DNA from: an uncultured Prevotellaceae bacterium
Lineage (GTDB): Bacteria > Bacteroidota > Bacteroidia > Bacteroidales > Bacteroidaceae
Assembly: GCA_900316585.1 (NCBI GenBank)
Contig: ONDM01000001.1
Location: 310,001 to 374,000, forward strand
Direction of reading: 5' to 3'
Length of the DNA: 64,000 nt
How positions within the stretch are numbered: position 1 is the first letter of the stretch; each line of letters starts with the position of its first letter. A program made the translations under genes and the position numbers. The notes beneath the pieces were generated by a model. The model did no database searches, was not told where the DNA came from, and saw only the letters and a program-made list of their open reading frames with translations. This document shows, piece after piece, positions 1-64,000 of the stretch.

Positions 1-1330
1 AGGTTGTGGTATAAGTCACCAACTTGAAACAATAGCCGAATCGTCCAATGAGGATGGCAATGATAAGCGGTCCTCCAGCCAGTCCAAGCTTCAAGGCCAC
101 AGGCATTCCCGGCAGGCTGAACGGAATACTTCCGAAGATTATTCCCAGCATGATGCCAATGAAAATGGTAGCAATGTTGGGGGCATCAAGTAGTTTGATA
201 TGGTCTCCCATCAGGTCTGCCACACGCTCCACATTATCAGCCCGGCCCACCACCATGATCTTGTCTCCCACATGGAAGTGGTGATTCCTGCTGGCAAAGA
301 GGTCCATCCCATTGCGGTTGATTCGGGTCACATTCACTCCATATACGCTGGAGAAATGCATCTTGCCCAATGTCTTTCCGTTCATCTTCGGATTGGTCAC
401 CACAATGCGACGGGCTATCATAGGCTCCTTGTCGATATCTTCATCTGGACGCCATTCTACCTCTATCTCTGGCCCGATGAAAGCCTTGATAGGAAGGACA
501 TCGCTCTCTGCACACACGATGCGAAGTTCATCACCCACACTGAGAACGGTGTCACGGGTTGGCGTGTGCAGTTCTCCGTCATGATGAATACGAGTACATA
601 CAATGTCACGGTTCAGAAATTCAGACAGTTCACGTAGGTTATGCCCACTGAGCGCCTTGTTGTCCACACGAAGGGTGATGGCACAAGGCTTGGCATGAGG
701 ATTCTGTGCCTCCTGCTCTTCCAGCTGAGCCTCTTCTTCATTCAGACTCACATGGGTAACATAGCGTATCAAGATGGTTGCCCCTATGATTCCCAGCACA
801 CCAAGCGGATAGGCACATGCATAGCCATTGGCTATCTGAGGGATATTACCATCGGTGAAGACCGACTCAAGAGCCTCGTTCGCTGCACCCAGACCTGGGG
901 TGTTGGTCACGGCACCATACAGGGTTCCCACCAGCATAGGCAGGTTGTAAGGGTTACTTGTATCAAAGAAGGTATAATAACAGCCAAACATCACCAGCAC
1001 ATTCAGCACGATGGCCATGGTTGCCAGCAGATTAAGTTCCACCCCGCCCTTGCGAAAACTCTCAAAAAAGCCTGGACCTACCTGAAGACCGATACAGAAG
1101 ACAAAGAGTATCAGTCCGAAATCCTGCATGAATGAAAGAATGGTGGAGTTGGCTGTAAAACCGAAATGTCCTGCCACAATGCCTGCAAAAAGGACAAATG
1201 TCACTCCCAGTGATATTCCTCCTATCTTGACCTTTCCCAGAAGCACGCCAAGGGAAATGACAATGGCATATAGCAGTACGATGTGTGCTACCGAATCTTG
1301 GGTAGCAAATAGATTAATTAGCCATTCCAT
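1..1330 (-). CDS. AspT/YidE-type putative transporter (C-terminus cut by window edge)
   Basis: This is an inner-membrane protein of the AspT/YidE/YbjL duplication-domain family (aspartate:alanine exchanger-like); its substrate is not evident. Translation from the ATG at 1330 begins MEWLINLFATQDSV, followed by hydrophobic helices including LLYAIVISLGVLLGK and FGLILFVFCIGLQVGPGF, the usual N-terminal membrane half. Near positions 200-310 the frame reads HFHVGDKIMVVGRADNVE, which matches the TrkA_C/RCK_C soluble domains these proteins carry between their two membrane halves. Further TM segments (IFIGIMLGIIFGSIPF) follow, and the frame is open at base 1. About 443 of an expected ~550 residues are present. 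A -7-like TAACTTTG lies on the minus strand at 1357-1364, 27 bp before the start. Confidence 0.88.
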   Translation of the reverse strand, partial: MEWLINLFATQDSVAHIVLLYAIVISLGVLLGKVKIGGISLGVTFVLFAGIVAGHFGFTANSTILSFMQDFGLILFVFCIGLQVGPGFFESFRKGGVELNLLATMAIVLNVLVMFGCYYTFFDTSNPYNLPMLVGTLYGAVTNTPGLGAANEALESVFTDGNIPQIANGYACAYPLGVLGIIGATILIRYVTHVSLNEEEAQLEEQEAQNPHAKPCAITLRVDNKALSGHNLRELSEFLNRDIVCTRIHHDGELHTPTRDTVLSVGDELRIVCAESDVLPIKAFIGPEIEVEWRPDEDIDKEPMIARRIVVTNPKMNGKTLGKMHFSSVYGVNVTRINRNGMDLFASRNHHFHVGDKIMVVGRADNVERVADLMGDHIKLLDAPNIATIFIGIMLGIIFGSIPFSLPGMPVALKLGLAGGPLIIAILIGRFGYCFKLVTYTTT

Positions 1331-1444
1331 ATGTAAAACAATCTTTTTTCGGGCTGCAAAGTTAACTGAAATTATGCAAATAGAACGAATTTCAGACAAG
1401 AAATTATCGATAGCTGCCATCTGGCATCCCCATCAAGGCAGGAC

Positions 1445-1469
1445 AAAAAAGAAAGAGAGGCTCTCTTTC
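1445..1469 (-). terminator. intrinsic terminator of the kor operon
   Basis: On the minus strand a near-perfect GAAAGAGAG/CTCTCTTTC stem with a minimal loop is followed directly by six T. It lies 54 bp downstream of the korC stop codon and upstream of the transporter gene start, so it should end the ferredoxin oxidoreductase transcript. Confidence 0.85.
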
Positions 1470-1522
1470 GGATAGAAACACCCTCACGAGAACCTCTCTG
1501 TATTGTTATTTCAAAAAGCAGT

Positions 1523-2065
1523 TCACACCTCCTGAATCAGGTCCATTCCTACCTGAACGGCTTCCATGTTCAACGGAATCATCTCGTGATGCCGTTCTGG
1601 CAAGGTCTTCCTGAGCGCTTTTTTCAGTCCGTCAGTACTTACTACCGGACAAACCTTCAATAAGCCGCCCAAGACAATCATATTGAACACCTTCGCATTC
1701 TTCATCTCTGCGGCCTTGTCCATCGCGTCTATCTTGTAAACCTTGATATCGTTGCGCGATGGCTTGTTCACTATGCCATAGCTATCGTAAATCAATATGC
1801 CACCTGGCTTTACCAAAGGCATGAAACGGTCCAGTGATGGCTGGTTCAGCACAATGGCTATATCGTAACGGCTCAGGATGGGTGAAGAGATGCGCTCGTC
1901 ACTCACAATTACCGTACAATTGGCTGTTCCACCGCGCTGCTCCGGTCCATAGGAAGGCATCCAAGTCACCTCCTTGTCCTCCATCAGTCCGGAATAAGCC
2001 AGAATCTTACCCATGGACAATACTCCCTGTCCGCCAAAGCCTGATATGATTATTTCCTTTTTCAT
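1523..2065 (-). CDS. korC: 2-oxoacid:ferredoxin oxidoreductase, gamma subunit
   Basis: This is the gamma subunit of a CoA-dependent 2-oxoacid:ferredoxin oxidoreductase, probably for 2-oxoglutarate (2-oxoglutarate + CoA + oxidised ferredoxin to succinyl-CoA + CO2 + reduced ferredoxin). The 180-residue length and the N-terminal glycine-rich GFGGQGVLSMGKIL are characteristic, as is the middle stretch PSYGPEQRGGTANC. It is the last gene of a five-gene minus-strand operon, 4 bp after the beta subunit, and is followed by an intrinsic terminator. The substrate (2-oxoglutarate rather than a branched-chain 2-oxoacid) is inferred from subunit order and cannot be fixed from sequence alone. The protein is cytoplasmic and supports anaerobic carbon metabolism. 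Confidence 0.92.
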   Translation of the reverse strand: MKKEIIISGFGGQGVLSMGKILAYSGLMEDKEVTWMPSYGPEQRGGTANCTVIVSDERISSPILSRYDIAIVLNQPSLDRFMPLVKPGGILIYDSYGIVNKPSRNDIKVYKIDAMDKAAEMKNAKVFNMIVLGGLLKVCPVVSTDGLKKALRKTLPERHHEMIPLNMEAVQVGMDLIQEV

Positions 2066-2069
2066 ATGC

Positions 2070-2843
2070 TCATTTGAGATTAGTGGTGTCCTTCAGGTCA
2101 CCTTTCACATATTCCTCGAACATCTTCTCACGCATCCATTCGTTGGCCTTTTCCGGGGTGAGCTTCCAACCGCTGCTGCAGGTTGAGACAATCTCCACCA
2201 GGCTGGAACCCAGTCCTTTCATGGAAGCCTCAAACGCCTTGCGGATGGCTTTCTTAGCCTTCAGGATGGAACCCACGGTGTCCACACTCTGGCGGCTCAC
2301 GTAGCAGGTACCTCTTAAGGTAGAAGCTATTTCCGTGATATTCAGTGGATAGCCATGCAGCTCAGGGTCACGCCCATACGGACAGGTCGATGTCTTCTGA
2401 CCTATCAGTGTGGTAGGTGCCATCTGACCGCCGGTCATGCCGTAAATGGCATTGTTGATGAAGATGATGGCAATGTGCTCGCCACGATTCAATGCATGGA
2501 TAGTCTCTGCCGTTCCGATGCAGGCCAAGTCACCATCACCCTGATAAGTAAAGACCAGACGGTCGGGCCAAAGTCGTTTGATGGCTGTAGCCAAAGCTGG
2601 TGCACGTCCGTGTGCAGCCTCCTGCCAGTCGATGTCCAGATAACGATAGGCAAAGACGGCGCAGCCTACCGGGCTGATACCCACGGTCTTCTCCTCCATG
2701 CCCATTTCTTCAATGATTTCTGCTATCAGCTTGTGAACCACTCCGTGAGAGCATCCCGGACAGTAATGCATGGGAGTGTCGTTCATCAGTTCCGGTTTCT
2801 TGTAGACCAGATTTTCCGGTGATATGATATCGTTTGCTGTCAT
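2070..2843 (-). CDS. korB: 2-oxoacid:ferredoxin oxidoreductase, beta (TPP) subunit
   Basis: This is the thiamine-diphosphate-binding subunit, where decarboxylation of the 2-oxoacid takes place. The classic TPP motif runs from GDGDLACIG to the asparagine pair in IIFINNAIYG. The N-terminal CPGCSHG and the segment GCAVFAYRYLD are typical of the KorB/PorB family. Length (257 residues) is normal for a stand-alone beta subunit. Its start overlaps the stop of the alpha-subunit gene by 4 bp, so the two are probably translationally coupled. It acts with KorA, KorC and the ferredoxin KorD as one cytoplasmic complex. Confidence 0.94.
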   Translation of the reverse strand: MTANDIISPENLVYKKPELMNDTPMHYCPGCSHGVVHKLIAEIIEEMGMEEKTVGISPVGCAVFAYRYLDIDWQEAAHGRAPALATAIKRLWPDRLVFTYQGDGDLACIGTAETIHALNRGEHIAIIFINNAIYGMTGGQMAPTTLIGQKTSTCPYGRDPELHGYPLNITEIASTLRGTCYVSRQSVDTVGSILKAKKAIRKAFEASMKGLGSSLVEIVSTCSSGWKLTPEKANEWMREKMFEEYVKGDLKDTTNLK

Positions 2844-3934
2844 TTTTTCATCACTTTAGTTTCCAATGCTTCCACTATCTCCTGTGGGTCAGGCACGATG
2901 CCGCCCAGTCGGCCGAAGTGCTCCACAGGCACGGCTCCGTTGATGGCCAGACGTACATCCTCCACCATCTGGCCGGCATTGATCTCAGCCACCAGAATGC
3001 CCTTCTTGCCCTTTGCCATCTCTCTCAGCTGTCGCTCAGGGAATGGCCATAGGGTAATCGGACGGAACAATCCTACCTTCTCACCCTTGGAACGGGCTAT
3101 CTCCATACTCTTCTCTGCAATGCGTGCCGCACTGCCGAAGGCTACGATCAGGTAGTCTGCATCCTCGCAATTCAAAGTCTCATAGCGCACTTCCTTCTCC
3201 CGGATAGTCGCATATTTCTCTTGCAAGTGAATGTTGCGTGCCTCCATAATCTCTGGCTTCAGCTCCAGCGAAGTCAGGATGTTCGGCTCACGGTCCTTGG
3301 TCCTTCCGATGGTGGCCCAAGGGCATTCCTTACGGATCTGTTCTTCGGTACGGCGTGGCTTCTGTTCCGGAAGCACCACCTTCTCCATCATCTGACCAAT
3401 GACTCCGTCGCTCAGAATCATAGCCGGATTACGGTACCTGAAGGCCAATGTGAAGGCCAAGTCCACAAAATCGGCCATCTCCTGCACGGAGTTGGGGGCC
3501 AATACTATCACATAGTAATCACCGTTGCCTCCGCCACGGGTAGCCTGAAAATAGTCGCTCTGGCTAGGCTGGATGGTTCCCAGGCCCGGACCGCCTCGTT
3601 GTACGTTCACTACCACGCCAGGAATCTCAGATCCGGCCATGAAGGAGATGCCCTCCTGCATAAGTGCCACACCTGGACTGGATGAGGTGGTAAATACTCG
3701 CTTGCCTGCTCCGGCTCCACCATGCACCATGTTGATGGATGCCACCTCACTCTCGGCCTGGACTACCACCATGCCGGTGGTTTCCCATGGCTTCAGAAGC
3801 GACAAGGTCTCGATAATCTCTGACTGTGGGGTTATAGGATAGCCGAAGAATGCATCTGCTCCACAGCGAATGGCTGCGTAGGCGATGGCCTCATTTCCCT
3901 TCAGCAACGTGACTTCTTTATTCTCCATTTTCAT
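2840..3934 (-). CDS. korA: 2-oxoacid:ferredoxin oxidoreductase, alpha subunit
   Basis: This is the alpha subunit of the same complex. The N-terminal YAAIRCGADAFFGYPITPQSEI is the pyrimidine-binding domain signature of this family; the TSSSPGVALMQEG segment and the C-terminal transketolase-C-like part (LFRPITLWPFPERQL) follow in the expected order. At 364 residues it lacks the N-terminal gamma fusion seen in some homologues, consistent with gamma being encoded separately by korC. The start (MKMENKEV) lies inside the end of the ferredoxin gene (17 bp overlap); an in-frame second Met two codons later is an equally possible start. Confidence 0.94.
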   Translation of the reverse strand: MKMENKEVTLLKGNEAIAYAAIRCGADAFFGYPITPQSEIIETLSLLKPWETTGMVVVQAESEVASINMVHGGAGAGKRVFTTSSSPGVALMQEGISFMAGSEIPGVVVNVQRGGPGLGTIQPSQSDYFQATRGGGNGDYYVIVLAPNSVQEMADFVDLAFTLAFRYRNPAMILSDGVIGQMMEKVVLPEQKPRRTEEQIRKECPWATIGRTKDREPNILTSLELKPEIMEARNIHLQEKYATIREKEVRYETLNCEDADYLIVAFGSAARIAEKSMEIARSKGEKVGLFRPITLWPFPERQLREMAKGKKGILVAEINAGQMVEDVRLAINGAVPVEHFGRLGGIVPDPQEIVEALETKVMKK

Positions 3935-4163
3935 TTTCTAATTTTTTACGGTACACCGTGATACAACCGTCAGGGCAGACTATGGCACAGGAAGAACATC
4001 CTGTACAACGGTCAAGATCCACAGGCTCCACATAAGGATAACCGTGCACATTGACTTTCCTCACGGCCAGGGAAATGACTCCCTTCGGGCATGCCAACAC
4101 ACAGAGGGCACATCCCTTGCACCGGTTTTTGTCTACTACAATAGCTCCTTTGAACGTACTCAT
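3918..4163 (-). CDS. korD: 4Fe-4S dicluster ferredoxin subunit (delta)
   Basis: This is a small 2[4Fe-4S] ferredoxin that should carry electrons from the oxidoreductase. The 81 residues contain two cysteine sets, CKGCALCVLACPKG and CTGCSSCAIVCPDG, each with the CxxCxxCxxxCP pattern. It precedes korA with overlapping reading frames and follows the TPR gene by 36 bp. Its place in the operon supports a role as a dedicated subunit rather than a free ferredoxin. Confidence 0.93.
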   Translation of the reverse strand: MSTFKGAIVVDKNRCKGCALCVLACPKGVISLAVRKVNVHGYPYVEPVDLDRCTGCSSCAIVCPDGCITVYRKKLENENGE

Positions 4164-4199
4164 ATAGTTCTCGTTTTAATAGGTTTAAAGTTCCCTTGT

Positions 4200-4403
4200 T
4201 CAAGGGTTATAGTAATCCTTACAATAAAAGTCCATGATGTCCTGCAGCATGCGTAGTGCCTCACCTGCCGGACTTTCTGAATCAAGTTCCAAAGCTTCCA
4301 TGTAACAGTTCATGGCGGAACTGAAATCACCCACTTTCCTGAATTGATTACCTTGCCGGTAATAATCCTCTGCGGTGTGTGTTTGTGTGTTCATCTCATT
4401 CAT
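4200..4403 (-). CDS. small TPR protein, first gene of kor operon
   Basis: This 67-residue protein contains one clear tetratricopeptide-like unit (YYRQGNQFRKVGDFSSAMNCYMEALELD, residues about 14-41) and a short helical tail, with no signal peptide. TPR units bind proteins, so an assembly or regulatory role for the oxidoreductase is plausible but not shown. It is 36 bp upstream of korD. A -7-like box lies only 7 bp before the start codon, so the transcript may be leaderless; the Met at codon 4 is an alternative start. Confidence 0.8.
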   Translation of the reverse strand: MNEMNTQTHTAEDYYRQGNQFRKVGDFSSAMNCYMEALELDSESPAGEALRMLQDIMDFYCKDYYNP

Positions 4404-4410
4404 TCAAGAA

Positions 4411-4418
4411 CAAAGTTA
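4411..4418 (-). promoter_or_regulatory. Bacteroidetes -7 box for kor operon
   Basis: The minus strand reads TAACTTTG, an exact TAnnTTTG. A TTTG lies 17 bp upstream (4436-4439), slightly short of the usual 19-21 bp spacing. The box is 7 bp from the TPR gene start. Confidence 0.55.
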
Positions 4419-4628
4419 CACTTGAAACTATTCTCCAAATGCATAAAGAGCGAATATTTTACACTTTTTAACGAAGTTTTGGACTAAAATGCGCACACGA
4501 TTTGGAACGTGTGCAAAAAAATGGAGAAATTTAGTTTCAAATGAAATCATGAAAGGGATATGAAGTCGTAAAAAAGCAGTTCCAATCATTTTTTTTTGTC
4601 AAAGATGGGAAACTGTAACAAAAATAGT

Positions 4629-4636
4629 TATATTTG
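4629..4636 (+). promoter_or_regulatory. -7 box for the small lipoprotein gene
   Basis: TATATTTG matches TAnnTTTG and lies 22 bp before the ATG. The nearest TTTG (4595-4598) is 30 bp upstream, so the -33 element is uncertain. The stretch 4404-4658 between the divergent genes is AT-rich and otherwise holds only the two promoters. Confidence 0.5.
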
Positions 4637-4658
4637 CACCTTGTAAATAAAAAGGATT

Positions 4659-5078
4659 ATGAAAGTAAAGTCTATTATCTCCCTTCTCTTTGTCCTGCTG
4701 GTATTCACCGCTTGCGACAAATATGGCTCTTATGCCAAGAATTTCCAAGACTATGGTTTCTCCCTGGCCGATTCTACATATTACGAGTTCTTCTTCCTGA
4801 CTCCTCCCGACGGCAATGGTGCCGGCCTAGGTGTGGACAACCGGATGTACAAGAAGAAGGTGGATCAGGTGAACAACTACCAGAAGGTCTTCAACTATCA
4901 GATTGATGAGAATGGCAAGATCCAGTGTGTGGCTCAGAAGAAGACGGGTGTGAACGACAACTTCACCCTGGAGATGGTGGAGGCAAACATTATCAGTGCT
5001 GCCGGAAAGCATGTACGTGCCCATGACCCTGCTACCTACAAGAGGTGGATGGATTGGATGAAGGAAAATAAGAAATGA
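4659..5078 (+). CDS. small lipoprotein of unknown function
   Basis: This 139-residue protein begins with a lipoprotein signal peptide ending in the lipobox LVFTAC (Cys at residue 19), so it is probably attached to an envelope membrane. The remainder is soluble, with a lysine- and tyrosine-rich middle and a C-terminal helix (TYKRWMDWMKENKK). I do not recognise a domain. It is monocistronic: its own -7 box precedes it and a strong intrinsic terminator follows. The ATG at 4659 is chosen because it starts directly with the signal peptide. Confidence 0.75.
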   Translation: MKVKSIISLLFVLLVFTACDKYGSYAKNFQDYGFSLADSTYYEFFFLTPPDGNGAGLGVDNRMYKKKVDQVNNYQKVFNYQIDENGKIQCVAQKKTGVNDNFTLEMVEANIISAAGKHVRAHDPATYKRWMDWMKENKK

Positions 5079-5106
5079 TTTAAACCTTAACCAAAATACC
5101 TAGGCT

Positions 5107-5175
5107 GAAATGTCCCGGAGACATTTCGCTAAAAGCAAACCCGGAAAGATTGAGTCTTTCCGGGTTCTTTTTTTA
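5107..5175 (+). terminator. tandem hairpins ending the lipoprotein gene
   Basis: Two hairpins follow the stop codon. The first (5107-5127) has arms GAAATGTC/GACATTTC. The second (5138-5166) has 12-bp arms AACCCGGAAAGA/TCTTTCCGGGTT and is followed by CTTTTTTT, making it a strong intrinsic terminator. Confidence 0.9.
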
Positions 5176-5194
5176 TGCATCGGTTCCTGCGGTC

Positions 5195-6358
5195 TTAGCA
5201 AACGGTGACTTTGGCAGCCAAGCCTTTGCACTTGTCGCGCAAGGCATCCTGGCTCTCACCTAGCTTATCCCAGCATACTACCACACCCATACGGCGTCCC
5301 ACATGTGCATCGGGCTTACCGAAGATGCGCAGGTAAGTCTGCTTGGCAGCGCATACGTCCTCCATACCCTTGTAGTCAGGGCACTTCTTCTCTATTCCTG
5401 AGAGAATAACGGCACTGGCCCCTTGACGCTCCAGGCTAATCTCTGGAATAGGCAGTCCCAGTACGGCACGGCAGTGAAGCTCAAACTCGGTCAAGTTCTG
5501 AGTACCTGCCAGGGTCACCATACCGGTGTCGTGCGGACGTGGAGAAAGTTCGCTGAAGTAAACGCCATGTTCCTTGCTCAGGAAGAACTCCACACCCCAG
5601 ATACCTGCACCTGTCAGTGCCTTGGTCACGGTAGCTGCCATGCGCTGTGCCTCTGCCAGCTGCTCTGGAGTAACTACGGCTGGCTGGAAGCTCTCGCGGT
5701 AGTCTCCACCTATCTGCACGTGGCCTACTGGAGCGCAGAACAATGTCTCCCCGTTCTGTTGTGTCACGGTCAGCAAGGTAATCTCGGAATCGAAGCGGAT
5801 GAACTGCTCCACAATCACTTCCTTGATGTCGCCTCTGGCACCCTCGGCTGCTATCTTCCAGGCTTTCTCCAGCTCTGCAGGTGAGTTTACCTTGCTCTGT
5901 CCGTGTCCTGATGAAGACATCAGTGGCTTTACGATAAACGGATAGCCTATCTCCTCAGCTGCCTTGGTGAATTCCTCAAAGGTAGACGCATACTTGTAGT
6001 TTGCTGTTTTCAGACCCAGCTCAGTATGTGCCAGCTCACGGATGGCCTTACGGTTCATGGTGTAGTTCACGGCACGCGCACTAGGAACGACCTGAATACC
6101 CATCTTCTCACACTCGTAGAGTTTCTCCGTACGGATAGCCTCTATCTCTGGCACAATGATGTCTGGCTGGTGCTTTTTCACGGCAGCCATCAGGGCATCT
6201 CCATCGAGCATGCTGAAAACCTCACATTCATCAGCCACCTGCATGGCAGGCGCACCTGCATACTTGTCACAGGCTACTACATACTGGCCCAGTCGCTTGC
6301 AGGCAATGACAAACTCCTTGCCCAACTCGCCGGAACCCAGCAAAAGAATCTTTTTCAT
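5195..6358 (-). CDS. purT: formate-dependent GAR transformylase
   Basis: PurT uses formate and ATP to formylate glycinamide ribonucleotide in purine synthesis. The 387-residue protein has the N-terminal Rossmann-like segment [18 protein letters not shown], the ATP-grasp phosphate-binding loop [12 protein letters not shown] and the metal-binding end [24 protein letters not shown], all typical of the PurT/PurK family. Length and domain order are those of PurT. It stands 33 bp downstream of the DUF4301 gene on the same strand and may share its transcript. Confidence 0.95.
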
Positions 6359-6391
6359 TATCAGTTATTATGTTTTACGTTAATGTTCATC

Positions 6392-7909
6392 TTATTGGTG
6401 CTGTGGACGAAGCAGGTCGTTCACGGTCTTCACCGGATTGAAGGTTGACAGTGGAACTTCTACAAAGACGGTGTTCCAGTCGCTCATGGCACCGTTCCAC
6501 AGTCCTGGCAGCTCAAGTGCCTTCAGCTCCTTACCATTCTTGCTCTTGTAAGAGATGAAGCCTGTTGACTTGTCCACATACTTCACCAGGTCAAACTTGT
6601 TGCCCTTGTAGTCCTTCACAGCACATACCAGATCCACTGGATTGAAATGAGAACCATTCTCGAACATTTCCTTCTTCACTGGATCATCGGTGTCAATCTG
6701 GCTGCTTTCCAGAATCTGTAGGGAGATGGTACCGTCGGCATTGTAGGCACGGAACGGACCGCCGCCTGGCTCACCCACATTCTTCACTACACCAGCCACA
6801 CGCATCGGACGGTTCAGCTTGTTCTTCAGGTAAACCACCAGCTCTGCATCCTCCAGGAGAGAAATCTGCGGATTACGGCAGCAAAGGTCGTGCTGCAGGA
6901 AGTTGATAATCTCCTCTATCTGAGCGTGAGTGTATTTACCGCTGTCCAGCAGGTTCAGGTAGTCGAATGCCTTCTTCTGCAAGGTAACCAGCACACCTGC
7001 AATCACCTTCTTGTAAGTCACAGTGTCTGCCTTCAGACGGTCTGGCACTACATTATCTATATTCTTTACGAAGACGATGTCTGCATCCAGGTCGTTCAGG
7101 TTCTCAATCAATGCACCGTGTCCACCCGGACGGAACAGCAACTTGCCGTCGGTACGGAATGGCTCGTTGTCCATAGTAGCTGCTACAGTATCTGTGCTTG
7201 GCTTCTGCTCAGAGAAGGAAACATGATACTCTGTTCCGAACTTGGCAGCATAGCTACTCACCTTCTCGTCCACCAACTTCTCAAACAGGGAGCGATGCTC
7301 TGGAGATACAGTGAAATGAACGTTCACGTCACCGTTCTTGTTGGCTGCATACAGGGAGCCTTCCACCAGGTGCTCCTCCAGTGGAGTGCGTGCACCTTCT
7401 TCATATTTATGGAACTTCAGCAGACCCTTAGGAAGCTGTCCGTAGTTCAGTCCGGCACTCTCCAGCAGGTTAGCTACCACTGGCTTGTACTTGCCTTCCT
7501 CTACCAGGGTGTCGATGTCCTTGCCTTGGTTCTTCAGGCAGGCTGCATTCAGGTCATCGAAAAATGCAAAGTCGTGTATGCGATCAAAGAATTTCTTCTC
7601 AAAGTCTGTCTCTGGTGCGTCATAGGCTGCGCCCAGGAACTCGAACATATTCTTGAACATACGACTGGCAGCACCTGATGCCGGTACAAACTTCACGATG
7701 GTCTTGTCGCCCAGCTTGTAAGCATCCCATGCCTTGGAGTATGCCTTCTCCTTTTCCTCATCTATCGCCATGATGCCATTGTCGATGGCTGCGGCTCCAT
7801 CCAGCTCCAGATAGGGGAATCCTGTCTTAAAATCATTCAACTGCTCAGCGAGTTTTTCCTCAGAAATGCCTTTCTTGGCCAAAAGTTCTCTGTCTTCTTG
7901 TGTCAACAT
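6392..7909 (-). CDS. DUF4301 family protein
   Basis: A 505-residue cytoplasmic protein of the DUF4301 family, found mainly in Bacteroidetes and of unknown function. Near residues 75-87 it contains FVPASGAASRMFK, resembling the N-terminal nucleotide-binding loop of nucleotidyltransferases, and RPGGHGALIENLNDLDADIVFVKNIDN fits a sugar-nucleotide-transferase-like fold. A nucleotidyltransferase role is an inference only. A well-formed promoter lies upstream, divergent from relA, and purT follows 33 bp downstream. Confidence 0.82.
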   Translation of the reverse strand: MLTQEDRELLAKKGISEEKLAEQLNDFKTGFPYLELDGAAAIDNGIMAIDEEKEKAYSKAWDAYKLGDKTIVKFVPASGAASRMFKNMFEFLGAAYDAPETDFEKKFFDRIHDFAFFDDLNAACLKNQGKDIDTLVEEGKYKPVVANLLESAGLNYGQLPKGLLKFHKYEEGARTPLEEHLVEGSLYAANKNGDVNVHFTVSPEHRSLFEKLVDEKVSSYAAKFGTEYHVSFSEQKPSTDTVAATMDNEPFRTDGKLLFRPGGHGALIENLNDLDADIVFVKNIDNVVPDRLKADTVTYKKVIAGVLVTLQKKAFDYLNLLDSGKYTHAQIEEIINFLQHDLCCRNPQISLLEDAELVVYLKNKLNRPMRVAGVVKNVGEPGGGPFRAYNADGTISLQILESSQIDTDDPVKKEMFENGSHFNPVDLVCAVKDYKGNKFDLVKYVDKSTGFISYKSKNGKELKALELPGLWNGAMSDWNTVFVEVPLSTFNPVKTVNDLLRPQHQ

Positions 7910-7959
7910 AGTTTTAATTTTTTAGATGGATGCAATTATCCTAATTTAATTAATTGCCC

Positions 7960-7991
7960 CAAAAATACATTTTTTCCCGTGAAAAGCCAAA
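7960..7991 (-). promoter_or_regulatory. promoter of DUF4301-purT
   Basis: On the minus strand TTTG (7988-7991) is followed after exactly 20 bp by TATTTTTG (7960-7967), a full match to the Bacteroidetes TTTG-N20-TAnnTTTG promoter, about 50 bp before the DUF4301 start. Confidence 0.8.
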
Positions 7992-8009
7992 GTTTTCGGG
8001 GAAAATATG

Positions 8010-8017
8010 TAAATTTG
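8010..8017 (+). promoter_or_regulatory. -7 box for relA
   Basis: TAAATTTG lies 9 bp before the chosen ATG at 8027, placing the predicted transcript start almost on the start codon. No good -33 TTTG is present at 19-21 bp. This box is the reason for preferring 8027 over the upstream in-frame ATG at 7898, which would precede the promoter. Confidence 0.5.
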
Positions 8018-8026
8018 AAGACTAAA

Positions 8027-10243
8027 ATGAGAAGAATGGAAGATACCGGATTTTTCACTGAAGACGAGAAAAAGCTAGTAGCGAGCCTATACAAGGAACT
8101 GAAGACACTGTCTGGAACTACACTGCAGGACTACGACTGTCAGCTAATCAAGCAGTTACTCATCAATGCCGTCATCGATAAATCAGTCCAGCGCGATGCG
8201 TTCGGGCTGAACCCTGTCGTGCTGGACATGCAGACGGCTGTCATCGTTGCCAGTGAAATCGGTCTCATGCGTGCCAGCATCCTGAGCATCATGCTCCACC
8301 GGGTGGTGAAGAACGGCTCCCTGTCACTCGAAAAAGTCAGCAAGACCTTCGGTGAGGATGTGGGTGGCATCATCCGAGGGCTCATCCGCATCAACGACCT
8401 CTATGCCAAGAACCCTACCATCGAGAGCGAGAACTTCCGTGACCTGCTGCTTTCCTTTGCCGAGGACATGCGGGTGGTGCTCATCATGATTGCTGCTCGT
8501 GTGAACCTGATGCGGCAGATTGGCAAGTCGGAGAACGATGAGGCGCGTCAGGAGGTGAGCCGGGAAGCTGCCTTCCTCTATGCCCCACTCGCCCACAAGC
8601 TGGGTCTCTACAAGCTCAAATCGGAACTGGAGGACCTGTCCCTGAAATACCTGGAACACGATGCCTACTATCATATCAAGGAGAAACTGAACGCCACCAA
8701 GAAGGCGCGCGACAAATACATTGCCGACTTCATCAAGCCTATTGAGTCACGGCTCAATGCCATGGGGCTGAAATGCCACGTCAAAGGGCGTACCAAGAGC
8801 ATCCACTCCATCTACCAGAAGATGAAGAAGCAGAACACCACCTTCGAGGGTGTGTACGACCTTTTCGCCATCCGTGTCATCCTGGACTCCAAGCCGGAGC
8901 GGGAAAAGGCGGAATGCTGGCTGGTTTACTCCATCATCACCGATATGTACCAGCCTAACCCGAAGCGGTTGCGCGACTGGCTCTCCGTACCGAAGAGCAA
9001 CGGCTATGAGTCGCTCCACATCACGGTGCTGGGACCTCAGAAGAAATGGGTGGAGGTACAGATCCGTACCGAGCGGATGGATGAGATAGCAGAGCGGGGT
9101 CTGGCTGCCCACTGGCGCTACAAGGGTGTGAAGAGCGAGGCTGGCCTGGACGACTGGCTGAACAGTATCCGTAGGGCACTGGAGAACACAGACAGCCAGG
9201 AAGCCATGAACCAGTTCAAGATGGACTTGTACGTGGATGAGGTCTTTGTCTTCACACCGAAGGGCGACTTGTTCAAGCTGCCTAAGGGAGCCACTGTCCT
9301 GGACTTTGCCTACCATATCCACTCGCGTATCGGAGACCACTGCATCGGTGCCCGTATCAACGGGAAGAGCGTGCCTATCCGGGAACAGCTCTCGTCTGGC
9401 GACCAGGTGGAAATCCTCACCTCAAACAAGCAGGAACCGAAGCAGGACTGGCTGAACGTGGTTACCACCAGCCGGGCCCGGTCTAAAATCAAGCTGAGCC
9501 TGAAGGAAATCGCTGCCAAGCAGAATGTCTTCGCACGGGAAACCTTGGAACGGAAGTTCAAGAACCGGAAGGTGGAAATGGAAGAGGCTGTCATGGGCAA
9601 GCTGGTGAAGAAGATGGGCTACAAGCAGATCAACGACTTCTACAGCGATATCGTGAACGATATCATCGATATCAATGACATCCTGGAGAAATATATCGAG
9701 CTGCAGAAGGCGGAACACGGGGAACTGGATACCGCACCTGCTAAGACGGCACAGAGCTTTGAGCTGAGAGACGATGACCTGAAGACGCATGCCAACAGCG
9801 ATGTACTGGTCATCGGGGAAAACCTGAAGGGAGTGGACTTCACCCTGGCCAAGTGCTGCAACCCTATCTATGGCGACAAGATATTCGGCTTCGTCACGTC
9901 CACGGGTGGCTTCAAGATCCACCGGGTGGACTGCCCTAACGCTCCGGAACTTTTCCGTAGGTTCGGCTACCGGACTATCCCGGCACGCTGGGCAGGAAAG
10001 GGGCACTCGCAGTATGAGAGCACCTTGCACATCGTTGGACACGACGATATCGGTATTGTGAACAACATTACTTCTATTATATTAAAGGAACCGAACTGTA
10101 CCCTCAGAACCATCTCCATCGACAGTAACGACGGTATGTTCGGTGGTCACCTGACGGTGATGATAGACGACAACCGGAAACTGGAGCAGCTCATCAAGAA
10201 ACTGAAGACGGTGAAGGGTGTCCTGAATATCAACCGAAGTTAA
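8027..10243 (+). CDS. relA: RelA/SpoT-family (p)ppGpp synthetase with degenerate hydrolase domain
   Basis: This stringent-response enzyme has the order HD-like domain (about 40-170), synthetase, TGS, conserved-cysteine region and C-terminal ACT domain. Synthetase features are intact: GRTKSIHSIYQKMKK, DLFAIRVI, PKSNGYESLH and EVQIRTERMDEIAERGLAAHW. The hydrolase half is not. The family HDxxED motif reads HRVVKN (91-96), and the ADRxHNMR motif reads AARVNLMR, so the metal ligands are missing. It is therefore expected to be synthesis-only, although the synthetase loop RLRDWLS is closer to the RxKD type of bifunctional enzymes. The start was placed at 8027 because upstream codons lie before the promoter and lack family similarity. 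A GH29 gene follows after 27 bp. Confidence 0.92.
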   Translation: MRRMEDTGFFTEDEKKLVASLYKELKTLSGTTLQDYDCQLIKQLLINAVIDKSVQRDAFGLNPVVLDMQTAVIVASEIGLMRASILSIMLHRVVKNGSLSLEKVSKTFGEDVGGIIRGLIRINDLYAKNPTIESENFRDLLLSFAEDMRVVLIMIAARVNLMRQIGKSENDEARQEVSREAAFLYAPLAHKLGLYKLKSELEDLSLKYLEHDAYYHIKEKLNATKKARDKYIADFIKPIESRLNAMGLKCHVKGRTKSIHSIYQKMKKQNTTFEGVYDLFAIRVILDSKPEREKAECWLVYSIITDMYQPNPKRLRDWLSVPKSNGYESLHITVLGPQKKWVEVQIRTERMDEIAERGLAAHWRYKGVKSEAGLDDWLNSIRRALENTDSQEAMNQFKMDLYVDEVFVFTPKGDLFKLPKGATVLDFAYHIHSRIGDHCIGARINGKSVPIREQLSSGDQVEILTSNKQEPKQDWLNVVTTSRARSKIKLSLKEIAAKQNVFARETLERKFKNRKVEMEEAVMGKLVKKMGYKQINDFYSDIVNDIIDINDILEKYIELQKAEHGELDTAPAKTAQSFELRDDDLKTHANSDVLVIGENLKGVDFTLAKCCNPIYGDKIFGFVTSTGGFKIHRVDCPNAPELFRRFGYRTIPARWAGKGHSQYESTLHIVGHDDIGIVNNITSIILKEPNCTLRTISIDSNDGMFGGHLTVMIDDNRKLEQLIKKLKTVKGVLNINRS

Positions 10244-10270
10244 ACGTAAAACCTAAACATAGAAAAAAAC

Positions 10271-12097
10271 ATGAAGAACCTACTGAAGGCAGCAGCCTTA
10301 CCCGCACTGATGGCACTTGCGGCTTGTACAAGCAGTTCCGTGACGGAACCCCAGCCCATCGGTCCTATCCCTACAGCCTACCAGGTGGAGTGGCATAAGT
10401 TGGAAACCTATGCGTTCATCCATTTCGGACTGAACACCTACGCCGACCGGGAATGGGGCTACGGAGATACCGAGACGAGTGTCTTTAACCCTACCCTGTG
10501 CGACCCGGAACAGTGGGTCCGTACGTTCAAGGAGGCGGGTATGACGGGCGTAGTCCTCACTGCCAAGCATCACGACGGCTTCTGTCTCTGGCCTACGGAA
10601 CTCACGGAGTACTGCATCCGGAACACACCGTACAAGGACGGTAAGGGCGATATCGTGGGGGAACTCTGTGAGGCTTGCCAGAAGTATGGGCTGAAACTGG
10701 GTCTCTACCTCTCTCCGTGGGACCGTAACCATGCAGCCTATGGTACACCGGAGTATGTGGAATACTACAACAAGCAGCTGGAGGAACTGACTACCAAATA
10801 CGGCACGTTGTTCGAGTTCTGGCTCGATGGAGCCAACGGTGGCGACGGCTACTACGGAGGTGCCCGTGAGACTCGTAAAATAGACCGGAGGAACTACTAT
10901 AACTTCCCGAATATCTTTGCTCATATCCTGAACAACCAGCCGCAGGCCATCATCTTTACCGACGGAGGTCCGGGCTGCCGTTGGGTGGGCAACGAACGGG
11001 GTATTGCCAGTGCTACCAACTGGGCCTTCATCCGCAGTCAGGAGGTGTATCCGGGCTATTCCGACTTCCAGACCTTGCAGTACGGTCACGCCGATGGCGA
11101 CAAATGGGTGGGTGCCGAATGTGATGTCTCCATCCGTCCGGGATGGTTCTACCACGATTCAGAGAACGACCGTGTGAAATCGCCTGAACAATTGGTGGAA
11201 CTGTACTACCAGAGTGTGGGGCATAATGCCAACTTCATCCTGAACGTTCCAGTGAATAAGGATGGTCTCATCTGCAAGACAGACTCCATCAACCTGGTGA
11301 CTTACCATGAGATGATCCAGCGTCAGCTGGCTACCGATATCCTCTCCAGCATGAGACCGGCTGTCTCTGAAGAACGGGGCGGTGCCTATGTAGCTACTGC
11401 CTTGACCGACGACGACTACGACTCGTTCTGGGCTACTCGCGACAGCACGCTCACGGCTACCATCGAGTTCAACTTCCCTACACAGAAGGTGAACCGCATG
11501 ATGCTCCAAGAGTATATCCCACTGGGACAGCGTGTGAAGAAGTTCAGCGTAGAATACAAGAGCGGAGACGAGTGGCTCCCGGTACAGCTCAATGAGGAGA
11601 CGACCACCATCGGCTACAAGCGTCTACTTCGTTTCCCTACCGTGGAGACCGACGGCCTCAGGGTGAACATCCTGGATGCCCGTGCCTGTCCGTGTCTGAA
11701 CCATATCGGTGCATACTACGGAGGAGAAGGCAGTGACATTGTCTTCGTGGACAAGGGGGATGAGTTCGACTCTGTAGAGTTCACCCTCACCGAGGGACAG
11801 GATCGGCTCGTCATGGACCTGGGACAGACGCATGCGGTGAACGTGCTGCACTACCTGCCTCCTAAGGATGGCAAGGGTATCATCACACACTATGAACTCT
11901 ATGCCGGTGACACCCCGGAGACTGCTACAAAGCTCATCACCAAGGGCGAGTTCTCCAACATCCAGAATAACCCTATCTTACAGACCTTGCGTTTCGCTCC
12001 TACCCCTGCCCGGGTGCTGGTGCTGAAGGCTACCGGCATGGTGAACGCCGGAGAGGCTCCTAAAGCAGAACGGATGGGCGTGGAAGTTTTCTACTAG
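10271..12097 (+). CDS. GH29 alpha-L-fucosidase, lipoprotein
   Basis: This exported enzyme should release alpha-linked L-fucose from host or dietary glycans. The 608 residues begin with a lipoprotein signal ending LMALAAC. The catalytic domain follows: WHKLETYAFIHFGLNTY, the AKHHDGFCLWPT motif, and LFEFWLDGANGG, whose Asp is the expected nucleophile of GH29. The C-terminal third resembles F5/8 type C (discoidin-like) modules, with segments such as VNRMMLQEYIPLGQRVKKFSVEY. It sits 27 bp after relA and 23 bp before a thioesterase gene, so it may be part of a long plus-strand transcript. Confidence 0.92.
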   Translation: MKNLLKAAALPALMALAACTSSSVTEPQPIGPIPTAYQVEWHKLETYAFIHFGLNTYADREWGYGDTETSVFNPTLCDPEQWVRTFKEAGMTGVVLTAKHHDGFCLWPTELTEYCIRNTPYKDGKGDIVGELCEACQKYGLKLGLYLSPWDRNHAAYGTPEYVEYYNKQLEELTTKYGTLFEFWLDGANGGDGYYGGARETRKIDRRNYYNFPNIFAHILNNQPQAIIFTDGGPGCRWVGNERGIASATNWAFIRSQEVYPGYSDFQTLQYGHADGDKWVGAECDVSIRPGWFYHDSENDRVKSPEQLVELYYQSVGHNANFILNVPVNKDGLICKTDSINLVTYHEMIQRQLATDILSSMRPAVSEERGGAYVATALTDDDYDSFWATRDSTLTATIEFNFPTQKVNRMMLQEYIPLGQRVKKFSVEYKSGDEWLPVQLNEETTTIGYKRLLRFPTVETDGLRVNILDARACPCLNHIGAYYGGEGSDIVFVDKGDEFDSVEFTLTEGQDRLVMDLGQTHAVNVLHYLPPKDGKGIITHYELYAGDTPETATKLITKGEFSNIQNNPILQTLRFAPTPARVLVLKATGMVNAGEAPKAERMGVEVFY

Positions 12098-12120
12098 ACA
12101 AATAATACCTTATAATAGAT

Positions 12121-12537
12121 ATGGAACCACTCTTTGAACTGGAAATGAAGGTGCGCGACTATGAATGTGACCTTCAGGGCATTGTGAACAATGCCAACTA
12201 TCAGCACTACATCGAGCACACCCGACATGAGTTCCTGGAGTCCTGCGGACTGAGCTTCGCCAAACTCCATGAGGACCACATCGACGTGGTGGTGGCCCGC
12301 ATCAACATGTCGTTCAAGACCCCCCTGAAGAGCGGAGACCGCTTCCTGAGCCAGCTCTCCCTCAAGAAGGAGCACATCAAGTACGTGTTCCTCCAGAACA
12401 TCTACCGCCTGCCCGACAGGAAACTGGTCATGAGGGCAGAGGTCGACTGCGTGGCCTTGGTCAACGGTGTACTGCAGGATGTTCCAGCCCTGGATTCCGT
12501 CTTCCAACCGAATATCATTAAAGAATGCTTAGCATGA
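12121..12537 (+). CDS. YbgC/4HBT-type acyl-CoA thioesterase
   Basis: A 138-residue single hot-dog-fold thioesterase. The N-terminal VRDYECDLQGIVNNANYQHYIEHTRHEFL contains the family D-x-x-G-x-V-x-N/H-x-x-Y pattern with Asp as the usual catalytic residue. It should hydrolyse acyl-CoA thioesters in the cytoplasm; chain length is not predictable. It ends in an ATGA overlap with the GH31 gene downstream. The association with glycosidases has no obvious metabolic logic. Confidence 0.88.
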   Translation: MEPLFELEMKVRDYECDLQGIVNNANYQHYIEHTRHEFLESCGLSFAKLHEDHIDVVVARINMSFKTPLKSGDRFLSQLSLKKEHIKYVFLQNIYRLPDRKLVMRAEVDCVALVNGVLQDVPALDSVFQPNIIKECLA

Positions 12538-14852
12538 AAAAGACCTTACTGACTATCGGAGCATTGGCCTGCACACTGGTTGCCAGCGCCCAGCTTACTA
12601 CCAACAATGGTATCCCTTACCTTCAGAACACCAGTGTAGACATGAGTAATCAGTTTCAAGACCCGACCAACACCTACTTCAGTCCGGACAGCCTGGTCAA
12701 CTTCAACCCTTCCACCGGATGGGGAACCATCCAGTGGAGCCGTCAGCACCTGCACCCTAGACAGGCGTTCAACCTGAACGGCTATTGGATCAGTCCGCTC
12801 AAGAACCAGGACTTCCCGGAAACACAGTACGACCAGAGCCCGCAGCTCCAGTTCAAGGTGGACCCGGTAAACGAGCGTGTGGTGCGTGTACGCATCTACA
12901 CCTCTCCTATCATTCCCCAGGACCCGGAAGATGATGTCATGCTGGTGAAGAAACCTGCCGATGGAAGAAGCCTGTGGAAGACTACCCAAAATAGCAAATC
13001 TATCGTGCTGCAGAGCCCTCAGGGAAGCCTGGAAATCCAGAAATATCCTTGGCGTCTGGTAGTCAGGGACAAGAACGGTAAGGTACTCACCCATACCCGT
13101 ACGTTGGGCGACAACGACTCTACGCAGGTGAAGACGCATCCGTTCCTCTTCATGAAAAGAGGCTCGGACAACTCCCGTGCGGTAGAACCAGTATTCAGTC
13201 TGGCTCCAGGTGAGAAAATCTATGGTTGTGGTGAGTCTGCTACTGCCCTGAACAAGGCCGGACAGAAACTGAATCTCTTCGTCACCGACCCACAGGGACC
13301 TGAAACACCGGACATGTACAAGCCTATCCCATTCTGGTTCTCCAACCGGGGCTACGGCATGTTCATGCACACGTCGGCTCCTGTCACGGTGGACTTCGGT
13401 AACTCCTACATCGGAAACACCCGTCTCTTCATGGCCGATGAGCAGGCCGACCTGTTCATCATCCTGGGTAACCCGAAGGAAATCCTGAGTGCCTACACCG
13501 AGCTGGTGGGCCGTCCTGAACTGCCTGCCATCTGGACCTTCGGAACCTGGCAGAGTCGTATCTCCTACTTTACCGAGGAGGAAGGACGCAGCGTGGCTAA
13601 ACAGCTCCGGGACAACAAGCTCCCATGCGATGTCATCCACTTTGATACCGGCTGGTTCGAAGTCGACTGGCAGTGCGACTACAAGTTCAGCACCAAGAAC
13701 TTCAAGGACCCTGTACAGCTCATGAAAGACCTCCGTGCCGACGGCTTCCACACCTGTCTGTGGCAGCTCCCATACTTCACCCCGAAGAACAGTCTGTTTA
13801 AAGAACTGGTAGAGAAAGGTCTGGCTGTGAAGAACGCCAAAGGTCAGCTTCCTACCGAGGATGCCATCCTGGACTTCACCAATCCTGAGACCGTGAAATG
13901 GTATCAGGGTCACTTGGCAGACCTGCTCCGTCAGGGTGTGTCTGTCATCAAGGCCGACTTCGGTGAGGCTGCTCCTTTCCTGAATGGATACTACCACAAC
14001 GGACGAGGTGGTCTCTATGAGCACAACCTCTTCCCGGTGCGCTACAACCGTGCCGCATACGAAATCATCGACAAGGAAACGAACCACGACGGTGTCATCT
14101 GGGCCCGTTCCGCATGGGCAGGCTCCCAGCGTTACCCTCTCCACTGGGGAGGCGATGCTGCCACTACCGATGCCGGTCTGCTGGGCAGCGTACGTGAAGG
14201 TCTTTCCTTCGGTCTGAGCGGTTTCTGCTTCTGGAGCAACGATATCGGTGGTTTCGTGACCAAGAGTCCGGAAAAGCTCTACCGTCGTTGGCTGCCATAC
14301 GGCTTCCTCACCAGTCACACCCGTGTGCATGGCGTGGAGACCGAGCCTTGGCTGTACAACCAGAGCTTCATCGATGCCTGGCGTGCCAGCGCTGAGCTGA
14401 AATACAAGCTCATGCCTTATGTCTATGCACAGGCTAAGCAGTGCACAGAGAACGGATGGCCTATGCAGCGTGCCCTCCTGCTAGAGTTCCCCGACGACCC
14501 AGGTGCATGGCTCATAGAAGATGAATATATGTTTGGTGAGAACCTGCTCGTGGCTCCGCTCATGGAAGAGACCACCGGCAGAGATGTATACCTCCCAGGC
14601 AAACAGAAATGGATTGACTACCAAACCGGTAAGGTCTATAACCCCGGATGGAACCACATCCAGGCAGGTCAGCTGCCAGTAGTGCTGTTGGTCAAGGACG
14701 GCAGTGCCATCCCTCACGTGCCAGTGGCACAGAGCACCGACAAGATCCAGTGGAACAAGCTAACCTGGAAGACCTACAAGGCTGATGCACGCAAGGCTAC
14801 CGGCCTCCTCTTCAAGCCAGGCGATACCCAATTGCAGACCGTAACAAAGTAA
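12534..14852 (+). CDS. GH31 family glycosidase (alpha-xylosidase/alpha-glucosidase-like)
   Basis: An exported 772-residue GH31 enzyme. The signal peptide is MKKTLLTIGALACTLVASAQ. The nucleophile region SVIKADFGEAAPF resembles the KTDFGE of alpha-xylosidases, and the acid/base region is around RSAWAGSQRYPLHWGGD. Substrate (alpha-xyloside, alpha-glucoside or alpha-galactoside) cannot be decided here. The start at 12534 gives the signal peptide directly and overlaps the thioesterase stop (ATGA); a start three codons upstream is possible. The next gene begins 4 bp after its stop. Confidence 0.9.
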   Translation: MKKTLLTIGALACTLVASAQLTTNNGIPYLQNTSVDMSNQFQDPTNTYFSPDSLVNFNPSTGWGTIQWSRQHLHPRQAFNLNGYWISPLKNQDFPETQYDQSPQLQFKVDPVNERVVRVRIYTSPIIPQDPEDDVMLVKKPADGRSLWKTTQNSKSIVLQSPQGSLEIQKYPWRLVVRDKNGKVLTHTRTLGDNDSTQVKTHPFLFMKRGSDNSRAVEPVFSLAPGEKIYGCGESATALNKAGQKLNLFVTDPQGPETPDMYKPIPFWFSNRGYGMFMHTSAPVTVDFGNSYIGNTRLFMADEQADLFIILGNPKEILSAYTELVGRPELPAIWTFGTWQSRISYFTEEEGRSVAKQLRDNKLPCDVIHFDTGWFEVDWQCDYKFSTKNFKDPVQLMKDLRADGFHTCLWQLPYFTPKNSLFKELVEKGLAVKNAKGQLPTEDAILDFTNPETVKWYQGHLADLLRQGVSVIKADFGEAAPFLNGYYHNGRGGLYEHNLFPVRYNRAAYEIIDKETNHDGVIWARSAWAGSQRYPLHWGGDAATTDAGLLGSVREGLSFGLSGFCFWSNDIGGFVTKSPEKLYRRWLPYGFLTSHTRVHGVETEPWLYNQSFIDAWRASAELKYKLMPYVYAQAKQCTENGWPMQRALLLEFPDDPGAWLIEDEYMFGENLLVAPLMEETTGRDVYLPGKQKWIDYQTGKVYNPGWNHIQAGQLPVVLLVKDGSAIPHVPVAQSTDKIQWNKLTWKTYKADARKATGLLFKPGDTQLQTVTK

Positions 14853-14856
14853 AACT

Positions 14857-15684
14857 ATGAAGAAACTAGTGATGTTTTTGGCAGCCTTGGTCATCGTCTT
14901 GGCCTTGGCAGGATTCTTCCTCCTGCAGTGGGGGAAAAAGGAGAACCAGCAAGATCCTAAGCTCACCTTTACGGAGATAAGTGCCGTGAAAGGCAATGAG
15001 CTGAAGGACTCCGTCTTCGTGAACATCGTGTGTGCCACCGCAGGAAACCCCAAGATGGTGGCAGCCATCAACGAGTGCATCAGCGAGAAGCTGGGTGGAA
15101 CCTACACGGGGAGCTACCTCGATGCGCAGGCCATGGCAGACCACTATGCCGCACAGCGCCAGAAAGGTCAGGCCGACGACCGTAAGGAGTTCGAGGACCA
15201 ACCCGAAGATTTGCAGTACTACAATGCCATCAAGAGCCAGGTGCTCTATGAGACCGACAAGCTGGTCACCATCCAGTTTACCGAGGAAGGCTATTCCGGT
15301 GGTGCTCATGGATGGTTCACCGTGGAGGGTGTCACCCTGCGCAAGCCCGACGGTCGTAAGCTGGTGACCGAGGACATCCTGCTCTCTCCTAGCCGGTATG
15401 CACCGGACGAGGACTGGGCGAAGGTAATGAACGATGACCTGAAGAAATGCCTTGATGTGGAAGGAAAGAGCGACGATGAGCTCATGGATGTGCTCCAACT
15501 CATGAATCCGGAGATGGGAATTCCATTCCCGGAGACCGAGCCGTACTTCACCAAGGACGGACTTTTCTTCCCTTACCAGCAGTATGAAATCTGCTCCTAC
15601 GCACAAGGGATGCCATCTTTCACCATACCATATGATAAACTAGGTAAATACCTGAATACCACAGGAAAGAACCTTATCAAGTAA
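14857..15684 (+). CDS. DUF3298/RsiV-like membrane-anchored protein
   Basis: This 275-residue protein has one N-terminal membrane anchor (LVMFLAALVIVLALAGFFLLQW) and a soluble periplasmic part. The pair TEEGYSGGAHGWF and the C-terminal FPYQQYEICSYAQGMPSFTIPY are hallmarks of the DUF3298 domain, also found in the extracytoplasmic region of the anti-sigma factor RsiV, where it binds lysozyme. No anti-sigma domain is present here. It lies in the relA-GH29-GH31 run, 4 bp after the GH31 gene. Confidence 0.8.
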   Translation: MKKLVMFLAALVIVLALAGFFLLQWGKKENQQDPKLTFTEISAVKGNELKDSVFVNIVCATAGNPKMVAAINECISEKLGGTYTGSYLDAQAMADHYAAQRQKGQADDRKEFEDQPEDLQYYNAIKSQVLYETDKLVTIQFTEEGYSGGAHGWFTVEGVTLRKPDGRKLVTEDILLSPSRYAPDEDWAKVMNDDLKKCLDVEGKSDDELMDVLQLMNPEMGIPFPETEPYFTKDGLFFPYQQYEICSYAQGMPSFTIPYDKLGKYLNTTGKNLIK

Positions 15685-15708
15685 AGTAAGACATTAAATA
15701 GAAAAGCC

Positions 15709-16335
15709 ATGGGATTCTTCTGTACCATAGCAGATTGCTACAAGAAAATGTTCGTGCCCAACGGAAGGGCAAGCCGTAGGGAATTCTGGTATTTCCAGTT
15801 GTACATGTTCCTCATCTACATTGCGGTGGTGTCTCTCTTTGCGCAAGTGCTCACCTGGACCTACGGACGTAGTTCAGTCACAGCACTGGGCACGGCACCC
15901 GGTTTCCTCATCATGCTGCTCATCCTGGTGTACATCCTCTCCCTGCCAGCCCTCTTCTGCGTCACCGTACGCCGACTGCACGACACGAACGTGTCTGGCT
16001 GGTGGATTGTCTGCCCGCTCCTGTCGTTCCTCATCGTACAGATTCTGGCTCAGATGGACCTGGACTATGGGTGGAAAGCCTTTTGGATAGGTCTTGCATC
16101 GCTCCCCTTCATCATCATCCTTCTCTGGTGCCTGAAACCCAGCTACCCGAAAGAGAACCATTACGGTCCTGTTCCCGATGAGGAAAAGACCGACGTGGTT
16201 AATCCTGAAGAGGTGAAAGCTGAAGAAGTGAAGCCTATCGAAGAAAAGGCAGTAGTAGAAAAGCCTGAAGAGGTGAAGCCTGCCGTGGAAAAAGTAATAA
16301 TTGATAGTACTGAAGACCTGAAAGCGGAAGACTAA
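15709..16335 (+). CDS. DUF805 membrane protein with charged repeat tail
   Basis: The first ~145 residues form a DUF805 inner-membrane domain: the N-terminal NGRASRREFWYFQLYMFL and the VRRLHDTNVSGWW motif are typical, with four hydrophobic helices. The last ~55 residues are an atypical, strongly charged tail made of imperfect (E/P)EEVK units (EEVKAEEVKPIEEKAVVEKP and similar), which is probably cytoplasmic and disordered. Function is unknown. It lies 24 bp after the DUF3298 gene and 16 bp before the next membrane protein gene. Confidence 0.85.
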   Translation: MGFFCTIADCYKKMFVPNGRASRREFWYFQLYMFLIYIAVVSLFAQVLTWTYGRSSVTALGTAPGFLIMLLILVYILSLPALFCVTVRRLHDTNVSGWWIVCPLLSFLIVQILAQMDLDYGWKAFWIGLASLPFIIILLWCLKPSYPKENHYGPVPDEEKTDVVNPEEVKAEEVKPIEEKAVVEKPEEVKPAVEKVIIDSTEDLKAED

Positions 16336-16351
16336 AGACAGAAGAATTAAC

Positions 16352-16642
16352 ATGGAAAACGAACCACACATACCCCCGGTAGAGAAAGAGAAGGCAGGAT
16401 GGGTAGGCATCCTGACTTCCCTTGTGGTTCCCATCATCGGAATCATCCTCTACTTTACCCGGCAGAAGACCTGCCTCAATCCCCGTACCTATGTCCTGGC
16501 AGCCAATGTAGGTGCCCTCATCGGAACAGCCTACATCGTTGTCCAGGCCTTGCACGGAAAGCCGGTAGGCAGCCTGCTACCCCTCTATATGTTCATCATT
16601 GCCGTACTGGTGCTCCTGTACGACATGCGTAAAAACCGCTGA
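16352..16642 (+). CDS. small membrane protein, unknown function
   Basis: A 96-residue protein with a charged N-terminus and three predicted hydrophobic helices (GILTSLVVPIIGIILYF, YVLAANVGALIGTAYIVV and LLPLYMFIIAVLVLLY). No family was recognised. It closes the plus-strand run that starts at relA and ends one base before the convergent alcohol dehydrogenase gene; no clear hairpin terminator separates the two. Confidence 0.72.
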   Translation: MENEPHIPPVEKEKAGWVGILTSLVVPIIGIILYFTRQKTCLNPRTYVLAANVGALIGTAYIVVQALHGKPVGSLLPLYMFIIAVLVLLYDMRKNR

Positions 16643-16643
16643 C

Positions 16644-17828
16644 TTATCTAGCCATCTGATAGATCTTGCGCATATCGTCGGCATGAAGCACCTCCATGGC
16701 ACCCACGGTAATCTTGCCTCCCCTGCTGCACTTGTCCACCAGAATCTCAATCTCCTCGTCGGTCACCTCACGTCCCAGAAGCTCATGTATGTTCACCGGC
16801 ATGCCAATACGGGTGTAGAAACGCTCCATGGCCTCTATACCCTTCAAGGCTGTTCCCTTAGGGTCAGAGAAATCGTTGGTCACGCCCATCACGTTCACGG
16901 CAAACTTCACGAAACGGTTCACATGCTTGTCCAGCACGTAGCGAGCCCAGCTGCCCCAAAGTGCTGTAAGTCCGGCACCGTGTGTCACCCCGAACAGACC
17001 GCTCAGCTCATGCTCCAGGCGGTGCGTAGCAAAATCCTTCTCCGTGCCACACTCCGTCAGGTCGTTGTGTGCCAGTGAGCCGGCCCACATAATCTGTGCC
17101 CTGTTCCGATAGTCCTCCGGATTCTTCAGCACCTCGAACACACTGTCCTTCACCGTACGCAGCAAGGCCTCTGCCAGGCTGTCGGTCAGCGTCATGTCCT
17201 CATACTTGCTGAAGTAGCGCTCCATGGTGTGCATCATGATGTCGGCAGCTCCTGCAGCCGTCTGGTAAGGAGGAAGCGTATACGTACGCTCCGGATTCAT
17301 GATACAGAACTTGCACCGACAGTAGTCGCTGTTCACACCCCGTTTCAGCATGCCCTCATCCTTGGTAATCACGCAGCTGGAGCTCATCTCTGAGCCTGCA
17401 GCCGGAATAGTCAGCATCACACCCACAGGCAGACAAGCCTTAGGCACTGCCTTGCCGTCCCAGAAATCGAACGGGTCACCCTCATAGAGCGTGTTGTAGC
17501 CGATAGCCTTGGAGGAGTCGATGACACTGCCTCCGCCTACAGCCAGGATGAAGTCCACCTTCTCCTTGCGGCAGAGTGCTACACCTTCCATCACCTTGGA
17601 GAGCAGTGGATTAGGTACCACGCCACCTAGTTCCACAAAGTCGATGCCAGCCTCCTTCAGCATGCCGAACACCTTGTCCAGCAAACCGGAACGCTTGGCA
17701 GAACCTCCACCGTAGTGCACCAGCACCTTCGTGCCACCATATTTCTTAATCAACTCCGGAAGCTTCTCCTCCGCGTTCCTGCCGAAAACCACCTGCGTGG
17801 GTGCATAGAAATTAAAATCCTTTATCAT
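16644..17828 (-). CDS. iron-containing alcohol dehydrogenase (BdhA/YqhD type)
   Basis: This enzyme should interconvert aldehydes and alcohols with NAD(P)H. The dinucleotide-binding segment is VLVHYGGGSAKRSG plus DFILAVGGGSVIDSSKAIGY. Metal ligands are in the usual positions: Asp and His in GAADIMMHTMERYFS, then His residues in THRLEHELSGLF and VTHGAGL. The ATG at 17828 is preferred to the in-frame TTG at 17837. Length (394 residues) is normal. It converges on the small membrane gene with a 1-bp gap. Confidence 0.93.
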   Translation of the reverse strand: MIKDFNFYAPTQVVFGRNAEEKLPELIKKYGGTKVLVHYGGGSAKRSGLLDKVFGMLKEAGIDFVELGGVVPNPLLSKVMEGVALCRKEKVDFILAVGGGSVIDSSKAIGYNTLYEGDPFDFWDGKAVPKACLPVGVMLTIPAAGSEMSSSCVITKDEGMLKRGVNSDYCRCKFCIMNPERTYTLPPYQTAAGAADIMMHTMERYFSKYEDMTLTDSLAEALLRTVKDSVFEVLKNPEDYRNRAQIMWAGSLAHNDLTECGTEKDFATHRLEHELSGLFGVTHGAGLTALWGSWARYVLDKHVNRFVKFAVNVMGVTNDFSDPKGTALKGIEAMERFYTRIGMPVNIHELLGREVTDEEIEILVDKCSRGGKITVGAMEVLHADDMRKIYQMAR

Positions 17829-17973
17829 CGTTTTCAAGTTTATGTTTTCTAGCCGTAAAATTAAGAAAAAATATCAAGAAACGGGAACTTCGCAAAAAAT
17901 TGTACGGAATCCTCTCGCTTTTCCGGAATAATCAGTAATTTTACACCAAACAATAACTGAAAAACATAAACCT

Positions 17974-19560
17974 ATGAAACACACAGCACGCGCAGCAGCC
18001 CTTCTGGCAGGCTGCCTCCTTACCTTGAACGTAAATGCACAGGACTTTGACCCACCTACCTTGGGATGGAGCTCCTGGAACACTTTTGCCCTGAACATCA
18101 CGGAAGATGTCATCTGCCGGCAGGCCGATGCCATGGTCAGCACCGGACTGGCAAAGGCAGGCTACAAGAACATCAACATCGACGACGGATACTGGAACGG
18201 ACGCGACAGCAACGGTCAGCTCCGCATCAATACCCAGAAATTCCCGAACGGCATGCGCGTGATAGCCGACTATATCCACAAGCTAGGCCTCACGGCAGGT
18301 ATCTACTCCGATGCAGGCGACAATACCTGTGGCTCCGGACAGAAAGAGCCTTGGGGATGTGGCGTGGGACTGGCAGGATATGAGGAAGCCGACTGCCACA
18401 CCTACTTTATCGACTGGGACTATGACTTTATCAAGGTGGACTTCTGCGGTGGAAACCACATGAGTCTGGACGAGCGTCTCCAGTACACCAAGATCAGCAA
18501 GGCTATCGCCAAGACTGCCAAGGAGAAAGGAAAGAAAATCACCTTCAACGTATGCCGATGGGCCTACCCAGGTACCTGGATCAGCGACATAGCCGACTCC
18601 TGGAGAACCACCGGTGACATCTACGACGACTGGAAATCCGTGAAGAGCATCATCAACGAGAACCTCTACCTCCAGGCATACACCGGAAACGGACACTACA
18701 ATGACATGGACATGATGGAGATAGGCCGCAGCATGAACGAGAACGAGGAACGTACGCACATGGCCTACTGGTGCATTGCCAGCTCACCCCTGCTCATCGG
18801 TTGCGACATGACCACCCTGCGTCAGTCGTCCTTGAACCTCCTCACCAACCCCGACCTGCTGGCCATGAACCAGGACAAGCTGGGAATAGGCGCTCCCGTG
18901 ATTCAGCGTGAAGGCGAAGTCTATGTGGTAGCCAAGGATATGGAGAAGCTGCACGGAAAGAAACGTGCCGTAGTGGTGATGAACCTCAGCGACCAGGAGC
19001 AGACCATCAACGTGGACCTCTCCAAGCTGGAGTTCAAAGGCCTGGTAAGTGTACACGACTGCTTCACCAAGGCTGAGACCAAGGCTGAAGGCACCATGAA
19101 AGTGACCATCCCTGCACACGGTTCACAAGCCTACTTCATGAAAGGGAGCCGTGCCATGCGTCATCTCTATGAGGCCGAAGAAGGCTGGCTTCGCGAGTAT
19201 CAGGAACTCAATGCTAACCGAATCACAGCCCATCCGGCCGAGGCATCCGGTGCCAGCAAGGGAGCCTATGTAACCAACCTGGGTACCAGCCTGCTGAACT
19301 ACCTGGAGTGGAAGAATATCTACGCCCCTTACACAGGCTACTACGACATCACCATCCACTATGCCTGTGCCGACACCCGAGGCCTGGAAATCCGCGTGAA
19401 CGGCTTCGTTGAGACCGGCTTCCCGTCACTCACCACCGGTTCCGACGACAGTTTCAACACCGTCAATGTCACCCTGAAGTTGGAGAAAGGCATGAACTCC
19501 ATCCGGCTGAACAACCCTACCGGTCCGGCACCAAACATCGACTGCATCTACATCCGATAA
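17974..19560 (+). CDS. GH27 alpha-galactosidase with C-terminal carbohydrate-binding module
   Basis: This exported enzyme should remove terminal alpha-galactose. The signal peptide is MKHTARAAALLAGCLLTLNVNAQ. The GH27 domain (residues about 25-390) contains LGWSSWNTF, NINIDDGYW, DFIKVDFCGG (nucleophile Asp) and SWRTTGDI (acid/base Asp). The last ~135 residues, starting HLYEAEEGWLREY and ending NIDCIYIR, resemble a CBM35/CBM6-type beta-sandwich. It stands alone, with a terminator directly after the stop. Confidence 0.93.
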   Translation: MKHTARAAALLAGCLLTLNVNAQDFDPPTLGWSSWNTFALNITEDVICRQADAMVSTGLAKAGYKNINIDDGYWNGRDSNGQLRINTQKFPNGMRVIADYIHKLGLTAGIYSDAGDNTCGSGQKEPWGCGVGLAGYEEADCHTYFIDWDYDFIKVDFCGGNHMSLDERLQYTKISKAIAKTAKEKGKKITFNVCRWAYPGTWISDIADSWRTTGDIYDDWKSVKSIINENLYLQAYTGNGHYNDMDMMEIGRSMNENEERTHMAYWCIASSPLLIGCDMTTLRQSSLNLLTNPDLLAMNQDKLGIGAPVIQREGEVYVVAKDMEKLHGKKRAVVVMNLSDQEQTINVDLSKLEFKGLVSVHDCFTKAETKAEGTMKVTIPAHGSQAYFMKGSRAMRHLYEAEEGWLREYQELNANRITAHPAEASGASKGAYVTNLGTSLLNYLEWKNIYAPYTGYYDITIHYACADTRGLEIRVNGFVETGFPSLTTGSDDSFNTVNVTLKLEKGMNSIRLNNPTGPAPNIDCIYIR

Positions 19561-19562
19561 CA

Positions 19563-19599
19563 CAAAAAAGGCCCGCAGCATGCTGCGAGCCTTTTTTTA
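19563..19599. terminator. bidirectional intrinsic terminator
   Basis: The hairpin GGC-C-CGCAGCA/TGCTGCG-A-GCC is flanked by an A-run on the left and a T-run on the right, so it can end both the GH27 transcript (+) and the convergent lipoprotein transcript (-). Confidence 0.9.
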
Positions 19600-19615
19600 T
19601 CATTTGAAGAAACGA

Positions 19616-21520
19616 TTAATCATCTATCTTCTCACCATCTACTGAAGATATCCTGATGGTTGCGGAATCTTCATCCTTACCCTGATGTACTTTTACATCC
19701 CGGTAGATGTACGTTCCGAGCTTCACGTTCGTGTCACCGTCGATGATATCCCAGATAACTGAGTAAGTGCCTTCAACCAGACCGATTCTTGCCTCATCGC
19801 CCTTCCCGTAGGAAGTAGTCAGTTGAGCCACAGGATCCTTGTCCTCTTCTCCGCTCTTGTAGAACTTCACATGAGCCATCTCGTTGCTGGAAGCGTTACG
19901 CAGGCGAATGAAGCCCCAAGGAGTACGGTCAGGATTGCTAAGCGTCCAAGCCTTCTCCGGAACATTGACCGTATGAGTAGCTTTATTGCTGTCATATTCC
20001 ACAGAACCGCGCCAGTGATACCAAGTGGCGTAAACCAGTTTAACCTTGACCCGGAGGCTGAACTGCTTGGTGTCACCATCCTTGACTGCACTGGAAGGAA
20101 CATGCCATACCCAGTTTGAATGGCCAGAGAACTCCGTACGTACAGGAGCCGGGAAATTCTGGTTTATTTTTGCCCAGTCATCCCAATCATCGGTCAGCTT
20201 CACGTTCTCAGACCAGTAGTGATATTTCGCGGTCGGAGAAGAAGAATCCAAAGAGAAGTTGATAGTTTGCAGTGTGTAGTTGGTAGAACTGGAGATGGTA
20301 ACTCCGCAAGAGTACTGTTTAGTGGCAGTAGGTCCCGTTGATGTCGCACCAGCGCTCATTGTACCTGTAAGGGTCACCGAAGTACCCTCTGAGTAGCTCT
20401 TCGAGCTGTTCGGATTCTCAGGAACAGGACGGTTGTAGTATACCAGGCCGTCAATTGGAGAACCATCGCTGTTCACCAAGCTTGTCTCCACATCCATTTG
20501 GTCGAACCAGAACCCGTAAATACGGTTCCGGGTCCAGCCGTGCTCCCCTACATAAGGTCCCCACATGCTCTGGTTGTGCGGAGTGATGGTAGAAACCACG
20601 CCGTAGTAGTCACCCGCTTTGTCTTCTCCATTAGCCGACTGGATATATACCGGAAAGATATGGAAGTCCATGCTGATGGAACCGCTCTTGTACAGATAGT
20701 CTGGATCACTAAAAGTAGCCTTGTCAATGTACGCATTGATAGAGAAAGGATAGTTGTAGGTCAAGAACTGTCCTTCTGTCTCCAGATTCGCCTTCAGGTG
20801 GTCATAATCAGGTGTAACCTGAACATCCTTTGCTGCCATGTGGTCAATCTTGGACAGCCAAGCCACGAAAGGATCCATACGGGTGTGGAAGTAATTCTCG
20901 TTATGAACCCAGTCATTGTCGTAATCGGTCACGGCAGCTCCTCCGTCGGTGCGACTGAGTTTCTTGTTCACCTCAATCAGCTCTCTCCACTCACTTTCCG
21001 TCATGCTGGATTCTCCACCCGACGCACTTGGAGCAACCTCAGGTTCATCATACCACACATACTGATACGTAGCACCGTTGGCACCCATCCTGAAACAGTT
21101 CATCGTAACGGTCATCCCTCCGGCATCACCGGGAGCACTTGTCTGAGGTGTAATGCCAAACGAGCTCACATCTGCACCTTCCGGCGTAATCAGGAAAGCA
21201 CCCCTTTCCAGGGCTTTCATAATCTGCTCACTGTTGGAGGTCAGTGCCCCTGTATTGGCAAAAATAATTGCAGCGTTACTATAACTTCCATTCACTGGGA
21301 AACGCTCCCGGATTACTTCCTGAAGAGCAGCCGGATAAGCAGACAGATCTTCTATAACGGTAGGAAGCAGACATTTATCCCAATTGGGATAAGGATTCAC
21401 CACAATGTTGTTTGCATTATCCACGATAGGCGGATTAACGTAGATTTCATCATCATCACATGCAGTCAAGCCCATCATGAGAAGGCCTGCCAGCAAACCA
21501 AGATACTTTGTTGATTTCAT
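19616..21520 (-). CDS. large lipoprotein of unknown function
   Basis: A 634-residue lipoprotein with the signal MKSTKYLGLLAGLLMMGLTAC followed by DDDE, an acidic run that in Bacteroidetes often marks export to the cell surface. The body is beta-rich (for example STNYTLQTINFSLDSSS and KQFSLRVKVKLVYATWYHWRGSVEYD). I recognise no domain. It ends convergently with the GH27 gene at a shared terminator. Surface glycan or adhesion roles are possible but not supported by any motif. Confidence 0.75.
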   Translation of the reverse strand: MKSTKYLGLLAGLLMMGLTACDDDEIYVNPPIVDNANNIVVNPYPNWDKCLLPTVIEDLSAYPAALQEVIRERFPVNGSYSNAAIIFANTGALTSNSEQIMKALERGAFLITPEGADVSSFGITPQTSAPGDAGGMTVTMNCFRMGANGATYQYVWYDEPEVAPSASGGESSMTESEWRELIEVNKKLSRTDGGAAVTDYDNDWVHNENYFHTRMDPFVAWLSKIDHMAAKDVQVTPDYDHLKANLETEGQFLTYNYPFSINAYIDKATFSDPDYLYKSGSISMDFHIFPVYIQSANGEDKAGDYYGVVSTITPHNQSMWGPYVGEHGWTRNRIYGFWFDQMDVETSLVNSDGSPIDGLVYYNRPVPENPNSSKSYSEGTSVTLTGTMSAGATSTGPTATKQYSCGVTISSSTNYTLQTINFSLDSSSPTAKYHYWSENVKLTDDWDDWAKINQNFPAPVRTEFSGHSNWVWHVPSSAVKDGDTKQFSLRVKVKLVYATWYHWRGSVEYDSNKATHTVNVPEKAWTLSNPDRTPWGFIRLRNASSNEMAHVKFYKSGEEDKDPVAQLTTSYGKGDEARIGLVEGTYSVIWDIIDGDTNVKLGTYIYRDVKVHQGKDEDSATIRISSVDGEKIDD

Positions 21521-21583
21521 AATCGTATAGTATTTAGTAAATTCGTTTCATTTTCACCACGGGGAAAAAACCAAGCGAGAGAA

Positions 21584-22117
21584 TCACATTTCGCGGTCCT
21601 TGCCCTCTATACAGTTCTCAAACTGCTGTTTGATAGAGATTTCCGGAGCATCCAGGTCCAGGAAGTCGTCCACCTTCCATTCCCCATCCTCATACACCAG
21701 ATAGAGACGGATCTGCGTGTCGGAACCCATGTTCTGGATACGTACCACCGCAGTAGCACGGTCGGCAGCGGCGTCCACCACCTCCACATCCTCCAGTTTC
21801 AGGTTCTGGCTGTCCTGAGCCATAATCCAGTAGTCCCAGTCCACCACCATCTCGTCTATCTCACGAGCCTTCTTCTCCTTGCCCAGGAAATCCTTGGAAA
21901 GCCACTCCTTGTTCTCCTTGCCCACGGTCACCTCCTTGTAGATGTCGGTCACGGAGCTCTTCACATAGTCCCAAGAGCCGTCGTAGTCGCAGACACCCAG
22001 TACGGAATCGTTGTCCTCCGCCCCACTTGCAGCCTTATCCGAAGAGCCACCTGTACAAGCGCACAACGCAAAGGCCGAAGCCAGACAAAAAATCAATTTT
22101 TTCATTGTATACTTCAT
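21584..22117 (-). CDS. lipoprotein of unknown function (DUF3828-like size)
   Basis: A 177-residue lipoprotein with lipobox FALCAC, then a GGSSDKAASGAEDNDS linker. The mature part includes ATAVVRIQNMGSDTQIRLYLVYEDGEWKVDDFLDL, a pattern seen in small periplasmic NTF2/cystatin-like proteins (DUF3828-type), but I am not sure of the family. The Met four codons in (22105) is an alternative start. It has its own two-box promoter just upstream. Confidence 0.72.
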   Translation of the reverse strand: MKYTMKKLIFCLASAFALCACTGGSSDKAASGAEDNDSVLGVCDYDGSWDYVKSSVTDIYKEVTVGKENKEWLSKDFLGKEKKAREIDEMVVDWDYWIMAQDSQNLKLEDVEVVDAAADRATAVVRIQNMGSDTQIRLYLVYEDGEWKVDDFLDLDAPEISIKQQFENCIEGKDREM

Positions 22118-22170
22118 TTTTTAATATTCCAACAATCATTCAGAAAGCCACACGACTCTCCTTAAAATTG

Positions 22171-22202
22171 CAAATATATGGTTTTTCGGACACATATACA
22201 AA
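22171..22202 (-). promoter_or_regulatory. promoter of the 22.1-kb lipoprotein gene
   Basis: The minus strand reads TTTG (22199-22202), 20 bp, then TATATTTG (22171-22178): a full Bacteroidetes promoter match, about 54 bp before the start. Confidence 0.8.
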
Positions 22203-22263
22203 AAAAATGCAAAAAACGATGCCCGAAGGGGCAGAAGAGCAGGGAAAATGGAATACACCTAAA

Positions 22264-22296
22264 CAAAAAGACGGGACTCCATCATGGAATCCCGTC
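22264..22296 (-). terminator. intrinsic terminator after the HMA gene
   Basis: The hairpin GACGGGA-C-TCC / GGA-A-TCCCGTC (22270-22296) is followed on the minus strand by CTTTTTGTTT. It lies 53 bp after the stop of the heavy-metal-binding protein gene. Confidence 0.8.
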
Positions 22297-22348
22297 ATCT
22301 TCTCCTTTGTCCTAAAAGATCTATCTATTTAAATTCTAAAAAAGTATC

Positions 22349-22741
22349 TTACTTCTTTTCGCCTTCGCAGCAGTCGCCCCCATGCTGGTGCTCACCATGC
22401 TTGTGCTCCTTGGCAGCAGCACCCTCATGCTTCTCACAGTTAGCACATTTCTTGCCAGCTACAGAAGCCTCGAAACGACCAGCCTTCAAGTCCTCTATCA
22501 GCTTAGCCTCGTTGGTCACAGCATCATCGTACTTTACGGTCACGGTCTGCTCCTCCAGGTTTACAGCCACTTCCTTCACACCCTTGTCGGCAGTCAGCGC
22601 ATTCTCAGCACGCTTGGCACAGTTCTGGCAGTGCATAGCAGTTTCCTGGCTAATCTGAAGAACCACAGTCTTAACATCACCTGCAAAACAGTTTACGGTA
22701 GCCATCACCAAGGCAATCAGCAAAAGATTCAATTTCTTCAT
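22349..22741 (-). CDS. exported heavy-metal-associated (HMA) domain protein with Cys/His tail
   Basis: This periplasmic metal-binding protein probably handles copper or a similar soft metal. The ATG at 22741 gives a clean signal peptide (MKKLNLLLIALVMATVNCFAG). The HMA domain follows with MHCQNCAKRAENAL (CxxC ligand pair) and a normal beta-alpha-beta order. A C-terminal tail of about 35 residues adds CANCEKHEG, HKHGEHQHGG and DCCEGEKK, a second metal-binding region not part of the HMA fold. It has its own promoter and terminator, so it is monocistronic. Confidence 0.88.
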   Translation of the reverse strand: MKKLNLLLIALVMATVNCFAGDVKTVVLQISQETAMHCQNCAKRAENALTADKGVKEVAVNLEEQTVTVKYDDAVTNEAKLIEDLKAGRFEASVAGKKCANCEKHEGAAAKEHKHGEHQHGGDCCEGEKK

Positions 22742-22772
22742 TTCAGTATATTTAATTGTTAGTATTCGGATG

Positions 22773-22803
22773 CAAAAATACACATTTTCCTAAATATTCC
22801 AAA
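22773..22803 (-). promoter_or_regulatory. promoter of the HMA gene
   Basis: The minus strand reads TTTG (22800-22803), 19 bp, then TATTTTTG (22773-22780), about 31 bp before the HMA start. Confidence 0.78.
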
Positions 22804-22906
22804 TACCTAGTAAAAGGTATTTTTAAAATTGTTCGTTATCACTCCAAAATTGGCCAGCTTAAGGATAAATTCTTCACATTTTACGTTCAATTTTTCCACT
22901 CTAAAG

Positions 22907-22957
22907 TAAATTTGCAAAAGCCCATAGCGTAAAAAAACATCTCCATACTTATATTTG
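22907..22957 (+). promoter_or_regulatory. two tandem -7 boxes upstream of the 63-aa gene
   Basis: TAAATTTG (22907-22914) and TATATTTG (22950-22957) both match TAnnTTTG on the plus strand. They predict leaders of roughly 70 and 110 nt for the gene at 23028. Neither has a TTTG at the ideal distance. Confidence 0.45.
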
Positions 22958-23027
22958 CAACGAAAACTGAAATATGTGCTTTTGTGTATTAAATTAATAA
23001 GGTATTATTTATTCTACATTTTATGGT

Positions 23028-23219
23028 ATGAACATATTTAACTTGTTTAAGAAGAGAAGCTACAAAGACTCATCTCGACGTGAAATCTACGAGGAGATTG
23101 CCCAGCTGCTGGACACTACCCCTCAGCGCGTCTATGAAATAGCCCATGGCAAGCGACCCAAGGACGTGAAAGACGACAAAATAGTCACACAACTTATCAT
23201 ACGAGGTATTATCCACTAA
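23028..23219 (+). CDS. small conserved-looking protein, possible HTH
   Basis: A 63-residue basic protein, MNIFNLFKKRSYKDSSRREIYEEIAQLLDTTPQRVYEIAHGKRPKD and a short tail. The stretch EEIAQLLDTTPQRVYEIAHGKR reads like the helix-turn-helix of Xre-type regulators (A-x-x-L-x-x-S/T-x-x-x-V-y-x-I-x-x-G-x-R), so DNA binding is a reasonable guess. It has its own promoter region and terminator and lies upstream of nrdDG. No partner gene is evident. Confidence 0.72.
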   Translation: MNIFNLFKKRSYKDSSRREIYEEIAQLLDTTPQRVYEIAHGKRPKDVKDDKIVTQLIIRGIIH

Positions 23220-23240
23220 AACCTAAACCTATGTCGCTGG

Positions 23241-23280
23241 AAAGCCATGCAGAGCAAATTGCCTGCGTGGCTTTTTTCTT
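23241..23280 (+). terminator. intrinsic terminator of the 63-aa gene
   Basis: The arms GCCATGCAG and CTGCGTGGC (one G-T wobble) enclose a 10-nt loop and are followed by TTTTTTCTT. Confidence 0.85.
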
Positions 23281-23327
23281 GTCCGAAATTTCCACGGAAT
23301 TCATTGAGTTCCAACACTTAAAAAATT

Positions 23328-23406
23328 TTTTGGAAAACTTTTGGTGTAAGGAAAAATCATAAAATGCACATTTTCAACGATTTAACTTTTCGTTTTGGAA
23401 AACTTT
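23328..23406. repeat. direct repeat upstream of nrdD
   Basis: The 14-mer TTTTGGAAAACTTT occurs twice, at 23328-23341 and 23393-23406, 65 bp apart, in the 313-bp gap before nrdD. Both copies lie upstream of the nrdD promoter (23436-23467). They are candidate binding sites for a regulator of anaerobic nucleotide reduction; they do not look like NrdR boxes. Confidence 0.5.
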
Positions 23407-23435
23407 ATTTTTTTCAATAAATAATTGTGTTTTCT

Positions 23436-23467
23436 TTTGGAGAATTCAAATATGTGCCTTACCTTTG
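23436..23467 (+). promoter_or_regulatory. promoter of nrdDG
   Basis: TTTG (23436-23439), a 20-bp spacer, then TACCTTTG (23460-23467): a full match to the Bacteroidetes promoter, giving a leader of about 60 nt before nrdD. Confidence 0.85.
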
Positions 23468-23533
23468 TAAATGTTTTCCGCAAATCTTAAAATCACAACT
23501 ATAAACAGGATAAAAAAATAAAGAAATAATACC

Positions 23534-25690
23534 ATGCAAGTAATCAAAAGAGACGGTTCGACCGAAAAATTTGACAGAGCAAAAATCAAGAATGCCATTG
23601 CAGGAGCATTCGAATCCATCAACAAGTATGATGCAGAGAAAATTGAGAACTTGGCTACCGACCTGAGCGAGAGTATCTCCGTTCGCGACGGCTACACCGT
23701 GGAAGAAATCCAGAACCGCGTGGAGCTCGCCCTCATGGAAAACGGTCACTATGAAGAAGCCAAATCCTACATCCTCTACCGTCAGCAGCATGCCGAGGCA
23801 CGCTTCATCAAGGAGCGCATCGACTACATGAACGAGTACAGCCAGTCTACCGACAACGCTGCTACCGCTTCAGAGACCGATGCCAATGCCAACGTCACCA
23901 TGAAGAACGTGGCAAACCTGGAAGGCGAAGTGTACAAGACCACCAACCGCATCATCCAGCGCCAGCGCATGAAAGACAAGCTGAACGCCCTCTATCCAGA
24001 GGTGGCACGCCAGTATGAGCTGGACCTGAACCACCACATCATCTATGCACACGACGAGGCATCCACCCCAGTGCTCAAGCAGTACTGCATGGCAGTGAGC
24101 CTCTACCCACTGATGACCGACGGCGTAGGAAACATCGACGGTGTAACCCCTGGCCCACCAAACGACCTCCAGTCGTTCAGCGGACAGATTACCAACCTCA
24201 CCTTCCTGCTCTCCTCCCAGTGTAAGGGAGCCGTAGCCTTCGGTGAATATTTCATCGTGCTGAACTACTACATCATCAGCGAGTTCGGAGAAAAATGGTA
24301 CGAGCACATGGACGATGTGGCAACTACCGACGTATGCCTCCAGCAGCGTACCGTACGCGACCACATCATCAAGGCTTTCAAGCAGTTTGTATGGGGCATC
24401 AACCAGCCTGCAGGAAACCGCTCCTACCAGTCGCCTTTCACCAACGTGTCCTACTATGACCACACCTACTTCGACTCCCTGTTCGGCGACTTCTTCTACC
24501 CCGACGGCACACAGCCAGAGTGGAAGGCCATCGACACCCTGCAGCGCATGTTCATGAAGTGGTTCAACAAGCTCCGCCTGAAACAAGTCCTCACCTTCCC
24601 GGTAGAGACCATGGCTATGGTTTACGACCCAAAGACCGGTGACATCATCGACAAGGAGTACAAGGACTTCACCGCAGAGATGTATGCCGAAGGACACTCC
24701 TTCTTCACCTACATCAGCGACAGTGCCGACTCCCTGGCATCCTGCTGCCGCTTGAAGAACGAGCTCACTGAGAACACCTTCAACCCGACTACCGGTCTGA
24801 CCGGTGTCATGACAGGTAGCTGCAACGTCATCACCCTGAACATCAGCCGCATCGTACAGGATGCTAAGCGCACCGTAGCCGGAACAGAGGCCGACCACGA
24901 CTTCTACAGCTTCCTGCGCCTGTACCTTACTAATATCCTGGAGCGCGTGTACAAGTATCACATCGCATACAAGACCATGCTCTACGAGATGGAAGACCGC
25001 AAGATGTTCGCAGCATCCAACGGAGGCTACATCTACATCAGCAAGCTGTACTCTACCATCGGCATCAACGGCCTGAACGAGGCAGCACGCTTCCTGGGAC
25101 TGAACGTGGACAACAATCCGAAGTACATCGAGTTCCTGCAGCTCATCCTGGGTACCATCAAGGAACAGAACAAGCTCCACAGCATCCACGACAAGAAGAG
25201 ACCGTTCCTGTTCAACTCCGAAGTTGTGCCAGCCGAAGGCCTGGGCGGAAAGAACTACCGCTGGGACAAGGAAGACGGCTACTGGGTACCACAGAACGAG
25301 AACCTGTACAACTCCTACTTCTACGATGCACACGACGATACCCGCGTACTGGACAAGTTCATCCTGCACGGACACCAGACCTACCAGTACACCGACGGCG
25401 GATCAGCCCTGCACTGCAACCTTCAGGATCACCTGTCTAAGGAGCAGTACCTCAAGCTCATCGACTTCGCCATCGAGAACGGCACGTCCTACTTCACCTA
25501 TAATATTCCAAACTCTAAGTGTGAAGACTGTGGCCACATCGTGAAGAAGCCTATCGACGAGTGCCCATGCTGCGGTTCCAAGAACATCACGCAGTACACC
25601 CGTATCATCGGCTACCTGAGACCAATCCCAGCCTTCGGGCGTGACCGCCAGATAGAAGCTGCGAAACGAACCTACAGCTGCAGTCTCTGA
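23534..25690 (+). CDS. nrdD: anaerobic ribonucleoside-triphosphate reductase
   Basis: NrdD makes dNTPs without oxygen using a glycyl radical. The N-terminal ATP-cone (MQVIKRDGSTEKFDRAKIKNAI to about residue 95) is an allosteric site. The catalytic domain follows, then the zinc-binding cysteines in CEDCGHIV and CPCCGSKN and the glycyl-radical loop RIIGYLRPI near the C-terminus, with Gly as the radical site. Length (718 residues) is normal. Its stop overlaps the nrdG start by one base (TGATG). Together with the kor operon this marks an anaerobe. Confidence 0.96.
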   Translation: MQVIKRDGSTEKFDRAKIKNAIAGAFESINKYDAEKIENLATDLSESISVRDGYTVEEIQNRVELALMENGHYEEAKSYILYRQQHAEARFIKERIDYMNEYSQSTDNAATASETDANANVTMKNVANLEGEVYKTTNRIIQRQRMKDKLNALYPEVARQYELDLNHHIIYAHDEASTPVLKQYCMAVSLYPLMTDGVGNIDGVTPGPPNDLQSFSGQITNLTFLLSSQCKGAVAFGEYFIVLNYYIISEFGEKWYEHMDDVATTDVCLQQRTVRDHIIKAFKQFVWGINQPAGNRSYQSPFTNVSYYDHTYFDSLFGDFFYPDGTQPEWKAIDTLQRMFMKWFNKLRLKQVLTFPVETMAMVYDPKTGDIIDKEYKDFTAEMYAEGHSFFTYISDSADSLASCCRLKNELTENTFNPTTGLTGVMTGSCNVITLNISRIVQDAKRTVAGTEADHDFYSFLRLYLTNILERVYKYHIAYKTMLYEMEDRKMFAASNGGYIYISKLYSTIGINGLNEAARFLGLNVDNNPKYIEFLQLILGTIKEQNKLHSIHDKKRPFLFNSEVVPAEGLGGKNYRWDKEDGYWVPQNENLYNSYFYDAHDDTRVLDKFILHGHQTYQYTDGGSALHCNLQDHLSKEQYLKLIDFAIENGTSYFTYNIPNSKCEDCGHIVKKPIDECPCCGSKNITQYTRIIGYLRPIPAFGRDRQIEAAKRTYSCSL

Positions 25691-26169
25691 TGCTGAAGTA
25701 CGTTGACGTAAAAGAGGTCTTTGCCGAGATTCCCGACGAGATAACCCTGGCTATCAGCATCAGTCAGTGCCCCCTGCGCTGCAAAGGATGCCACAGCCAG
25801 TATCTCTGGGAAGACATCGGTGACGAGCTGAACACAGAATCCCTGTCGGCACTGCTGACAGGGCATATTGGAGTCACCTGCGTGTGCTTCATGGGAGGCG
25901 ACAATGACCCAGCCCAGGTAGACAACCTGGCAGCCTGGGTGAAAGCGAACCACCCCCGCGTACGTACCGCCTGGTACAGCGGAAGGGACACCATCTCCCC
26001 CCAGATACACCTCCAGAACCTGGACTACATCAAGATAGGACGGTACGATGAGAAACAAGGCCCCCTGAACAAGCAGGAGACCAACCAGATTCTCTACAAG
26101 GTAGAACAGTCGGTCGACGGAGAAGCCGTCCTAACCGACATCACCCACCGCTTCTGGAAACGCAGTTGA
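25690..26169 (+). CDS. nrdG: anaerobic ribonucleotide reductase-activating protein
   Basis: This radical-SAM activase installs the glycyl radical on NrdD. The 159 residues carry CPLRCKGC (CxxxCxxC, the [4Fe-4S]-SAM site) and VCFMGGDNDP, the glycine-rich SAM-binding segment. It is coupled to nrdD by a one-base stop/start overlap. The C-terminus DITHRFWKRS is normal for the group. Confidence 0.95.
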   Translation: MLKYVDVKEVFAEIPDEITLAISISQCPLRCKGCHSQYLWEDIGDELNTESLSALLTGHIGVTCVCFMGGDNDPAQVDNLAAWVKANHPRVRTAWYSGRDTISPQIHLQNLDYIKIGRYDEKQGPLNKQETNQILYKVEQSVDGEAVLTDITHRFWKRS

Positions 26170-26205
26170 CCACGCACAACCAACCTATTTAGGAACACTA
26201 TACAA

Positions 26206-26247
26206 AACGGCCTCCCCTCTATTTCTCAGAGCAGGAGGCCGTTCCCT
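26206..26247. terminator. hairpin between convergent nrdG and aldo/keto reductase genes
   Basis: The arms AACGGCCTCC (26206-26215) and GGAGGCCGTT (26234-26243) form a 10-bp stem. The following T-tracts are weak on both strands, so termination efficiency is uncertain. Confidence 0.6.
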
Positions 26248-26276
26248 TTCCTATATAAATTTTTCTCCGTACAGAC

Positions 26277-27401
26277 TTATTTTTCCAAGACCTCTACCAC
26301 CTGTTCCAGCAGTGAGATGATAGGCAGATGCTGAGGACAAGCCCCCTCACACTGTCCGCACTGCAGACATTCCGAAGCCTTTGCACCACCCGGACGCCAG
26401 CTGTAGTCCATCCGAGCCATCTTCAGGTTGCCGTAGAGCTTGTACGTGTTCATCACGTTGAATACCTCCGGGATATGGATACCGGCAGGACAACCCTTTG
26501 TACAGTAGTGGCACGACGTACACGGAATCTGGTCCACCCGTGCCATGGCATCCCTAGCCTGCTTCAGCACCAGCTGCTCCTCGGCAGAGAGCGGTTCAAA
26601 GTCGCGCATATAGCTCACATTATCCTCCATCTGCTCCAGGCTGGACATACCGCTCAGTACCACCATCACCTCAGGCAGTGAAGCCACGAAACGGATTGCC
26701 CACGAAGCCAGCGAAGCATCCGGGTTGGCATTCTGCAGAATCTTTGCCACTGGCTCAGGCGGAGTACTCAGTGTACCACCCTTCACAGGCTCCATCACCA
26801 CCACAGGCTTACCGTGAGCCACAGCCACCTCGTAGCATTTCCTGGACTGAATCACATTATTCTCCCAGTCGGCATAGTTTATCTGCAGCTGCACGAACTC
26901 CACCTCCGGGTGCGCCTTCAGCACCTCATCCAGCAGTTCTGGCTCATCGTGGAACGAAAGGCCCCAGTGCCGTATCAGCCCCTTGTCCTTCATCTCCTTC
27001 ATGAAGTGCCAGATGCCGTAAAGGTCATAGAGCGGCAGACTAGCCCGCGTGATGCTGTGCACCAGGTAGAAGTCGAAGTACCCTGCACCCGTGCGCTCCA
27101 GGCTGATACGCAGCTCATCCTTGGCCTCCTGCTCGTTGCCGCACGCCCAAGCCTGTGCGTTCAGCTTGCTGGCCAGGTAGTACGATTCACGCGGATGCCT
27201 TTGGCAGAGTGCCTTACCTATCGTCTCCTCCGAGCCCGGGTACACGTACGCCGTATCGAAATACCTGCCCCCTGCAGCCAGGAATACATCCACCATCTCG
27301 CAGATCTGTTCCAAATCAAAAGTCTTGCCATCTGTCAGCGTCGGAAGACGCATGAGACCAAAGCCCAGTTTCGGACCCTGGTATATATTCGACCAATCCA
27401 T
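26277..27401 (-). CDS. aldo/keto reductase with C-terminal 4Fe-4S domain
   Basis: The first ~270 residues form an aldo/keto reductase barrel: GLMRLPTLTDGKTFDLEQI, FDTAYVYPGSE (catalytic Asp and Tyr), YYLASKLN and YFDFYLVHSI. The C-terminal ~100 residues carry two ferredoxin-like cysteine sets, CTSCHYCTKGCPAG and CLQCGQCEGACPQ. Such Fe-S fusions are common in anaerobes; electron donor and substrate are unknown. The protein is cytoplasmic and its gene converges on nrdG. Confidence 0.9.
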   Translation of the reverse strand: MDWSNIYQGPKLGFGLMRLPTLTDGKTFDLEQICEMVDVFLAAGGRYFDTAYVYPGSEETIGKALCQRHPRESYYLASKLNAQAWACGNEQEAKDELRISLERTGAGYFDFYLVHSITRASLPLYDLYGIWHFMKEMKDKGLIRHWGLSFHDEPELLDEVLKAHPEVEFVQLQINYADWENNVIQSRKCYEVAVAHGKPVVVMEPVKGGTLSTPPEPVAKILQNANPDASLASWAIRFVASLPEVMVVLSGMSSLEQMEDNVSYMRDFEPLSAEEQLVLKQARDAMARVDQIPCTSCHYCTKGCPAGIHIPEVFNVMNTYKLYGNLKMARMDYSWRPGGAKASECLQCGQCEGACPQHLPIISLLEQVVEVLEK

Positions 27402-27528
27402 AGTATCGTTATTTAAGTTAAGGTTTACAAATTTACGTATTTTTCAGAAAAACGGAAAAATTTATTCTATAAATTCCACTTCAAGGCCCAAAAAAATGAT
27501 AAGACTTTACCATTTGGCAACAAATCAC

Positions 27529-27536
27529 TATATTTG
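27529..27536 (+). promoter_or_regulatory. -7 box for the SDR gene
   Basis: TATATTTG matches TAnnTTTG, 30 bp before the ATG; no TTTG at the ideal distance was found. Confidence 0.45.
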
Positions 27537-27566
27537 TAACTAGATATATCTAAATATAATACGATC

Positions 27567-28382
27567 ATGAAAGTAGCAGGAAAAGTCATCGCAGTTACCG
27601 GAGCAGGCAACGGCATGGGAAGAGAGATTACGCTGAACCTACTCCACAAAGGAGCAAAAGTCATCGGCCTGGACATCAACCTGGAAGGCCTGAAGAAGAC
27701 ACAGGAGTTGGCCGGAGAGAAAGGCCAGAACATGAAGTTCATGCAGCTTGACATCACAAACCGGGAAGCAGTGGAGAAGGCTGCAACCGATGCCGTGAAC
27801 CTGTTCGGAGCCGTCGACGGCCTCATCAACAATGCAGGAATCATCCAAGATTTCGTACCCGTGAGCCAGATGGAGTATCGTGCCATCGAACGCGTGATGA
27901 ACATCAACTTCTACGGCACCCTGTATATGGTGAAATCCTTCCTCCCCCATTTACTTACCCGTCCTCAGGCCCACATTGTGAACGTAGCCAGCATGGGAGC
28001 CTTCACCCCCGTACCAGGCCAGACCTTCTACGGAGCCTCCAAGGCAGCCGTCAGAGCCTTGACAGAAGGACTGATGGGTGAGCTCATGGACACCAACGTA
28101 GAAGTGAGCGAAGTATTCCCCGGAGCGATAGCTACCAACATCCAGGCCCACTCCGGAATAAAGAATGCCCCGAACATAGAGAATGTATCCGAAGAAGAGT
28201 TGAAGAAGCACAACACCTTACCTAGGGATGCGGCAGAAATCCTGGTAAGAGGCATGGAGGCAGGCAAGTGGAAAATCATCATCGGCAAAGACTGCAAGCA
28301 GATGGACTTGATGATGCGTATTGCCCCCAAGTTTACCATGAAGAAGATGGCAGCAGCCATGAAGAAAGTCTATCACATCTAA
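27567..28382 (+). CDS. short-chain dehydrogenase/reductase
   Basis: A 271-residue classical SDR using NAD(P)H. The cofactor loop is VTGAGNGMGREI (TGxxxGxG), NNAG is at LINNAGI, and the catalytic Tyr-Lys pair is in FYGASKAAV with Ser upstream in VNVASMG. Substrate is unknown. The C-terminal MKKMAAAMKKVYHI is basic and amphipathic. It converges on an AraC-type regulator gene 18 bp away; no other link is visible. Confidence 0.92.
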   Translation: MKVAGKVIAVTGAGNGMGREITLNLLHKGAKVIGLDINLEGLKKTQELAGEKGQNMKFMQLDITNREAVEKAATDAVNLFGAVDGLINNAGIIQDFVPVSQMEYRAIERVMNINFYGTLYMVKSFLPHLLTRPQAHIVNVASMGAFTPVPGQTFYGASKAAVRALTEGLMGELMDTNVEVSEVFPGAIATNIQAHSGIKNAPNIENVSEEELKKHNTLPRDAAEILVRGMEAGKWKIIIGKDCKQMDLMMRIAPKFTMKKMAAAMKKVYHI

Positions 28383-28400
28383 ACCCTTCCGGGCCTCACG

Positions 28401-29309
28401 TCAAGCCAATTGTTGGAATGACAAGGGCGTATAGCCCGTATGTTTCTTGAAATACCGGCCAAAGAACGACTGGCTGGAAAAGTTCAGCATCTCGCTCACC
28501 TGCATGATGGTGTATTGCCTGCTGCGAATCAGCTGCTTTGCCTCCACGATAATGAAATTATCGAAGTGTTCCCCCACCGTAAGGCCGCTTTGTGCAAGCA
28601 CCACACGCGACAGATAGGCTGGAGTCACACACAGCTTGTCGGCATAGTACCCCACATTCCGCTCCTTGCGAAAATCCCGCTGCAGCAGCTCCATGAACCT
28701 GTTGAACAGTTCCTGCTGCCGGGTAGGCTTCGCCTCTGCCAGGAGGTCCTGCTGCAGATACACAGCATACACATTGAAAAGAAGCACCTGCAGGTAGCCC
28801 TTCAAGATTTCATGATGCACCACATCCTTCTGCTCATCCAACAGATGTTTTTTCAGTTGCCGGTAGGCCGACAAGCATTCATCGGCCCTCTCCTTTCCCA
28901 GGTGGCAAACAGGCAGATGCTGCAAGGTACGCTGCAAGACCGACAGGTCCAAGTGGCTGAAGATAGGATAATAGAAAGACTCATCCAGGATGATAGAAAA
29001 GAAAAGAGCGTCATCGCTCATGTCGGTTACCTCACAGATGACCCCGCTTTTGAGAAACAGCGAGTCGTACGCATGCATCTCATAAGGCTTTAGCCCCACA
29101 TTCACCTTGGTCACCCCGCTCAGCGTGACAAAAAGCGACATGGCAGAAACATATTGGATAGGACGGTTCAGCAGCTCCTTCCGCTCATTGTCCTCAGGCC
29201 GGAAAGGTACATCCACGTTGTCCATCAGTCGCAACGAGTTTTCCATCGTCGCTGTGGCTGGTGTATAATCCATCTCTGCAGTAGTAACTGGTCTATATAA
29301 CTGTTTCAT
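28401..29309 (-). CDS. AraC-family transcriptional regulator
   Basis: The N-terminal ~190 residues resemble a cupin-like sensing domain (FVTLSGVTKVNVGLKPYEMHAY). The last ~100 residues form the double HTH of the AraC family: NVGYYADKLCVTPAYLSRVV, then QVSEMLNFSSQSFFGRYFKKHTGYTPL. The ligand is unknown. The divergent or adjacent SDR and esterase genes are possible targets but no operator could be identified. The DNA-binding domain is complete. Confidence 0.92.
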   Translation of the reverse strand: MKQLYRPVTTAEMDYTPATATMENSLRLMDNVDVPFRPEDNERKELLNRPIQYVSAMSLFVTLSGVTKVNVGLKPYEMHAYDSLFLKSGVICEVTDMSDDALFFSIILDESFYYPIFSHLDLSVLQRTLQHLPVCHLGKERADECLSAYRQLKKHLLDEQKDVVHHEILKGYLQVLLFNVYAVYLQQDLLAEAKPTRQQELFNRFMELLQRDFRKERNVGYYADKLCVTPAYLSRVVLAQSGLTVGEHFDNFIIVEAKQLIRSRQYTIMQVSEMLNFSSQSFFGRYFKKHTGYTPLSFQQLA

Positions 29310-29375
29310 CTTGCCCTGGACGCTAATTCATTGTGCTAAGATACAACAATTAAACATCCAGGACAAATAATCAGT

Positions 29376-30401
29376 TTAAAAAACGATACTTTCAGGTTTC
29401 TTCATGTTGTTCCAGTCCATCTGGTCCAGGTACATGCCATAGCCCAGAATATAGAAAGGCACATACTTTATCATCGCATCCACCGATGTCATGTTGGCTG
29501 GTTCCTTCTCCTTCGACTCCGTATTGATGCAAGTCTGCTGACCGTTCTCCACAAAGTCACGCAAGAAATGATACTGCTCCTCCAGATAGACAGTCAGCGT
29601 GCGCATAGCCATCACATGGTCGGCTCCCCGCTCAATCCACTTCCAGTAAGGCACACCCATTTCCTCCAGTTGCTCCACGATAGAAAGCGTACCTACAAAA
29701 CGGCAGTCCACATCCGTAACACCCAGCGGCATGGCATTGTCTTCGGTTCCATGGAAAAACATGATAGGACAAGGCTTCCGTTTCCAGGTAAGCTTCTGCT
29801 GCCCCAGCTCCAAGGTTATACAACCAGCCTGGGAGATGACACCGGCATAGCTGAAATCCTTAGGCAGACGCTTGGTATACTCCTCATCATTGCAGAAGTC
29901 ATAGACAGTCTGCAGGGAAGCCATGGCTCCTGCGCTGCCACCAGCCAGACAGAACTTGGCAGGGTTTGCCTTCCAGTCTTTCTGCTGCAACACGAAGTTG
30001 GTAGCATCCACCACATCGCTGCAAGCCGTCTTCACAGCCACCATGTTACTGCCCGCCAAGTCGATGAGTTTCCCCACTAGACCATCAGCATTGGCACTCA
30101 CGCCAGCCAGCCTGTAGTCTATTGACAGAGCCAACCAGCCACGCTCAGCCATATAACGGCAGAATATTTCCTGGGCAGCATTCACCCGGCTACCCATGGT
30201 CCATCCGCCTCCATGGATATACATTACCACCGGACGGCCCTCAGGCTTCACCTCAGCCTTAGGATTGATATAGGCATCCACCTTCAAGGTATCCTTGCCA
30301 ATGATAGAAAAAGTACGAGTCTCTCTTGTCACCTCATTGCTCTGTGCCTTCAGGCCAAGAGCAGCACCAAACATAACCAAACAGAATACAATTTTTTTCA
30401 T
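29376..30401 (-). CDS. exported alpha/beta-hydrolase (esterase)
   Basis: A secreted esterase of the BD-FAE/acetyl-hydrolase type. The ATG at 30401 gives the signal peptide MKKIVFCLVMFGAALGLKAQ; an upstream in-frame start would add 23 non-conserved residues. Catalytic features are the oxyanion loop YIHGGGWTMGS, the nucleophile elbow LAGGSAGAMAS, Asp in FHGTEDNAMP and His in GADHVMAM. It may deacetylate or de-esterify plant or host glycans, which fits the glycosidase-rich setting, but the substrate is not predictable. Confidence 0.85.
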   Translation of the reverse strand: MKKIVFCLVMFGAALGLKAQSNEVTRETRTFSIIGKDTLKVDAYINPKAEVKPEGRPVVMYIHGGGWTMGSRVNAAQEIFCRYMAERGWLALSIDYRLAGVSANADGLVGKLIDLAGSNMVAVKTACSDVVDATNFVLQQKDWKANPAKFCLAGGSAGAMASLQTVYDFCNDEEYTKRLPKDFSYAGVISQAGCITLELGQQKLTWKRKPCPIMFFHGTEDNAMPLGVTDVDCRFVGTLSIVEQLEEMGVPYWKWIERGADHVMAMRTLTVYLEEQYHFLRDFVENGQQTCINTESKEKEPANMTSVDAMIKYVPFYILGYGMYLDQMDWNNMKKPESIVF

Positions 30402-30548
30402 AATAGATACGAGTTTTAATTTCTGCTGCAAAATTACGCCCTTTTTTCCGTGTTTTTGTACTCTTTTCAAACACTAAATTGTACTATTCCTATACAAATG
30501 CTCACTTCAGCCGTAAAATATAAACGCTGAATACCATCGTGAACGGGG

Positions 30549-30589
30549 ATAAAAAATTCCGGTGGAGGTTTTTACACCATCCACCGGAA
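30549..30589 (-). terminator. intrinsic terminator of the DUF1810 operon
   Basis: The 10-bp arms TTCCGGTGGA and TCCACCGGAA are followed on the minus strand by six T. It lies about 135 bp past the stop at 30725. The rest of the 323-bp gap (30402-30724) is AT-rich, with only a -7-like TAATTTTG (minus, 30429-30436) for the esterase. Confidence 0.8.
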
Positions 30590-30724
30590 CGCCCAGGTCC
30601 CTTATATATTATTTTCCAATCTAAACCTACTGCAAAACTACAAAATATTTTACATTTATAAAATCCTTTCTAGATTATATTCCATTTAGGACATAAAAAA
30701 GCCTATTTGACCAAAGAAAAGCCC

Positions 30725-31237
30725 TCACTCCACCTCCTCGTAGATAGGCAGTGCCAGATCCTCCTCCGTGTTGTCCGTTTCCTCATCCACCGGTTCATCC
30801 ATCAGTTCATCCACCGATTCCTCCTCATCCAGCACCCGGGGTGCATTATCCCAGTCTATATCCCAGTCTATGGACAGATCATCCTCCGTCATTTCATCCT
30901 CTTCATCCCACTCCTCAAAATGCTCCTGAATCCAATTCTGCAGAACCGACATTCCTTGCGTCCTGAGCCAGTAGTTCACTCCCAGGGCCACAGCCAGAAG
31001 CAAGAGCGTTACGATTAAGATTTTATAGGCAGACCACCCCTTCCGTGCCACCGGATAAGGATCCCTCTCCCACCTATCCTCCTCGCTCGTAGATTTACCG
31101 TCGGGAGCACGGTTCGGAAACTGGGTAGGAACCCGGTAAGGAGCCTGATTCGCAGTTCGGTTTGGAACACGGTTTGAAGCCTGGTTCGGAGTCCTTCCAG
31201 GAACACCCGTTGGTCGTTTGATATTTGAGTCCATCAT
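30725..31237 (-). CDS. single-pass membrane protein with proline/asparagine repeats and acidic tail
   Basis: Three zones are visible in this ~170-residue protein. Residues 1-50 are low-complexity with imperfect NR(V/A)PN(R/Q) units (for example NQASNRVPNRTANQ), there is one TM helix near residue 75 (AYKILIVTLLLLAVALGVNYW), and the tail is very acidic (DLSIDWDIDWDN, DEEESVDELMDEPVDEE). No family was recognised. The start is taken as the ATG that overlaps the upstream stop (ATGA); a GTG two codons earlier is in frame. Confidence 0.65.
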   Translation of the reverse strand: MMDSNIKRPTGVPGRTPNQASNRVPNRTANQAPYRVPTQFPNRAPDGKSTSEEDRWERDPYPVARKGWSAYKILIVTLLLLAVALGVNYWLRTQGMSVLQNWIQEHFEEWDEEDEMTEDDLSIDWDIDWDNAPRVLDEEESVDELMDEPVDEETDNTEEDLALPIYEEVE

Positions 31238-32076
31238 ATCCACTTGTATTTTTTACAGACCGACTTGAAAATTAAATCATCGCACACCGTAGAGAACAGC
31301 ATCATACTGGCACGCACCTTCATGGCATCATTGCCGAACACCTCATACACCGTCTTCGGATTATCCTTGACCGCCTGAGCCACCTCTATGAGCCGTTTCC
31401 GGAGCGTGGGATGGTTGATGTACTGATAGGCCTCCTTACGGCCCAAAATCCCATAGAAAAGAGCCGGACGACTGTGCGTTCCGGGGATGCCAGCCATCTG
31501 CGGGAAGACGTACCATATCCAGTGCGACACCTTCCGGCCTGCCTTGATTTCCTTCAAGGCCTTCTCGTACGTGCTAGCTCCCTCACCAGCGATGATGCCA
31601 TCGGCAGAACCCTCCTGAGCGTTCACGAAGCGCTTCAGGTTCGGGCAACGTCTCGTCACCAGCTCCTCCACGAAAGCATCATCGTCACCATACAGCTTAT
31701 TCAGCCGGGTCAGCACCTTTTGCGCCTCCATATTCCCCATGATGGCAAACTCCACCATAAAGGCACGTAGGGCCCTTACCTCATCGCTCCCGGGAAGGAG
31801 AGCCGACAAATCCTCATTCAGGCAGTAGCTGCACCAACTAAAGAAATAGCCACCCATGAAATCCTCATCTGCAGCCAAGGCCATGAACCCGAAATGAGTG
31901 AGCCGCATCACCTCCTTGTTCTCCACGCTGCAAGATTCATCCACAGCGAAGAACCGCAGCTGTGGCACATCACTCGGCTTACTGCCCTTCAAGGCCTTCC
32001 GGTAATCCTCCAGCAACTGCACATCGTGCTCCGTCTTGGGGTACTTGTCGTTTACGAATTCCTTCTTTATCTCCAT
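31234..32076 (-). CDS. DUF1810 protein with extra N-terminal domain
   Basis: The C-terminal ~140 residues are DUF1810: ALKEIKAGRKVSHWIWYVFPQMAG, HSRPALFYGI and VFGNDAMKVRASMMLFS are characteristic. Stand-alone DUF1810 proteins have about 140 residues; here ~140 additional residues precede it (SVENKEVMRLTHFGFMALAADEDFMGG and following) with no recognised fold. No signal peptide is seen. The start is the ATG at 32076, in place of an in-frame GTG at 32097. It overlaps the downstream membrane protein gene by 4 bp, indicating an operon. Confidence 0.83.
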   Translation of the reverse strand: MEIKKEFVNDKYPKTEHDVQLLEDYRKALKGSKPSDVPQLRFFAVDESCSVENKEVMRLTHFGFMALAADEDFMGGYFFSWCSYCLNEDLSALLPGSDEVRALRAFMVEFAIMGNMEAQKVLTRLNKLYGDDDAFVEELVTRRCPNLKRFVNAQEGSADGIIAGEGASTYEKALKEIKAGRKVSHWIWYVFPQMAGIPGTHSRPALFYGILGRKEAYQYINHPTLRKRLIEVAQAVKDNPKTVYEVFGNDAMKVRASMMLFSTVCDDLIFKSVCKKYKWI

Positions 32077-32179
32077 ATTCTTCCGCTTTACATCCACAAA
32101 AATAGCACAAATATTTCAGTATACAAAAGCCATCCTTAACTTTATTCCCCCCAGATGATCGCGATACACATTTTATTCC

Positions 32180-32187
32180 TACATTTG
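32180..32187 (+). promoter_or_regulatory. -7 box immediately before the AlkZ-like gene
   Basis: TACATTTG ends 5 bp before the ATG at 32193. The predicted transcript start falls on or next to the start codon, which implies a leaderless mRNA or a different promoter. Confidence 0.5.
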
Positions 32188-32192
32188 CAACC

Positions 32193-33224
32193 ATGAACCC
32201 CATAGCCATCCGACTACTCAACCAGCAACTCATTTCGCCTCAGTTCCGGCATCCTGCTGAGGTGGTGCACTACATGGGAGCCATGCAGGCCCAGGAATAC
32301 CGCCTGATGCGATGGGCTGTAGCCATGCGCACCAGCAAGCCCTCCCACCAGGCCTTCCAGAAAGCCTTCGATGAAGGCCGGATTATCCGTCTGCACCTCA
32401 TGCGAGGCACCTGGCAGCTGGTGTCCGACGAAGACTATTGGCCCCTGATAGACCTCTTCGCCCCCAAGGCCATAGCCGTGACCAAAGGTTGGATGAGCAG
32501 CAACCGCATCAGCATCCCCGAAGATGAACTGATGCACATCCGGGACATCCTCATGCAGACCGCAGAAACGAAAGGAAGTGCCACGAAAGAAGACTTCGTG
32601 CAAGCCCTGGCAGAAAAAGACCTGCAGATGGACGACCACCGGCTGTCGTACCACATCCGCATGGCAGAGCTGTCGGGCATCCTCTGCAGTGGAAAATTGC
32701 TCCCCATGAAAGCCACCTACGCCCTCACTGCCCACCGTGTAAAGCAAAAGAAACAGCTCGATGTAGACGAAGCCCTGATGTACGTCGCCCGCAAGTATTT
32801 CCAGAGCCGTCAGCCAGCCACCTTGGAAGATTTCGCATGGTGGTCGGGCCTGAACATCGGCCAGTGCAAAAAAGGCATCGAACTCTTAGGAAATACCATT
32901 CATACAGAACGATGGAAAGGCCGTGACTTCTACCTCACGGACGACTGCCGCACCCGAGGCTTCCGAAAAGGCAAGTTCCTCCTCATACCCCCGTACGACG
33001 AATACCTCATCAGCTATAAGAGCCGGGATGTAGTACTCCCCACGGAACACCGGCATCGGGCGCACAACAACAGTGGCATTTTCCAGCCCATCATTGCACA
33101 CGACGGCACCATCTGCGGCAACTGGTCACCCTTCAAGGAAGATTGCCAAGCCACCTTCTTTGAAGACACACACCACCAGCAGGACATTCTCCCGCAGTGG
33201 CAAGCCTATAAAAAATTTCTATGA
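32193..33224 (+). CDS. winged-helix (HTH_42/AlkZ-like) protein, possible DNA glycosylase
   Basis: A 343-residue member of the winged-helix family that contains the AlkZ/YcaQ DNA glycosylases, which remove alkylated bases or unhook crosslinks. The N-terminal RLLNQQLISP and GAMQAQEYRLMRWAVAMR carry the QxQ motif of the AlkZ catalytic loop; RIIRLHLMRGTWQLVSDED and GTICGNWSPF follow in the usual order. Activity is inferred from the motif only. The start codon is fixed by family similarity from residue 6 onward. Its stop overlaps the tail of an MFS gene remnant on the opposite strand. Confidence 0.83.
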   Translation: MNPIAIRLLNQQLISPQFRHPAEVVHYMGAMQAQEYRLMRWAVAMRTSKPSHQAFQKAFDEGRIIRLHLMRGTWQLVSDEDYWPLIDLFAPKAIAVTKGWMSSNRISIPEDELMHIRDILMQTAETKGSATKEDFVQALAEKDLQMDDHRLSYHIRMAELSGILCSGKLLPMKATYALTAHRVKQKKQLDVDEALMYVARKYFQSRQPATLEDFAWWSGLNIGQCKKGIELLGNTIHTERWKGRDFYLTDDCRTRGFRKGKFLLIPPYDEYLISYKSRDVVLPTEHRHRAHNNSGIFQPIIAHDGTICGNWSPFKEDCQATFFEDTHHQQDILPQWQAYKKFL

Positions 33225-33395
33225 ATCCTTGATGTTCGGCAGGAAGTAGGTAGCTATACCCAGCAAAGGCAAGAAAGCCATGAGCTGGAACACATACTGA
33301 ATGCTCGTCAGGTCGGCCAGCCAGCCGAAGAGCGCAGAGCCTATGCCACCCAAGCCGAAGGAAAGGCCGAAGAACGCCCCCGGAAGGAGCAAAAG
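33219..33395 (-). pseudogene. C-terminal remnant of an MFS transporter
   Basis: Reading the minus strand down to a TAG at 33219-33221 gives LLPGAFFGLSFGLGGIGSAL, then FGWLADLTSIQYVFQLMAF and LPLLGIATYFLPNIKDS. This is the final two-helix end of a major-facilitator exporter of about 400 residues. Only ~59 codons remain. Upstream similarity stops at about 33395, where the AT-rich toxin-antitoxin-like cassette begins, and an in-frame stop follows shortly. The gene was evidently cut by whatever brought in or replaced the adjacent DNA. The 5' part is not elsewhere in the window. Confidence 0.82.
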
Positions 33396-33397
33396 AA

Positions 33398-33820
33398 TTA
33401 CAATTGAATTATCATATCATCCTTAATAACCTCATTCAGATACATAGGAGGTAAGATAAGATTATTAAGTGCAGTATTAATGGTTTTCATGTAGATAACT
33501 CCTCTAAAGGAGCCATAGGCCAAAGATGCACATTGACACAAGAAGATTCTAGGAAGCGTAATCTGACCATCTTTTGTCAGCTTCTCCACTGTTTCTTCCG
33601 CAATATCAAAAAAAGTTTGCAGTTCAGTTTTCAGGAAGATTTGATTCTTCTGAATAAAATTAAGATTAGCTGTACATCTCAGCACCATGTTTTCTTTGTT
33701 GTATGAGAAATTGAAGTTGCTTTCAATTCCTATTTCCTGATTCTCGGAATCGTACCTATCCCATTCAGGAGAAAACTGCGTCAGATCCATTTTCATGAAT
33801 CTATATTGAATATCACTCAT
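33398..33820 (-). CDS. SecB-like chaperone of a toxin-antitoxin-chaperone cassette (candidate)
   Basis: A 140-residue acidic protein. The C-terminal half (TDELQTFFDIAEE-like segment, then LPRIFLCQCASLAYGSFRGVIYMKTINTALNNLILPPM) follows the SecB pattern in which an alpha-beta core leads to G-x-x-x-x-K-T and a short I-L-P-P element. SecB-like proteins act as antitoxin-dedicated chaperones in TAC systems of the HigBA type. The preceding gene is an HTH antitoxin 4 bp away. The family call is by pattern and may be wrong; the cassette order toxin-antitoxin-chaperone supports it. Confidence 0.5.
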   Translation of the reverse strand: MSDIQYRFMKMDLTQFSPEWDRYDSENQEIGIESNFNFSYNKENMVLRCTANLNFIQKNQIFLKTELQTFFDIAEETVEKLTKDGQITLPRIFLCQCASLAYGSFRGVIYMKTINTALNNLILPPMYLNEVIKDDMIIQL

Positions 33821-33824
33821 CTTA

Positions 33825-34265
33825 TTAAACGGCCAATGCCTTTTTCTTTGTTTCTATATCTCTATTCAAGCTAACCACCTTACAGAAAGTCTGATTTGTT
33901 TCTTCAAACTTCATATCCTCCACAATCATCTTCGGCTTCACAAATTCCACAAAAATACTCTGCTCAGAAGAAGGTATTCTCAATAGTTCAATCTTGAGTA
34001 CCTTCTCCAATCCACAGATAGTCTTTAAGCTCAGATTTTCCTTTCCGCTCAGGAGTTTGGTCACCATGGCTGGGCTGATTCCCAGTTTATCTGCCAATTG
34101 GCTTTGAGTCATCTTGTTCACTCTCAAATACTGATGAATCTCCAAAGCTATCAATGACGATTTCAACTGCCAGTCTCCGTCATCATATCTAGTTTGTATT
34201 TCATTACGCTCCTTTTCTGGAAGCTGTTTAGCTACTTCTTTCAGTCGTTTCAAGTTAAATCCCAT
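33825..34265 (-). CDS. HTH-type antitoxin/regulator
   Basis: A 146-residue protein with a clear Xre-type HTH in the middle: MTQSQLADKLGISPAMVTKLLSGKENLSLKTICGLEKVL. The C-terminal ~45 residues (IFVEFVKPKMIVEDMKF and following) are separate and could contact the toxin or the SecB-like partner. It sits between the toxin candidate (16 bp) and the SecB-like gene (4 bp). Two related palindromes flank the promoter of the cassette and are probable autoregulatory operators. Composition is AT-rich compared with the flanking core genes. Confidence 0.78.
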   Translation of the reverse strand: MGFNLKRLKEVAKQLPEKERNEIQTRYDDGDWQLKSSLIALEIHQYLRVNKMTQSQLADKLGISPAMVTKLLSGKENLSLKTICGLEKVLKIELLRIPSSEQSIFVEFVKPKMIVEDMKFEETNQTFCKVVSLNRDIETKKKALAV

Positions 34266-34281
34266 AAGTCAATCTTCTTTT

Positions 34282-34830
34282 TTAAATATCGTCTATATCC
34301 AAAATACCCTCCTCTACAAGATAGCTTCTGACCATATCCATTTTCTGAAAAACATTATCTCGCAGTATGGGTGAGTTTTGAATTTTATCATTCAGTTTAA
34401 TTCCACCATAAACCAGCAAATAGCAATTCTTATCAAGTCTGATAGCATATAGTCTTAGGAATGTAGAGTCCATAACACCATATCCTTTCACTGGCATGTT
34501 TTTTATGCTATAGCCATATTTACCTCTTAGGGGTTTAAAAAAGTCGTCCAAGTCAGGAAAATCTTCATTATCTGAGTTATCTGCACGCTCTTTCAATTCC
34601 CTCTCCAGCAAATATGCGTCCTTCAATACTCTTGATGCTGCTTTTTCAGGTTTATTACCCAGAAATCCCCAAAATTCATTCTCTGTGAACTCCGGATAAG
34701 ACCGAAAAAAAGTAACGAGATAATTCACATCTGTCCACTCATCATTAAAGAGCCTACAGTATTCAGTGCTTTTCTCCTCATCATATTTAATACTATATAA
34801 GTGGTTCGGGATAATTTCGAAAATATCCAT
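34282..34830 (-). CDS. candidate toxin of the HTH/SecB-like cassette
   Basis: A 182-residue acidic cytoplasmic protein. The C-terminal part MDSTFLRLYAIRLDKNCYLLVYGGIKLNDK looks like the central strands of RelE/HigB-type mRNA interferases (R-L-Y-x-I-R...L-L-V-Y-G-G-I-K), which also precede their antitoxin gene in HigBA operons. The first ~100 residues are not recognised, and the length exceeds that of HigB (~100). Function is inferred mostly from gene order. It is first in the three-gene transcript. Confidence 0.5.
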   Translation of the reverse strand: MDIFEIIPNHLYSIKYDEEKSTEYCRLFNDEWTDVNYLVTFFRSYPEFTENEFWGFLGNKPEKAASRVLKDAYLLERELKERADNSDNEDFPDLDDFFKPLRGKYGYSIKNMPVKGYGVMDSTFLRLYAIRLDKNCYLLVYGGIKLNDKIQNSPILRDNVFQKMDMVRSYLVEEGILDIDDI

Positions 34831-34832
34831 TT

Positions 34833-34848
34833 TTAACCCGTAAGTTAA
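34833..34848. promoter_or_regulatory. operator-like palindrome 1 of the TA cassette
   Basis: TTAACCCGTAAGTTAA, an imperfect palindrome, lies directly before the toxin-candidate start codon, downstream of the promoter. It shares the pattern TTAACCyrTArGTTwA with the second site at 34906-34921. Confidence 0.65.
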
Positions 34849-34856
34849 TTTTGGTG

Positions 34857-34887
34857 CAAAAATATAAACAAATAAACAAACCTCAAA
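34857..34887 (-). promoter_or_regulatory. promoter of the TA cassette
   Basis: The minus strand reads TTTG (34884-34887), 19 bp, then TATTTTTG (34857-34864). The promoter is bracketed by the two operator-like palindromes. Confidence 0.75.
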
Positions 34888-34905
34888 GGAAATAGAAGAA
34901 TAAAA

Positions 34906-34921
34906 TTAACCTATAGGTTTA
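34906..34921. promoter_or_regulatory. operator-like palindrome 2 of the TA cassette
   Basis: TTAACCTATAGGTTTA contains the perfect 12-bp palindrome AACCTATAGGTT and matches site 1 in 12 of 16 positions. It lies just upstream of the -33 element. Confidence 0.65.
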
Positions 34922-34959
34922 TTTTTAACAATAATTTAAGATTCGCTCTTAAGGCACAT

Positions 34960-35388
34960 TCATTTTGTCCGTTTAAAAACAAAAGTAGCTGGAATATGGT
35001 CGCAGAAATAATTACCGTAGTAATGCAGTTTCAGCCTTTTCCCCTCGATGACATAGCCAAACGGAACTTCATCAATGTTCAGGACAGGATAAATGGTACC
35101 ATATTCTTCTTGATTTTTAGGGAAGGAATATTCCATGGTTACCACTTTCCCATCCCCATAGTTGAAGACCAACTTTCCGTTCTCTTTGAATTCCACAATG
35201 ACTGTGCCTGAAGGATACGGTTTGGAATAACCACTCTCACATTGCCCCTCGGGGCCGTCCAGCACTTCCACCAAATCCCACTTCCCCGTCAATCCGGTAC
35301 CGAAGATTTCATCATCGTCATCATTAGAGCAGGCCGTAAACATACATACAGCCAGCATGGTCATACAGATAGTAATAAATCGTTTCAT
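34960..35388 (-). CDS. lipocalin-like lipoprotein
   Basis: A 142-residue lipoprotein: signal MKRFITICMTMLAVCMFTAC, then SNDDDDE, an acidic stretch consistent with surface export. The mature part begins GLTGKWDLVEV and ends HIPATFVFKRTK, a pattern shared by small lipocalin-like lipoproteins of Bacteroidetes that form one beta-barrel. The ligand is unknown. It lies just beyond the toxin-antitoxin-like cassette and could belong to either the cassette's insert or the core. Confidence 0.75.
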   Translation of the reverse strand: MKRFITICMTMLAVCMFTACSNDDDDEIFGTGLTGKWDLVEVLDGPEGQCESGYSKPYPSGTVIVEFKENGKLVFNYGDGKVVTMEYSFPKNQEEYGTIYPVLNIDEVPFGYVIEGKRLKLHYYGNYFCDHIPATFVFKRTK

Positions 35389-35448
35389 AGTCTTAAGATA
35401 AACCCTCTTATCCTATAAATACAGAAACCGAAAAAACTTGCATGGAAA

Positions 35449-36702
35449 TCAGCTGAATTCTTTCCTGATTCTTTCCAGCGCCTCCTCCAGCACACTGCGA
35501 GGACATCCTATATTCAGTCGGATGAATCCCTCACCACCGGTACCATAACTGCTTCCGTTACTGGGGATTATCTTGGCTCCCTTATTGAAACGCTCCAACA
35601 AAACCTCCTGCGTCAGTCCCAGTTTCCGACAGTCTATCCACACCAGGAACGAAGCCTCCGGACGCAGAGGCACCATGCCCAGCTCATGCTCCGCGAAGAA
35701 CTGCATCACCCGTTCCACGTTCCCCTCTATGTAGCGCTTCAGCGCCTCCAGCCACGTGGTATCCTCCCGGTAAGCCGATGTCACAGCCACCAGCGTAGGA
35801 ATAGAAGCCTCATTCAGTTTCGCCCGGCTCAAAGTAGCCAGATAGCGCTCCCGCTTCTCCTTGTCGGGAATGATGAAATAAGCCGTATTCGAGATACCCG
35901 CCAAGTTGAACGCCTTGGTAGGCCCCGTGAAGATCATACCTATCCGGGCAGCCGCCTCGCTCACACTGCAGAAAGGCACCAGCCTACGCCCATACAGCGA
36001 AAGGTCGCCGTGAATCTCGTCGGAAATCACTATCACCCCGTGCCGCTCGCAGACCTCAGCCAGCCGGACCATCGTTTCCTTGTCCCACAACGTGCCACAC
36101 GGATTCTGCGGATTACACAGCACCAGCATCTTGGTCCGCTCATCCATGAGCCCTTCCAGCCCCTCGAAATCCATGCTATACCGGCCGTTCCGGAAGATGA
36201 GCGGATTATCCACCGCCACACGCCCCAGCCGCTCTATGTAGAGACGGAAATGGTCGTACACCGGAGGCTGCACGATTATCTTGTCGCCCGGCTCCGTAAA
36301 CGTGAGGTAAGCCTGATTCATGGACGTGATCACCCCCGGGCAGAAGCCTATCCACTCCCGCTCCACGCTGAACCCATGCTGCTTTTCCTCCCAGGAACCT
36401 ATGGCCTCATAGAACAGGTCGGGCGTGGAAGTATAGCCTATCCCATCCCGGCTGATACGCTTCAGGAGAGCCTCCTTCACATAAGGATCCGTACCGAAAT
36501 CCATATCCGCAATCCACATCGGGATCTCGCCATTCGTGGCCCTCCCGTACTTGGTGCTCCACGTACCCGAACGGTCCATCACCCGGTCGAAGTCCCACGC
36601 CGGTGCATCAGGCTCCGAAGCACAAGAAGACAGCCACGAGGCAGGCACCAACGATGCCAGCCCCGTAGCCGTTATACCCTTGAGAAAGTCTCTTCTCTTC
36701 AT
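35449..36702 (-). CDS. PatB/MalY-type C-S lyase/aminotransferase with Tat-lipoprotein signal
   Basis: A PLP-dependent enzyme of the MalY/PatB family (cystathionine beta-lyase-like). The catalytic domain is normal: IPMWIADMDFGTDP near its start, NPQNPCGTLWDKE, VISDEIHGDL and the PLP-lysine segment IFTGPTKAFNLAGI. Unusually it starts with a signal, MKRRDFLKGITATGL to SWLSSC, with a twin-arginine-like RRDFLK motif and a lipobox Cys. PLP enzymes are normally cytoplasmic; folding before Tat export would explain this arrangement. It is 6 bp after a flavodoxin-like gene, so both form an operon. Confidence 0.88.
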   Translation of the reverse strand: MKRRDFLKGITATGLASLVPASWLSSCASEPDAPAWDFDRVMDRSGTWSTKYGRATNGEIPMWIADMDFGTDPYVKEALLKRISRDGIGYTSTPDLFYEAIGSWEEKQHGFSVEREWIGFCPGVITSMNQAYLTFTEPGDKIIVQPPVYDHFRLYIERLGRVAVDNPLIFRNGRYSMDFEGLEGLMDERTKMLVLCNPQNPCGTLWDKETMVRLAEVCERHGVIVISDEIHGDLSLYGRRLVPFCSVSEAAARIGMIFTGPTKAFNLAGISNTAYFIIPDKEKRERYLATLSRAKLNEASIPTLVAVTSAYREDTTWLEALKRYIEGNVERVMQFFAEHELGMVPLRPEASFLVWIDCRKLGLTQEVLLERFNKGAKIIPSNGSSYGTGGEGFIRLNIGCPRSVLEEALERIRKEFS

Positions 36703-36708
36703 AAAAGA

Positions 36709-37224
36709 TTACAGATTCTTCACTATAGCCTCAATCTTCTTTTGGATCTCCTCCGTCTTCTGTTCCTCGGCACAAGCAGTTACCACACCACAGTCCATAG
36801 CCTTCCAGAAACGGCACAGATCTGCATATTCAGCCAGTGCACCCGTATAAACACCTGGAGAGTGAGAAGAAACCAGCAGCGCCATATTCTTCAGCTTGGC
36901 AGGACCCATCACGCAGTACATACGGTTAATCACAGTCTGAATCTGTGCATTGAGCGTGAAGTAATAGATAGGAGCAGCAATTACCAGTGCCTCAGCCTCA
37001 GCCATGAGCGGATAGAGCTCCTGCATATCATCCTTCTGGATGCAAGCCCCGTTGCCCTTCGTGTGGCAATACTCGCAAGCCAGACAGCCCGCAATCTTCT
37101 TCTTGCTCACATCCACCAGCGTTACCTCGTGGCCAGCTGCCTCTGCAGCGTTCTTATACACCTCTGCCATCCAGGCCGTGTTCCCCTTCGCTCTAGGAGA
37201 AGCCTGTAGAATAAGTATCTTCAT
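36709..37224 (-). CDS. flavodoxin-like NAD(P)H/FMN reductase (iron-sulfur flavoprotein type)
   Basis: A 171-residue FMN-binding protein of the NADPH-dependent FMN reductase/iron-sulfur flavoprotein group. The phosphate loop is ILQASPRAKGNTAWM, followed by CLACEYCHTKGNGACIQKDDM, whose closely spaced Cys are typical of this group, and AAPIYYFTLNAQIQTVINR. It should transfer electrons in the cytoplasm. It is the first gene of a two-gene operon with the PatB-like gene. A -7-like TACCTTTG on the minus strand at 37270-37277 probably drives it. Confidence 0.9.
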   Translation of the reverse strand: MKILILQASPRAKGNTAWMAEVYKNAAEAAGHEVTLVDVSKKKIAGCLACEYCHTKGNGACIQKDDMQELYPLMAEAEALVIAAPIYYFTLNAQIQTVINRMYCVMGPAKLKNMALLVSSHSPGVYTGALAEYADLCRFWKAMDCGVVTACAEEQKTEEIQKKIEAIVKNL

Positions 37225-37353
37225 AGATATTAGTTTTAGTTAGTTAATACATTTGCATTTCTTGCTAGGCAAAGGTAATAAAATAAAACCATAAAAGCAT
37301 GAGGCTACATAAAATTATTATCGTATCTTTACACCACAAAAAATTCTAGTACC

Positions 37354-39432
37354 ATGAAAAAAGTATTGCTGATGATGGCTGGATGGCTGCTCTGCACGGC
37401 AGCATCGGCTCAGAAAGAGAACAAGGTTTACCAGTTCGACAAGCCCCTGTACGGAGCTGCGTACTATGCAGAATACACCCCTACCGACCGGCTCGATGAA
37501 GACATCCGCCTCATGAAGGAGGCAGGACTCACAGTAGTGCGCGTGGGCGAATCCACCTGGTCGCTCTTTGAGCCGCACGACGGACAGTTCGAGTTCGCCT
37601 GGATGGACCGCATCCTCGACGCGCTGCATCGGGCAGGTATCAAGGTCATCCTGGGCACCCCCACCTACAGCATCCCCTCCTGGCTGGCTGCAGAACACCC
37701 CGAGGTGCTGTCCCAGACGTGGGACGGCCAGCAGAGCCACTACGGCATCCGGCAGAACATGGATATCCTGAATCCTACCTACCGACGCTACTCAGAGCGC
37801 ATCATCCGAAAGATGATGGAGCACTTCGCCCAGCACCCTGCCATCATAGGCTATCAGGTGGACAACGAGGTGGAGGCACGCAGGATAGACAACCCCGACT
37901 ACTTCCAAGGCTTCCGTGAGTACATCAAGCAAGAGTTCGGAGGCGACCTGAAGGAACTGAACCGTCGCTGGGGACTGAACTACTGGGGCATGAACATCAA
38001 CCGCTGGGAAGACTTCTACGACCGCAAAGGCGTGACGAACCCCTCGTATAAGGTATGGTGGGAACGCTGGGACCGCAAAGTCACGGCCGACTTCCTGAAC
38101 TGGCAGGTGGACATCGTGAGCGAGTACAAACGCCCGGACCAGTTCGTCATGCACTGCTTCATGCCAAGCTTCCACAACATCGACCAGGTGGAGGCCTTCC
38201 GACAGATGGAGTACCCTGCCATCAACGTCTATTACACCATGCAGGACGCACAGGACGGACAGCAGATTAGCTACTCGTGCGACTTCATGCGCCCCGTGAG
38301 CCGAAGCCACAACTTCCTCGTCACCGAGACCAACGCCCAGGGCACCGGCTGGTCCAGCCAAGACCAGTTCCCACCCTACGACGGGCAGTTGCGCCAGAAC
38401 CTATACACCTTCCTCTCCGGCGGTGCCAACATGGTGGAATATTGGCACTGGAGCACCCTGCACTACGGACAGGAAACCTACTGGCGAGGCGTACTGGGAC
38501 ATGACGGACAGCCCAACCGCGTCTATCGCGAGTTCCAGCGCGGAGCCCGAGAGCTGGAGAAGATTGGAGACCGCCTGGTGAACCTGAAGAAACGGAACCG
38601 CGTGGCCCTGCTGTACAGCCACGACTCCAAGCACGCCCTGGACTTCATGCCTTATACCAACCGCGACCAGTACAAGGTAAACATGATGTACGATGCCCTC
38701 TACCGCCAGAACATAGAGTGCGACATCCTGTCCGTGGATAAGCCGGAGATGCAGGACTTCTCCCAGTACGACATGCTAGTGGTGCCCTCGCTCTATGTAG
38801 CCACCGACGAGCTGCTGCAGAAAATCAGTCGCTTCGTGCACGAAGGCGGTGAGGTAGTGATGCTCTTCAAGAGCGGCTACACCGACTACGACAATGCCGT
38901 GCGCCCCATGCTGGCTCCCGGTCCGCTAGCCGAAGCCTGCGGGTTCACCTATCAGGAGTATTCCAGCATCAGCAAACTACCGCTGAAGCCCAACGCCATC
39001 GGAGCCACCGACAATACCGTGAACACCTGGATGGAGTTCCTGCAGCTCACCACCGCACAGCCCTTGGCTACCGTAGAACACCCCTTCTTAGGCCAGTGGC
39101 CCTGCATCACCGAGAACCAGTACGGCAAGGGACACCTCATCTACATCGGCACCCTGCCCTCTACCGACGTTCTCTATAGACTCATTGCCCGAGCTGCCCA
39201 GCGCAAAGACATCGCCACCGTGGAACGCCAGTACCAGTTCCCCATCGTGCTCCGCTCCGGCACCAACGCCAAGGGCCGACAGATACACTACCTCTTCAAT
39301 TACTCCTACGAGCCCAAGACCGTGACCTGGCCCTATCCAGCCAGTGAGTCATTGCTAGACAAGCAGACCCTAGCCGGAGGCCGAACCATCACCATCGAGC
39401 CCTGGGGCGTAGTGATAGGTGAAGAACGATGA
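37354..39432 (+). CDS. GH42 beta-galactosidase, exported
   Basis: This enzyme should hydrolyse terminal beta-galactosides. The signal peptide is MKKVLLMMAGWLLCTAASAQ. The GH42 barrel has GAAYYAEYTPTDRLDEDIRLMKEAG, the acid/base motif GYQVDNEV and the nucleophile region NFLVTETNAQGTGW. A trimerisation-type domain (VALLYSHDSKHALDF and following) and a C-terminal beta domain complete the 692 residues, as in characterised GH42 enzymes. Its stop overlaps the start of a YhhN gene (ATGA). Confidence 0.93.
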   Translation: MKKVLLMMAGWLLCTAASAQKENKVYQFDKPLYGAAYYAEYTPTDRLDEDIRLMKEAGLTVVRVGESTWSLFEPHDGQFEFAWMDRILDALHRAGIKVILGTPTYSIPSWLAAEHPEVLSQTWDGQQSHYGIRQNMDILNPTYRRYSERIIRKMMEHFAQHPAIIGYQVDNEVEARRIDNPDYFQGFREYIKQEFGGDLKELNRRWGLNYWGMNINRWEDFYDRKGVTNPSYKVWWERWDRKVTADFLNWQVDIVSEYKRPDQFVMHCFMPSFHNIDQVEAFRQMEYPAINVYYTMQDAQDGQQISYSCDFMRPVSRSHNFLVTETNAQGTGWSSQDQFPPYDGQLRQNLYTFLSGGANMVEYWHWSTLHYGQETYWRGVLGHDGQPNRVYREFQRGARELEKIGDRLVNLKKRNRVALLYSHDSKHALDFMPYTNRDQYKVNMMYDALYRQNIECDILSVDKPEMQDFSQYDMLVVPSLYVATDELLQKISRFVHEGGEVVMLFKSGYTDYDNAVRPMLAPGPLAEACGFTYQEYSSISKLPLKPNAIGATDNTVNTWMEFLQLTTAQPLATVEHPFLGQWPCITENQYGKGHLIYIGTLPSTDVLYRLIARAAQRKDIATVERQYQFPIVLRSGTNAKGRQIHYLFNYSYEPKTVTWPYPASESLLDKQTLAGGRTITIEPWGVVIGEER

Positions 39433-40121
39433 AAAGATTACTGATTATCAGCCTTGTTTTCGTGGCCCTTGCCAGCCTGTTTTTCAGTCCCGTGCAGAGC
39501 CCCGGCAAGCTAGCCTACCCCGTGGCCTTCCTAGGGTTGATGGCGCTTATAGACTATAAGCACATCGGCAGCTGGATGGCCTGCGGACTGGTGCTCTCCG
39601 CTCTAGGCGACTGGCAAGGCACGCAAGGCCACTTCCTCGGTCAGATGGCCCTTTTCGGGTTGGCGCACATCGCCTACATCTGCTATTTCACCCGCAGGAT
39701 ACAGCGCAAGCCAGCCTTTAAAGCCCCGTGGATGACCGTACTCTGCGTGCTGATAAGCTTGGTAGCCCTCGTTAGCATAGTGCCCCGGGTACCCACAAGC
39801 GCTTTACGCATAGCCGTCACCGTTTACTGCGTGCTTATCCTCACCATGCTCAGGATGGCCTTACAGCAGAGAGACAGCTGGTTCACCCTAGGTGCCGCAT
39901 TGTTTGTCTTATCCGATTTTATCTTAGCTTGGAACAGATTTGTGAGCCCCGTACCCCATGCCTCCTGGCTCATCATGATACCCTATTACGCAGCCCAGTG
40001 GCTCCTCTTTATCAGGGTCTCCACCCTACTTATTTCCCCACGTGAGCCAGGAACCAGAGACACAGGTAGACCACCCCGAAGAGCAGCATCCCCAGACACA
40101 CGGAGACCAGACAACCCCTGA
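39429..40121 (+). CDS. YhhN/TMEM86 membrane protein
   Basis: An inner-membrane protein with about eight hydrophobic helices. The segments GLVLSALGDWQG and GAALFVLSDFILAWNRF are the two acidic signature regions of the YhhN/TMEM86 family, whose characterised eukaryotic members hydrolyse lysoplasmalogen. It is coupled to the GH42 gene by a 4-bp overlap. The last ~30 residues (ISPREPGTRDTGRPPRRAASP and following) are basic, proline-rich and unlike the family; they are read from DNA that also encodes a small protein on the other strand, so the natural stop may have been lost. Confidence 0.82.
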   Translation: MKRLLIISLVFVALASLFFSPVQSPGKLAYPVAFLGLMALIDYKHIGSWMACGLVLSALGDWQGTQGHFLGQMALFGLAHIAYICYFTRRIQRKPAFKAPWMTVLCVLISLVALVSIVPRVPTSALRIAVTVYCVLILTMLRMALQQRDSWFTLGAALFVLSDFILAWNRFVSPVPHASWLIMIPYYAAQWLLFIRVSTLLISPREPGTRDTGRPPRRAASPDTRRPDNP

Positions 40122-40191
40122 GCCGGGATTTCTTATCCTTAGGACTGTCTGCTGCATAGAGCGTAGCCAGAAGAAACATGAGAGGGTCCAT
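40030..40191 (-). CDS. 53-aa membrane protein, paralogue of the 49-aa protein
   Basis: Translation of the minus strand gives a 53-residue protein, MDPLMFLLATLYAADSPKDK then KSRLRGCLVSVCLGMLLFG then VVYLCLWFLAHVGK. It has a short hydrophobic N-terminus, a charged loop with an RxGCL motif and one long TM helix. The same plan (M-D-x4-LA-x-L, D-S, R-x-GCL, G-V-x-x-L) occurs in the protein at 40394-40543, so the two are paralogues. It is 2 bp after the neighbouring gene and overlaps the 3' end of the YhhN gene by 92 bp antisense. Confidence 0.6.
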   Translation of the reverse strand: MDPLMFLLATLYAADSPKDKKSRLRGCLVSVCLGMLLFGVVYLCLWFLAHVGK

Positions 40192-40193
40192 AA

Positions 40194-40364
40194 TTATATG
40201 AGCTTTCTCAGCAACTTAAGCACTTCCCAGTAATACTTCCATTTAGGGAGCCCTGCATTGCGCAGGTTTTCTATTTCATCACTAATCTGCGAAAAAGTAG
40301 GCGTGCCACAATACCAAAACTCCTCTTCCTCCTCTTCCTGTTTTTTATCCTTTTGATTATCCAT
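40194..40364 (-). CDS. 56-aa acidic protein, unknown function
   Basis: The minus strand encodes MDNQKDKKQEEEEEEFWYCG, then TPTFSQISDEIENLRNAGL and PKWKYYWEVLKLLRKLI. It is soluble and highly charged, with a poly-Glu run and an aromatic-rich C-terminal helix. It lies between the two paralogous membrane proteins, 2 bp and 29 bp from them, so the three look like one short transcript. No family was recognised. Confidence 0.55.
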   Translation of the reverse strand: MDNQKDKKQEEEEEEFWYCGTPTFSQISDEIENLRNAGLPKWKYYWEVLKLLRKLI

Positions 40365-40393
40365 GAGTATATGTATTATTCAGTATTACCAAT

Positions 40394-40543
40394 TTATATC
40401 AAAAAAATGACCAAGAATATTACACCATAAATAAGCGCCATCACCAACAACGTAATTAGGCAGCCCTTTCTATCGGGAGCACCACCACCCTGGCTATCCC
40501 GTAATAAAAGCAAGTATGCCAAGTATAATAAATTTTTGTCCAT
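40394..40543 (-). CDS. 49-aa membrane protein, paralogue of the 53-aa protein
   Basis: Minus-strand translation: MDKNLLYLAYLLLLRDSQGG, then GAPDRKGCLITLLVMALIYG, then VIFLVIFLI. Layout matches the 53-residue protein at 40030-40191, including the R/K-x-GCL motif before the TM helix. It is the first gene of the three-gene run. A -7-like TAATTTTG (minus, 40568-40575) lies 24 bp upstream. Confidence 0.6.
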   Translation of the reverse strand: MDKNLLYLAYLLLLRDSQGGGAPDRKGCLITLLVMALIYGVIFLVIFLI

Positions 40544-40624
40544 GAAGTATTTATTCTTTTCTGATTACAAAATTATTAAGCATTTTTGACAAGGAGCGAC
40601 AAATCGAATATTTTTTTTGTTAAA

Positions 40625-40658
40625 AATGAAGCCTGACAAAGGAAACATTGTCAGGCTT
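40625..40658 (-). terminator. intrinsic terminator of the 11-gene motor operon
   Basis: The arms AAGCCTGACAA and TTGTCAGGCTT (11 bp) are followed on the minus strand by CATTTTTAAC. It lies 49 bp past the stop of the last operon gene (40707) and upstream of the three small genes, separating the two transcripts. Confidence 0.8.
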
Positions 40659-40706
40659 TTATGTTTTTATCATGATTTGCTAGCGACATTTGTGTCGGGA
40701 GCAAAA

Positions 40707-41009
40707 CTATTCAATACGTTTTCTATTGTACCATAATAATACTAGAGCAATTGCCACAATAACATCTACAATATTCCACATTGTTTTACCAAGAACTATC
40801 TTGAAGAAAGGTTGAAATAGCAAAGCAAGTGAACCTGCTATAACACACAGCGGCATCTTTTCATCTCTATAGAAGTTGAATGCCATACAACCAAAAATTA
40901 TCATTGCTGCGAATCTTACAAGACTGTAATAGCCATAAGGCATAGGAAATAAGCATGCAAGCAATGCAATAGCCAACACAAGTCCTATTTTGTAAATCAA
41001 ATTATCCAT
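40707..41009 (-). CDS. small 4-TM membrane protein, copy B
   Basis: A ~100-residue protein with four hydrophobic segments, near-identical in plan to the protein at 42094-42399: shared blocks are LFPMPYGYYSLVRF, FGCMAFNFY/KFY, SLALLFQPFFK, LGKTMWNIVDVIVA and LVLLWYNRKR. The start is placed at 41009 by alignment with the copy (MDNLIYK against MDNILYK) rather than the in-frame ATG at 41063. It resembles DUF6804-like membrane proteins. It is last in the operon, followed by the terminator. Role unknown. Confidence 0.75.
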   Translation of the reverse strand: MDNLIYKIGLVLAIALLACLFPMPYGYYSLVRFAAMIIFGCMAFNFYRDEKMPLCVIAGSLALLFQPFFKIVLGKTMWNIVDVIVAIALVLLWYNRKRIE

Positions 41010-41053
41010 TTTATCTTCTAATGTATCTATCAGTTTGATAATAATCTTAAGTT

Positions 41054-42073
41054 TTATTTCCACCCAGGAAACATCTTCTCCTTTATAAATTTAAACAACC
41101 TAGAACAATATTCAGGATTCTGAATTAAGAACCATAAATCGTCATCAAGAATAGCATATTTCACATTATCTGCAAGGAATTTAGCAGAAGGTGATTCAGT
41201 CTTAATTTCCTGACCATTAGTCCAGTGCAAATGCCAGAAACCATCATTATGGAGAAAATAGAAAGGATAGTCTATTTTTGTATTTCCTGGTCCATTAGCC
41301 CATTCAAAAACCTTGGAATAAAGAAGCCTCAGCTTATCATCCAAATAGATTTTACCATCTTTCAATCCACCCATCATGTGCTCAATCAAAACTGCACAGA
41401 TAAGCGCTGGTTTAGCTATAGCTTTCTGCCCTTCTACTGTAGCCCTGTTAACATTCAGAATCCTCTCCTCATACTCTAGTAAACATTTCTCATAATCATA
41501 ATGACGAAGAACTAACTTTGGTTCATGCTTTTCAGATGAATCAGGGAATCCCTCTTTTAAGAGTTCCTCCAGTTCTGAATCTGGACTCTTTTCTGGAGAA
41601 TCAGGCGTTTCAGATATTTCAGGTTTATTTGGCTCCAACTTAGTGAGATTGAACAGATAGCCTTTAAAAGTCTCAAAGAATGTTGCACGTTCTTTGGCTG
41701 AATAAATATCCTCCAGTTTGAGAATAACAGCTAATCTGGATCGACCCATATAATCCACAACCTCATTGATGCAACGTTTCTCCTTTTCCCATAAACGCTT
41801 CAGTTCTAATTCCTGCTGCTCAGTCCAGAATTCATTCCGATGAACATATATCTGTTTAATGGTAAGATTCTGATTACGGAGTTTAGCCTGACGTTCCGAG
41901 TCATCAAATTTTGACTCCATGCCAGACAAATAGCGCATTTGAGCCAATACGTCCATTTTTACACGACTCAACGTTTCTGCCACATCATACAGAGTCATGT
42001 CCTCTTTCAAGAGTTCTATCAGCTTCTTATTGTCCTGGTCTGTCCAGTTCCGGACACTGTGTCTTTTCTTCAT
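41054..42073 (-). CDS. protein with two Myb/SANT-like units and a restriction-enzyme-type recognition-like domain
   Basis: A 339-residue soluble protein. Residues about 1-50 (NWTDQDNKKLIELLKEDMTLYDVAETL) and 78-125 (FWTEQQELELKRLWEKEKRCINEVVDYMGRS) each look like a Myb/SANT DNA-binding unit. Residues about 225-310 contain KPALICAVLIEHM, IYLDDKLRLLYSKVFE and DYPFYFLHNDGFWHLHW. This is the pattern of the N-terminal domain of ScoMcrA-type and related HNH endonucleases, which in ScoMcrA binds phosphorothioate DNA. No HNH or other nuclease motif follows. A DNA-sensing or targeting role in the operon is inferred. It lies 20 bp after one small membrane protein gene and 44 bp before its copy. Confidence 0.55.
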   Translation of the reverse strand: MKKRHSVRNWTDQDNKKLIELLKEDMTLYDVAETLSRVKMDVLAQMRYLSGMESKFDDSERQAKLRNQNLTIKQIYVHRNEFWTEQQELELKRLWEKEKRCINEVVDYMGRSRLAVILKLEDIYSAKERATFFETFKGYLFNLTKLEPNKPEISETPDSPEKSPDSELEELLKEGFPDSSEKHEPKLVLRHYDYEKCLLEYEERILNVNRATVEGQKAIAKPALICAVLIEHMMGGLKDGKIYLDDKLRLLYSKVFEWANGPGNTKIDYPFYFLHNDGFWHLHWTNGQEIKTESPSAKFLADNVKYAILDDDLWFLIQNPEYCSRLFKFIKEKMFPGWK

Positions 42074-42093
42074 ATTAGATTAATTCTTAATGA

Positions 42094-42399
42094 CTATTCT
42101 TTTACTCGCCTTCTATTGTACCATAATAATACAAGAGCAACTGCCACAATAACATCTACGATATTCCACATTGTTCTACCAAGAACCACCTTGAAAAAAG
42201 GTTGAAATAGCAGAGCTAAAGAAACTGCAACTACACTGAGGATTATATTGTTTTCTTGGTAAAATTTGAATGCCATACACCCAAACACAATCATAGCCAC
42301 AAATCTAACCAAAGAATAATAACCATAAGGCATAGGAAATAAACATATAATTAAAGCTACTGCCAAACCTAGCCCCACTTTATAAAGTATATTGTCCAT
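42094..42399 (-). CDS. small 4-TM membrane protein, copy A
   Basis: A 101-residue membrane protein, MDNILYKVGLGLAVALIICL and onward, with the same blocks as copy B at 40707-41009. The DNA-level similarity of the two copies points to a fairly recent tandem duplication. It begins 32 bp after the nuclease gene, inside the same run of minus-strand genes. Function is unknown; by size and charge it could be a membrane partner or immunity-like protein for the nuclease. Confidence 0.78.
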   Translation of the reverse strand: MDNILYKVGLGLAVALIICLFPMPYGYYSLVRFVAMIVFGCMAFKFYQENNIILSVVAVSLALLFQPFFKVVLGRTMWNIVDVIVAVALVLLWYNRRRVKE

Positions 42400-42431
42400 A
42401 TCTATATATGTTTATAATAATTTCTAAAAGA

Positions 42432-43361
42432 TCAATGCCATTTTCCTAAATTGAACGTAGATTCTAACCGTTCTTCCAAACTGTCATCCAACTGATAGAA
42501 GAAGTCATATCCAGTTATTCTTTCTATATCATCTACAGAATAAGTGGCATTACCCATATTCTGTTTGCTGTTGTTATTATCATAATAAAAGCCTATTGCT
42601 TTCTCCTTTCCTGGATTAAGTGAAAGAACAACCTTAAAGAAACCTGTTGGAACGCTTACTTTACGGTAATGACCTATCTTCTTGATATTTCCAGAATAAA
42701 CAGGACCACAAACTATATATATCTGCCCCTCTTGTTTAGCCCATCTTCTGCAAGACTCTTCCACCTTATTCCAACCACCTGAATTTAAGTAATTGTCTTG
42801 AGGACAGATATTCGTCATATAAAAAGACTCATGCATAGCATTTAAATCCCATTTCACATCTGCAGCCGGACACATATGCCCCCTATCATAACCTAATCCG
42901 GTATATTCATCAGCTGTTATTCTATACTGTGCAGGTAGTTTAGGATCAACATCATAATCATTTGTTCGTCCATACCTGCCCGACACCCGTTCTCTATTTA
43001 AATACCAAGCCACCCAGTTGGGATTATTATGAATGGTATTATAAGATAGAGAAAAGGCAGTATGAGAAATTAATATTTCAGGATTGTCATTCAAACTTCT
43101 TGGGATTTCCAATCCATCCAATGTTTCAGAAACAACAGGCAGTTCTACAAGATCTGTTTCCTTAGGATTTAATGTTATAGTATTTAGATCTGTGTTATCT
43201 ACTTCTCCCTCTTCTTCAACAATAATTGGTTCCTCTTCTGTAAGCTCTGTTGTTTCTATATCTTCTCCATAGTCAGAATCGTTGTCATACGACATAACCC
43301 ATATGACTATAAAAAAGACTATCGCTATTAGACAGATTAGGACTATTGTTGACCGTTCCAT
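42432..43361 (-). CDS. membrane-anchored DNA/RNA non-specific endonuclease (NucA type)
   Basis: A 309-residue protein with one N-terminal TM anchor (VLICLIAIVFFIVIWVM, residues 7-23), an acidic linker rich in Glu (30-75) and a beta-beta-alpha-metal nuclease domain. The active-site motif is GYDRGHMCPAADVKWD (residues 158-173) with catalytic His162, and YMTNICPQDNYLNSGGW supplies the metal-binding Asn. The topology (short positively charged end inside) places the nuclease outside the cytoplasmic membrane. It starts 2 bp after the preceding gene in the motor operon, so it is a likely effector acting on DNA entering through the envelope. Confidence 0.9.
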   Translation of the reverse strand: MERSTIVLICLIAIVFFIVIWVMSYDNDSDYGEDIETTELTEEEPIIVEEEGEVDNTDLNTITLNPKETDLVELPVVSETLDGLEIPRSLNDNPEILISHTAFSLSYNTIHNNPNWVAWYLNRERVSGRYGRTNDYDVDPKLPAQYRITADEYTGLGYDRGHMCPAADVKWDLNAMHESFYMTNICPQDNYLNSGGWNKVEESCRRWAKQEGQIYIVCGPVYSGNIKKIGHYRKVSVPTGFFKVVLSLNPGKEKAIGFYYDNNNSKQNMGNATYSVDDIERITGYDFFYQLDDSLEERLESTFNLGKWH

Positions 43362-43363
43362 AG

Positions 43364-44218
43364 TTAATCCTCAAAATGACCAGCTATATACACGCCTTCC
43401 TCATTATAATACCCATTTACCCATGTCGAGGATAATTGAGGTATATATTGTTTGTTCACAACAGGTTTAATAGGCTTTCTTTGTTTACTCTCTTCATCTT
43501 CAAATAGGGACTTTTGAACAGGTTGTCCATGCTTTTTTGAAGATTTTGATTTCTTTCTTTCTAAGTTTGAATGATTGGCAGCCCAGCTTTCCATTTGATT
43601 TTGCAAATGCCTTTTATACTCAGTTTTGGGGCTGGAAGTCATAATTCCTACAAACAAGTCTCCTTCATTTTTTACATTACAAATCGTATGAGTAATGTAG
43701 TAACGTAGAGCATCATAATCAGCTATTAATTCATCATCATATGGTTCTCTTGTAGGTTCAGGCATTTCCTCTATAGGCAAGAATTCTTCAGCATTATCCA
43801 TTTCTTCTGAAAGCTCATCCTCAGAGTCTTCTGGTGATATGGCATCTTCTTTATCGAAAAATATAATTGGTTTCTTAACAATTTCATCTATTGTTTCAAT
43901 TGAAGGTTTTATATCTTCATCTACAACAGACTGTTCAGCCTCGTATTGCTTCTTTGCCTCTTTAGCTGCTTTCATTCTTGCCACGAAAGCGTCTTTTCTG
44001 GCCTTCTGGTCTAAATACTCTTTTTCGTCCTTTACACTTAAGTGAAAATTATACAAAAGACAAATAATGAAAATAAGACCTATCCCTACCGAAATCTTAA
44101 AGAAAAAGAAAGAGACAACCAGACCAAGAAGATATTTCAATATTACCCTCTTGGTACACATAGACTTCATTGCGTCTACCCTAGTTATTTGTGGTTTGTC
44201 TGTGTTTTTATCTGCCAT
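43364..44218 (-). CDS. membrane protein with acidic linker, motor operon
   Basis: A 284-residue protein. Two hydrophobic helices lie near residues 25-60 (VILKYLLGLVVSFFFFKISVGIGLIFIICLLYNF), followed by a basic coiled-coil-like stretch (KARKDAFVARMKAAKEAKKQYEAEQ), a long acidic region and a C-terminal WVNGYYNEEGVYIAGHF motif resembling the GYxRxxGtyVxGH short motif seen in other bacterial proteins. No enzymatic motif. It overlaps the MotB-like gene by 11 bp and precedes the nuclease by 2 bp, suggesting an adaptor between motor and nuclease. Confidence 0.72.
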   Translation of the reverse strand: MADKNTDKPQITRVDAMKSMCTKRVILKYLLGLVVSFFFFKISVGIGLIFIICLLYNFHLSVKDEKEYLDQKARKDAFVARMKAAKEAKKQYEAEQSVVDEDIKPSIETIDEIVKKPIIFFDKEDAISPEDSEDELSEEMDNAEEFLPIEEMPEPTREPYDDELIADYDALRYYITHTICNVKNEGDLFVGIMTSSPKTEYKRHLQNQMESWAANHSNLERKKSKSSKKHGQPVQKSLFEDEESKQRKPIKPVVNKQYIPQLSSTWVNGYYNEEGVYIAGHFED

Positions 44219-44981
44219 TCAATTTTTCTATCTTCTCCTTAGTTACATCTATATTTCCTATCACTGGAACTATATGAACCAAGAATCTCTGATTTCGCGA
44301 TTCAATAGCCTCCCACTGAGTACGTCTTTCCCTTTCACTTAGATTCCTTAGTGATGTACTGTCGGGTATGATTCTAGGAACACCGTCTTCACCACTACCA
44401 GAAATAATCAACTCACATTTAGGTATTGCTGCAAAATCAATACCGTTCTCTTTCCAGAATTTGTTGAGAAACTGAGCCCTCAGATAAGACAGTGTATAGT
44501 TATTCTTCCAATCACCCTCATCAAACCTAATCTTAGAAGATTGTCCTTCAATTACAACCAAGAATTTGATATTGTTCTTTACTGTATCATTCTCATTTGA
44601 TTCAAGTGAAAGGATCTTATCTTTGATTAATTGACCTGCAGTAAGAATACTATCTCGCTTTAGTTCTGCCTGAGAAGAATCTATCCTATCCAGTTTCAGT
44701 TTGTCCATATGATACTCACCCATCTGATATTCCACATCCACTGTAAAAAGATGCTTCAAATAAATATCATCATAACGGAAATAACGGGTTGAATCTATTG
44801 CACCTACCGTAGAATAGACAGTAATGATATTCTCATATTCATCCACCAAACTTTGAAGTTGCTTTTCCTTGACTTTAAACCGGTTAAAAGAAACAGCAAA
44901 AAGAATAAGTGTTATGGCAAACAAAGTTGTCATAATATCTACATAACTAGGCCAAAAGGAACCTTTTTCTTTACGACTCAT
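44208..44981 (-). CDS. MotB/ZorB-like stator protein with OmpA-type peptidoglycan-binding domain
   Basis: A 257-residue protein. The N-terminal KGSFWPSYVDIMTTLFAITLILFAVSF matches the MotB/ZorB plug and single TM helix with the conserved proton- or ion-binding Asp (D15). The C-terminal part (FLVVIEGQSSKIRFDEG, NYTLSYLRAQFLNKFW, CELIISGSGEDGVPR, RNQRFLVHIVP) has the order of an OmpA-like peptidoglycan-binding domain, with a linker of ~100 residues between. Its start shares one base with the stop of the MotA/ZorA-like gene. Together they should form an ion-driven rotary unit anchored to the cell wall. Confidence 0.82.
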   Translation of the reverse strand: MSRKEKGSFWPSYVDIMTTLFAITLILFAVSFNRFKVKEKQLQSLVDEYENIITVYSTVGAIDSTRYFRYDDIYLKHLFTVDVEYQMGEYHMDKLKLDRIDSSQAELKRDSILTAGQLIKDKILSLESNENDTVKNNIKFLVVIEGQSSKIRFDEGDWKNNYTLSYLRAQFLNKFWKENGIDFAAIPKCELIISGSGEDGVPRIIPDSTSLRNLSERERRTQWEAIESRNQRFLVHIVPVIGNIDVTKEKIEKLNGR

Positions 44982-46687
44982 TACTGTTTCTTACTTCCAA
45001 ACAAATTACCAAACAATCCAGCATTCTCTCTGTTTTTCAACAGTTCTGATATTGCTACTGTATTTGCATCTAGTTTATCCAGGCTAGGTTTTAAAGCATT
45101 CACTCTCTGTTTCAGTGAATCCAATTCATTATAAAGTAATCCAAGGTCTTCTGATAAGCTTTTCGACTTAACCGATTCTGTTTTTAAATCATTAATCTTT
45201 GAAATCAGGGAATTCAGATGCGAATCCAATTCATTTAGGCTAGAACTTATATCATTCAACTTCTTCAGATTAGAGAAATCCTGATGAATCTCATCCAGTG
45301 AAATCTTTTCATCCATTTTCTCCATAAAGAACTTAAGACGCTTGGATACTTCTTCATTATAATAATCAAGCATCTTTTCATATCCCTCCATATGTTCATC
45401 AAGAGCAGCACTATATTTCTTGTTCATTTCGCCTATTACCTTCACCTGCTCTTTATAGAGGTTCTCCAGTTCATCATCTGCCTTTTCTAAGAAACTATCG
45501 GCAATCTTGCTCTTCTTGGATATACCGTTAATCTGGTCTTGGAGCTTATTCACCACATCATTTCCTAGAATCTCCCTCTTATTAAGTTCACCTCCCAGTC
45601 TGTTGATGTTTTCCTCAAAATCTTTAATACGGTTAAGGATTTGATTGACTTTAACTGCCACCTCTTTTGGAACTTCCAGAGAATGGGTATAATCTTCCTG
45701 CATCTTAATGGTTTCCTGAGCAGCAGCAAGCATCATACGCCTTGCCTGTTCAAACTTATTCAGAGATTGAGTGATACCCACAAAGTGATCTGAAGCTTCA
45801 ATATATTTTTCCATTCCTTTCACCAGCCTGTCACTTTGCATAGTTGTAATTAGCTGCTTCTGTAAGGCTATATTTTCATTAATCTTGCCCATGTTTTCTC
45901 CCATAGCCTTAACTGCATTAGCTACCACATTTACATTGGCACCAAAATCTTTACCAAAAGCCTCAACCAATTCTTTGAAGGTTCCATTAAACTGCTTAAT
46001 AATTTTTGAAAATGCTGGTTCAAATTTGTCTACTGTTTCATGGAGTTTTGAGACAGACTTCATCAAACTTACTTCAAAATTCTTGATTATTTCAGTTTGA
46101 ATGAAATCATAAAATTCGTTCTTTTTCTCTTCTACAACTTTATCCTCTTCACTAGCATTTTTATTGTTACGAGTAGTAAGTCCCAAACCAATTAAACTAG
46201 TTATCATAGAAACGAGTACACCCAACAATAGATTACGAATAGAATCATCAGAAATTCCTTCGTTTCCACTAAGTCCAAATAGGAACATAAGAATTCCCAG
46301 GAAAACTCCCGCAAATGTACCCATCAGTCCATAATAAGTAGGAAAAGATAGTTTTGATACGGATTCATCATAAAGAACCCCAAAAACTCGTTCTGTCTTA
46401 TTTTGAATTATGGTAAAATCTACAGTGCCCTTAGTTTTTTCAATATAAGAATTGATTTTGCTTACTAATCCATTATAATCGTCATACCCTTCAATTTCTG
46501 GTAATTGCTTGTAAGAATCTCCTGTTTCAGTATTTTCAACTTCTATAGGCATTCCGAAATCCTTAGGAAAAAACTTTTCACATCTTTTCCTATTCTTTTT
46601 CGTTTCCTGAAAAGAGGAACACTGGAGCCAAAAAAAGAATGCAGCAACTACTATTGAAATAATAAGAGTTAAAAAGAAATCAGACAT
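44981..46687 (-). CDS. MotA/ZorA-like channel protein with long coiled-coil tail
   Basis: A ~568-residue membrane protein. One TM helix lies at the start (FFLTLIISIVVAAFFFWL), a short cytoplasmic section follows, and then two helices SFPTYYGLMGTFAGVFLGILMFLFG and RNLLLGVLVSMITSLIGLGLTTR, the arrangement of MotA/TolQ/ExbB and of ZorA of Zorya anti-phage systems. From about residue 185 to 560 it is predicted coiled coil, like the intracellular tail of ZorA. The ATG at 46687 is used; an in-frame TTG at 46693 is unlikely. It sits between the ATPase gene (2-bp gap) and the MotB-like gene. Confidence 0.82.
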   Translation of the reverse strand: MSDFFLTLIISIVVAAFFFWLQCSSFQETKKNRKRCEKFFPKDFGMPIEVENTETGDSYKQLPEIEGYDDYNGLVSKINSYIEKTKGTVDFTIIQNKTERVFGVLYDESVSKLSFPTYYGLMGTFAGVFLGILMFLFGLSGNEGISDDSIRNLLLGVLVSMITSLIGLGLTTRNNKNASEEDKVVEEKKNEFYDFIQTEIIKNFEVSLMKSVSKLHETVDKFEPAFSKIIKQFNGTFKELVEAFGKDFGANVNVVANAVKAMGENMGKINENIALQKQLITTMQSDRLVKGMEKYIEASDHFVGITQSLNKFEQARRMMLAAAQETIKMQEDYTHSLEVPKEVAVKVNQILNRIKDFEENINRLGGELNKREILGNDVVNKLQDQINGISKKSKIADSFLEKADDELENLYKEQVKVIGEMNKKYSAALDEHMEGYEKMLDYYNEEVSKRLKFFMEKMDEKISLDEIHQDFSNLKKLNDISSSLNELDSHLNSLISKINDLKTESVKSKSLSEDLGLLYNELDSLKQRVNALKPSLDKLDANTVAISELLKNRENAGLFGNLFGSKKQ

Positions 46688-46689
46688 AA

Positions 46690-49600
46690 TCAAATCTTGG
46701 TCATTTCAAATACACGGTTAATAATAGGCAGGAAGAAGACTGTATCAAACAACATATCCTCATCGCTATATTGTTCCCTTACTTCAGTCTTGAAATAGGT
46801 ATCAAATGGAGTACCCATATCTTCACCAGCACAATCAGCATAAACCTTTGGATTTATTGTATCGTCAAGGATACCAGCCGTTTTCATCTTATCAAGAACC
46901 TTCTTGTATAGATTTGACAAATTCTTATATTTACTTAATAATGTGGCTTTTAAATTATCATAATCTTTAATCAAATCATCTACTTTCACGTATTTACCAG
47001 CAGAATCACATTGATAAACAAATTCAGGAACAGCCTCTGCATCTGAAGAACGATAAAGTCCACCATAGCATGTAGACTCTTTCCTTTCCTTTGGAAGTTG
47101 CAAGCTCACATCATTCTTTCCACCAAAAACTTCATCAAAAACAGTGTCTACTATTTCCTTTAGAATTCTTTTGTCAGAAGAAATGAAACTGTCTATATAC
47201 TTACTACCATTTCCACTGAAAACAACTGTTTTTGGAGCCATCAGGTTCTGGTCCTTATACATATTTGCCATATAGAAAAGGATGGAGACAAAGTGATATA
47301 TGAAAAGTGGCTTATACTCATCACGAAGAGACTTAACTATATCACAATGGCTGGAATTTCCTAACCAGAAATTAATGATATCCTTGGTTTTAACCAAAGT
47401 GTCAAGTTTCATACTATCATTTAGATCCTCCAAATCTTTTCTATCGAATCTAATAGTATCTTTATACTTATTATAAATACCATTTTCCCTGGCATTTTCA
47501 AAATCCACAAAACCATTGTCCCAAAGCACATCACAACCGAAGTGAACAGAATTAGCCATCTTTGGCTTATTGTCCTGGAAATAGACAAAATCAGTAGAAC
47601 CACCACCAATATCTATCACTGATACGGCATCAGAATTCGGAATGATATTCTTCTTCTTGAAATAATAATATGGAGCCTCTGATTCTGAGAAGCAATCTAC
47701 CTGACTAGGCTGGATGAACAGAATATCTTCTGGTTCCTTATGCCAAATGTCTTCATACATACTCCGGATAGTTCCTCTGAAACTCAATGGCTTAAACCAT
47801 ACCAAACGAGTACGATTTAAATCACCGTTGCGCTGCAAAATATCACACTTGATAATCAGCAGAAGCTCACGTACAAAAATCTTTAATTTAGCTTCATCTT
47901 TCTCCCATTTAATATCCGTATAAATAACCTGATCATTGTTTGACATCAATTTCTCATAGAAGAAAGCTATGTTATGATTATCAAACAACTTAGGTTTATT
48001 TGCATTACTCCTTATTGCACATAAAGCTGTTCGGATAGGGAATTTATAATCCTTACCATCAATAATTGCAGGAAGAAATTCAGTCTTAATCTTATTCCTT
48101 GCCTGAAGGAAGATTGAATCTTCAATGCACCTATTTGTAGAGAGCTGACTATCTTTCAAAGGCTCATGCAGGAAGTTTACTATAGGTTTTTCTACAGTAA
48201 AAAGTTCTGGCAAGTTGTTTTCTCCATTCTTACACCGTGAAATGAAAGTATTTGATGTACCTAGGTCAATAGCATAAGTATACGTATCATTGGTACGTTC
48301 ACTCCTATTCCACACAGGAATCAAAAGACCCGTATCACCGTGCAGGTTTATCTCCATTGCATCGAATGAGGTATTAAACAGCTCATAGAATTTTGTACCT
48401 CCATCTACAGAAGTACTCTTTTGACGAGAACGGACATATGGTGGGCAGGTACCAAACTCCACATTTTCAGTAGGGTCTACCTCCTTTATCGGAATAAAAT
48501 CTTTTCCAGAATTCTTAAAGAAAGTCAAGCTTATATTATCCACATTAAGATTAGGAGCCTCTGCATCCTCATCGGCTGCCACCAGCATTACCTTAAAATA
48601 GTTATTCTCAGCTTCATTATATGATAATATGTTCGGGAATAAACCTAAATCAAAGTTGACCCTTGCTGCTCTTAGATTAATAATACGGCCCTGAGAAGAA
48701 TTTACAGGATCCTCATTATAAGTCTTCTTATATTCTTTGTTATTATATTTCAGGGTAACCGTTATATCATTCCTGCCGATGTGAACTTCAGAATCAATCT
48801 GCTGGCCATCATAGAGATTAAGGATTTCCGGTTTAAATGGAAGAAGATAATCGTAATCCCTTTCTTTTTTGTCATTCTTATATTTTACTGCTATAAAATT
48901 GTCCCGAGAGATACGGTATGGAACTTTGATAATGGTTCTGTTGAAATAGCTCATGATATCAAGAGCATCTGAAGATTTGAATGTCAACCCATTAACAACG
49001 AGTGGATCATTCTGGTCTGTCATGACATCGGCTAGCTTCAAATGATAGTCATTACGGATTTCCACGTCATCCTTAAATGAACGGATATATTCTTTAATAA
49101 ACCTATATCTACCATCCAGAGAATCAGAAGAAAACAGTTCATTATACATATAGTTCTTGAAATCAGCATCACGCTCTCCGAATAGTTTAATATCACGGAA
49201 ATACTCCCCACCTGATTTTCTTCTTATATGGAGGTTCTCATACTGTGAACCAGAAAACTTATAACTAATCGTATTGTTTTTCTTTACTATGGATTTGTCC
49301 ATATCTGGAGGTGTGACAAAACCTGTAAGAGGAGAGCTACAAGCCAAAAGCTTATCCTTTCCATCTTCTGTATAGACAAGGAAATACAGTTTATCTTCTT
49401 TAATATCCGTACTATAGTAATTGTGAATAGAATTATAAAGTACAGGCATCTTATCCTTTATGACTTTAAGATTTTCCTCACTCTTCCATTCTCTCAACTC
49501 TATTTTCTGCCCCTTAGTGAACGTATTATTATTATGATACTTCAAATTGAAAAGCAGTTCATAAACATCCAGAATATCAGACACAAGCTGCCTATAAGCA

Positions 49601-49830
49601 AAACCAGCTTCTTTTTTACTATCCTTATTTTCTTCCGTGACACGACGAAAAGCCTCTTTAGCCACAAAGAAACGAGCAAAAGGCGTTGGCAATGAGTTCA
49701 GAGCACCACAGTTATCTGTCTTTTGCTCCATCACCTCATCCAAGTGGTCAGCAGTTAGTCCTACATTTTCTGCAATCCAATCTGTTCCCTGAATACCACG
49801 GTCTACTATATTCAAATCTATTCTTGCCAT
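46690..49830 (-). CDS. giant actin/Hsp70-like ATPase
   Basis: A 1046-residue cytoplasmic protein. The second half holds an actin/Hsp70-fold ATPase: phosphate-1 AIDLGTSNTFIS (about residue 518), phosphate-2 SVIDIGGGSTDFVYF (about 737) and adenosine motif VVFSGNGSKYIDSF (about 869). The first ~510 residues are unlike any domain I recognise, with beta-rich character in the middle. The overall plan recalls the virulence-factor SrfB family, which also carries an actin-like ATPase in a very large protein, but this is a tentative comparison. It lies between the tubulin-like gene (6 bp) and the ZorA-like gene (2 bp). Confidence 0.82.
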   Translation of the reverse strand: MARIDLNIVDRGIQGTDWIAENVGLTADHLDEVMEQKTDNCGALNSLPTPFARFFVAKEAFRRVTEENKDSKKEAGFAYRQLVSDILDVYELLFNLKYHNNNTFTKGQKIELREWKSEENLKVIKDKMPVLYNSIHNYYSTDIKEDKLYFLVYTEDGKDKLLACSSPLTGFVTPPDMDKSIVKKNNTISYKFSGSQYENLHIRRKSGGEYFRDIKLFGERDADFKNYMYNELFSSDSLDGRYRFIKEYIRSFKDDVEIRNDYHLKLADVMTDQNDPLVVNGLTFKSSDALDIMSYFNRTIIKVPYRISRDNFIAVKYKNDKKERDYDYLLPFKPEILNLYDGQQIDSEVHIGRNDITVTLKYNNKEYKKTYNEDPVNSSQGRIINLRAARVNFDLGLFPNILSYNEAENNYFKVMLVAADEDAEAPNLNVDNISLTFFKNSGKDFIPIKEVDPTENVEFGTCPPYVRSRQKSTSVDGGTKFYELFNTSFDAMEINLHGDTGLLIPVWNRSERTNDTYTYAIDLGTSNTFISRCKNGENNLPELFTVEKPIVNFLHEPLKDSQLSTNRCIEDSIFLQARNKIKTEFLPAIIDGKDYKFPIRTALCAIRSNANKPKLFDNHNIAFFYEKLMSNNDQVIYTDIKWEKDEAKLKIFVRELLLIIKCDILQRNGDLNRTRLVWFKPLSFRGTIRSMYEDIWHKEPEDILFIQPSQVDCFSESEAPYYYFKKKNIIPNSDAVSVIDIGGGSTDFVYFQDNKPKMANSVHFGCDVLWDNGFVDFENARENGIYNKYKDTIRFDRKDLEDLNDSMKLDTLVKTKDIINFWLGNSSHCDIVKSLRDEYKPLFIYHFVSILFYMANMYKDQNLMAPKTVVFSGNGSKYIDSFISSDKRILKEIVDTVFDEVFGGKNDVSLQLPKERKESTCYGGLYRSSDAEAVPEFVYQCDSAGKYVKVDDLIKDYDNLKATLLSKYKNLSNLYKKVLDKMKTAGILDDTINPKVYADCAGEDMGTPFDTYFKTEVREQYSDEDMLFDTVFFLPIINRVFEMTKI

Positions 49831-49836
49831 ACCCTT

Positions 49837-51234
49837 TTACTTATTGATTTTACTTGTGTAATAATTAATAGCATCATACGCAAACTGCAGGAAATACCTG
49901 AACTTGTTGCTATGCTTGTCCGATTTGTCTTTATTGCTGGCTTTAATCATTTCCAACAAATAATAAGAATCATCTTTTGCATCCAGTTCCAAGCCAACAA
50001 TCCAGCCTGACATTTTCTGCAGATCATCGTAATGCAGAGGTGCGAAAGCACGCTTGTTTTGAGCTAGTTCTGAATACCACTTATTATAAATGGCATTAAA
50101 ATGCTCAAGTGCTTTAAATGGTTCATCCTTATAAAAAGATTCATTGAACCCCCGGTTCTTTTTCAGAGGGAAATACTTTTCTTTAGGCAGTTCACCAGCC
50201 AATGCACTAAGCAACATATAATCAGCTACAGATTTGACCAACGGATCATAGCCTTTACCTAATGAGCTCCGGTCCAAAGAATCCACATCCTTCTCTATTG
50301 CACGTGACAGAAATTGTCTGGTTTCAGGCTTCTCTCGTTTCAGGAAATCAAACAAGGCAGACGCAGCCACAAGTTCTATGAAATTAGCTTTGTCATCCTG
50401 TTTCTTCTCATCATTCTCATAAACCTGTTTCAGCGTTTTCTCACCTATATAGTAGAGATAGTCTGATAGTACTGTTCCTTCATAATAAGCCAATGCAGAT
50501 TTTGTCTTTGTATAGAAATTAGCAGAATCAATATCACTGTTAGTTGATGCTGGATCTTTCAAACCATAATATGGCAAAACAGTAACAGCTCCCATCAATG
50601 CATTTTTAACTGCAGGCTCATTCTCTGCTCCCTTTATTTTCTTTTCCAGAAGTGGATATCCAGAAGCTCCAGTACCTCCAAAGATTGAACTAATAATGAA
50701 GATTCTATCATCTTTTTCACAATGGATTTTAAAGGCCTTAAACCAATCTGCGCCTTCTATCATCTCACCCAGGACTACGGTTCCCATGTTTGGATTTCCC
50801 TTGAAACCAACAGAGAGTTGACTGTCCAAATTCTTGGAGGAATATAGTGTCTCCACCAGATAATTATTAATGTCATCAGCTCTTAAATTAGAAGTCTTGA
50901 TGTAAGAACTGAATTTTTCCTTACTTCCTACTGGCTCTTGTGTATCATTGGACTGGTTGTTCAACTGGCTTAGTAGTTTTATCTCAGAATTAAAGAAACC
51001 ATCCAGAGGATTCAACGTTGACGTGCCATTATTGATGGAGTTTTTATAGATATTAATATAACTGTCCAACAAGGAATGCAGGTTCTTTTTCTCCTCTAAA
51101 TCAAGATGAGGATCTAGAATGATAGGAACCACTGTATATCCATTGGTGCTCATACCACCAGCCATGAGCATGGTTATACTCTTCATTACTCGGATTCCGG
51201 TTCCACCCACACAGAAAACAAATACTTTTTTCAT
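49837..51234 (-). CDS. tubulin/FtsZ-like GTPase
   Basis: A 465-residue protein. Residues 8-15 (CVGGTGIR) are the nucleotide-binding N-terminal glycine loop, and ISSIFGGTGASGYPLL (residues 181-196) corresponds to the tubulin/FtsZ signature GGGTG[ST]G. It is therefore probably a member of the tubulin-like families (Tubulin_2-type) rather than FtsZ itself: no other cell-division gene is near, and length and C-terminus differ. It could polymerise or serve as a GTP-dependent switch for the neighbouring actin-like ATPase and motor. Gaps to both neighbours are 6 bp. Confidence 0.8.
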   Translation of the reverse strand: MKKVFVFCVGGTGIRVMKSITMLMAGGMSTNGYTVVPIILDPHLDLEEKKNLHSLLDSYINIYKNSINNGTSTLNPLDGFFNSEIKLLSQLNNQSNDTQEPVGSKEKFSSYIKTSNLRADDINNYLVETLYSSKNLDSQLSVGFKGNPNMGTVVLGEMIEGADWFKAFKIHCEKDDRIFIISSIFGGTGASGYPLLEKKIKGAENEPAVKNALMGAVTVLPYYGLKDPASTNSDIDSANFYTKTKSALAYYEGTVLSDYLYYIGEKTLKQVYENDEKKQDDKANFIELVAASALFDFLKREKPETRQFLSRAIEKDVDSLDRSSLGKGYDPLVKSVADYMLLSALAGELPKEKYFPLKKNRGFNESFYKDEPFKALEHFNAIYNKWYSELAQNKRAFAPLHYDDLQKMSGWIVGLELDAKDDSYYLLEMIKASNKDKSDKHSNKFRYFLQFAYDAINYYTSKINK

Positions 51235-51240
51235 ATTGAT

Positions 51241-51684
51241 TTAGATTTTAAAGATTCTATACGCATTGGTAGGTAGCAAATTGCACCAAATAAATGAAAC
51301 TATAAGATAAATCCCAACTGAATAAAGGGCATTTCCAAATGCTATTTTCAATTCCAATGAAACTGCCCCAGACAAATGTGGAGGACATAATAGATATTCA
51401 ATACCAAAGGTTACCAAAAAACATATAATAAAAGTAGCTAACAGATAAATTAACCAATCTTTAGGTTTATAATGTCTTCCAGGTTTATTATTCCAATAGG
51501 TATAATAGGTAACTGCCAGCACGGCACCTAAAAAAATAAAAAGAAATACAATAAACAATGAATAGCCCTCCAAACTTCTCCAGAACTTTCTTGCCTCATT
51601 AAGAAGTTCTTCATTCTCTCTGAATGGTTTACTAAAATCGGATACAGTTCCTATAAGCCATTTATATAGCTCCAGCAGTTTCAT
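51241..51684 (-). CDS. three-TM membrane protein, motor operon
   Basis: A 147-residue membrane protein with helices near LFIVFLFIFLGAVLAVTYYTYW, LIYLLATFIICFLVTFGIEYLL and ALYSVGIYLIVSFIWCNLL, and an N-terminal ~40-residue amphipathic segment. The ATG at 51684 is preferred to the TTG at 51690; it lies 2 bp after the preceding stop. I recognise no family. Its position between the vWA-like lipoprotein and the tubulin-like GTPase suggests it links envelope and cytoplasm. Confidence 0.72.
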   Translation of the reverse strand: MKLLELYKWLIGTVSDFSKPFRENEELLNEARKFWRSLEGYSLFIVFLFIFLGAVLAVTYYTYWNNKPGRHYKPKDWLIYLLATFIICFLVTFGIEYLLCPPHLSGAVSLELKIAFGNALYSVGIYLIVSFIWCNLLPTNAYRIFKI

Positions 51685-51686
51685 AA

Positions 51687-52955
51687 TCAATAATTTTTAG
51701 ATACCAATATATAATTATAATCCATTTCCTTGTTCACAACTCCTCCTTGGAACATTCCAACAATGAAATTATCCACAGAATAAGACTTTGTTACATCATC
51801 CTCATTATCACCGCCTAGATAAGCACCAAACCTGCTTATATTCAAATCCGGTAATTTCAGGGTCCATTTTATCACTTCTGCTTCAAGTGGCATGTTATAC
51901 AGCTTCAGTTCTACTGTAGCTACAACCTTGCGATCTAACTTCTGATTAGTGATATTCTTGACATCCATAGAAACCAATTTTGTCTTTACAGAAGAGCCAT
52001 AAGTCGTCTCCACCTGAAGAGCCTCGTTGAATACATTCTCATCAGTAAGAATCCAACGGTAGTTCTCCAAATTAACTTTTAACTTAATTGTACAAGTATC
52101 ACCGTCAGCATGCTCCTCGTAACTAGTGAAAGTAGGTTCATCCTCCATCTGGTCACACATAAATGAGATTCCGAAAGAATGAGTTGGAGAGCCAAACTTA
52201 AAACCTGTCTCTATATTATCAATAAAATGACCACTATCCTCCAAATAAGTAGAAATACAATTTCTTACAGAAGCCACTTTTTCCTGATTACCTAAAACCA
52301 GAAAATAATATGGAGAATTCTCATAAACCACATTTCCCTTTTTATCCAGATATTCCGATGTGGCACCTATAAGTGAAACGGCCTGCTTAGCTTCACCCAA
52401 AAGTTTGCTGATATCAGAACTATATTGAGTAAGCAGAACCTTAGGAGCTGCAGAACCCACAGGACTATATTTCATATCAGAAATCAGTACAGCCACTCCC
52501 TCAGGATTTTCAGCTAAATCATCTAAGATAGTTTTCAGCATCAAAGGAACTTTAGTAGAAGCCGTAGAAACAAAAGCTCCCGTATTCATCATAGTCTGAA
52601 ATTTAGGTAGAGCAATGCTCATCCCCTGAGTGCCATCATTGGTGAGTACATTCACTTCAGGAATCAATGGCGAATAATAGCTTAGTATACGCCATACATC
52701 TGTTTTAAACTGTGTAGGTTGATTAGCACGAAAGAAGCCATTCATACTTCCTGAAACCTCTACATAAACTTTCAAATTTGTAGGATCTTGAACAGTAAAG
52801 GCAGGCACTGCATTTGCACTATCTTTTATCAAATAACCATCTTCTGTGAAATGAGAGTCAAAAACTGCATTCACATTTCCAGAACAGGAAAAAAACAAAG
52901 AGCCGAAGAAGAATACTACGGCTAAGGTTCTGAATAATATAAAGATTTTCTTCAT
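51687..52955 (-). CDS. vWA-like lipoprotein, first gene of the motor operon
   Basis: A 422-residue lipoprotein: signal MKKIFILFRTLAVVFFFGSL with lipobox LFFSC. The first ~190 mature residues look like a von Willebrand A domain: VYVEVSGSMNGFF is the metal site with Glu in place of the usual Asp of DxSxS, and GVAVLISDMKYSP carries the later Asp. The C-terminal part is beta-rich (IKLKVNLENYRWIL, RKVVATVELKLYNMP). It is periplasmic or surface-located and probably senses or binds a partner. It heads the operon; no two-box promoter was found in the 324-bp gap upstream. Confidence 0.78.
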   Translation of the reverse strand: MKKIFILFRTLAVVFFFGSLFFSCSGNVNAVFDSHFTEDGYLIKDSANAVPAFTVQDPTNLKVYVEVSGSMNGFFRANQPTQFKTDVWRILSYYSPLIPEVNVLTNDGTQGMSIALPKFQTMMNTGAFVSTASTKVPLMLKTILDDLAENPEGVAVLISDMKYSPVGSAAPKVLLTQYSSDISKLLGEAKQAVSLIGATSEYLDKKGNVVYENSPYYFLVLGNQEKVASVRNCISTYLEDSGHFIDNIETGFKFGSPTHSFGISFMCDQMEDEPTFTSYEEHADGDTCTIKLKVNLENYRWILTDENVFNEALQVETTYGSSVKTKLVSMDVKNITNQKLDRKVVATVELKLYNMPLEAEVIKWTLKLPDLNISRFGAYLGGDNEDDVTKSYSVDNFIVGMFQGGVVNKEMDYNYILVSKNY

Positions 52956-53038
52956 AGTTGTAAAATATCAAAATGTATTTTACCCAAGTGGTTGATCTAA
53001 CAGGTTTATTATAATTATCTCATTTGTATTATTAAGGA

Positions 53039-53055
53039 ATTAAACAAAGTTTAAT
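53039..53055. promoter_or_regulatory. inverted repeat upstream of the motor operon
   Basis: ATTAAAC-AAA-GTTTAAT, two 7-bp arms with a 3-bp centre, lies 84 bp before the start of the vWA-like gene. It is a candidate operator; no regulator gene adjoins it. Apart from this and the terminator at 53183-53219, the 324-bp gap 52956-53279 holds only AT-rich sequence. Confidence 0.4.
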
Positions 53056-53182
53056 CTAGGCTGAATTTACAACCCCTATAACGTCACAAAGTTATATGTT
53101 TTTACTTAATAACACAATAAATGCCTTTTATTTTTTTGAATTAAAATCATCTTTCCATTAAAATATAGCTATTAAGTCCAGT

Positions 53183-53219
53183 ATGAAAAAAGAACCAGAT
53201 AGATAAACACCTATCTGGT
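53183..53219 (-). terminator. intrinsic terminator of the RM operon
   Basis: The perfect 9-bp arms ACCAGATAG and CTATCTGGT are followed on the minus strand by TTCTTTTTTC, 60 bp after the stop at 53280. It separates the restriction-modification transcript from the motor operon. Confidence 0.85.
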
Positions 53220-53279
53220 AAATCTTGTACATTGCAATATAATTAGCCTCATTTGTGTAGGAAGTACATGGGGTAATCC

Positions 53280-54476
53280 TTAATCATTTCTTTTTTGATT
53301 GTGCGGATTAACATAATGGAAATTTATGTACTCCTCACCTATTTTATCTATATCATCATAAGGGCACCAAGTACCGATATTTGTTCCACAGAACAACCAA
53401 ATACTTCTCTGCTCATAAGGATAACGAGAATCATACATCCAGCCATACGCACCATCAAAATATCTAACATTTCCTTCCTCAAATTCAGGATGATTTAAAG
53501 AACCCCCAAATTGACTAATAAAATTTGGATTATGCTGCAAATTTCCATACACAATTCTTTCCTGAAGCCAAAGTAGCTTTGAATTATCTTTTTTATCAAA
53601 TACATTATAAGGATTCTCTTCCTCTCCCATAAAGTAAGCAAAGTACTTTTCTGGTCCATGTCCTAAAGGAGCCCATTTCAGATACTTGTCAATTGTCTTT
53701 ATTGCTTCAGCCGGACCAAACTCATCCTGCACCTTTTCAGCCTCTTTCTTGAAATGGCAAAGTATCAAGTTTGTAAGAGACAAGGAAACCTCCTTGGCCT
53801 TAAAGAATTCCGTCAGATGAATTTCCTTAATATATTCATATTTAGCAGCAAAAGAATTATAGCTTATACAAAGTTCCTTTGCCCATTCTCGTTCAAATTC
53901 CCAAATCTTCCTTCTCCAGACCAACACTGGAGCATAGCACATTTCCCAAGGATTCTTTTCCCCATTATAATAACGACACTTCTTGAGCAATCCAGGAAGC
54001 CGTTCTGCTGTCCTAACCTGAAGATGAGTGGGTGTGCTGCAATAGCTATTTTTATACCACTGACGGAACGATTCTATACCCTCTGGTGTAACATAATCAT
54101 CTAAAACCCAATGGACATATCTATTATAAAATAGAGCCTTTAGAGTCCTAGGAGTCACATCATCATCACTATCCAGACTATCCTTTAAATCATAATCATA
54201 TTCTGCCAATCTACCTTCTTCGTTAACACCTTCTACACGTTCCTTAACCCAACAACCCTCATAAAAAAAAGCAGTAGCCCCCATCGATAGTTTTTCTACT
54301 TCTTCTTGAGGAATATCATATTCATCCTGCTCATGTATATTCTTAGCAGGTTTTACTATGTGCGATGAAAGTAATGTATGAAAAGGGTTATCCTTTTCCC
54401 CATTATAATAACGGCAGTAAAGGATAGCACGCTTTCTTTTATCTGCTTTAGTATAGTTTGGAGTGAATTGATTCAT
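53280..54476 (-). CDS. unknown protein with repeated YYNGEKxNP motif, third gene of RM operon
   Basis: A 398-residue soluble protein, start taken at the ATG 54476 because an upstream frame would run into the restriction gene. The motif CRYYNGEK(D)NP occurs at residues 21-31 and 167-176, and a weaker form, FMGEEENPY, at 282-290, so the protein may consist of three related units. Aromatic residues are abundant. No catalytic motif or family was recognised. The 19-bp gap to the Sau3AI-type gene suggests it is part of the restriction system, perhaps an accessory or control protein. Confidence 0.65.
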   Translation of the reverse strand: MNQFTPNYTKADKRKRAILYCRYYNGEKDNPFHTLLSSHIVKPAKNIHEQDEYDIPQEEVEKLSMGATAFFYEGCWVKERVEGVNEEGRLAEYDYDLKDSLDSDDDVTPRTLKALFYNRYVHWVLDDYVTPEGIESFRQWYKNSYCSTPTHLQVRTAERLPGLLKKCRYYNGEKNPWEMCYAPVLVWRRKIWEFEREWAKELCISYNSFAAKYEYIKEIHLTEFFKAKEVSLSLTNLILCHFKKEAEKVQDEFGPAEAIKTIDKYLKWAPLGHGPEKYFAYFMGEEENPYNVFDKKDNSKLLWLQERIVYGNLQHNPNFISQFGGSLNHPEFEEGNVRYFDGAYGWMYDSRYPYEQRSIWLFCGTNIGTWCPYDDIDKIGEEYINFHYVNPHNQKRND

Positions 54477-54495
54477 ACTATTAATCAAAAGGATT

Positions 54496-55992
54496 CTACT
54501 TTTTTTTAAACAATTCTCCCTGAACCCAACTATCAGCAGCTTTTTCATAATTAACAGGTTGTGAACTAGTAGAATATGGCACTGATTTCAAATGCCTGTT
54601 AACAATGTTAAGTATATATTGCCTGTTTAACCAATACCCTCTTTTTAATTGTGGGCCATAAGGAGTATCCATTTTATCACTTGAATCCTTGGCTTTTGGT
54701 CTTACATGACATATTTTATCATCAGATATTGAGATAAAATGTTCAAAATCCCCTTTCTTAATTTTATCCTTTGTATCTAGCCAAAACAACTTAGCTGTTT
54801 CCAAGTCTTTGGGAGGCATTGTCCAAAAGAATACTTTTTCTAGTTTAGCCAACTTATCAATGTCACTGCTATCTTTTCTGAAAACGATGAATAGGAATCT
54901 TTGTGTAAGAATCTGGTACCACTCAGAATCTTCCCATCTTTCCTCATTTACAATTTCGTTGTATTTGATTTGGGAAAAGACCATACTTTCTTTTAAGTTT
55001 CCATTACTCTCTAAACGAATGGTTTTCTGTTGTAGATTGGCTTTTTCAAACTCTGCTATCTTTGGAGTCTTAACCCCTAAAATGGCATGCACTACTGCAT
55101 TAGAAATAGCTTTAGGACTGAAAGTAAACACAACTCTCAGCTTTGTTTCTATTTCCTTTATAGTCTTTCCGTAATATGGCTTAAATTTTCTTTCTACAAG
55201 TTCTTCAAATGTTTCTGACTCCTGATATTCATCAACGGATTTAACAAGGCTAGAAACCTCATTAATAGCTTTTTCTATTTTCTTCTTCTGTGATTTACTA
55301 ATATATAAGCCACTACACATCTCTGGATGAAGCAGAGACTCTAAAATAATGGAATTTAAATACTTAGATTTTAAGGAATAAGCTCTTTGGTCTGCAAGTT
55401 CGTTAGAGTTTTTTTGTTTGCGTTTCTCTGCACCCGACTTTGAACCTTTAGTACAAGCACCTAAATATAGCGTATCTCCTTCTGAAATTTCGTGAGCAAG
55501 TCCATGCGTCAGCTTATAATGAATCTTTTCCCAATCGTCTTTTATAATCTTCAAGTCAGTTTCAGGGAACTTCCACAATCTTATAATCTTGAATACAAGA
55601 TCTATTACATTAACCCCCTTTTCATGAAGATAGAACATCAAAAGAAGATGCTGGTTTTTATGCCAGAAACTACTGGTCTCGAATGTATTATCTGCCTCTT
55701 TTAAATAATCAATGATATTAAGAACCAATCGTTCTTTTGATACCATACTCCCATCATCAATTTGCTTTAAAGGAGTACATTTAAGTTCTATACCAACTTC
55801 ATCAAAATCGGGTTTAGCCTCACTGTTTGGCTCATAATTGAAATGATATTTCTCTACACATTGACCTAAGCGTCCCTTCCCTGTATAAAGAGAGGATACT
55901 TCTGGATGCAATTCTCTAATACTTCTACCTAATAACTTTCTGGCATATTCAAGTATAGAAGCTTCGGAAGACCTATCAAACAATTTGTCCAT
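54496..55992 (-). CDS. Sau3AI/MutH-family type II restriction endonuclease
   Basis: A 498-residue enzyme, close to the length of Sau3AI, which cuts GATC. The N-terminal MutH-like domain has the catalytic set KPDFDEVGIELKCTPLK (Asp62/64, Glu69, Lys71) and the preceding GKGRLGQCVEKYHF. The second half repeats a MutH-like fold without the catalytic set (for example EFEKANLQQKTIRLESNGN and following), as in Sau3AI. GATC specificity is inferred from the family. It starts 1 bp after the methyltransferase stop, so expression of both is linked. Confidence 0.9.
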   Translation of the reverse strand: MDKLFDRSSEASILEYARKLLGRSIRELHPEVSSLYTGKGRLGQCVEKYHFNYEPNSEAKPDFDEVGIELKCTPLKQIDDGSMVSKERLVLNIIDYLKEADNTFETSSFWHKNQHLLLMFYLHEKGVNVIDLVFKIIRLWKFPETDLKIIKDDWEKIHYKLTHGLAHEISEGDTLYLGACTKGSKSGAEKRKQKNSNELADQRAYSLKSKYLNSIILESLLHPEMCSGLYISKSQKKKIEKAINEVSSLVKSVDEYQESETFEELVERKFKPYYGKTIKEIETKLRVVFTFSPKAISNAVVHAILGVKTPKIAEFEKANLQQKTIRLESNGNLKESMVFSQIKYNEIVNEERWEDSEWYQILTQRFLFIVFRKDSSDIDKLAKLEKVFFWTMPPKDLETAKLFWLDTKDKIKKGDFEHFISISDDKICHVRPKAKDSSDKMDTPYGPQLKRGYWLNRQYILNIVNRHLKSVPYSTSSQPVNYEKAADSWVQGELFKKK

Positions 55993-55993
55993 T

Positions 55994-57364
55994 CTACATA
56001 TACTGCAACAAACTTAAAGCTATTCGATGAATAATTCCAGTAACAAGGGCATTCCCCATTAAAAAGGCTCTCCTTAAATCAGAAGACAATTCGGTGTGAT
56101 TATCAGGGAACATATTAAGGCGTTCCAATTCAATTGGAGTCAATCTTCTCAGCTTTCCTGATTCAGTCCGTATTACATGCTTAAACCTAGATGGAGCTGG
56201 ACCTCCCTCACCCGTAATAATCGTTCTGGAAGGGCCATCAGTATTATCAGGGAAGACCATACTACCTTCAGAATAATTGTATTCATATCCTTCTGATGAA
56301 ATTCTCTTTTCAGACTTTCCTCCCTTTAAATACTTCCATTTTGGCAAATCTTTATCATCAATATAGAAACTTGAAGGAACTTCAGATTCTGGTAAAAGAA
56401 TATCACCTAAAGTAATATGTGGATTTAAGGAATCATATATAGGCTCTACCTCCATTGTAAAAACTTGATGTTTTGACATAAAACCAGCATTACAAAATGG
56501 GCTATTTCCAGATTTTGATTCTTTATTGAATTCTTGAGTAACTTTCACAAGGTCAGAATCAAGTATAAATTCAGAACAATTTTTTTTCTTGGATGAAGCA
56601 GCACAAGGGAAAGCTTGAGCTATAACACTTTCTTTAAGCAACCAATCATTTGCATCAGTCTTTTCTAAATTATTTGCAAGCTTTGTATTTAGCTTATATG
56701 CTACAATATATGTTCTTCTTCTCTTCTGTGGCATTCCATAGTCAGCAGCATTAATAATTCTCCATTCTACACAATAGCCCAAATTAGCTAAAGAAGACAA
56801 TATAATAGCAAAATCACGACCTCTTTGAGATGCAGGTGATTTTACCAATCTATCCACATTTTCAAGGAATAAGTATGATGGTGCCTTATCTCCTTTTCGT
56901 TCAAGAATTCTATAGATTTCCCACCATAAGACACCTTTCTTACCCTCAATACCTCTAGAGTTTTTTAATGTTGTGGCAACAGAATAGTCTTGACATGGAA
57001 AACCTCCACACAACAAATCATGATTAGGAATGATATCCTCAATTGATTCGTTAACCAAATGAATGTCAGAGTTTTCATGACCATCTGAACCAAACTTTGC
57101 TTTATAATTATCGGAAGCATCCTGTGCTTTAGTTGCCGGTTCCCACTGATTATTCCAAACAGTATAAAATCTTTCAGAGGCTACTTCAAAGCCTATACGG
57201 AATCCACCCACACCAGCAAACAATTCCACAACCTTAATCTCATCATGTTTTTTATCCAAAGAGAGATTCACGTTATGATTTGATACAAAAGCCTTCGCAG
57301 ATTCCTGGAAATAATTTGCAATAGGTTTATAGAGGTTATTTAAGTCGTTCTTACGGTCAGACAT
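55994..57364 (-). CDS. DNA (cytosine-5) methyltransferase, Sau3AI-type RM
   Basis: A 456-residue C5-cytosine methyltransferase protecting sites cut by its partner. Motif I is VVELFAGVGGFRIGFE (residues 45-60), the catalytic PCQ is in GGFPCQDYSVA (121-131), ENV is in YLFLENVDRL, motif VIII is MPQKRRRTYIVAY, and the C-terminal FLMGNALVTGIIHRIA is motif X. The target-recognition region is the variable stretch at about residues 240-400. The partner is a Sau3AI-type endonuclease, so GATC with methylated C is the probable target. Confidence 0.93.
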   Translation of the reverse strand: MSDRKNDLNNLYKPIANYFQESAKAFVSNHNVNLSLDKKHDEIKVVELFAGVGGFRIGFEVASERFYTVWNNQWEPATKAQDASDNYKAKFGSDGHENSDIHLVNESIEDIIPNHDLLCGGFPCQDYSVATTLKNSRGIEGKKGVLWWEIYRILERKGDKAPSYLFLENVDRLVKSPASQRGRDFAIILSSLANLGYCVEWRIINAADYGMPQKRRRTYIVAYKLNTKLANNLEKTDANDWLLKESVIAQAFPCAASSKKKNCSEFILDSDLVKVTQEFNKESKSGNSPFCNAGFMSKHQVFTMEVEPIYDSLNPHITLGDILLPESEVPSSFYIDDKDLPKWKYLKGGKSEKRISSEGYEYNYSEGSMVFPDNTDGPSRTIITGEGGPAPSRFKHVIRTESGKLRRLTPIELERLNMFPDNHTELSSDLRRAFLMGNALVTGIIHRIALSLLQYM

Positions 57365-57442
57365 ATTTATAGTATTTCACAATTTCTTGCAAAGATAACA
57401 TTAAAATATTTAGGAGAGAAATTTATCACTCAAATTGGGTAA

Positions 57443-57868
57443 TCAAAAAATAATAAATTTAATAAGGATAAAAACCATACAAGCCAAGGTTGGGATTCCG
57501 TAAAAAACAACCAACGTAAATGAGAACATTGTTTTAAAAACTATACCACAGTTTACATTTCTTGGATTAAGTCCATATTGTCCTTCCAAATTATCAACTT
57601 TACGTTTTTCAAGCATATCTTCATACATTTTTCTGTATTTCATTTCTGTGTGAAGATAAAAAGTATCGAGTACCCAAAAACATATAAAAGGAATAAATGT
57701 AGTAAACAAGAACAAATTAAAGGTACCCAAATTAGCTCCTTTTGTAAATACAGTAGCACCTGCAAATAAAGTTAAAGCCCAACCTTTTATCATAAAGGAG
57801 TTTTGAGCCATCCTGCTAATGCAACTTTGTAATAAATCTATTTCTTTAAACAATTCATCCTTATCCAT
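57443..57868 (-). CDS. multi-TM protein paired with TIR protein (candidate effector)
   Basis: A 141-residue protein with three or four hydrophobic helices: MIKGWALTLFAGATVF, NLFLFTTFIPFICFWVLDTFYL and FSFTLVVFYGIPTLACMVFILIKF, with a charged cytoplasmic loop (TEMKYRKMYEDMLEKRKVD) between. It begins 2 bp after the TIR gene, so the two are almost certainly a unit. In Thoeris and related systems TIR proteins make a nucleotide signal that activates an effector; a small membrane protein could be a pore-forming effector here. That is inference. Confidence 0.72.
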   Translation of the reverse strand: MDKDELFKEIDLLQSCISRMAQNSFMIKGWALTLFAGATVFTKGANLGTFNLFLFTTFIPFICFWVLDTFYLHTEMKYRKMYEDMLEKRKVDNLEGQYGLNPRNVNCGIVFKTMFSFTLVVFYGIPTLACMVFILIKFIIF

Positions 57869-57870
57869 AA

Positions 57871-58539
57871 TTAAACCTCCTTAGTAATCTCAAAAGAATA
57901 AATATCGTATTGTCTTTCTACAGCTTGATTAATATAAAATTCAGGATATTTTATAAAATCTTCCCATCTAACAGGCTCTATATATGAATAACTTCCATAA
58001 TAATGAAAATTTTGGCATTGATAACAAAAATGTTTTCTTGGATTTTTGACATTAAACATATTATCTCTGATAATTTTAAACAACTTATCAATATGATGAA
58101 TTGTTGCGCCACAATAACTTGTTGTAAAAAAATACTCATAACTACCATTAATGTCAGGTAAAACAATTGCTAAAATAGCATTACTATGACTCGTTCTATC
58201 ATTACGAGTAGTTTCCTTTAATGAAAAAGATATTTCCCATGGAATCCACTGACTCCTATCACTCCTGTTTTGCTGTTTCATTTGAGGAGAAATCATCACA
58301 ATAGTTACTGAACTATCGAAAATACGGTCTTTGAGTTTCTCCCAGATAGCATCATCTGAAAGATAACTCAAATCTTCATCATCAGACTCACCTTTGTAAA
58401 TATGATTAGAAGAATCAAAATAATCCTCTAATTTATCTACATAATCTCTTACTGTAGTAGGATTCCAATAGGAATGACCTGGCAACTCCTGAACATCAGA
58501 GTCTTTGTACTTATACGAAATAAAAATCTTTTTGCTCAT
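57871..58539 (-). CDS. ThsB-like TIR-domain protein
   Basis: A 222-residue protein of the TIR-like family used by ThsB (PF08937-type). The first strand is KKIFISYKYKDSDV, followed by SSVTIVMISPQMKQQ and WIPWEISFSLKET, with the Glu in WEIS in the position of the TIR catalytic Glu. The C-terminal ~90 residues (GATIHHIDKLFKIIRDN, HFCYQCQNFHYYG) are specific to this group. ThsB enzymes turn NAD+ into a cyclic ADP-ribose isomer upon infection. It is followed directly by the multi-TM gene and faces a SIR2 gene across a 259-bp gap. Confidence 0.8.
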   Translation of the reverse strand: MSKKIFISYKYKDSDVQELPGHSYWNPTTVRDYVDKLEDYFDSSNHIYKGESDDEDLSYLSDDAIWEKLKDRIFDSSVTIVMISPQMKQQNRSDRSQWIPWEISFSLKETTRNDRTSHSNAILAIVLPDINGSYEYFFTTSYCGATIHHIDKLFKIIRDNMFNVKNPRKHFCYQCQNFHYYGSYSYIEPVRWEDFIKYPEFYINQAVERQYDIYSFEITKEV

Positions 58540-58703
58540 AAATAATTAATTTAATACGCTACAAAATTGCACAACTATTTTGCCAAACTATGTCAATTGG
58601 ATTGTATTTATAGTTAACTAATATTAAATACCTATGGACATTGAATGAAACTTTGAATAGGAACTAAAGTAATAAAATTATTCTCTCGTAATAATATTTT
58701 TAC

Positions 58704-58711
58704 TAACTTTG
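58704..58711 (+). promoter_or_regulatory. -7 box for the SIR2 gene
   Basis: TAACTTTG matches TAnnTTTG; it lies 87 bp before the SIR2 start. No TTTG at 19-21 bp was seen. The 259-bp divergent region 58540-58798 is extremely AT-rich and shows no other clear element. Confidence 0.4.
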
Positions 58712-58798
58712 AAACATAATAAATATACTATTAGAATTGTAACTATTATTAGTTATATTAGTTGGCTTTCTATATTAATGAACTAAATTAATAATAAT

Positions 58799-59737
58799 AT
58801 GAAAACTATTTTATTTGGTAATGGATTCAATAGACTTAACAACGTGACAAGTTGGGAAAATTTAGTACATGTTATAGATGATAGCAAGGATAAATACATT
58901 ATCCCAAATACTCTCCAATATGAAGGCAAAGTCTTATCTGAACCATATCAAATTAATGAACAATTTGTTACCAGTGATGGGCTATTATTTGTTGCTTCAG
59001 ATAAAAAGATATTGACAGTCCGTGAATATAGTGAAACTATAATAAAAAAAAGTATAGTAAGTGAAATGGAAAAATATACTAGCAATGAACTGTTTAATGA
59101 ACTATTAAATCTTAATGTAAATCATTTTATGACCACTAACTATGATTATGTAACCGAGAAATCTTTTGAAAATCTATCATACTACGAAGATAAATTAATG
59201 CGAGACAAATCTGAAAGTATATTTAGTATACATAGAAGAAAATGTTTCATAAAGAACAATTTCAATAAACAACTTTGGAAGATTCATGGAGAACTATCTA
59301 ATATAGGAAGTATTATGCTCGGGTATTACCATTATTGCAGCTATATAGGACAAATAAAAAAATATCTATTTGGAGAATATGAATTTGGGAAAAAAAGAGA
59401 TTTAGGTATTATTCCCAAAATAGAGGAACGTCTAAATAATGGTATTAACGAAATTCTTTCATGGATAGATTTAGTCTTTACATCAGATATTTATATTATT
59501 GGCTTAGGGCTGTATTATGACGAGATTGATTTATGGTGGCTATTGACTATAAGAAAAAGACTTAAACTAAAATTAGGAGAAGAGCTAATAAAAAACGAAA
59601 TTGTTTATTATGGAGAGCCTGAATCTGGAAAAAAATCTATGCTTGAACACTTAGATGTAAAGGTAGTATCCTCAAATCGCAGAACATATAAAAATAAATA
59701 CGAAGATTATATAAAAGACATAAAAAAACATCTTTAA
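58799..59737 (+). CDS. stand-alone SIR2-like protein (probable NADase)
   Basis: A 312-residue protein consisting only of a SIR2-like domain: TILFGNGFNRL is the NAD-binding loop, FMTTNYDYV the middle motif, QLWKIHGEL holds the catalytic His region, and IYIIGLGLYYDEIDLWWLL is the late Rossmann motif typical of defence SIR2 (SIR2-like_2) proteins that destroy NAD+. There is no SLOG, HEPN or other C-terminal sensor, unlike ThsA. Its base composition is the most AT-rich of the window. It is divergent from the TIR/multi-TM pair and could be part of the same defence module or independent. Confidence 0.78.
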   Translation: MKTILFGNGFNRLNNVTSWENLVHVIDDSKDKYIIPNTLQYEGKVLSEPYQINEQFVTSDGLLFVASDKKILTVREYSETIIKKSIVSEMEKYTSNELFNELLNLNVNHFMTTNYDYVTEKSFENLSYYEDKLMRDKSESIFSIHRRKCFIKNNFNKQLWKIHGELSNIGSIMLGYYHYCSYIGQIKKYLFGEYEFGKKRDLGIIPKIEERLNNGINEILSWIDLVFTSDIYIIGLGLYYDEIDLWWLLTIRKRLKLKLGEELIKNEIVYYGEPESGKKSMLEHLDVKVVSSNRRTYKNKYEDYIKDIKKHL

Positions 59738-59867
59738 GAAAAGAGTTTAAAGTCGTTGAAAAAAGTTTCAGAAGAATTCCTATAAACAATCATATAAAAA
59801 TATACTTATTATGTGGCTTTTTTATGCTATAATCTAAATACCTCCCACAATCTCCTCTCTCACTCCC

Positions 59868-59925
59868 CCCCTTTCTAAAAAAGCCCCACCATGAAGGCGG
59901 GGCATTGCGAAAGCAACGAAAGGGG
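59868..59925. other. structured element: three-stem fold or minus-strand terminator
   Basis: In the 452-bp gap 59738-60189, a GC-rich island can fold with an outer stem CCCCTTTC (59868-59875)/GAAAGGGG (59918-59925), a stem GCCCC/GGGGC (59883-59903) and a small TTGC-GAAA-GCAA hairpin (59905-59916). On the minus strand the middle hairpin becomes an 8-bp stem with a G-U pair (GCCCCGCC/GGTGGGGC) followed by six T, the form of an intrinsic terminator, although no minus-strand gene lies to its right. The rest of the gap is AT-rich and contains no gene that I can see. Confidence 0.5.
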
Positions 59926-60134
59926 AAAATTTGTGATACAAAAATAAAAAAACTCTTCTCGAAAATACAATTTGAATTATAATTTTTATCATTAACGAAT
60001 TGAAAAGAGGTTTTGCTATTATTTACAACACTCTTTATAAAATTTTCATCGCTGAAGATAGGTCTTCATATAAATTTTTATCTACAGTTTTCTCATTTTT
60101 TTTGAATGTTCCAAAATCTTTAAATGATTATTAG

Positions 60135-60142
60135 TATATTTG
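60135..60142 (+). promoter_or_regulatory. -7 box for mcrBC
   Basis: TATATTTG matches TAnnTTTG, 47 bp before the mcrB ATG; the nearest TTTG (60101-60104) is 30 bp upstream. Confidence 0.45.
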
Positions 60143-60189
60143 TGACATTGTTTTTAGACTGTAAAACACGATAAATAATAGAATGTTAT

Positions 60190-62703
60190 ATGGATACTAA
60201 ATTTTCATGGGTGCCACTTTATGAGGAACTTGCAAAGAAATTGCTTGAATTTAAGGATAATCGTAAGCCTCTGGTAGATTGGATTTATAAAGAATTGAGT
60301 ACTATTACAAGTAGCTCTGGAGGTTCATTGGTCAAATATTTGAAAAAGAAAGATGGAACTAAAATTGAGGATATAGATCCATTATCAGTTTTCGGTATAT
60401 TTAACCGGAATTTAAAATGGGAGAACCGTACGGCTTTTCTTGAAAAGTTTAAGACATACCTTTCTCTAAAATCAGAAGTACCTACGGACTTCAATGGAAT
60501 ACCAACCCTTGACCCAAGGCGAGCATTTTTCTTCTCGTGGGAAGACAATAATGATATTGTTATTCGTAATCTATGGACTTTATATGAAAAGGTAGTCAAT
60601 GGTGAGAAAGACATTGAAAATGCTTTTAATACCGTACTAAACGATGGAATGCCTCCATATATTCTGACTATGGCACTTTTCTGGATTAGTCCACATAATT
60701 ATATAGCTCTGGATTCCAGAAACCGTACTTACCTAACCACCATAGGATTACCTTATAAATATCCCAATTTCAACTATTCAGTATATAAAGATCTTCTGGA
60801 GAAGGTTGTTCCTACAGCCCAGGCTCATAATCTTCCTATAAACTCTTACATTGATTTTTCATATACAGCTTGGATTACTACATCGCAGCAGGATAATGTG
60901 AAACCTGCATCTGTGAAAGAACCTACTCCTAACCTCACCCCTTCAACACTCCATTATTGGATTTATGCTCCTGGAGAAAACGCATCGAAATGGGATGAAT
61001 GCCAAATGAATGGTATGATGTACTTAGGTTGGGACGAAATGGGTGACTTCAGCCAATATTCTTCCATGGATGAAATACAAGCTAAGATGAAAGAGGTCTA
61101 TCATAAACCTGATGCTTCTTTTATGAATGACCGCTTGGCTCTGTGGGAATTTTGCCATGTCATAAAACCAGGTGATGTGGTTTATGCTAAAAAAGGAAAA
61201 ACTAAAATAATAGGCAGAGGTATAGTTACAGGTGATTACTTCTATGATAAATCTCGCAACACTTTCTGTAATTGCCGTAAGGTGAATTGGACGCATTCAG
61301 GTGAATGGAAAGCACCAAATGACACTGTCCTCAAAACATTAACAGATGTCACGAAATACACTGATTATGTAAAGCAATTGGAGGCTTTATTCTCCCATAA
61401 TCAAGAACCAAAACCTACTCCTTCATCAAAAAGATACTGGTGGCTAGTAGCTAGCCCAAATATCTGGAGTTTCATGGATTTGAAGCCTGGAGAGGTTATA
61501 GACTATTCTCTGTATAATGAAAGCGGAAACAAACGTCGTATCTTCCAGAATTTCCTTGATGCAAAGAAAGGAGATGTGGTTATAGGATATGAATCTTCTC
61601 CTACCAAACAGATTGTGGCATTGGCTGAAGTGGATAAAGAGAATGACGGAACAGATATCACCTTTAAGAAAACAGAAACGCTCCCTTCTCCTATAGACTC
61701 TGCAGTTTTTAAATCTATTAAAGAACTGGAAAACATGGAATTCATTAAGAATTCCCAAGGCACATTCTTTAAACTCACAGAAGAAGAATATAATGTATTG
61801 ATAGATTTAATTAGAGAAACAAATCCAATTCAGACAGAAAAGAAAAATACCCCTTATACTGAAAAGGATTTCTTAAACGAGGTCTATATCACCAAGGATT
61901 CTTATGACCGCATGAAGAACCTGCTGCTCACCAAGAAGAACATCATCCTTCAGGGTGCACCTGGCGTGGGAAAAACTTTTGCTGCAAATAGGCTAGCCTA
62001 CTCCATCATGGGAGAGAAAGATAATTCAAGGGTAGAGTTAATCCAGTTCCATCAAAGTTACTCCTACGAAGATTTCATCATGGGCTACAAGCCTAATGAA
62101 GAAGGTGGGTTCTACTTGAAGAAGGGTGTATTCTACGCTTTTTGCAAGAAAGCTAAAGCAGACCCAGACAGACCTTATTTCTTTATTATAGATGAAATAA
62201 ACCGAGGAAATATGAGCAAGATTTTCGGTGAACTTCTCATGCTCATAGAGAACCACTATCGTGGAAAGACGGTTAAACTGGCCTATAGCGATGAATTATT
62301 TGACGTTCCTGCTAACCTCCATATCATAGGTATGATGAATACTGCAGACCGCAGTCTGGCTATGATTGACTATGCTTTAAGGCGTAGATTCAGCTTCATA
62401 GACATGAAGCCTGGGTTCACGTCGGAAGGGTTCAAGAAATATCAGAAAAACATGGACAGCGAATTGTTCAACAAGGCTATAGAAGCAATAAGCAAGCTGA
62501 ATACTGAAATCAAAAACGATGATTCTTTAGGTGAGGGATTCTGCATTGGACACAGTTACTTCTGCGAACAGAAGTCATTCTCTGAGGGGTGGCTCCGAAA
62601 CGTGATAGATTATGACATTATCCCGATGCTTAGGGAATACTGGTTCGACAATAACCAGAAATATGAACAGCAAGCGAATGAACTGAAAGCTATCTTCAAA
62701 TGA
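60190..62703 (+). CDS. mcrB: McrB-type GTPase with two EVE domains
   Basis: The motor subunit of a modification-dependent McrBC restriction complex. After an N-terminal domain of ~240 residues there are two EVE-like domains (from about residue 255, LHYWIYAPGENASKWDE; and from about 414, RYWWLVASPNIWSFMDLKPGE), folds that read modified bases. The AAA+ domain has Walker A GAPGVGKTF (about 588), Walker B YFFIIDEINRGNMSK and the McrB signature MMNTADRSLAMID. Two EVE domains suggest recognition of a modified cytosine or similar. Its stop overlaps the mcrC start by 4 bp. Confidence 0.92.
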   Translation: MDTKFSWVPLYEELAKKLLEFKDNRKPLVDWIYKELSTITSSSGGSLVKYLKKKDGTKIEDIDPLSVFGIFNRNLKWENRTAFLEKFKTYLSLKSEVPTDFNGIPTLDPRRAFFFSWEDNNDIVIRNLWTLYEKVVNGEKDIENAFNTVLNDGMPPYILTMALFWISPHNYIALDSRNRTYLTTIGLPYKYPNFNYSVYKDLLEKVVPTAQAHNLPINSYIDFSYTAWITTSQQDNVKPASVKEPTPNLTPSTLHYWIYAPGENASKWDECQMNGMMYLGWDEMGDFSQYSSMDEIQAKMKEVYHKPDASFMNDRLALWEFCHVIKPGDVVYAKKGKTKIIGRGIVTGDYFYDKSRNTFCNCRKVNWTHSGEWKAPNDTVLKTLTDVTKYTDYVKQLEALFSHNQEPKPTPSSKRYWWLVASPNIWSFMDLKPGEVIDYSLYNESGNKRRIFQNFLDAKKGDVVIGYESSPTKQIVALAEVDKENDGTDITFKKTETLPSPIDSAVFKSIKELENMEFIKNSQGTFFKLTEEEYNVLIDLIRETNPIQTEKKNTPYTEKDFLNEVYITKDSYDRMKNLLLTKKNIILQGAPGVGKTFAANRLAYSIMGEKDNSRVELIQFHQSYSYEDFIMGYKPNEEGGFYLKKGVFYAFCKKAKADPDRPYFFIIDEINRGNMSKIFGELLMLIENHYRGKTVKLAYSDELFDVPANLHIIGMMNTADRSLAMIDYALRRRFSFIDMKPGFTSEGFKKYQKNMDSELFNKAIEAISKLNTEIKNDDSLGEGFCIGHSYFCEQKSFSEGWLRNVIDYDIIPMLREYWFDNNQKYEQQANELKAIFK

Positions 62704-63752
62704 CAGAGGATAAAGGAATACTGATACGAAACATCTTCTACATGCTGACGTACGCTTTTCAGGAACTGCGTCAGAACAACTATGAGAAGATTGCTACGGA
62801 GGATTTTGACCACATCCATGATTTGTTTGCCGAAATCCTAGCCAGAGGTATTGCCTATCAACTGAAGCAAGGGCTTAGGAGAGAATATATAAGCAAGCAT
62901 GAAACTATACCTTCACTGAAAGGCAAGCTTGACATGGATGGAAGTGTCAGGAACTTGGCTGCAAAGAAAAGGCTATTAGACTGCGACTATGACGAGCTTT
63001 CTGTGAACAATACTTTCAATCAGATTGTCAAGACTACGGCAATAATTCTCTTAAAGCATGGAGAGGTAGGAAAGGAAAGAAAGGATATGCTAAAAAAACT
63101 GATGCTCTATTTTTCTGATGTATCCACCATTGACCCTTCTTGCATCAAGTGGTCTACCCTGAAATTTGACCGCAACAGTAAAACGTACAGGATGCTATTG
63201 TTCATCTGTTACTTTGTTCTTGACAACCTGATTATGACCACAGAAAGCGGAGAATATGCCATGCACGCATTTTCTGATGAGCACATGAGTAGGCTCTATG
63301 AAAAGTTCATTCTGGAGTACTACAAACGGCACCATCCGGAATGTAAACCTAGAGCTGCACAGGTGAAATGGAACTTTGACATGGAACAGGTTTATGCCGA
63401 GTCGCTTGAGGTGCTGCCTATCATGCAAACTGATATCTTCTTGGAAATAGGAAAACGAACACTCATCATCGATGCCAAGTACTACTCTCATTCCCTAGGT
63501 GAGCATCAAGGAAAACTCCAGCTCCACTCCCCCAACTTCTATCAGATTAACTCTTATGTGATGAACTATGACGCAAACCACACAGGACTGGTAGATGGTA
63601 TGTTGTTATATGCTCAGACGGAGGATGAAGGCGAAATGAATTACTCCTTTCCTCACCGAGATGGAAACATCTTCTATGTGAAATCTCTGGATTTGAATCA
63701 AAAGTTCGATGCTATAAAAGAGCAATTAGAGAAAATAATTTATACATCATGA
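62700..63752 (+). CDS. mcrC: McrC-type nuclease subunit
   Basis: The nuclease partner of McrB. The N-terminal NIFYMLTYAF and ARGIAYQLKQGLRREYISKHE are typical of McrC, and the PD-(D/E)xK core is MQTDIFLEIGKRTLIIDAKYY (Asp residues and Lys in DAKYY) at about residues 242-262. At 350 residues it is normal in length. McrBC translocates along DNA and cuts between modified sites. The ATGA overlap couples its translation to mcrB. Confidence 0.92.
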   Translation: MTEDKGILIRNIFYMLTYAFQELRQNNYEKIATEDFDHIHDLFAEILARGIAYQLKQGLRREYISKHETIPSLKGKLDMDGSVRNLAAKKRLLDCDYDELSVNNTFNQIVKTTAIILLKHGEVGKERKDMLKKLMLYFSDVSTIDPSCIKWSTLKFDRNSKTYRMLLFICYFVLDNLIMTTESGEYAMHAFSDEHMSRLYEKFILEYYKRHHPECKPRAAQVKWNFDMEQVYAESLEVLPIMQTDIFLEIGKRTLIIDAKYYSHSLGEHQGKLQLHSPNFYQINSYVMNYDANHTGLVDGMLLYAQTEDEGEMNYSFPHRDGNIFYVKSLDLNQKFDAIKEQLEKIIYTS

Positions 63753-63825
63753 GAATGAGGTTGATAACACTTCAGGTAGATATTGGTATTACAAATGATA
63801 AAAACTAATTATATATTTAAATAAT

Positions 63826-64000
63826 ATGAGCATTAAATCATTTCTTTTAGGGGTAGTTACAGGTGCAGTCCTGACTTTTGGGGGATTATTAATCTATGGG
63901 TTAGCAAACCAAGAGTCACTAGCTAGTAAATCTATTAAATATCTGGAAAAGCCAGTTAGTTATGAGAATAAGACCGAAACATCCTTTAAGGTGCTACAAG
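63826..64000 (+). CDS. membrane-anchored protein, cut by window edge
   Basis: Translation from the ATG gives MSIKSFLLGVVTGAVLTFGG, LLIYGLANQESLASKS, then IKYLEKPVSYENKTETSFKVLQ, open at the right edge. One N-terminal TM helix precedes a soluble, lysine-rich part. It lies 73 bp after mcrC and may be part of the same transcript. Too little is present for a family call. Confidence 0.6.
   Translation, partial: MSIKSFLLGVVTGAVLTFGGLLIYGLANQESLASKSIKYLEKPVSYENKTETSFKVLQ

What the first reader, a model, noticed from the sequence alone, without database searches (positions are those of the whole stretch)
41054..42073. Myb-like repeats fused to a restriction-enzyme-type recognition domain without a nuclease
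The C-terminal KPAL...DYPFYFLHNDGFWHL pattern resembles the DNA-recognition domain of ScoMcrA-type HNH enzymes (phosphorothioate binding in ScoMcrA), preceded by two W-T...-type Myb/SANT-like units. No HNH is present. It may recognise modified or foreign DNA on behalf of the operon's nuclease.
Basis: partly seen in the sequence, partly recalled or inferred. Interest (0 to 1): 0.62.

Follow-up and report, generated by a model that had tools for sequence, protein, structure and literature searches.

The report
Nuclease-free Myb–sulfur-binding-domain DNA reader
A Bacteroidales-type bacterium carries, at the end of a defence-like operon, a DNA-reading protein that joins two Myb-like units to a domain of the kind that feels sulfur in DNA backbones, but has no cutting domain; its closest relatives often sit inside sulfur-modification defence systems, whereas this bacterium shows no sign of making that modification itself, so the protein may watch for foreign sulfur-marked DNA.

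Summary
Observation confirmed. The ORF at 41054-42073 (- strand, 339 aa) has a C-terminal sulfur-binding domain (SBD) and two N-terminal Myb/SANT-like units, and no nuclease. SBD evidence: NF045808 E 7.6e-8; PDB 8h0l E 4e-13; AlphaFold model pLDDT >90, Z 19.7 to 8h0l and 13-15 to SprMcrA and ScoMcrA SBDs. Pocket lysine (K221) and Tyr-Pro (Y269-P270) are kept; the canonical histidine (ScoMcrA H116) is alanine.

That "AKP" variant marks a nuclease-free SBD group (14 of 34 tree rows). 11 of 15 distinct AKP loci lie beside phosphorothioate (PT) writers: 8 in type-4 BREX, 3 in Dnd-like operons. The window is not such a case: its genome shows no PAPS-reductase, DndC-like or BrxP gene and no second SBD. 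The gene lies between two DUF6804 copies in the variable 3' part of a vWA-tubulin-actin-MotAB-like operon and is absent from 19 of 19 fetched relatives.

Best reading: an orphan PT-DNA reader used against non-self DNA. The SBD identity is near certain, PT binding is likely but untested, the output is unknown. A partnership with the operon's nuclease is weakly supported: that nuclease looks exported and occurs in relatives without this gene.

The parts
41054..42073 (-). Myb-SBD gene, 339 aa, nuclease-free
   Evidence: ORF
41699..42073 (-). N-terminal half, residues 1-125: two Myb/SANT-like units (W10-T11 and W83-T84)
   Evidence: low-confidence models
41498..41638 (-). linker, residues about 146-192, rich in acidic residues, mostly low pLDDT
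   Evidence: sequence and model
41057..41497 (-). sulfur-binding domain (SBD), residues about 193-339
41408..41416 (-). A220-K221-P222: place of ScoMcrA H116-R117; K kept, H replaced by A
   Evidence: residue roles from PMC6224610 (passages)
41264..41269 (-). Y269-P270: place of ScoMcrA Y164-P165 (lid and floor of the sulfur cavity)
   Evidence: PMC6224610 passages
42094..42399 (-). DUF6804 copy a, just upstream in the same direction (20-nt gap)
40707..41009 (-). DUF6804 copy b, just downstream; 81% identical to copy a over 241 nt (start taken at the ATG aligned with copy a)
42432..43361 (-). DNA/RNA non-specific endonuclease (PF01223), N-terminal membrane anchor, probably extracytoplasmic
   Evidence: E 1.2e-53; location inferred from sequence
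44208..52955 (-). conserved operon core: vWA protein, membrane protein, tubulin-like, actin-like, ZorA/MotA-like, ZorB/MotB-like
   Evidence: FtsZl1-type system of PMC2875224 (passages); the name vWA is from sequence reading and relatives, no profile match

Best explanation
The gene encodes a cytoplasmic, nuclease-free reader of phosphorothioated (PT) DNA. Its C-terminal SBD binds DNA as a winged helix and probes one backbone position with a pocket built from K221, Y269 and P270, while the tandem Myb-like units grip neighbouring DNA and add affinity or sequence preference. Because the host seems to have no PT writer, PT-DNA would be non-self: plasmid, conjugative or phage DNA coming from the many PT-modifying Bacteroidota. 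Binding would then block or flag that DNA, or change expression or activity of the defence genes beside it. Shown: the SBD fold and homology, absence of a nuclease, pocket K and Y-P kept and H lost, kinship with SBDs of type-4 BREX and Dnd-like loci, no PT-writer hit in the assembled genome. Inferred: sulfur binding, bivalent DNA grip, anti-non-self role. Unknown: the output step.
For: SBD sequence and fold. Pocket. AKP-type SBDs beside PT writers: 8 type-4 BREX loci (L064, L068-L073, L130) and 3 Dnd-like operons (L065, L066, L075), together 11 of 15 distinct AKP loci. Nuclease-free SBD-Myb combinations arise a second time, in Dnd-like operons (L018, L020, L065; SBD first, Myb at residues about 339-398). 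No PT writer in the own genome: PF01507 0 hits while the control rings in 14 of 14 genomes, DndC-like profile 0 hits while G039 and G027 are found, BrxP only a 45-aa ferredoxin-like match at E 0.0098. PT-modified Bacteroidota are abundant in the one gut donor mapped by PT-seq (PMC11931770, passages). The neighbourhood is defence-like: Sau3AI and methyltransferase, ThsB- and ThsA-like, McrB-like.
Against: H116, called one of the most conserved pocket residues (PMC6224610), is Ala here; in the papers seen no AKP-type SBD has been tested for sulfur binding. The window's SBD is on a long branch (1.47) and nearest to the orphan and Dnd-linked subgroup, not to the BREX ones. The Myb half is weakly supported by profiles and models. 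The gene is absent from 19 of 19 fetched relative operons, so the operon does not need it. No other genome with this domain order was found: none among the 12 other genomes with SBD hits of 393 searched or the 10 others of 150. The assembly is about 95% complete, so a missed PT writer is possible.
Confidence: 0.5

Rival explanations
1. The SBD fold is kept but sulfur sensing is lost: the protein is an ordinary two-part DNA-binding regulator (Myb-like plus winged helix) of the operon or of a mobile element.
For: H116 replaced by Ala; host without PT-writer hit; long SBD branch; SBD was reinterpreted as a winged HTH in PMC10853773 (section 17 read); last-but-one position in a same-strand gene run.
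Against: K221 and P270 are kept through the group, and 11 of 15 AKP loci sit beside PT writers, which would be odd if AKP meant no sulfur binding.
Confidence: 0.25
2. One reading: the protein marks modified or foreign DNA for cleavage by the operon's own non-specific nuclease.
For: Same strand, small gaps: 20 nt to DUF6804a, 32 nt from there to the nuclease.
Against: The nuclease has an N-terminal anchor and a relative has a lipoprotein-like signal, so it is probably outside the cytoplasm. L045 and L062 have the nuclease without Myb-SBD. DUF6804 lies between them.
Confidence: 0.1
3. Stranded cargo: an SBD from a lost PT system fused to a Myb-like module and inserted between duplicated DUF6804 genes, with little present function.
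For: Flanking DUF6804 copies 81% identical over 241 nt; absence from 19 of 19 relatives; broken relatives exist (L017, L075).
Against: The reading frame is intact over 339 codons and the SBD core is conserved with a confident fold.
Confidence: 0.1
4. Reader of the host's own PT marks, the writer lying in the unassembled 5%.
For: AKP SBDs usually neighbour writers.
Against: Where a writer was seen it is in the same operon, and the window flanks contain none; whole-genome searches are negative.
Confidence: 0.05

Closest known systems
SBDHga1 (PDB 8h0l), SBD solved with PT-DNA
   Same: Best sequence match (E 4.2e-13; 7.8e-20 with profile A1) and best fold match (Z 19.7, rmsd 2.2, 142 residues)
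   Different: Has the canonical H-K pair at the pocket (alignment); only the domain was solved
ScoMcrA and SprMcrA, PT-dependent type IV restriction enzymes
   Same: SBD fold (Z 13.3-14.8); pocket Lys/Arg and Pro
   Different: ScoMcrA carries HNH, SRA and H116 (PMC6224610, passages); the window protein has none of these
Standalone SBD genes between brxP and brxC of some Bacteroidales type-4 BREX loci
   Same: AKP motif, no nuclease, 28-39% identity in pairwise comparisons
   Different: 139-148 aa, no Myb units, next to PT writer genes; only 1 of 4 assessable BrxP loci in a BrxP-driven sample has it
Nuclease-free SBD-Myb proteins (626-743 aa) of Dnd-like operons (L018, L020, L065)
   Same: SBD and Myb-like unit in one protein, no HNH found
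   Different: Reverse domain order, HKA pocket, PT writers alongside, extra regions
FtsZl1 (tubulin-like) plus vWA operons, PMC2875224 (passages)
   Same: Tubulin-like and vWA genes, membrane and OmpA/MotB-type proteins
   Different: Myb-SBD is not a conserved member: 0 of 19 fetched relatives

Membership tests
SBD (ScoMcrA-type sulfur-binding domain) | fold of solved SBDs | tested here: met
   Foldseek and VIA-align: the seven best entries are all SBDs, Z 19.7 down to 13.3, then a drop to 9.5
SBD (ScoMcrA-type sulfur-binding domain) | pocket Lys/Arg (R117) and Pro (P165), with Tyr lid (Y164) | tested here: met
   K221, P270, Y269
SBD (ScoMcrA-type sulfur-binding domain) | pocket His (H116), one of the most conserved | tested here: not met
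   A220; Ala in 14 of 34 tree rows, all in one group with support 90/88
SBD (ScoMcrA-type sulfur-binding domain) | Rp-PT-specific DNA binding | not testable with these tools
   needs a binding assay
PT-dependent type IV restriction endonuclease | HNH nuclease domain in the same chain | tested here: not met
   no HNH by Pfam or NCBIfam; NF045808 matches only positions 3-139 of 284, 31.8 bits against a cut-off of 180
Myb/SANT DNA-binding repeats | three-helix unit with spaced aromatic residues | tested here: inconclusive
   sub-threshold Pfam matches here and in homologues, repeats alike, models of low confidence
Type-4 BREX component | BrxP, BrxC, PglZ, BrxL alongside | tested here: not met
   none recognised among the window genes from 34 kb on; no BrxP in the genome
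FtsZl1/vWA operon core gene | conserved presence | tested here: not met
   0 of 19 fetched relative loci hold an SBD (E<=1) or the Myb half (E<=1)

The most novel reading that the evidence does not exclude
A non-self phosphorothioate sensor without a cutter: an AKP-type SBD with Myb-like units, in a host that cannot make PT, recruited as an exchangeable sensor or regulator module of a vWA-tubulin-actin-MotAB-like conflict system. It would belong to a wider class of nuclease-free PT readers that some type-4 BREX and Dnd-like systems carry next to their writers.
Probability: 0.3. Interest if true: 0.75.

Novelty: new variant of a known kind. Interest (0 to 1): 0.5.

Why it matters
The SBD-type PT readers described in the passages read here are restriction enzymes that cut. 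A group of SBDs with a changed pocket and no nuclease, often sitting beside PT writers in type-4 BREX and Dnd-like operons, would be candidate self/non-self readers in systems whose discrimination step is not understood. The window protein shows the same module outside any writer, so a simple binding test (PT against plain DNA, with K221 and P270 mutants) would say whether the altered pocket still feels sulfur, and thereby inform the whole group.

Tried and rejected
Close relatives of the full protein in genome contigs and viral contigs: none. Myb half in viral contigs and plasmids: none. Plasmid search with the full protein: 9 records, 7 of them annotated HNH endonuclease under the match, 2 hypothetical; the matches cover only the SBD. 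Plasmid search with a type-4 BREX SBD (L068): 10 records, none in Bacteroidales. One phage-collection hit (MT835963) proved to be a type-4 BREX locus on an unverified faecal scaffold, so it is not evidence for a phage origin. The AKP profile in viral contigs gave one locus, L091, which has an HKP pocket.

Rejected: the idea that a PAPS-reductase search alone settles the absence of PT writers. A Dnd-like gene of L065 gives no Pfam match, so the test was repeated with a DndC-like profile and with BrxP. Rejected: the idea that an SBD is a standard part of type-4 BREX; starting from BrxP, 1 of 4 assessable loci has it (L131 yes; L132, L133, L134 no; L135 cut off). The count of 8 is a biased one, since those loci were found through the SBD. 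A fold search with the Myb half alone was not run: the model is too poor (mean pLDDT 50.5). Literature: searches listed no paper whose title or abstract start names a nuclease-free SBD, an SBD-Myb fusion or an SBD gene in type-4 BREX. The library holds only part of the literature; the study cited there on PT by type-4 BREX (PMC12914056) is not held, so an earlier description cannot be ruled out.

Rows dropped: of the 35 SBD rows, 9 with an aligned stretch of 100 residues or fewer were left out of the tree. Of the order-search loci, L093, L094, L095, L097, L098, L100, L101 and L102 were entered, L099, L103 and L104 were not, and L096 is the same place as L017. In AKP context counts, L074, L078, L016 and L017 are left out because the motif cannot be read there. 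Of the 23 tubulin-like places (own genome included), 19 were fetched besides the window; G125, G226 and a second place in G100 were not.

Full report
Observation. The ORF at 41054-42073 on the - strand is open for 339 codons. Its C-terminal part is a sulfur-binding domain. NCBIfam NF045808 matches residues 201-336 (E 7.6e-8), PDB chain 8h0l matches 197-320 (E 4.2e-13), and a four-row profile of the group finds 8h0l alone in the PDB (E 7.8e-20). Pfam found no family in the full-length protein at E up to 1. Against a profile built without it, the domain scores 107 bits and the best of 1000 shuffles 8.7.

Fold. An AlphaFold2 model from 20 rows (window protein and loci found by the search for related loci) gives pLDDT above 90 over nearly all of residues 191-330. 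Foldseek's first ten hits are all SBDs. VIA-align puts 8h0l at Z 19.7 (rmsd 2.2, 142 residues), SprMcrA at 14.7-14.8 and ScoMcrA at 13.3-14.3; the next fold, archaeal Cdc6/ORC, is at 9.5.

Pocket. In ScoMcrA the sulfur cavity is made by H116, R117, Y164, P165 and A168; R117K is tolerated, while P165N and R117A abolish binding (PMC6224610, passages). The window protein has A220-K221-P222 and Y269-P270 at the two key places. By counting from the proline, the A168 place holds F273; that position is described as less conserved. So the pocket is largely kept, but the histidine is lost. The paper's H116I mutant binds 94% less, explained by an added gamma-methyl; an alanine adds no such group. Whether Ala works is unknown.

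The AKP group. In a tree of 34 SBDs, 14 rows have Ala-Lys-Pro and 20 have His-Lys. The 14 fall together with support 90/88, short of the usual 95. Apart from the window protein all 14 are 139-174 or 179-189 aa, too short for an added nuclease. The window SBD is on a long branch beside L093, L094, L012, L065_9962 and L066 (86/93).

Contexts. Standalone AKP SBDs lie between the PAPS-reductase gene (BrxP) and BrxC, followed by PglZ and BrxL, in 8 loci: L064, L068, L069, L070, L071, L072, L073 and L130. They lie in Dnd-like operons in 3 loci: L065, L066, and L075, where the SBD gene is broken into two pieces. Four other AKP loci have no PT writer seen beside them: the window, L067 (helicase and PP2C neighbours), and L128 and L129 (one genus; Mrr-like and Fic neighbours in L093). 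That is 11 of 15. The sample was gathered through the SBD itself; starting from BrxP, 1 of 4 assessable loci has the SBD. Type-4 BREX is stated to make PT (PMC12839542 and PMC11931770, passages). In the passages of PMC12839542 found by word search and in section 17 of PMC10853773, no standalone SBD is described.

A second SBD-Myb combination. Three Dnd-like operons (L018, L020, L065) carry a 626-743 aa protein with an HKA-type SBD at the N-terminus and a Myb-like unit at residues about 339-398 (PF00249 E 0.0005-0.004, below Pfam's cut-off), with no HNH found by Pfam. Their operons carry a DndC-like gene, a helicase matching TIGR04095 (E 3.5e-115, below that model's cut-off; scanned in L020 and found by homology in the other two) and an AAA_23 ATPase. 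In L065 an AKP SBD follows directly. The pairing of SBD and Myb-like unit without a nuclease thus occurs in two different layouts.

The Myb half. Residues 1-125 hold two units starting at W10-T11 and W83-T84 that resemble each other (1 of 2000 shuffles as good). Homologues exist in few genomes: 4 of 301 in the family including the own genome, among them L015_8789 and L106, whose Pfam matches are Myb (E 0.0035 and 0.012, below cut-off). Structure prediction of this half is poor. I call it Myb-like, not Myb.

Host. The own genome (2.96 Mb, 19 contigs, completeness 94.7%) has a single SBD. PF01507 has no hit, while all 14 control genomes ring. A DndC-like profile has no hit, while G039 and G027 give E below 1e-200. 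BrxP gives only a 45-residue ferredoxin-like match at E 0.0098. So there is no sign of a PT writer, with the caveat of completeness and of unknown writers.

The operon. Upstream on the same strand lie a vWA-like protein, a small membrane protein, a tubulin-like, an actin-like, a ZorA-like and a ZorB-like protein; the vWA label rests on my reading of the sequence, as no profile matched it. The tubulin-like gene is found in 22 of 249 genomes. Of 19 fetched relatives, the actin-like gene is recognised in 19 and both ZorA- and ZorB-like genes in 8. Genes after this core vary: the nuclease in the window, L045 and L062; trypsin-like peptidases in L052, L056 and L062; a caspase domain in L062 (only 10 such proteins were scanned). 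No SBD and no Myb-like match occurs in these 19 loci. This resembles the FtsZl1 type of system (PMC2875224, passages), there proposed to act in membrane remodelling; effector-like partners suggest a conflict system, which is my inference. The Myb-SBD gene sits between two DUF6804 genes that are 81% identical over 241 nt, which suggests insertion of a cassette at, or together with, a duplication. DUF6804 genes of 17 other genomes (18 of 200 with the own one) showed no SBD, Myb half or nuclease in the short flanks fetched.

Nuclease link. The nuclease starts with a hydrophobic segment followed by acidic residues, and the L062 version has a lipoprotein-like start. I infer export.

Verdict. It is a real SBD and a new variant: AKP pocket, Myb-like partner, no nuclease, and a host with no detectable PT writer. 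The most likely role is reading PT on non-self DNA (0.5), with loss of sulfur sensing as main rival (0.25). The wider point, a group of nuclease-free SBDs beside PT writers, is probably the more useful outcome.

Noticed in passing
L064, L068, L069, L070, L071, L072, L073, L130: A small SBD gene (139-148 aa, AKP pocket) lies between brxP and brxC in type-4 BREX loci of Bacteroidales; a candidate PT reader of these systems.
   Followed up: partly
L018:993-2897, L020:7324-9555, L065:8010-9890: Long nuclease-free SBD-Myb proteins in Dnd-like operons; in L065 a second, AKP-type SBD gene follows directly.
   Followed up: partly
window 44208-52955 and relatives L045-L063: vWA-tubulin-actin-ZorA/ZorB-like operon with variable 3' genes (nuclease, trypsin-like, caspase-like) looks more like a conflict system than housekeeping membrane remodelling.
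   Followed up: partly
window 53280-63752: Defence island: Sau3AI-type enzyme with C5 methyltransferase, ThsB-like and ThsA-like genes, a small PDC-M50A membrane protein, McrB-like gene and a neighbour. A 422-aa protein (53280-54548) between Sau3AI and the operon has no NCBIfam or PADLOC match.
   Followed up: no
L067:36-10459: An AKP SBD closes a gene run with a 1739-aa protein (faint helicase matches), PP2C phosphatase, two small proteins and a UvrD-like helicase; possibly another defence system.
   Followed up: no
window 40707-42399: Two diverged DUF6804 genes flank the Myb-SBD gene as direct repeats, as if the gene had been inserted with a duplication.
   Followed up: partly

What the first reader, a model, noticed from the sequence alone, without database searches (positions are those of the whole stretch)
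44208..46687. ZorA/ZorB-like pair with long coiled-coil tail and OmpA-type anchor
The 568-aa protein shows one plus two TM helices and ~370 residues of coiled coil; the 257-aa protein shows the MotB-type Asp in its only TM helix and an OmpA-like domain. The tail length fits ZorA better than flagellar MotA, and no flagellar or Tol gene is near.
Basis: partly seen in the sequence, partly recalled or inferred. Interest (0 to 1): 0.7.

Follow-up and report, generated by a model that had tools for sequence, protein, structure and literature searches.

The report
ZorAB-like motor in tubulin-actin operon
The two genes encode a membrane motor resembling the one in the Zorya antiviral system, but they belong to an apparently undescribed bacterial operon that also makes tubulin-like and actin-like proteins, and which is probably an antiviral or envelope-stress machine.

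Summary
On the minus strand, a 568/570-aa protein (three TM helices, then a ~394-aa heptad tail) overlaps a 257-aa protein (one TM helix with the MotB-type Asp, then an OmpA-like domain). Family profiles match Zorya ZorA and ZorB first. MotB is weaker, ExbB reaches only two members weakly, and no TolQR, ExbD or GldLM match was listed. The tail is conserved (307-483 aa in 31 homologues).

It is not a Zorya system. No ZorC, D, E, F or G is present, and scores are far below curated cut-offs. The core order recurs in 43 other genome loci. The vWA-TM-tubulin-actin core also occurs without the motor, in a Prevotellaceae clade and on a cyanobacterial plasmid.

Patchy distribution, low G+C, a restriction/Thoeris/McrBC island and swappable nuclease/protease/DUF4357 genes suggest an envelope-sensing conflict system in which cytoskeletal NTPases replace ZorC-G. 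Against that, the motor-less Prevotellaceae version sits in an ordinary chromosomal location. Function is inferred, not shown. I found no published description of this gene set in the open-access library searched.

The parts
51687..52955 (-). vWA-like protein (422 aa) with N-terminal signal/TM and a lipobox-like Cys; MIDAS-like motif EVSGSM (Asp replaced by Glu)
   Evidence: the homologue on a cyanobacterial plasmid carries the canonical DxSxS (IDASGSM); no PDB profile match
51241..51690 (-). 149-aa membrane protein, 3 predicted TM helices
   Evidence: a small membrane protein is conserved at this position in nearly all loci
49837..51234 (-). Tubulin/FtsZ-superfamily GTPase-like protein (465 aa), GGTG-A-G phosphate loop
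   Evidence: Pfam Tubulin in 12 family members and Tubulin_2 in 8, of 14 tubulin-like members scanned; AF2 pLDDT 82, pTM 0.86; all top 50 Foldseek hits are FtsZ/tubulin (TM-scores mostly 0.2-0.4)
46690..49830 (-). 1046-aa actin-superfamily (ASKHA) ATPase: ~510-aa unknown N-terminal part plus an actin-like C-terminal half with phosphate motifs intact
   Evidence: AF2 pLDDT 84; Foldseek top hits ParM/MreB, E 4e-9, TMt about 0.5-0.59
44981..46693 (-). ZorA-like motor subunit, 3 TM plus ~394-aa heptad tail (568 aa if started at the ATG at 46687)
44208..44981 (-). ZorB-like subunit: single TM with invariant Asp15, OmpA-like C-terminal domain
43364..44218 (-). 284-aa TM protein at the position where clade-A relatives encode DUF4357 (RAMA-like) repeat proteins; no detectable homologue among the fetched loci
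42432..43361 (-). NucA-type DNA/RNA non-specific endonuclease with N-terminal signal anchor (predicted extracytoplasmic)
   Evidence: Pfam Endonuclease_NS E 1.2e-53; TM 5-23; conserved downstream in most clade-A loci and fused to a trypsin-like lipoprotein in L062

Best explanation
This is a membrane-anchored conflict system, most likely anti-phage. Sequence shows: the ZorA-like/ZorB-like proteins form a MotAB-superfamily pair closest to the Zorya motor, and they are encoded with a tubulin-superfamily GTPase, an actin-superfamily ATPase, a vWA-like lipoprotein and a 3-TM protein. Inferred: ZorA5ZorB2 sits in the inner membrane with ZorB reaching the cell wall. Envelope disturbance by an incoming phage opens the ion channel, and ZorA with its long coiled-coil tail turns or reorients. 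The tail passes this to the cytoplasmic NTPases, which assemble or change state instead of the ZorC/D/E effectors. Exchangeable partners (periplasmic nuclease or protease, DUF4357 proteins related to DNA-associated RAMA domains) do the damage or add recognition. Steps after motor assembly are not shown.
For: Profile matches to Zorya ZorA and ZorB above MotB, with ExbB marginal and no TolQR/ExbD/GldLM match listed. Invariant ion-path residues and conserved tail length. Operon with gaps of -4, +6, +6, -4, -1, -11 and +2 bases. Gene order conserved in 43 other loci, with ZorAB in both main clades of the tubulin tree. Nucleotide motifs intact in the tubulin-like and actin-like proteins. Patchy presence: genus 1/6, family 42/301, phylum 13/396. 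Island G+C 0.35 against 0.51. Beside Type II R-M, PDC-M50A, ThsB with a ThsA-like protein, and McrBC. Neighbours in 20 loci match 140 PADLOC models, against 19 for control regions of the same genomes. Swappable nuclease/protease/DUF4357 genes.
Against: A Prevotellaceae clade keeps the core without ZorAB in a fixed housekeeping context, so the core may serve another purpose. The PADLOC neighbour count counts models, not proteins, and R-M proteins that match many models inflate it. No defence assay exists. The OmpA-like domain lacks the GHTD motif. Several clade-B ZorA-like tails end in a TM helix, which I do not know from Zorya. Tubulin fold TM-scores are low (mostly 0.2-0.4).
Confidence: 0.55

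Rival explanations
1. A membrane-remodelling or envelope-maintenance cytoskeleton (an FtsZ-like-1 type system as proposed by Makarova and Koonin) in which ZorAB only supplies wall anchoring and force. It sits in a defence island by hitch-hiking.
For: Makarova and Koonin 2010 (PMC2875224) describe FtsZl1 operons with vWA and OmpA-family genes. The Prevotellaceae clade keeps the core in a stable chromosomal context beside MetA- and U32-type genes (gene names by my reading of the sequences). The core occurs on a Synechococcus plasmid without the motor.
Against: The window's ZorAB-bearing copy is of foreign composition and surrounded by defence genes, and the family is sporadic. The swappable nuclease and protease genes are hard to explain as housekeeping.
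Confidence: 0.27
2. A divergent Zorya subtype: ZorAB acts as in Zorya and the NucA-type nuclease is simply the new effector. The tubulin, actin and vWA genes are a separate neighbouring system.
For: ZorAB are the best matches. A nuclease follows the pair in most clade-A loci.
Against: Gene order and overlaps join all genes. The tubulin and actin genes accompany this ZorAB in all 43 loci with both, although loci were fetched by the tubulin gene. The nuclease has a signal anchor and is predicted outside the cytoplasm, unlike ZorE. Clade B has proteases instead.
Confidence: 0.12
3. A TolQR/ExbBD, GldLM or flagellar-type stator with no link to Zorya.
For: Same superfamily; MotB_plug matched by 12 of 50 members, MotA_ExbB by 6; ExbB by 2 members, weakly.
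Against: ZorA and ZorB outscore MotB in PDB and NCBIfam searches; no TolQR, ExbD or GldLM match was listed. The long tail is conserved.
Confidence: 0.05

Closest known systems
Zorya ZorA/ZorB motor (types I/II; 8vvn, 8vvi, 8qyd; PMC11890865)
   Same: MotA-type TM pair with polar Thr/Ser positions, ZorB TM Asp, long cytoplasmic ZorA tail, ZorB OmpA-like domain; best profile matches
   Different: No ZorC, D, E, F or G; scores far below curated cut-offs; partner genes are tubulin-like, actin-like and vWA-like; GHTD motif degenerate; several clade-B tails end in a TM helix
FtsZl1 / Tubulin_2 operons (Makarova and Koonin 2010, PMC2875224)
   Same: FtsZ-like protein lacking a recognisable C-terminal tubulin domain, with vWA and OmpA-type proteins; weak Tubulin_2 matches in 8 family members
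   Different: Own genome has no Tubulin_2 match; no coiled-coil C-terminus; an actin-like partner and a MotA-type motor are not mentioned in that paper's main text
GTPase-centric conflict systems with tubulin or HSP70 (Kaur et al. 2020, PMC7159879)
   Same: Combine tubulin- or HSP70-family proteins with vWA and membrane components; proposed anti-viral
   Different: Centred on DO-GTPase and GAP1, which no tool identified here; no MotA or ZorA component is mentioned there

Membership tests
Zorya | ZorA: MotA-type TMs plus long tail | tested here: met
   (profile level; the window protein alone is matched mainly through its coiled coil)
Zorya | ZorB: TM Asp plus OmpA-like domain | tested here: met
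Zorya | Peptidoglycan-binding residues (ZorB I H186, L199, R203, R254, R259 in PMC11890865) | tested here: inconclusive
   By position in the motif, the Arg after LS is invariant; the His is replaced by Gln/Asn/Met; the C-terminal Arg (R232) is kept in 24/31
Zorya | Effector genes ZorC+D, ZorE, or ZorF+G | tested here: not met
   No such PADLOC match in the operon or the predicted genes of 40.7-63.8 kb that were scanned
Zorya | Score above the curated ZorA/ZorB cut-off | tested here: not met
   ZorB1 13.5 bits against cut-off 400; ZorA_1 23.2 against 190
Zorya | 5:2 stoichiometry, ion-driven, anti-phage | not testable with these tools
   needs cryo-EM and phage assays
FtsZl1/Tubulin_2 | Tubulin_2 Pfam match over cut-off | tested here: not met
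   no match at E<=0.001 in own genome; 8 family members match weakly, best 1.1e-5
FtsZl1/Tubulin_2 | vWA and OmpA-type neighbours | tested here: met
Tubulin/FtsZ superfamily | GTPase-domain fold and GGGTG-type loop | tested here: met
   (fold match partial)
Actin (ASKHA) superfamily | Phosphate-1, phosphate-2 and adenosine motifs, actin fold | tested here: met
Kaur GTPase-centric systems | DO-GTPase plus GAP1 | tested here: inconclusive
   no P-loop GTPase or GAP1 match among operon proteins in Pfam/NCBIfam at E<=0.1; GAP1 was not searched with its own profile

The most novel reading that the evidence does not exclude
An ion-driven 5:2 rotary motor whose cytoplasmic tail drives or gates tubulin-like and actin-like NTPase assemblies in the same complex: a wall-tethered mechanosensor coupled to a two-component cytoskeleton, used for phage defence.
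Probability: 0.3. Interest if true: 0.9.

Novelty: new variant of a known kind. Interest (0 to 1): 0.68.

Why it matters
As far as I know, Zorya motors have been described only with DNA-targeting effectors, and FtsZ-like-1 systems, named in 2010, were left with a predicted membrane-remodelling role and no worked-out mechanism. This operon links the two kinds and adds an actin-family ATPase. It gives a concrete, testable route to what FtsZ-like/vWA operons do, and shows that the ZorAB module can be joined to, or lost from, a different cytoplasmic machine.

Tried and rejected
Zorya proper: rejected for lack of ZorC-G and for low scores. Tol/Exb/Gld/flagellar: rejected on profile scores, although ExbB reaches two members weakly. 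Member of Tubulin_2: not met at cut-off. Phage or plasmid origin of the window operon: no phage match and only two plasmid-collection matches, neither close; two IMG/VR contigs carry 78%-identical copies, and I saw no obvious phage genes in the 21 kb held, though PHROGs were not run on them. Conventional vWA match by PDB profile: none; the assignment rests on motif and on the cyanobacterial homologue. No paper joining tubulin-like proteins with ZorAB was found; only open-access papers were searched.

Full report
What is there. The pair lies on the minus strand: ZorA-like 44981..46693 (570 aa from TTG, 568 from the ATG at 46687) and ZorB-like 44208..44981 (257 aa). TM helices are predicted at 5-23, 123-141 and 155-173, and at 14-32. 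The ZorA-like tail of 394 residues has heptad periodicity far above shuffles (z = 10.9), and the tail is 307-483 residues long in all 31 sequences aligned. ZorB Asp15 and ZorA Thr126 and Ser166 are invariant in 31/31.

Which family. Profiles of 31 sequences each were run against all PDB sequences. ZorB-like gives ZorB type I (8vvn, 1.5e-11), then ZorB 8qyd (7.4e-7), then MotB 6ykp (0.009). Leaving coiled-coil matches aside, ZorA-like gives ZorA type II (8vvi, 2.5e-7) and type I (8vvn, 2e-6) and a further ZorA (8qyy, 3.8e-5). Entries 8vvi and 8vvn are cited in the Zorya structure paper PMC11890865; which is type I and which type II is my reading from chain lengths. PADLOC ZorB1 models match 25/25 ZorB-like members. 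NCBIfam ZorB1 matches 22, against MotD 11, MotB 3 and ExbB 2. All scores are far below curated cut-offs: the window ZorB-like gets 13.5 bits against 400. So it is ZorAB-like, not Zorya.

The operon. Eight genes run 52955 -> 42432 with gaps of -4, +6, +6, -4, -1, -11 and +2 bases: vWA-like lipoprotein, 3-TM protein, tubulin-like, actin-like, ZorA-like, ZorB-like, 284-aa TM protein, signal-anchored NucA-type nuclease. The tubulin-like protein has the GGTG loop. Its AF2 model (pLDDT 82) retrieves only FtsZ and tubulins among the top 50, but with low TM-scores (mostly 0.2-0.4), so only the GTPase part is recognisable. Family members match Pfam Tubulin (12) and Tubulin_2 (8). The 1046-aa protein has invariant phosphate motifs, and its model (pLDDT 84) retrieves ParM and MreB first (E 4e-9, TMt about 0.5-0.59). 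The vWA assignment rests on the motif EVSGSM/ENSGSM and on a homologue with canonical IDASGSM on a Synechococcus plasmid; no PDB profile hit supports it.

Relatives. A genome scan with the tubulin-like protein gave 80 loci. Forty-three carry both ZorA and ZorB after the tubulin and actin genes; 21 with at least 4.5 kb of room do not. The tubulin tree has two main clades. Clade A, with the window, has no gene between actin and zorA, and is followed by DUF4357 (RAMA-related) proteins and a nuclease in most loci. The window differs in having an unrelated 284-aa protein there. Clade B has an extra membrane gene X, and secreted trypsin-like or retropepsin-like proteases after ZorB in many loci; L062 fuses a trypsin and the nuclease. 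Several clade-B ZorA-like proteins end in another TM helix. On this sampling the tree needs 3 changes for ZorAB, which I read as loss in Prevotellaceae. Because loci were fetched by the tubulin gene, this does not show how often such ZorAB occur without it.

Context. Genus 1/6, family 42/301, phylum 13/396 genomes have the tubulin-like gene. The region 40.1-64 kb is 35% G+C against 51% to its left. It holds a Type II R-M pair, PDC-M50A, ThsB with a ThsA-like protein, and McrBC. In 20 other loci, 112 neighbouring proteins match 140 PADLOC models, against 19 models for 110 control proteins drawn from 18 distant regions, 40 kb or more away as a rule, of the same set of genomes. These are model counts, inflated by R-M proteins that match many models, so this is suggestive only.

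Mechanism, and where it is weak. I commit to a wall-tethered, ion-driven ZorAB sensor/motor that passes an envelope signal through its tail to tubulin-like and actin-like NTPases in a conflict system. Shown: homology, motif conservation, operon conservation, patchy distribution, and for the window a defence-island location. Inferred: 5:2 assembly, ion flow, tail-NTPase contact, anti-phage function. Against it: the Prevotellaceae version without ZorAB sits in a recurrent chromosomal context that I read as ABC-F, M13 peptidase, MetA and U32 peptidase genes, and the core occurs without the motor on a cyanobacterial plasmid. The core may therefore have a wider envelope role.

Known work. Makarova and Koonin 2010 described FtsZl1 operons with vWA, GTPase and OmpA genes; neither MotA nor HSP70 is mentioned in the main text, and actin appears only as background. 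Its supplementary family list was not read, so overlap with the core cannot be excluded. Kaur et al. 2020 described GTPase systems with tubulin or HSP70 but mention no MotA or ZorA system. A 2023 FtsZ/tubulin study set the Tubulin_2 group aside as divergent. No held paper found joins tubulin-like proteins and ZorAB; most subscription papers and recent preprints were not covered.

Noticed in passing
54496-57364: Type II restriction enzyme (MutH/Sau3AI-like) plus C5 cytosine methyltransferase pair upstream of the operon.
   Followed up: partly
57443-59737: ThsB (TIR-like, PADLOC E 8.6e-80) divergent from a 312-aa SIR2-like protein weakly matching ThsA: a possible unusual Thoeris pair, with a PDC-M50A membrane protein next to it (57443-57868).
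   Followed up: partly
60190-63752: McrB-type AAA protein with an EVE domain followed by McrC: a Type IV restriction module.
   Followed up: partly
40707-42399: 339-aa protein (41054-42073) whose C-terminal part weakly resembles phosphorothioate-DNA-binding restriction enzymes (31.8 bits against cut-off 180), between two small DUF6804-type membrane proteins.
   Followed up: no
L107:8014-14844: Four-gene core (vWA with canonical MIDAS, TM, tubulin-like, actin-like) on a Synechococcus NIES-970 plasmid, without ZorAB.
   Followed up: partly
L062:18303-19745: Lipoprotein fusing a trypsin-like protease to a NucA-type nuclease right after ZorB, recalling the peptidase-NucA systems of Kaur et al. 2020.
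   Followed up: no
L029 (genome G704): Three ZorB-like copies in one genome, two in tandem, one of them with an internal stop.
   Followed up: no
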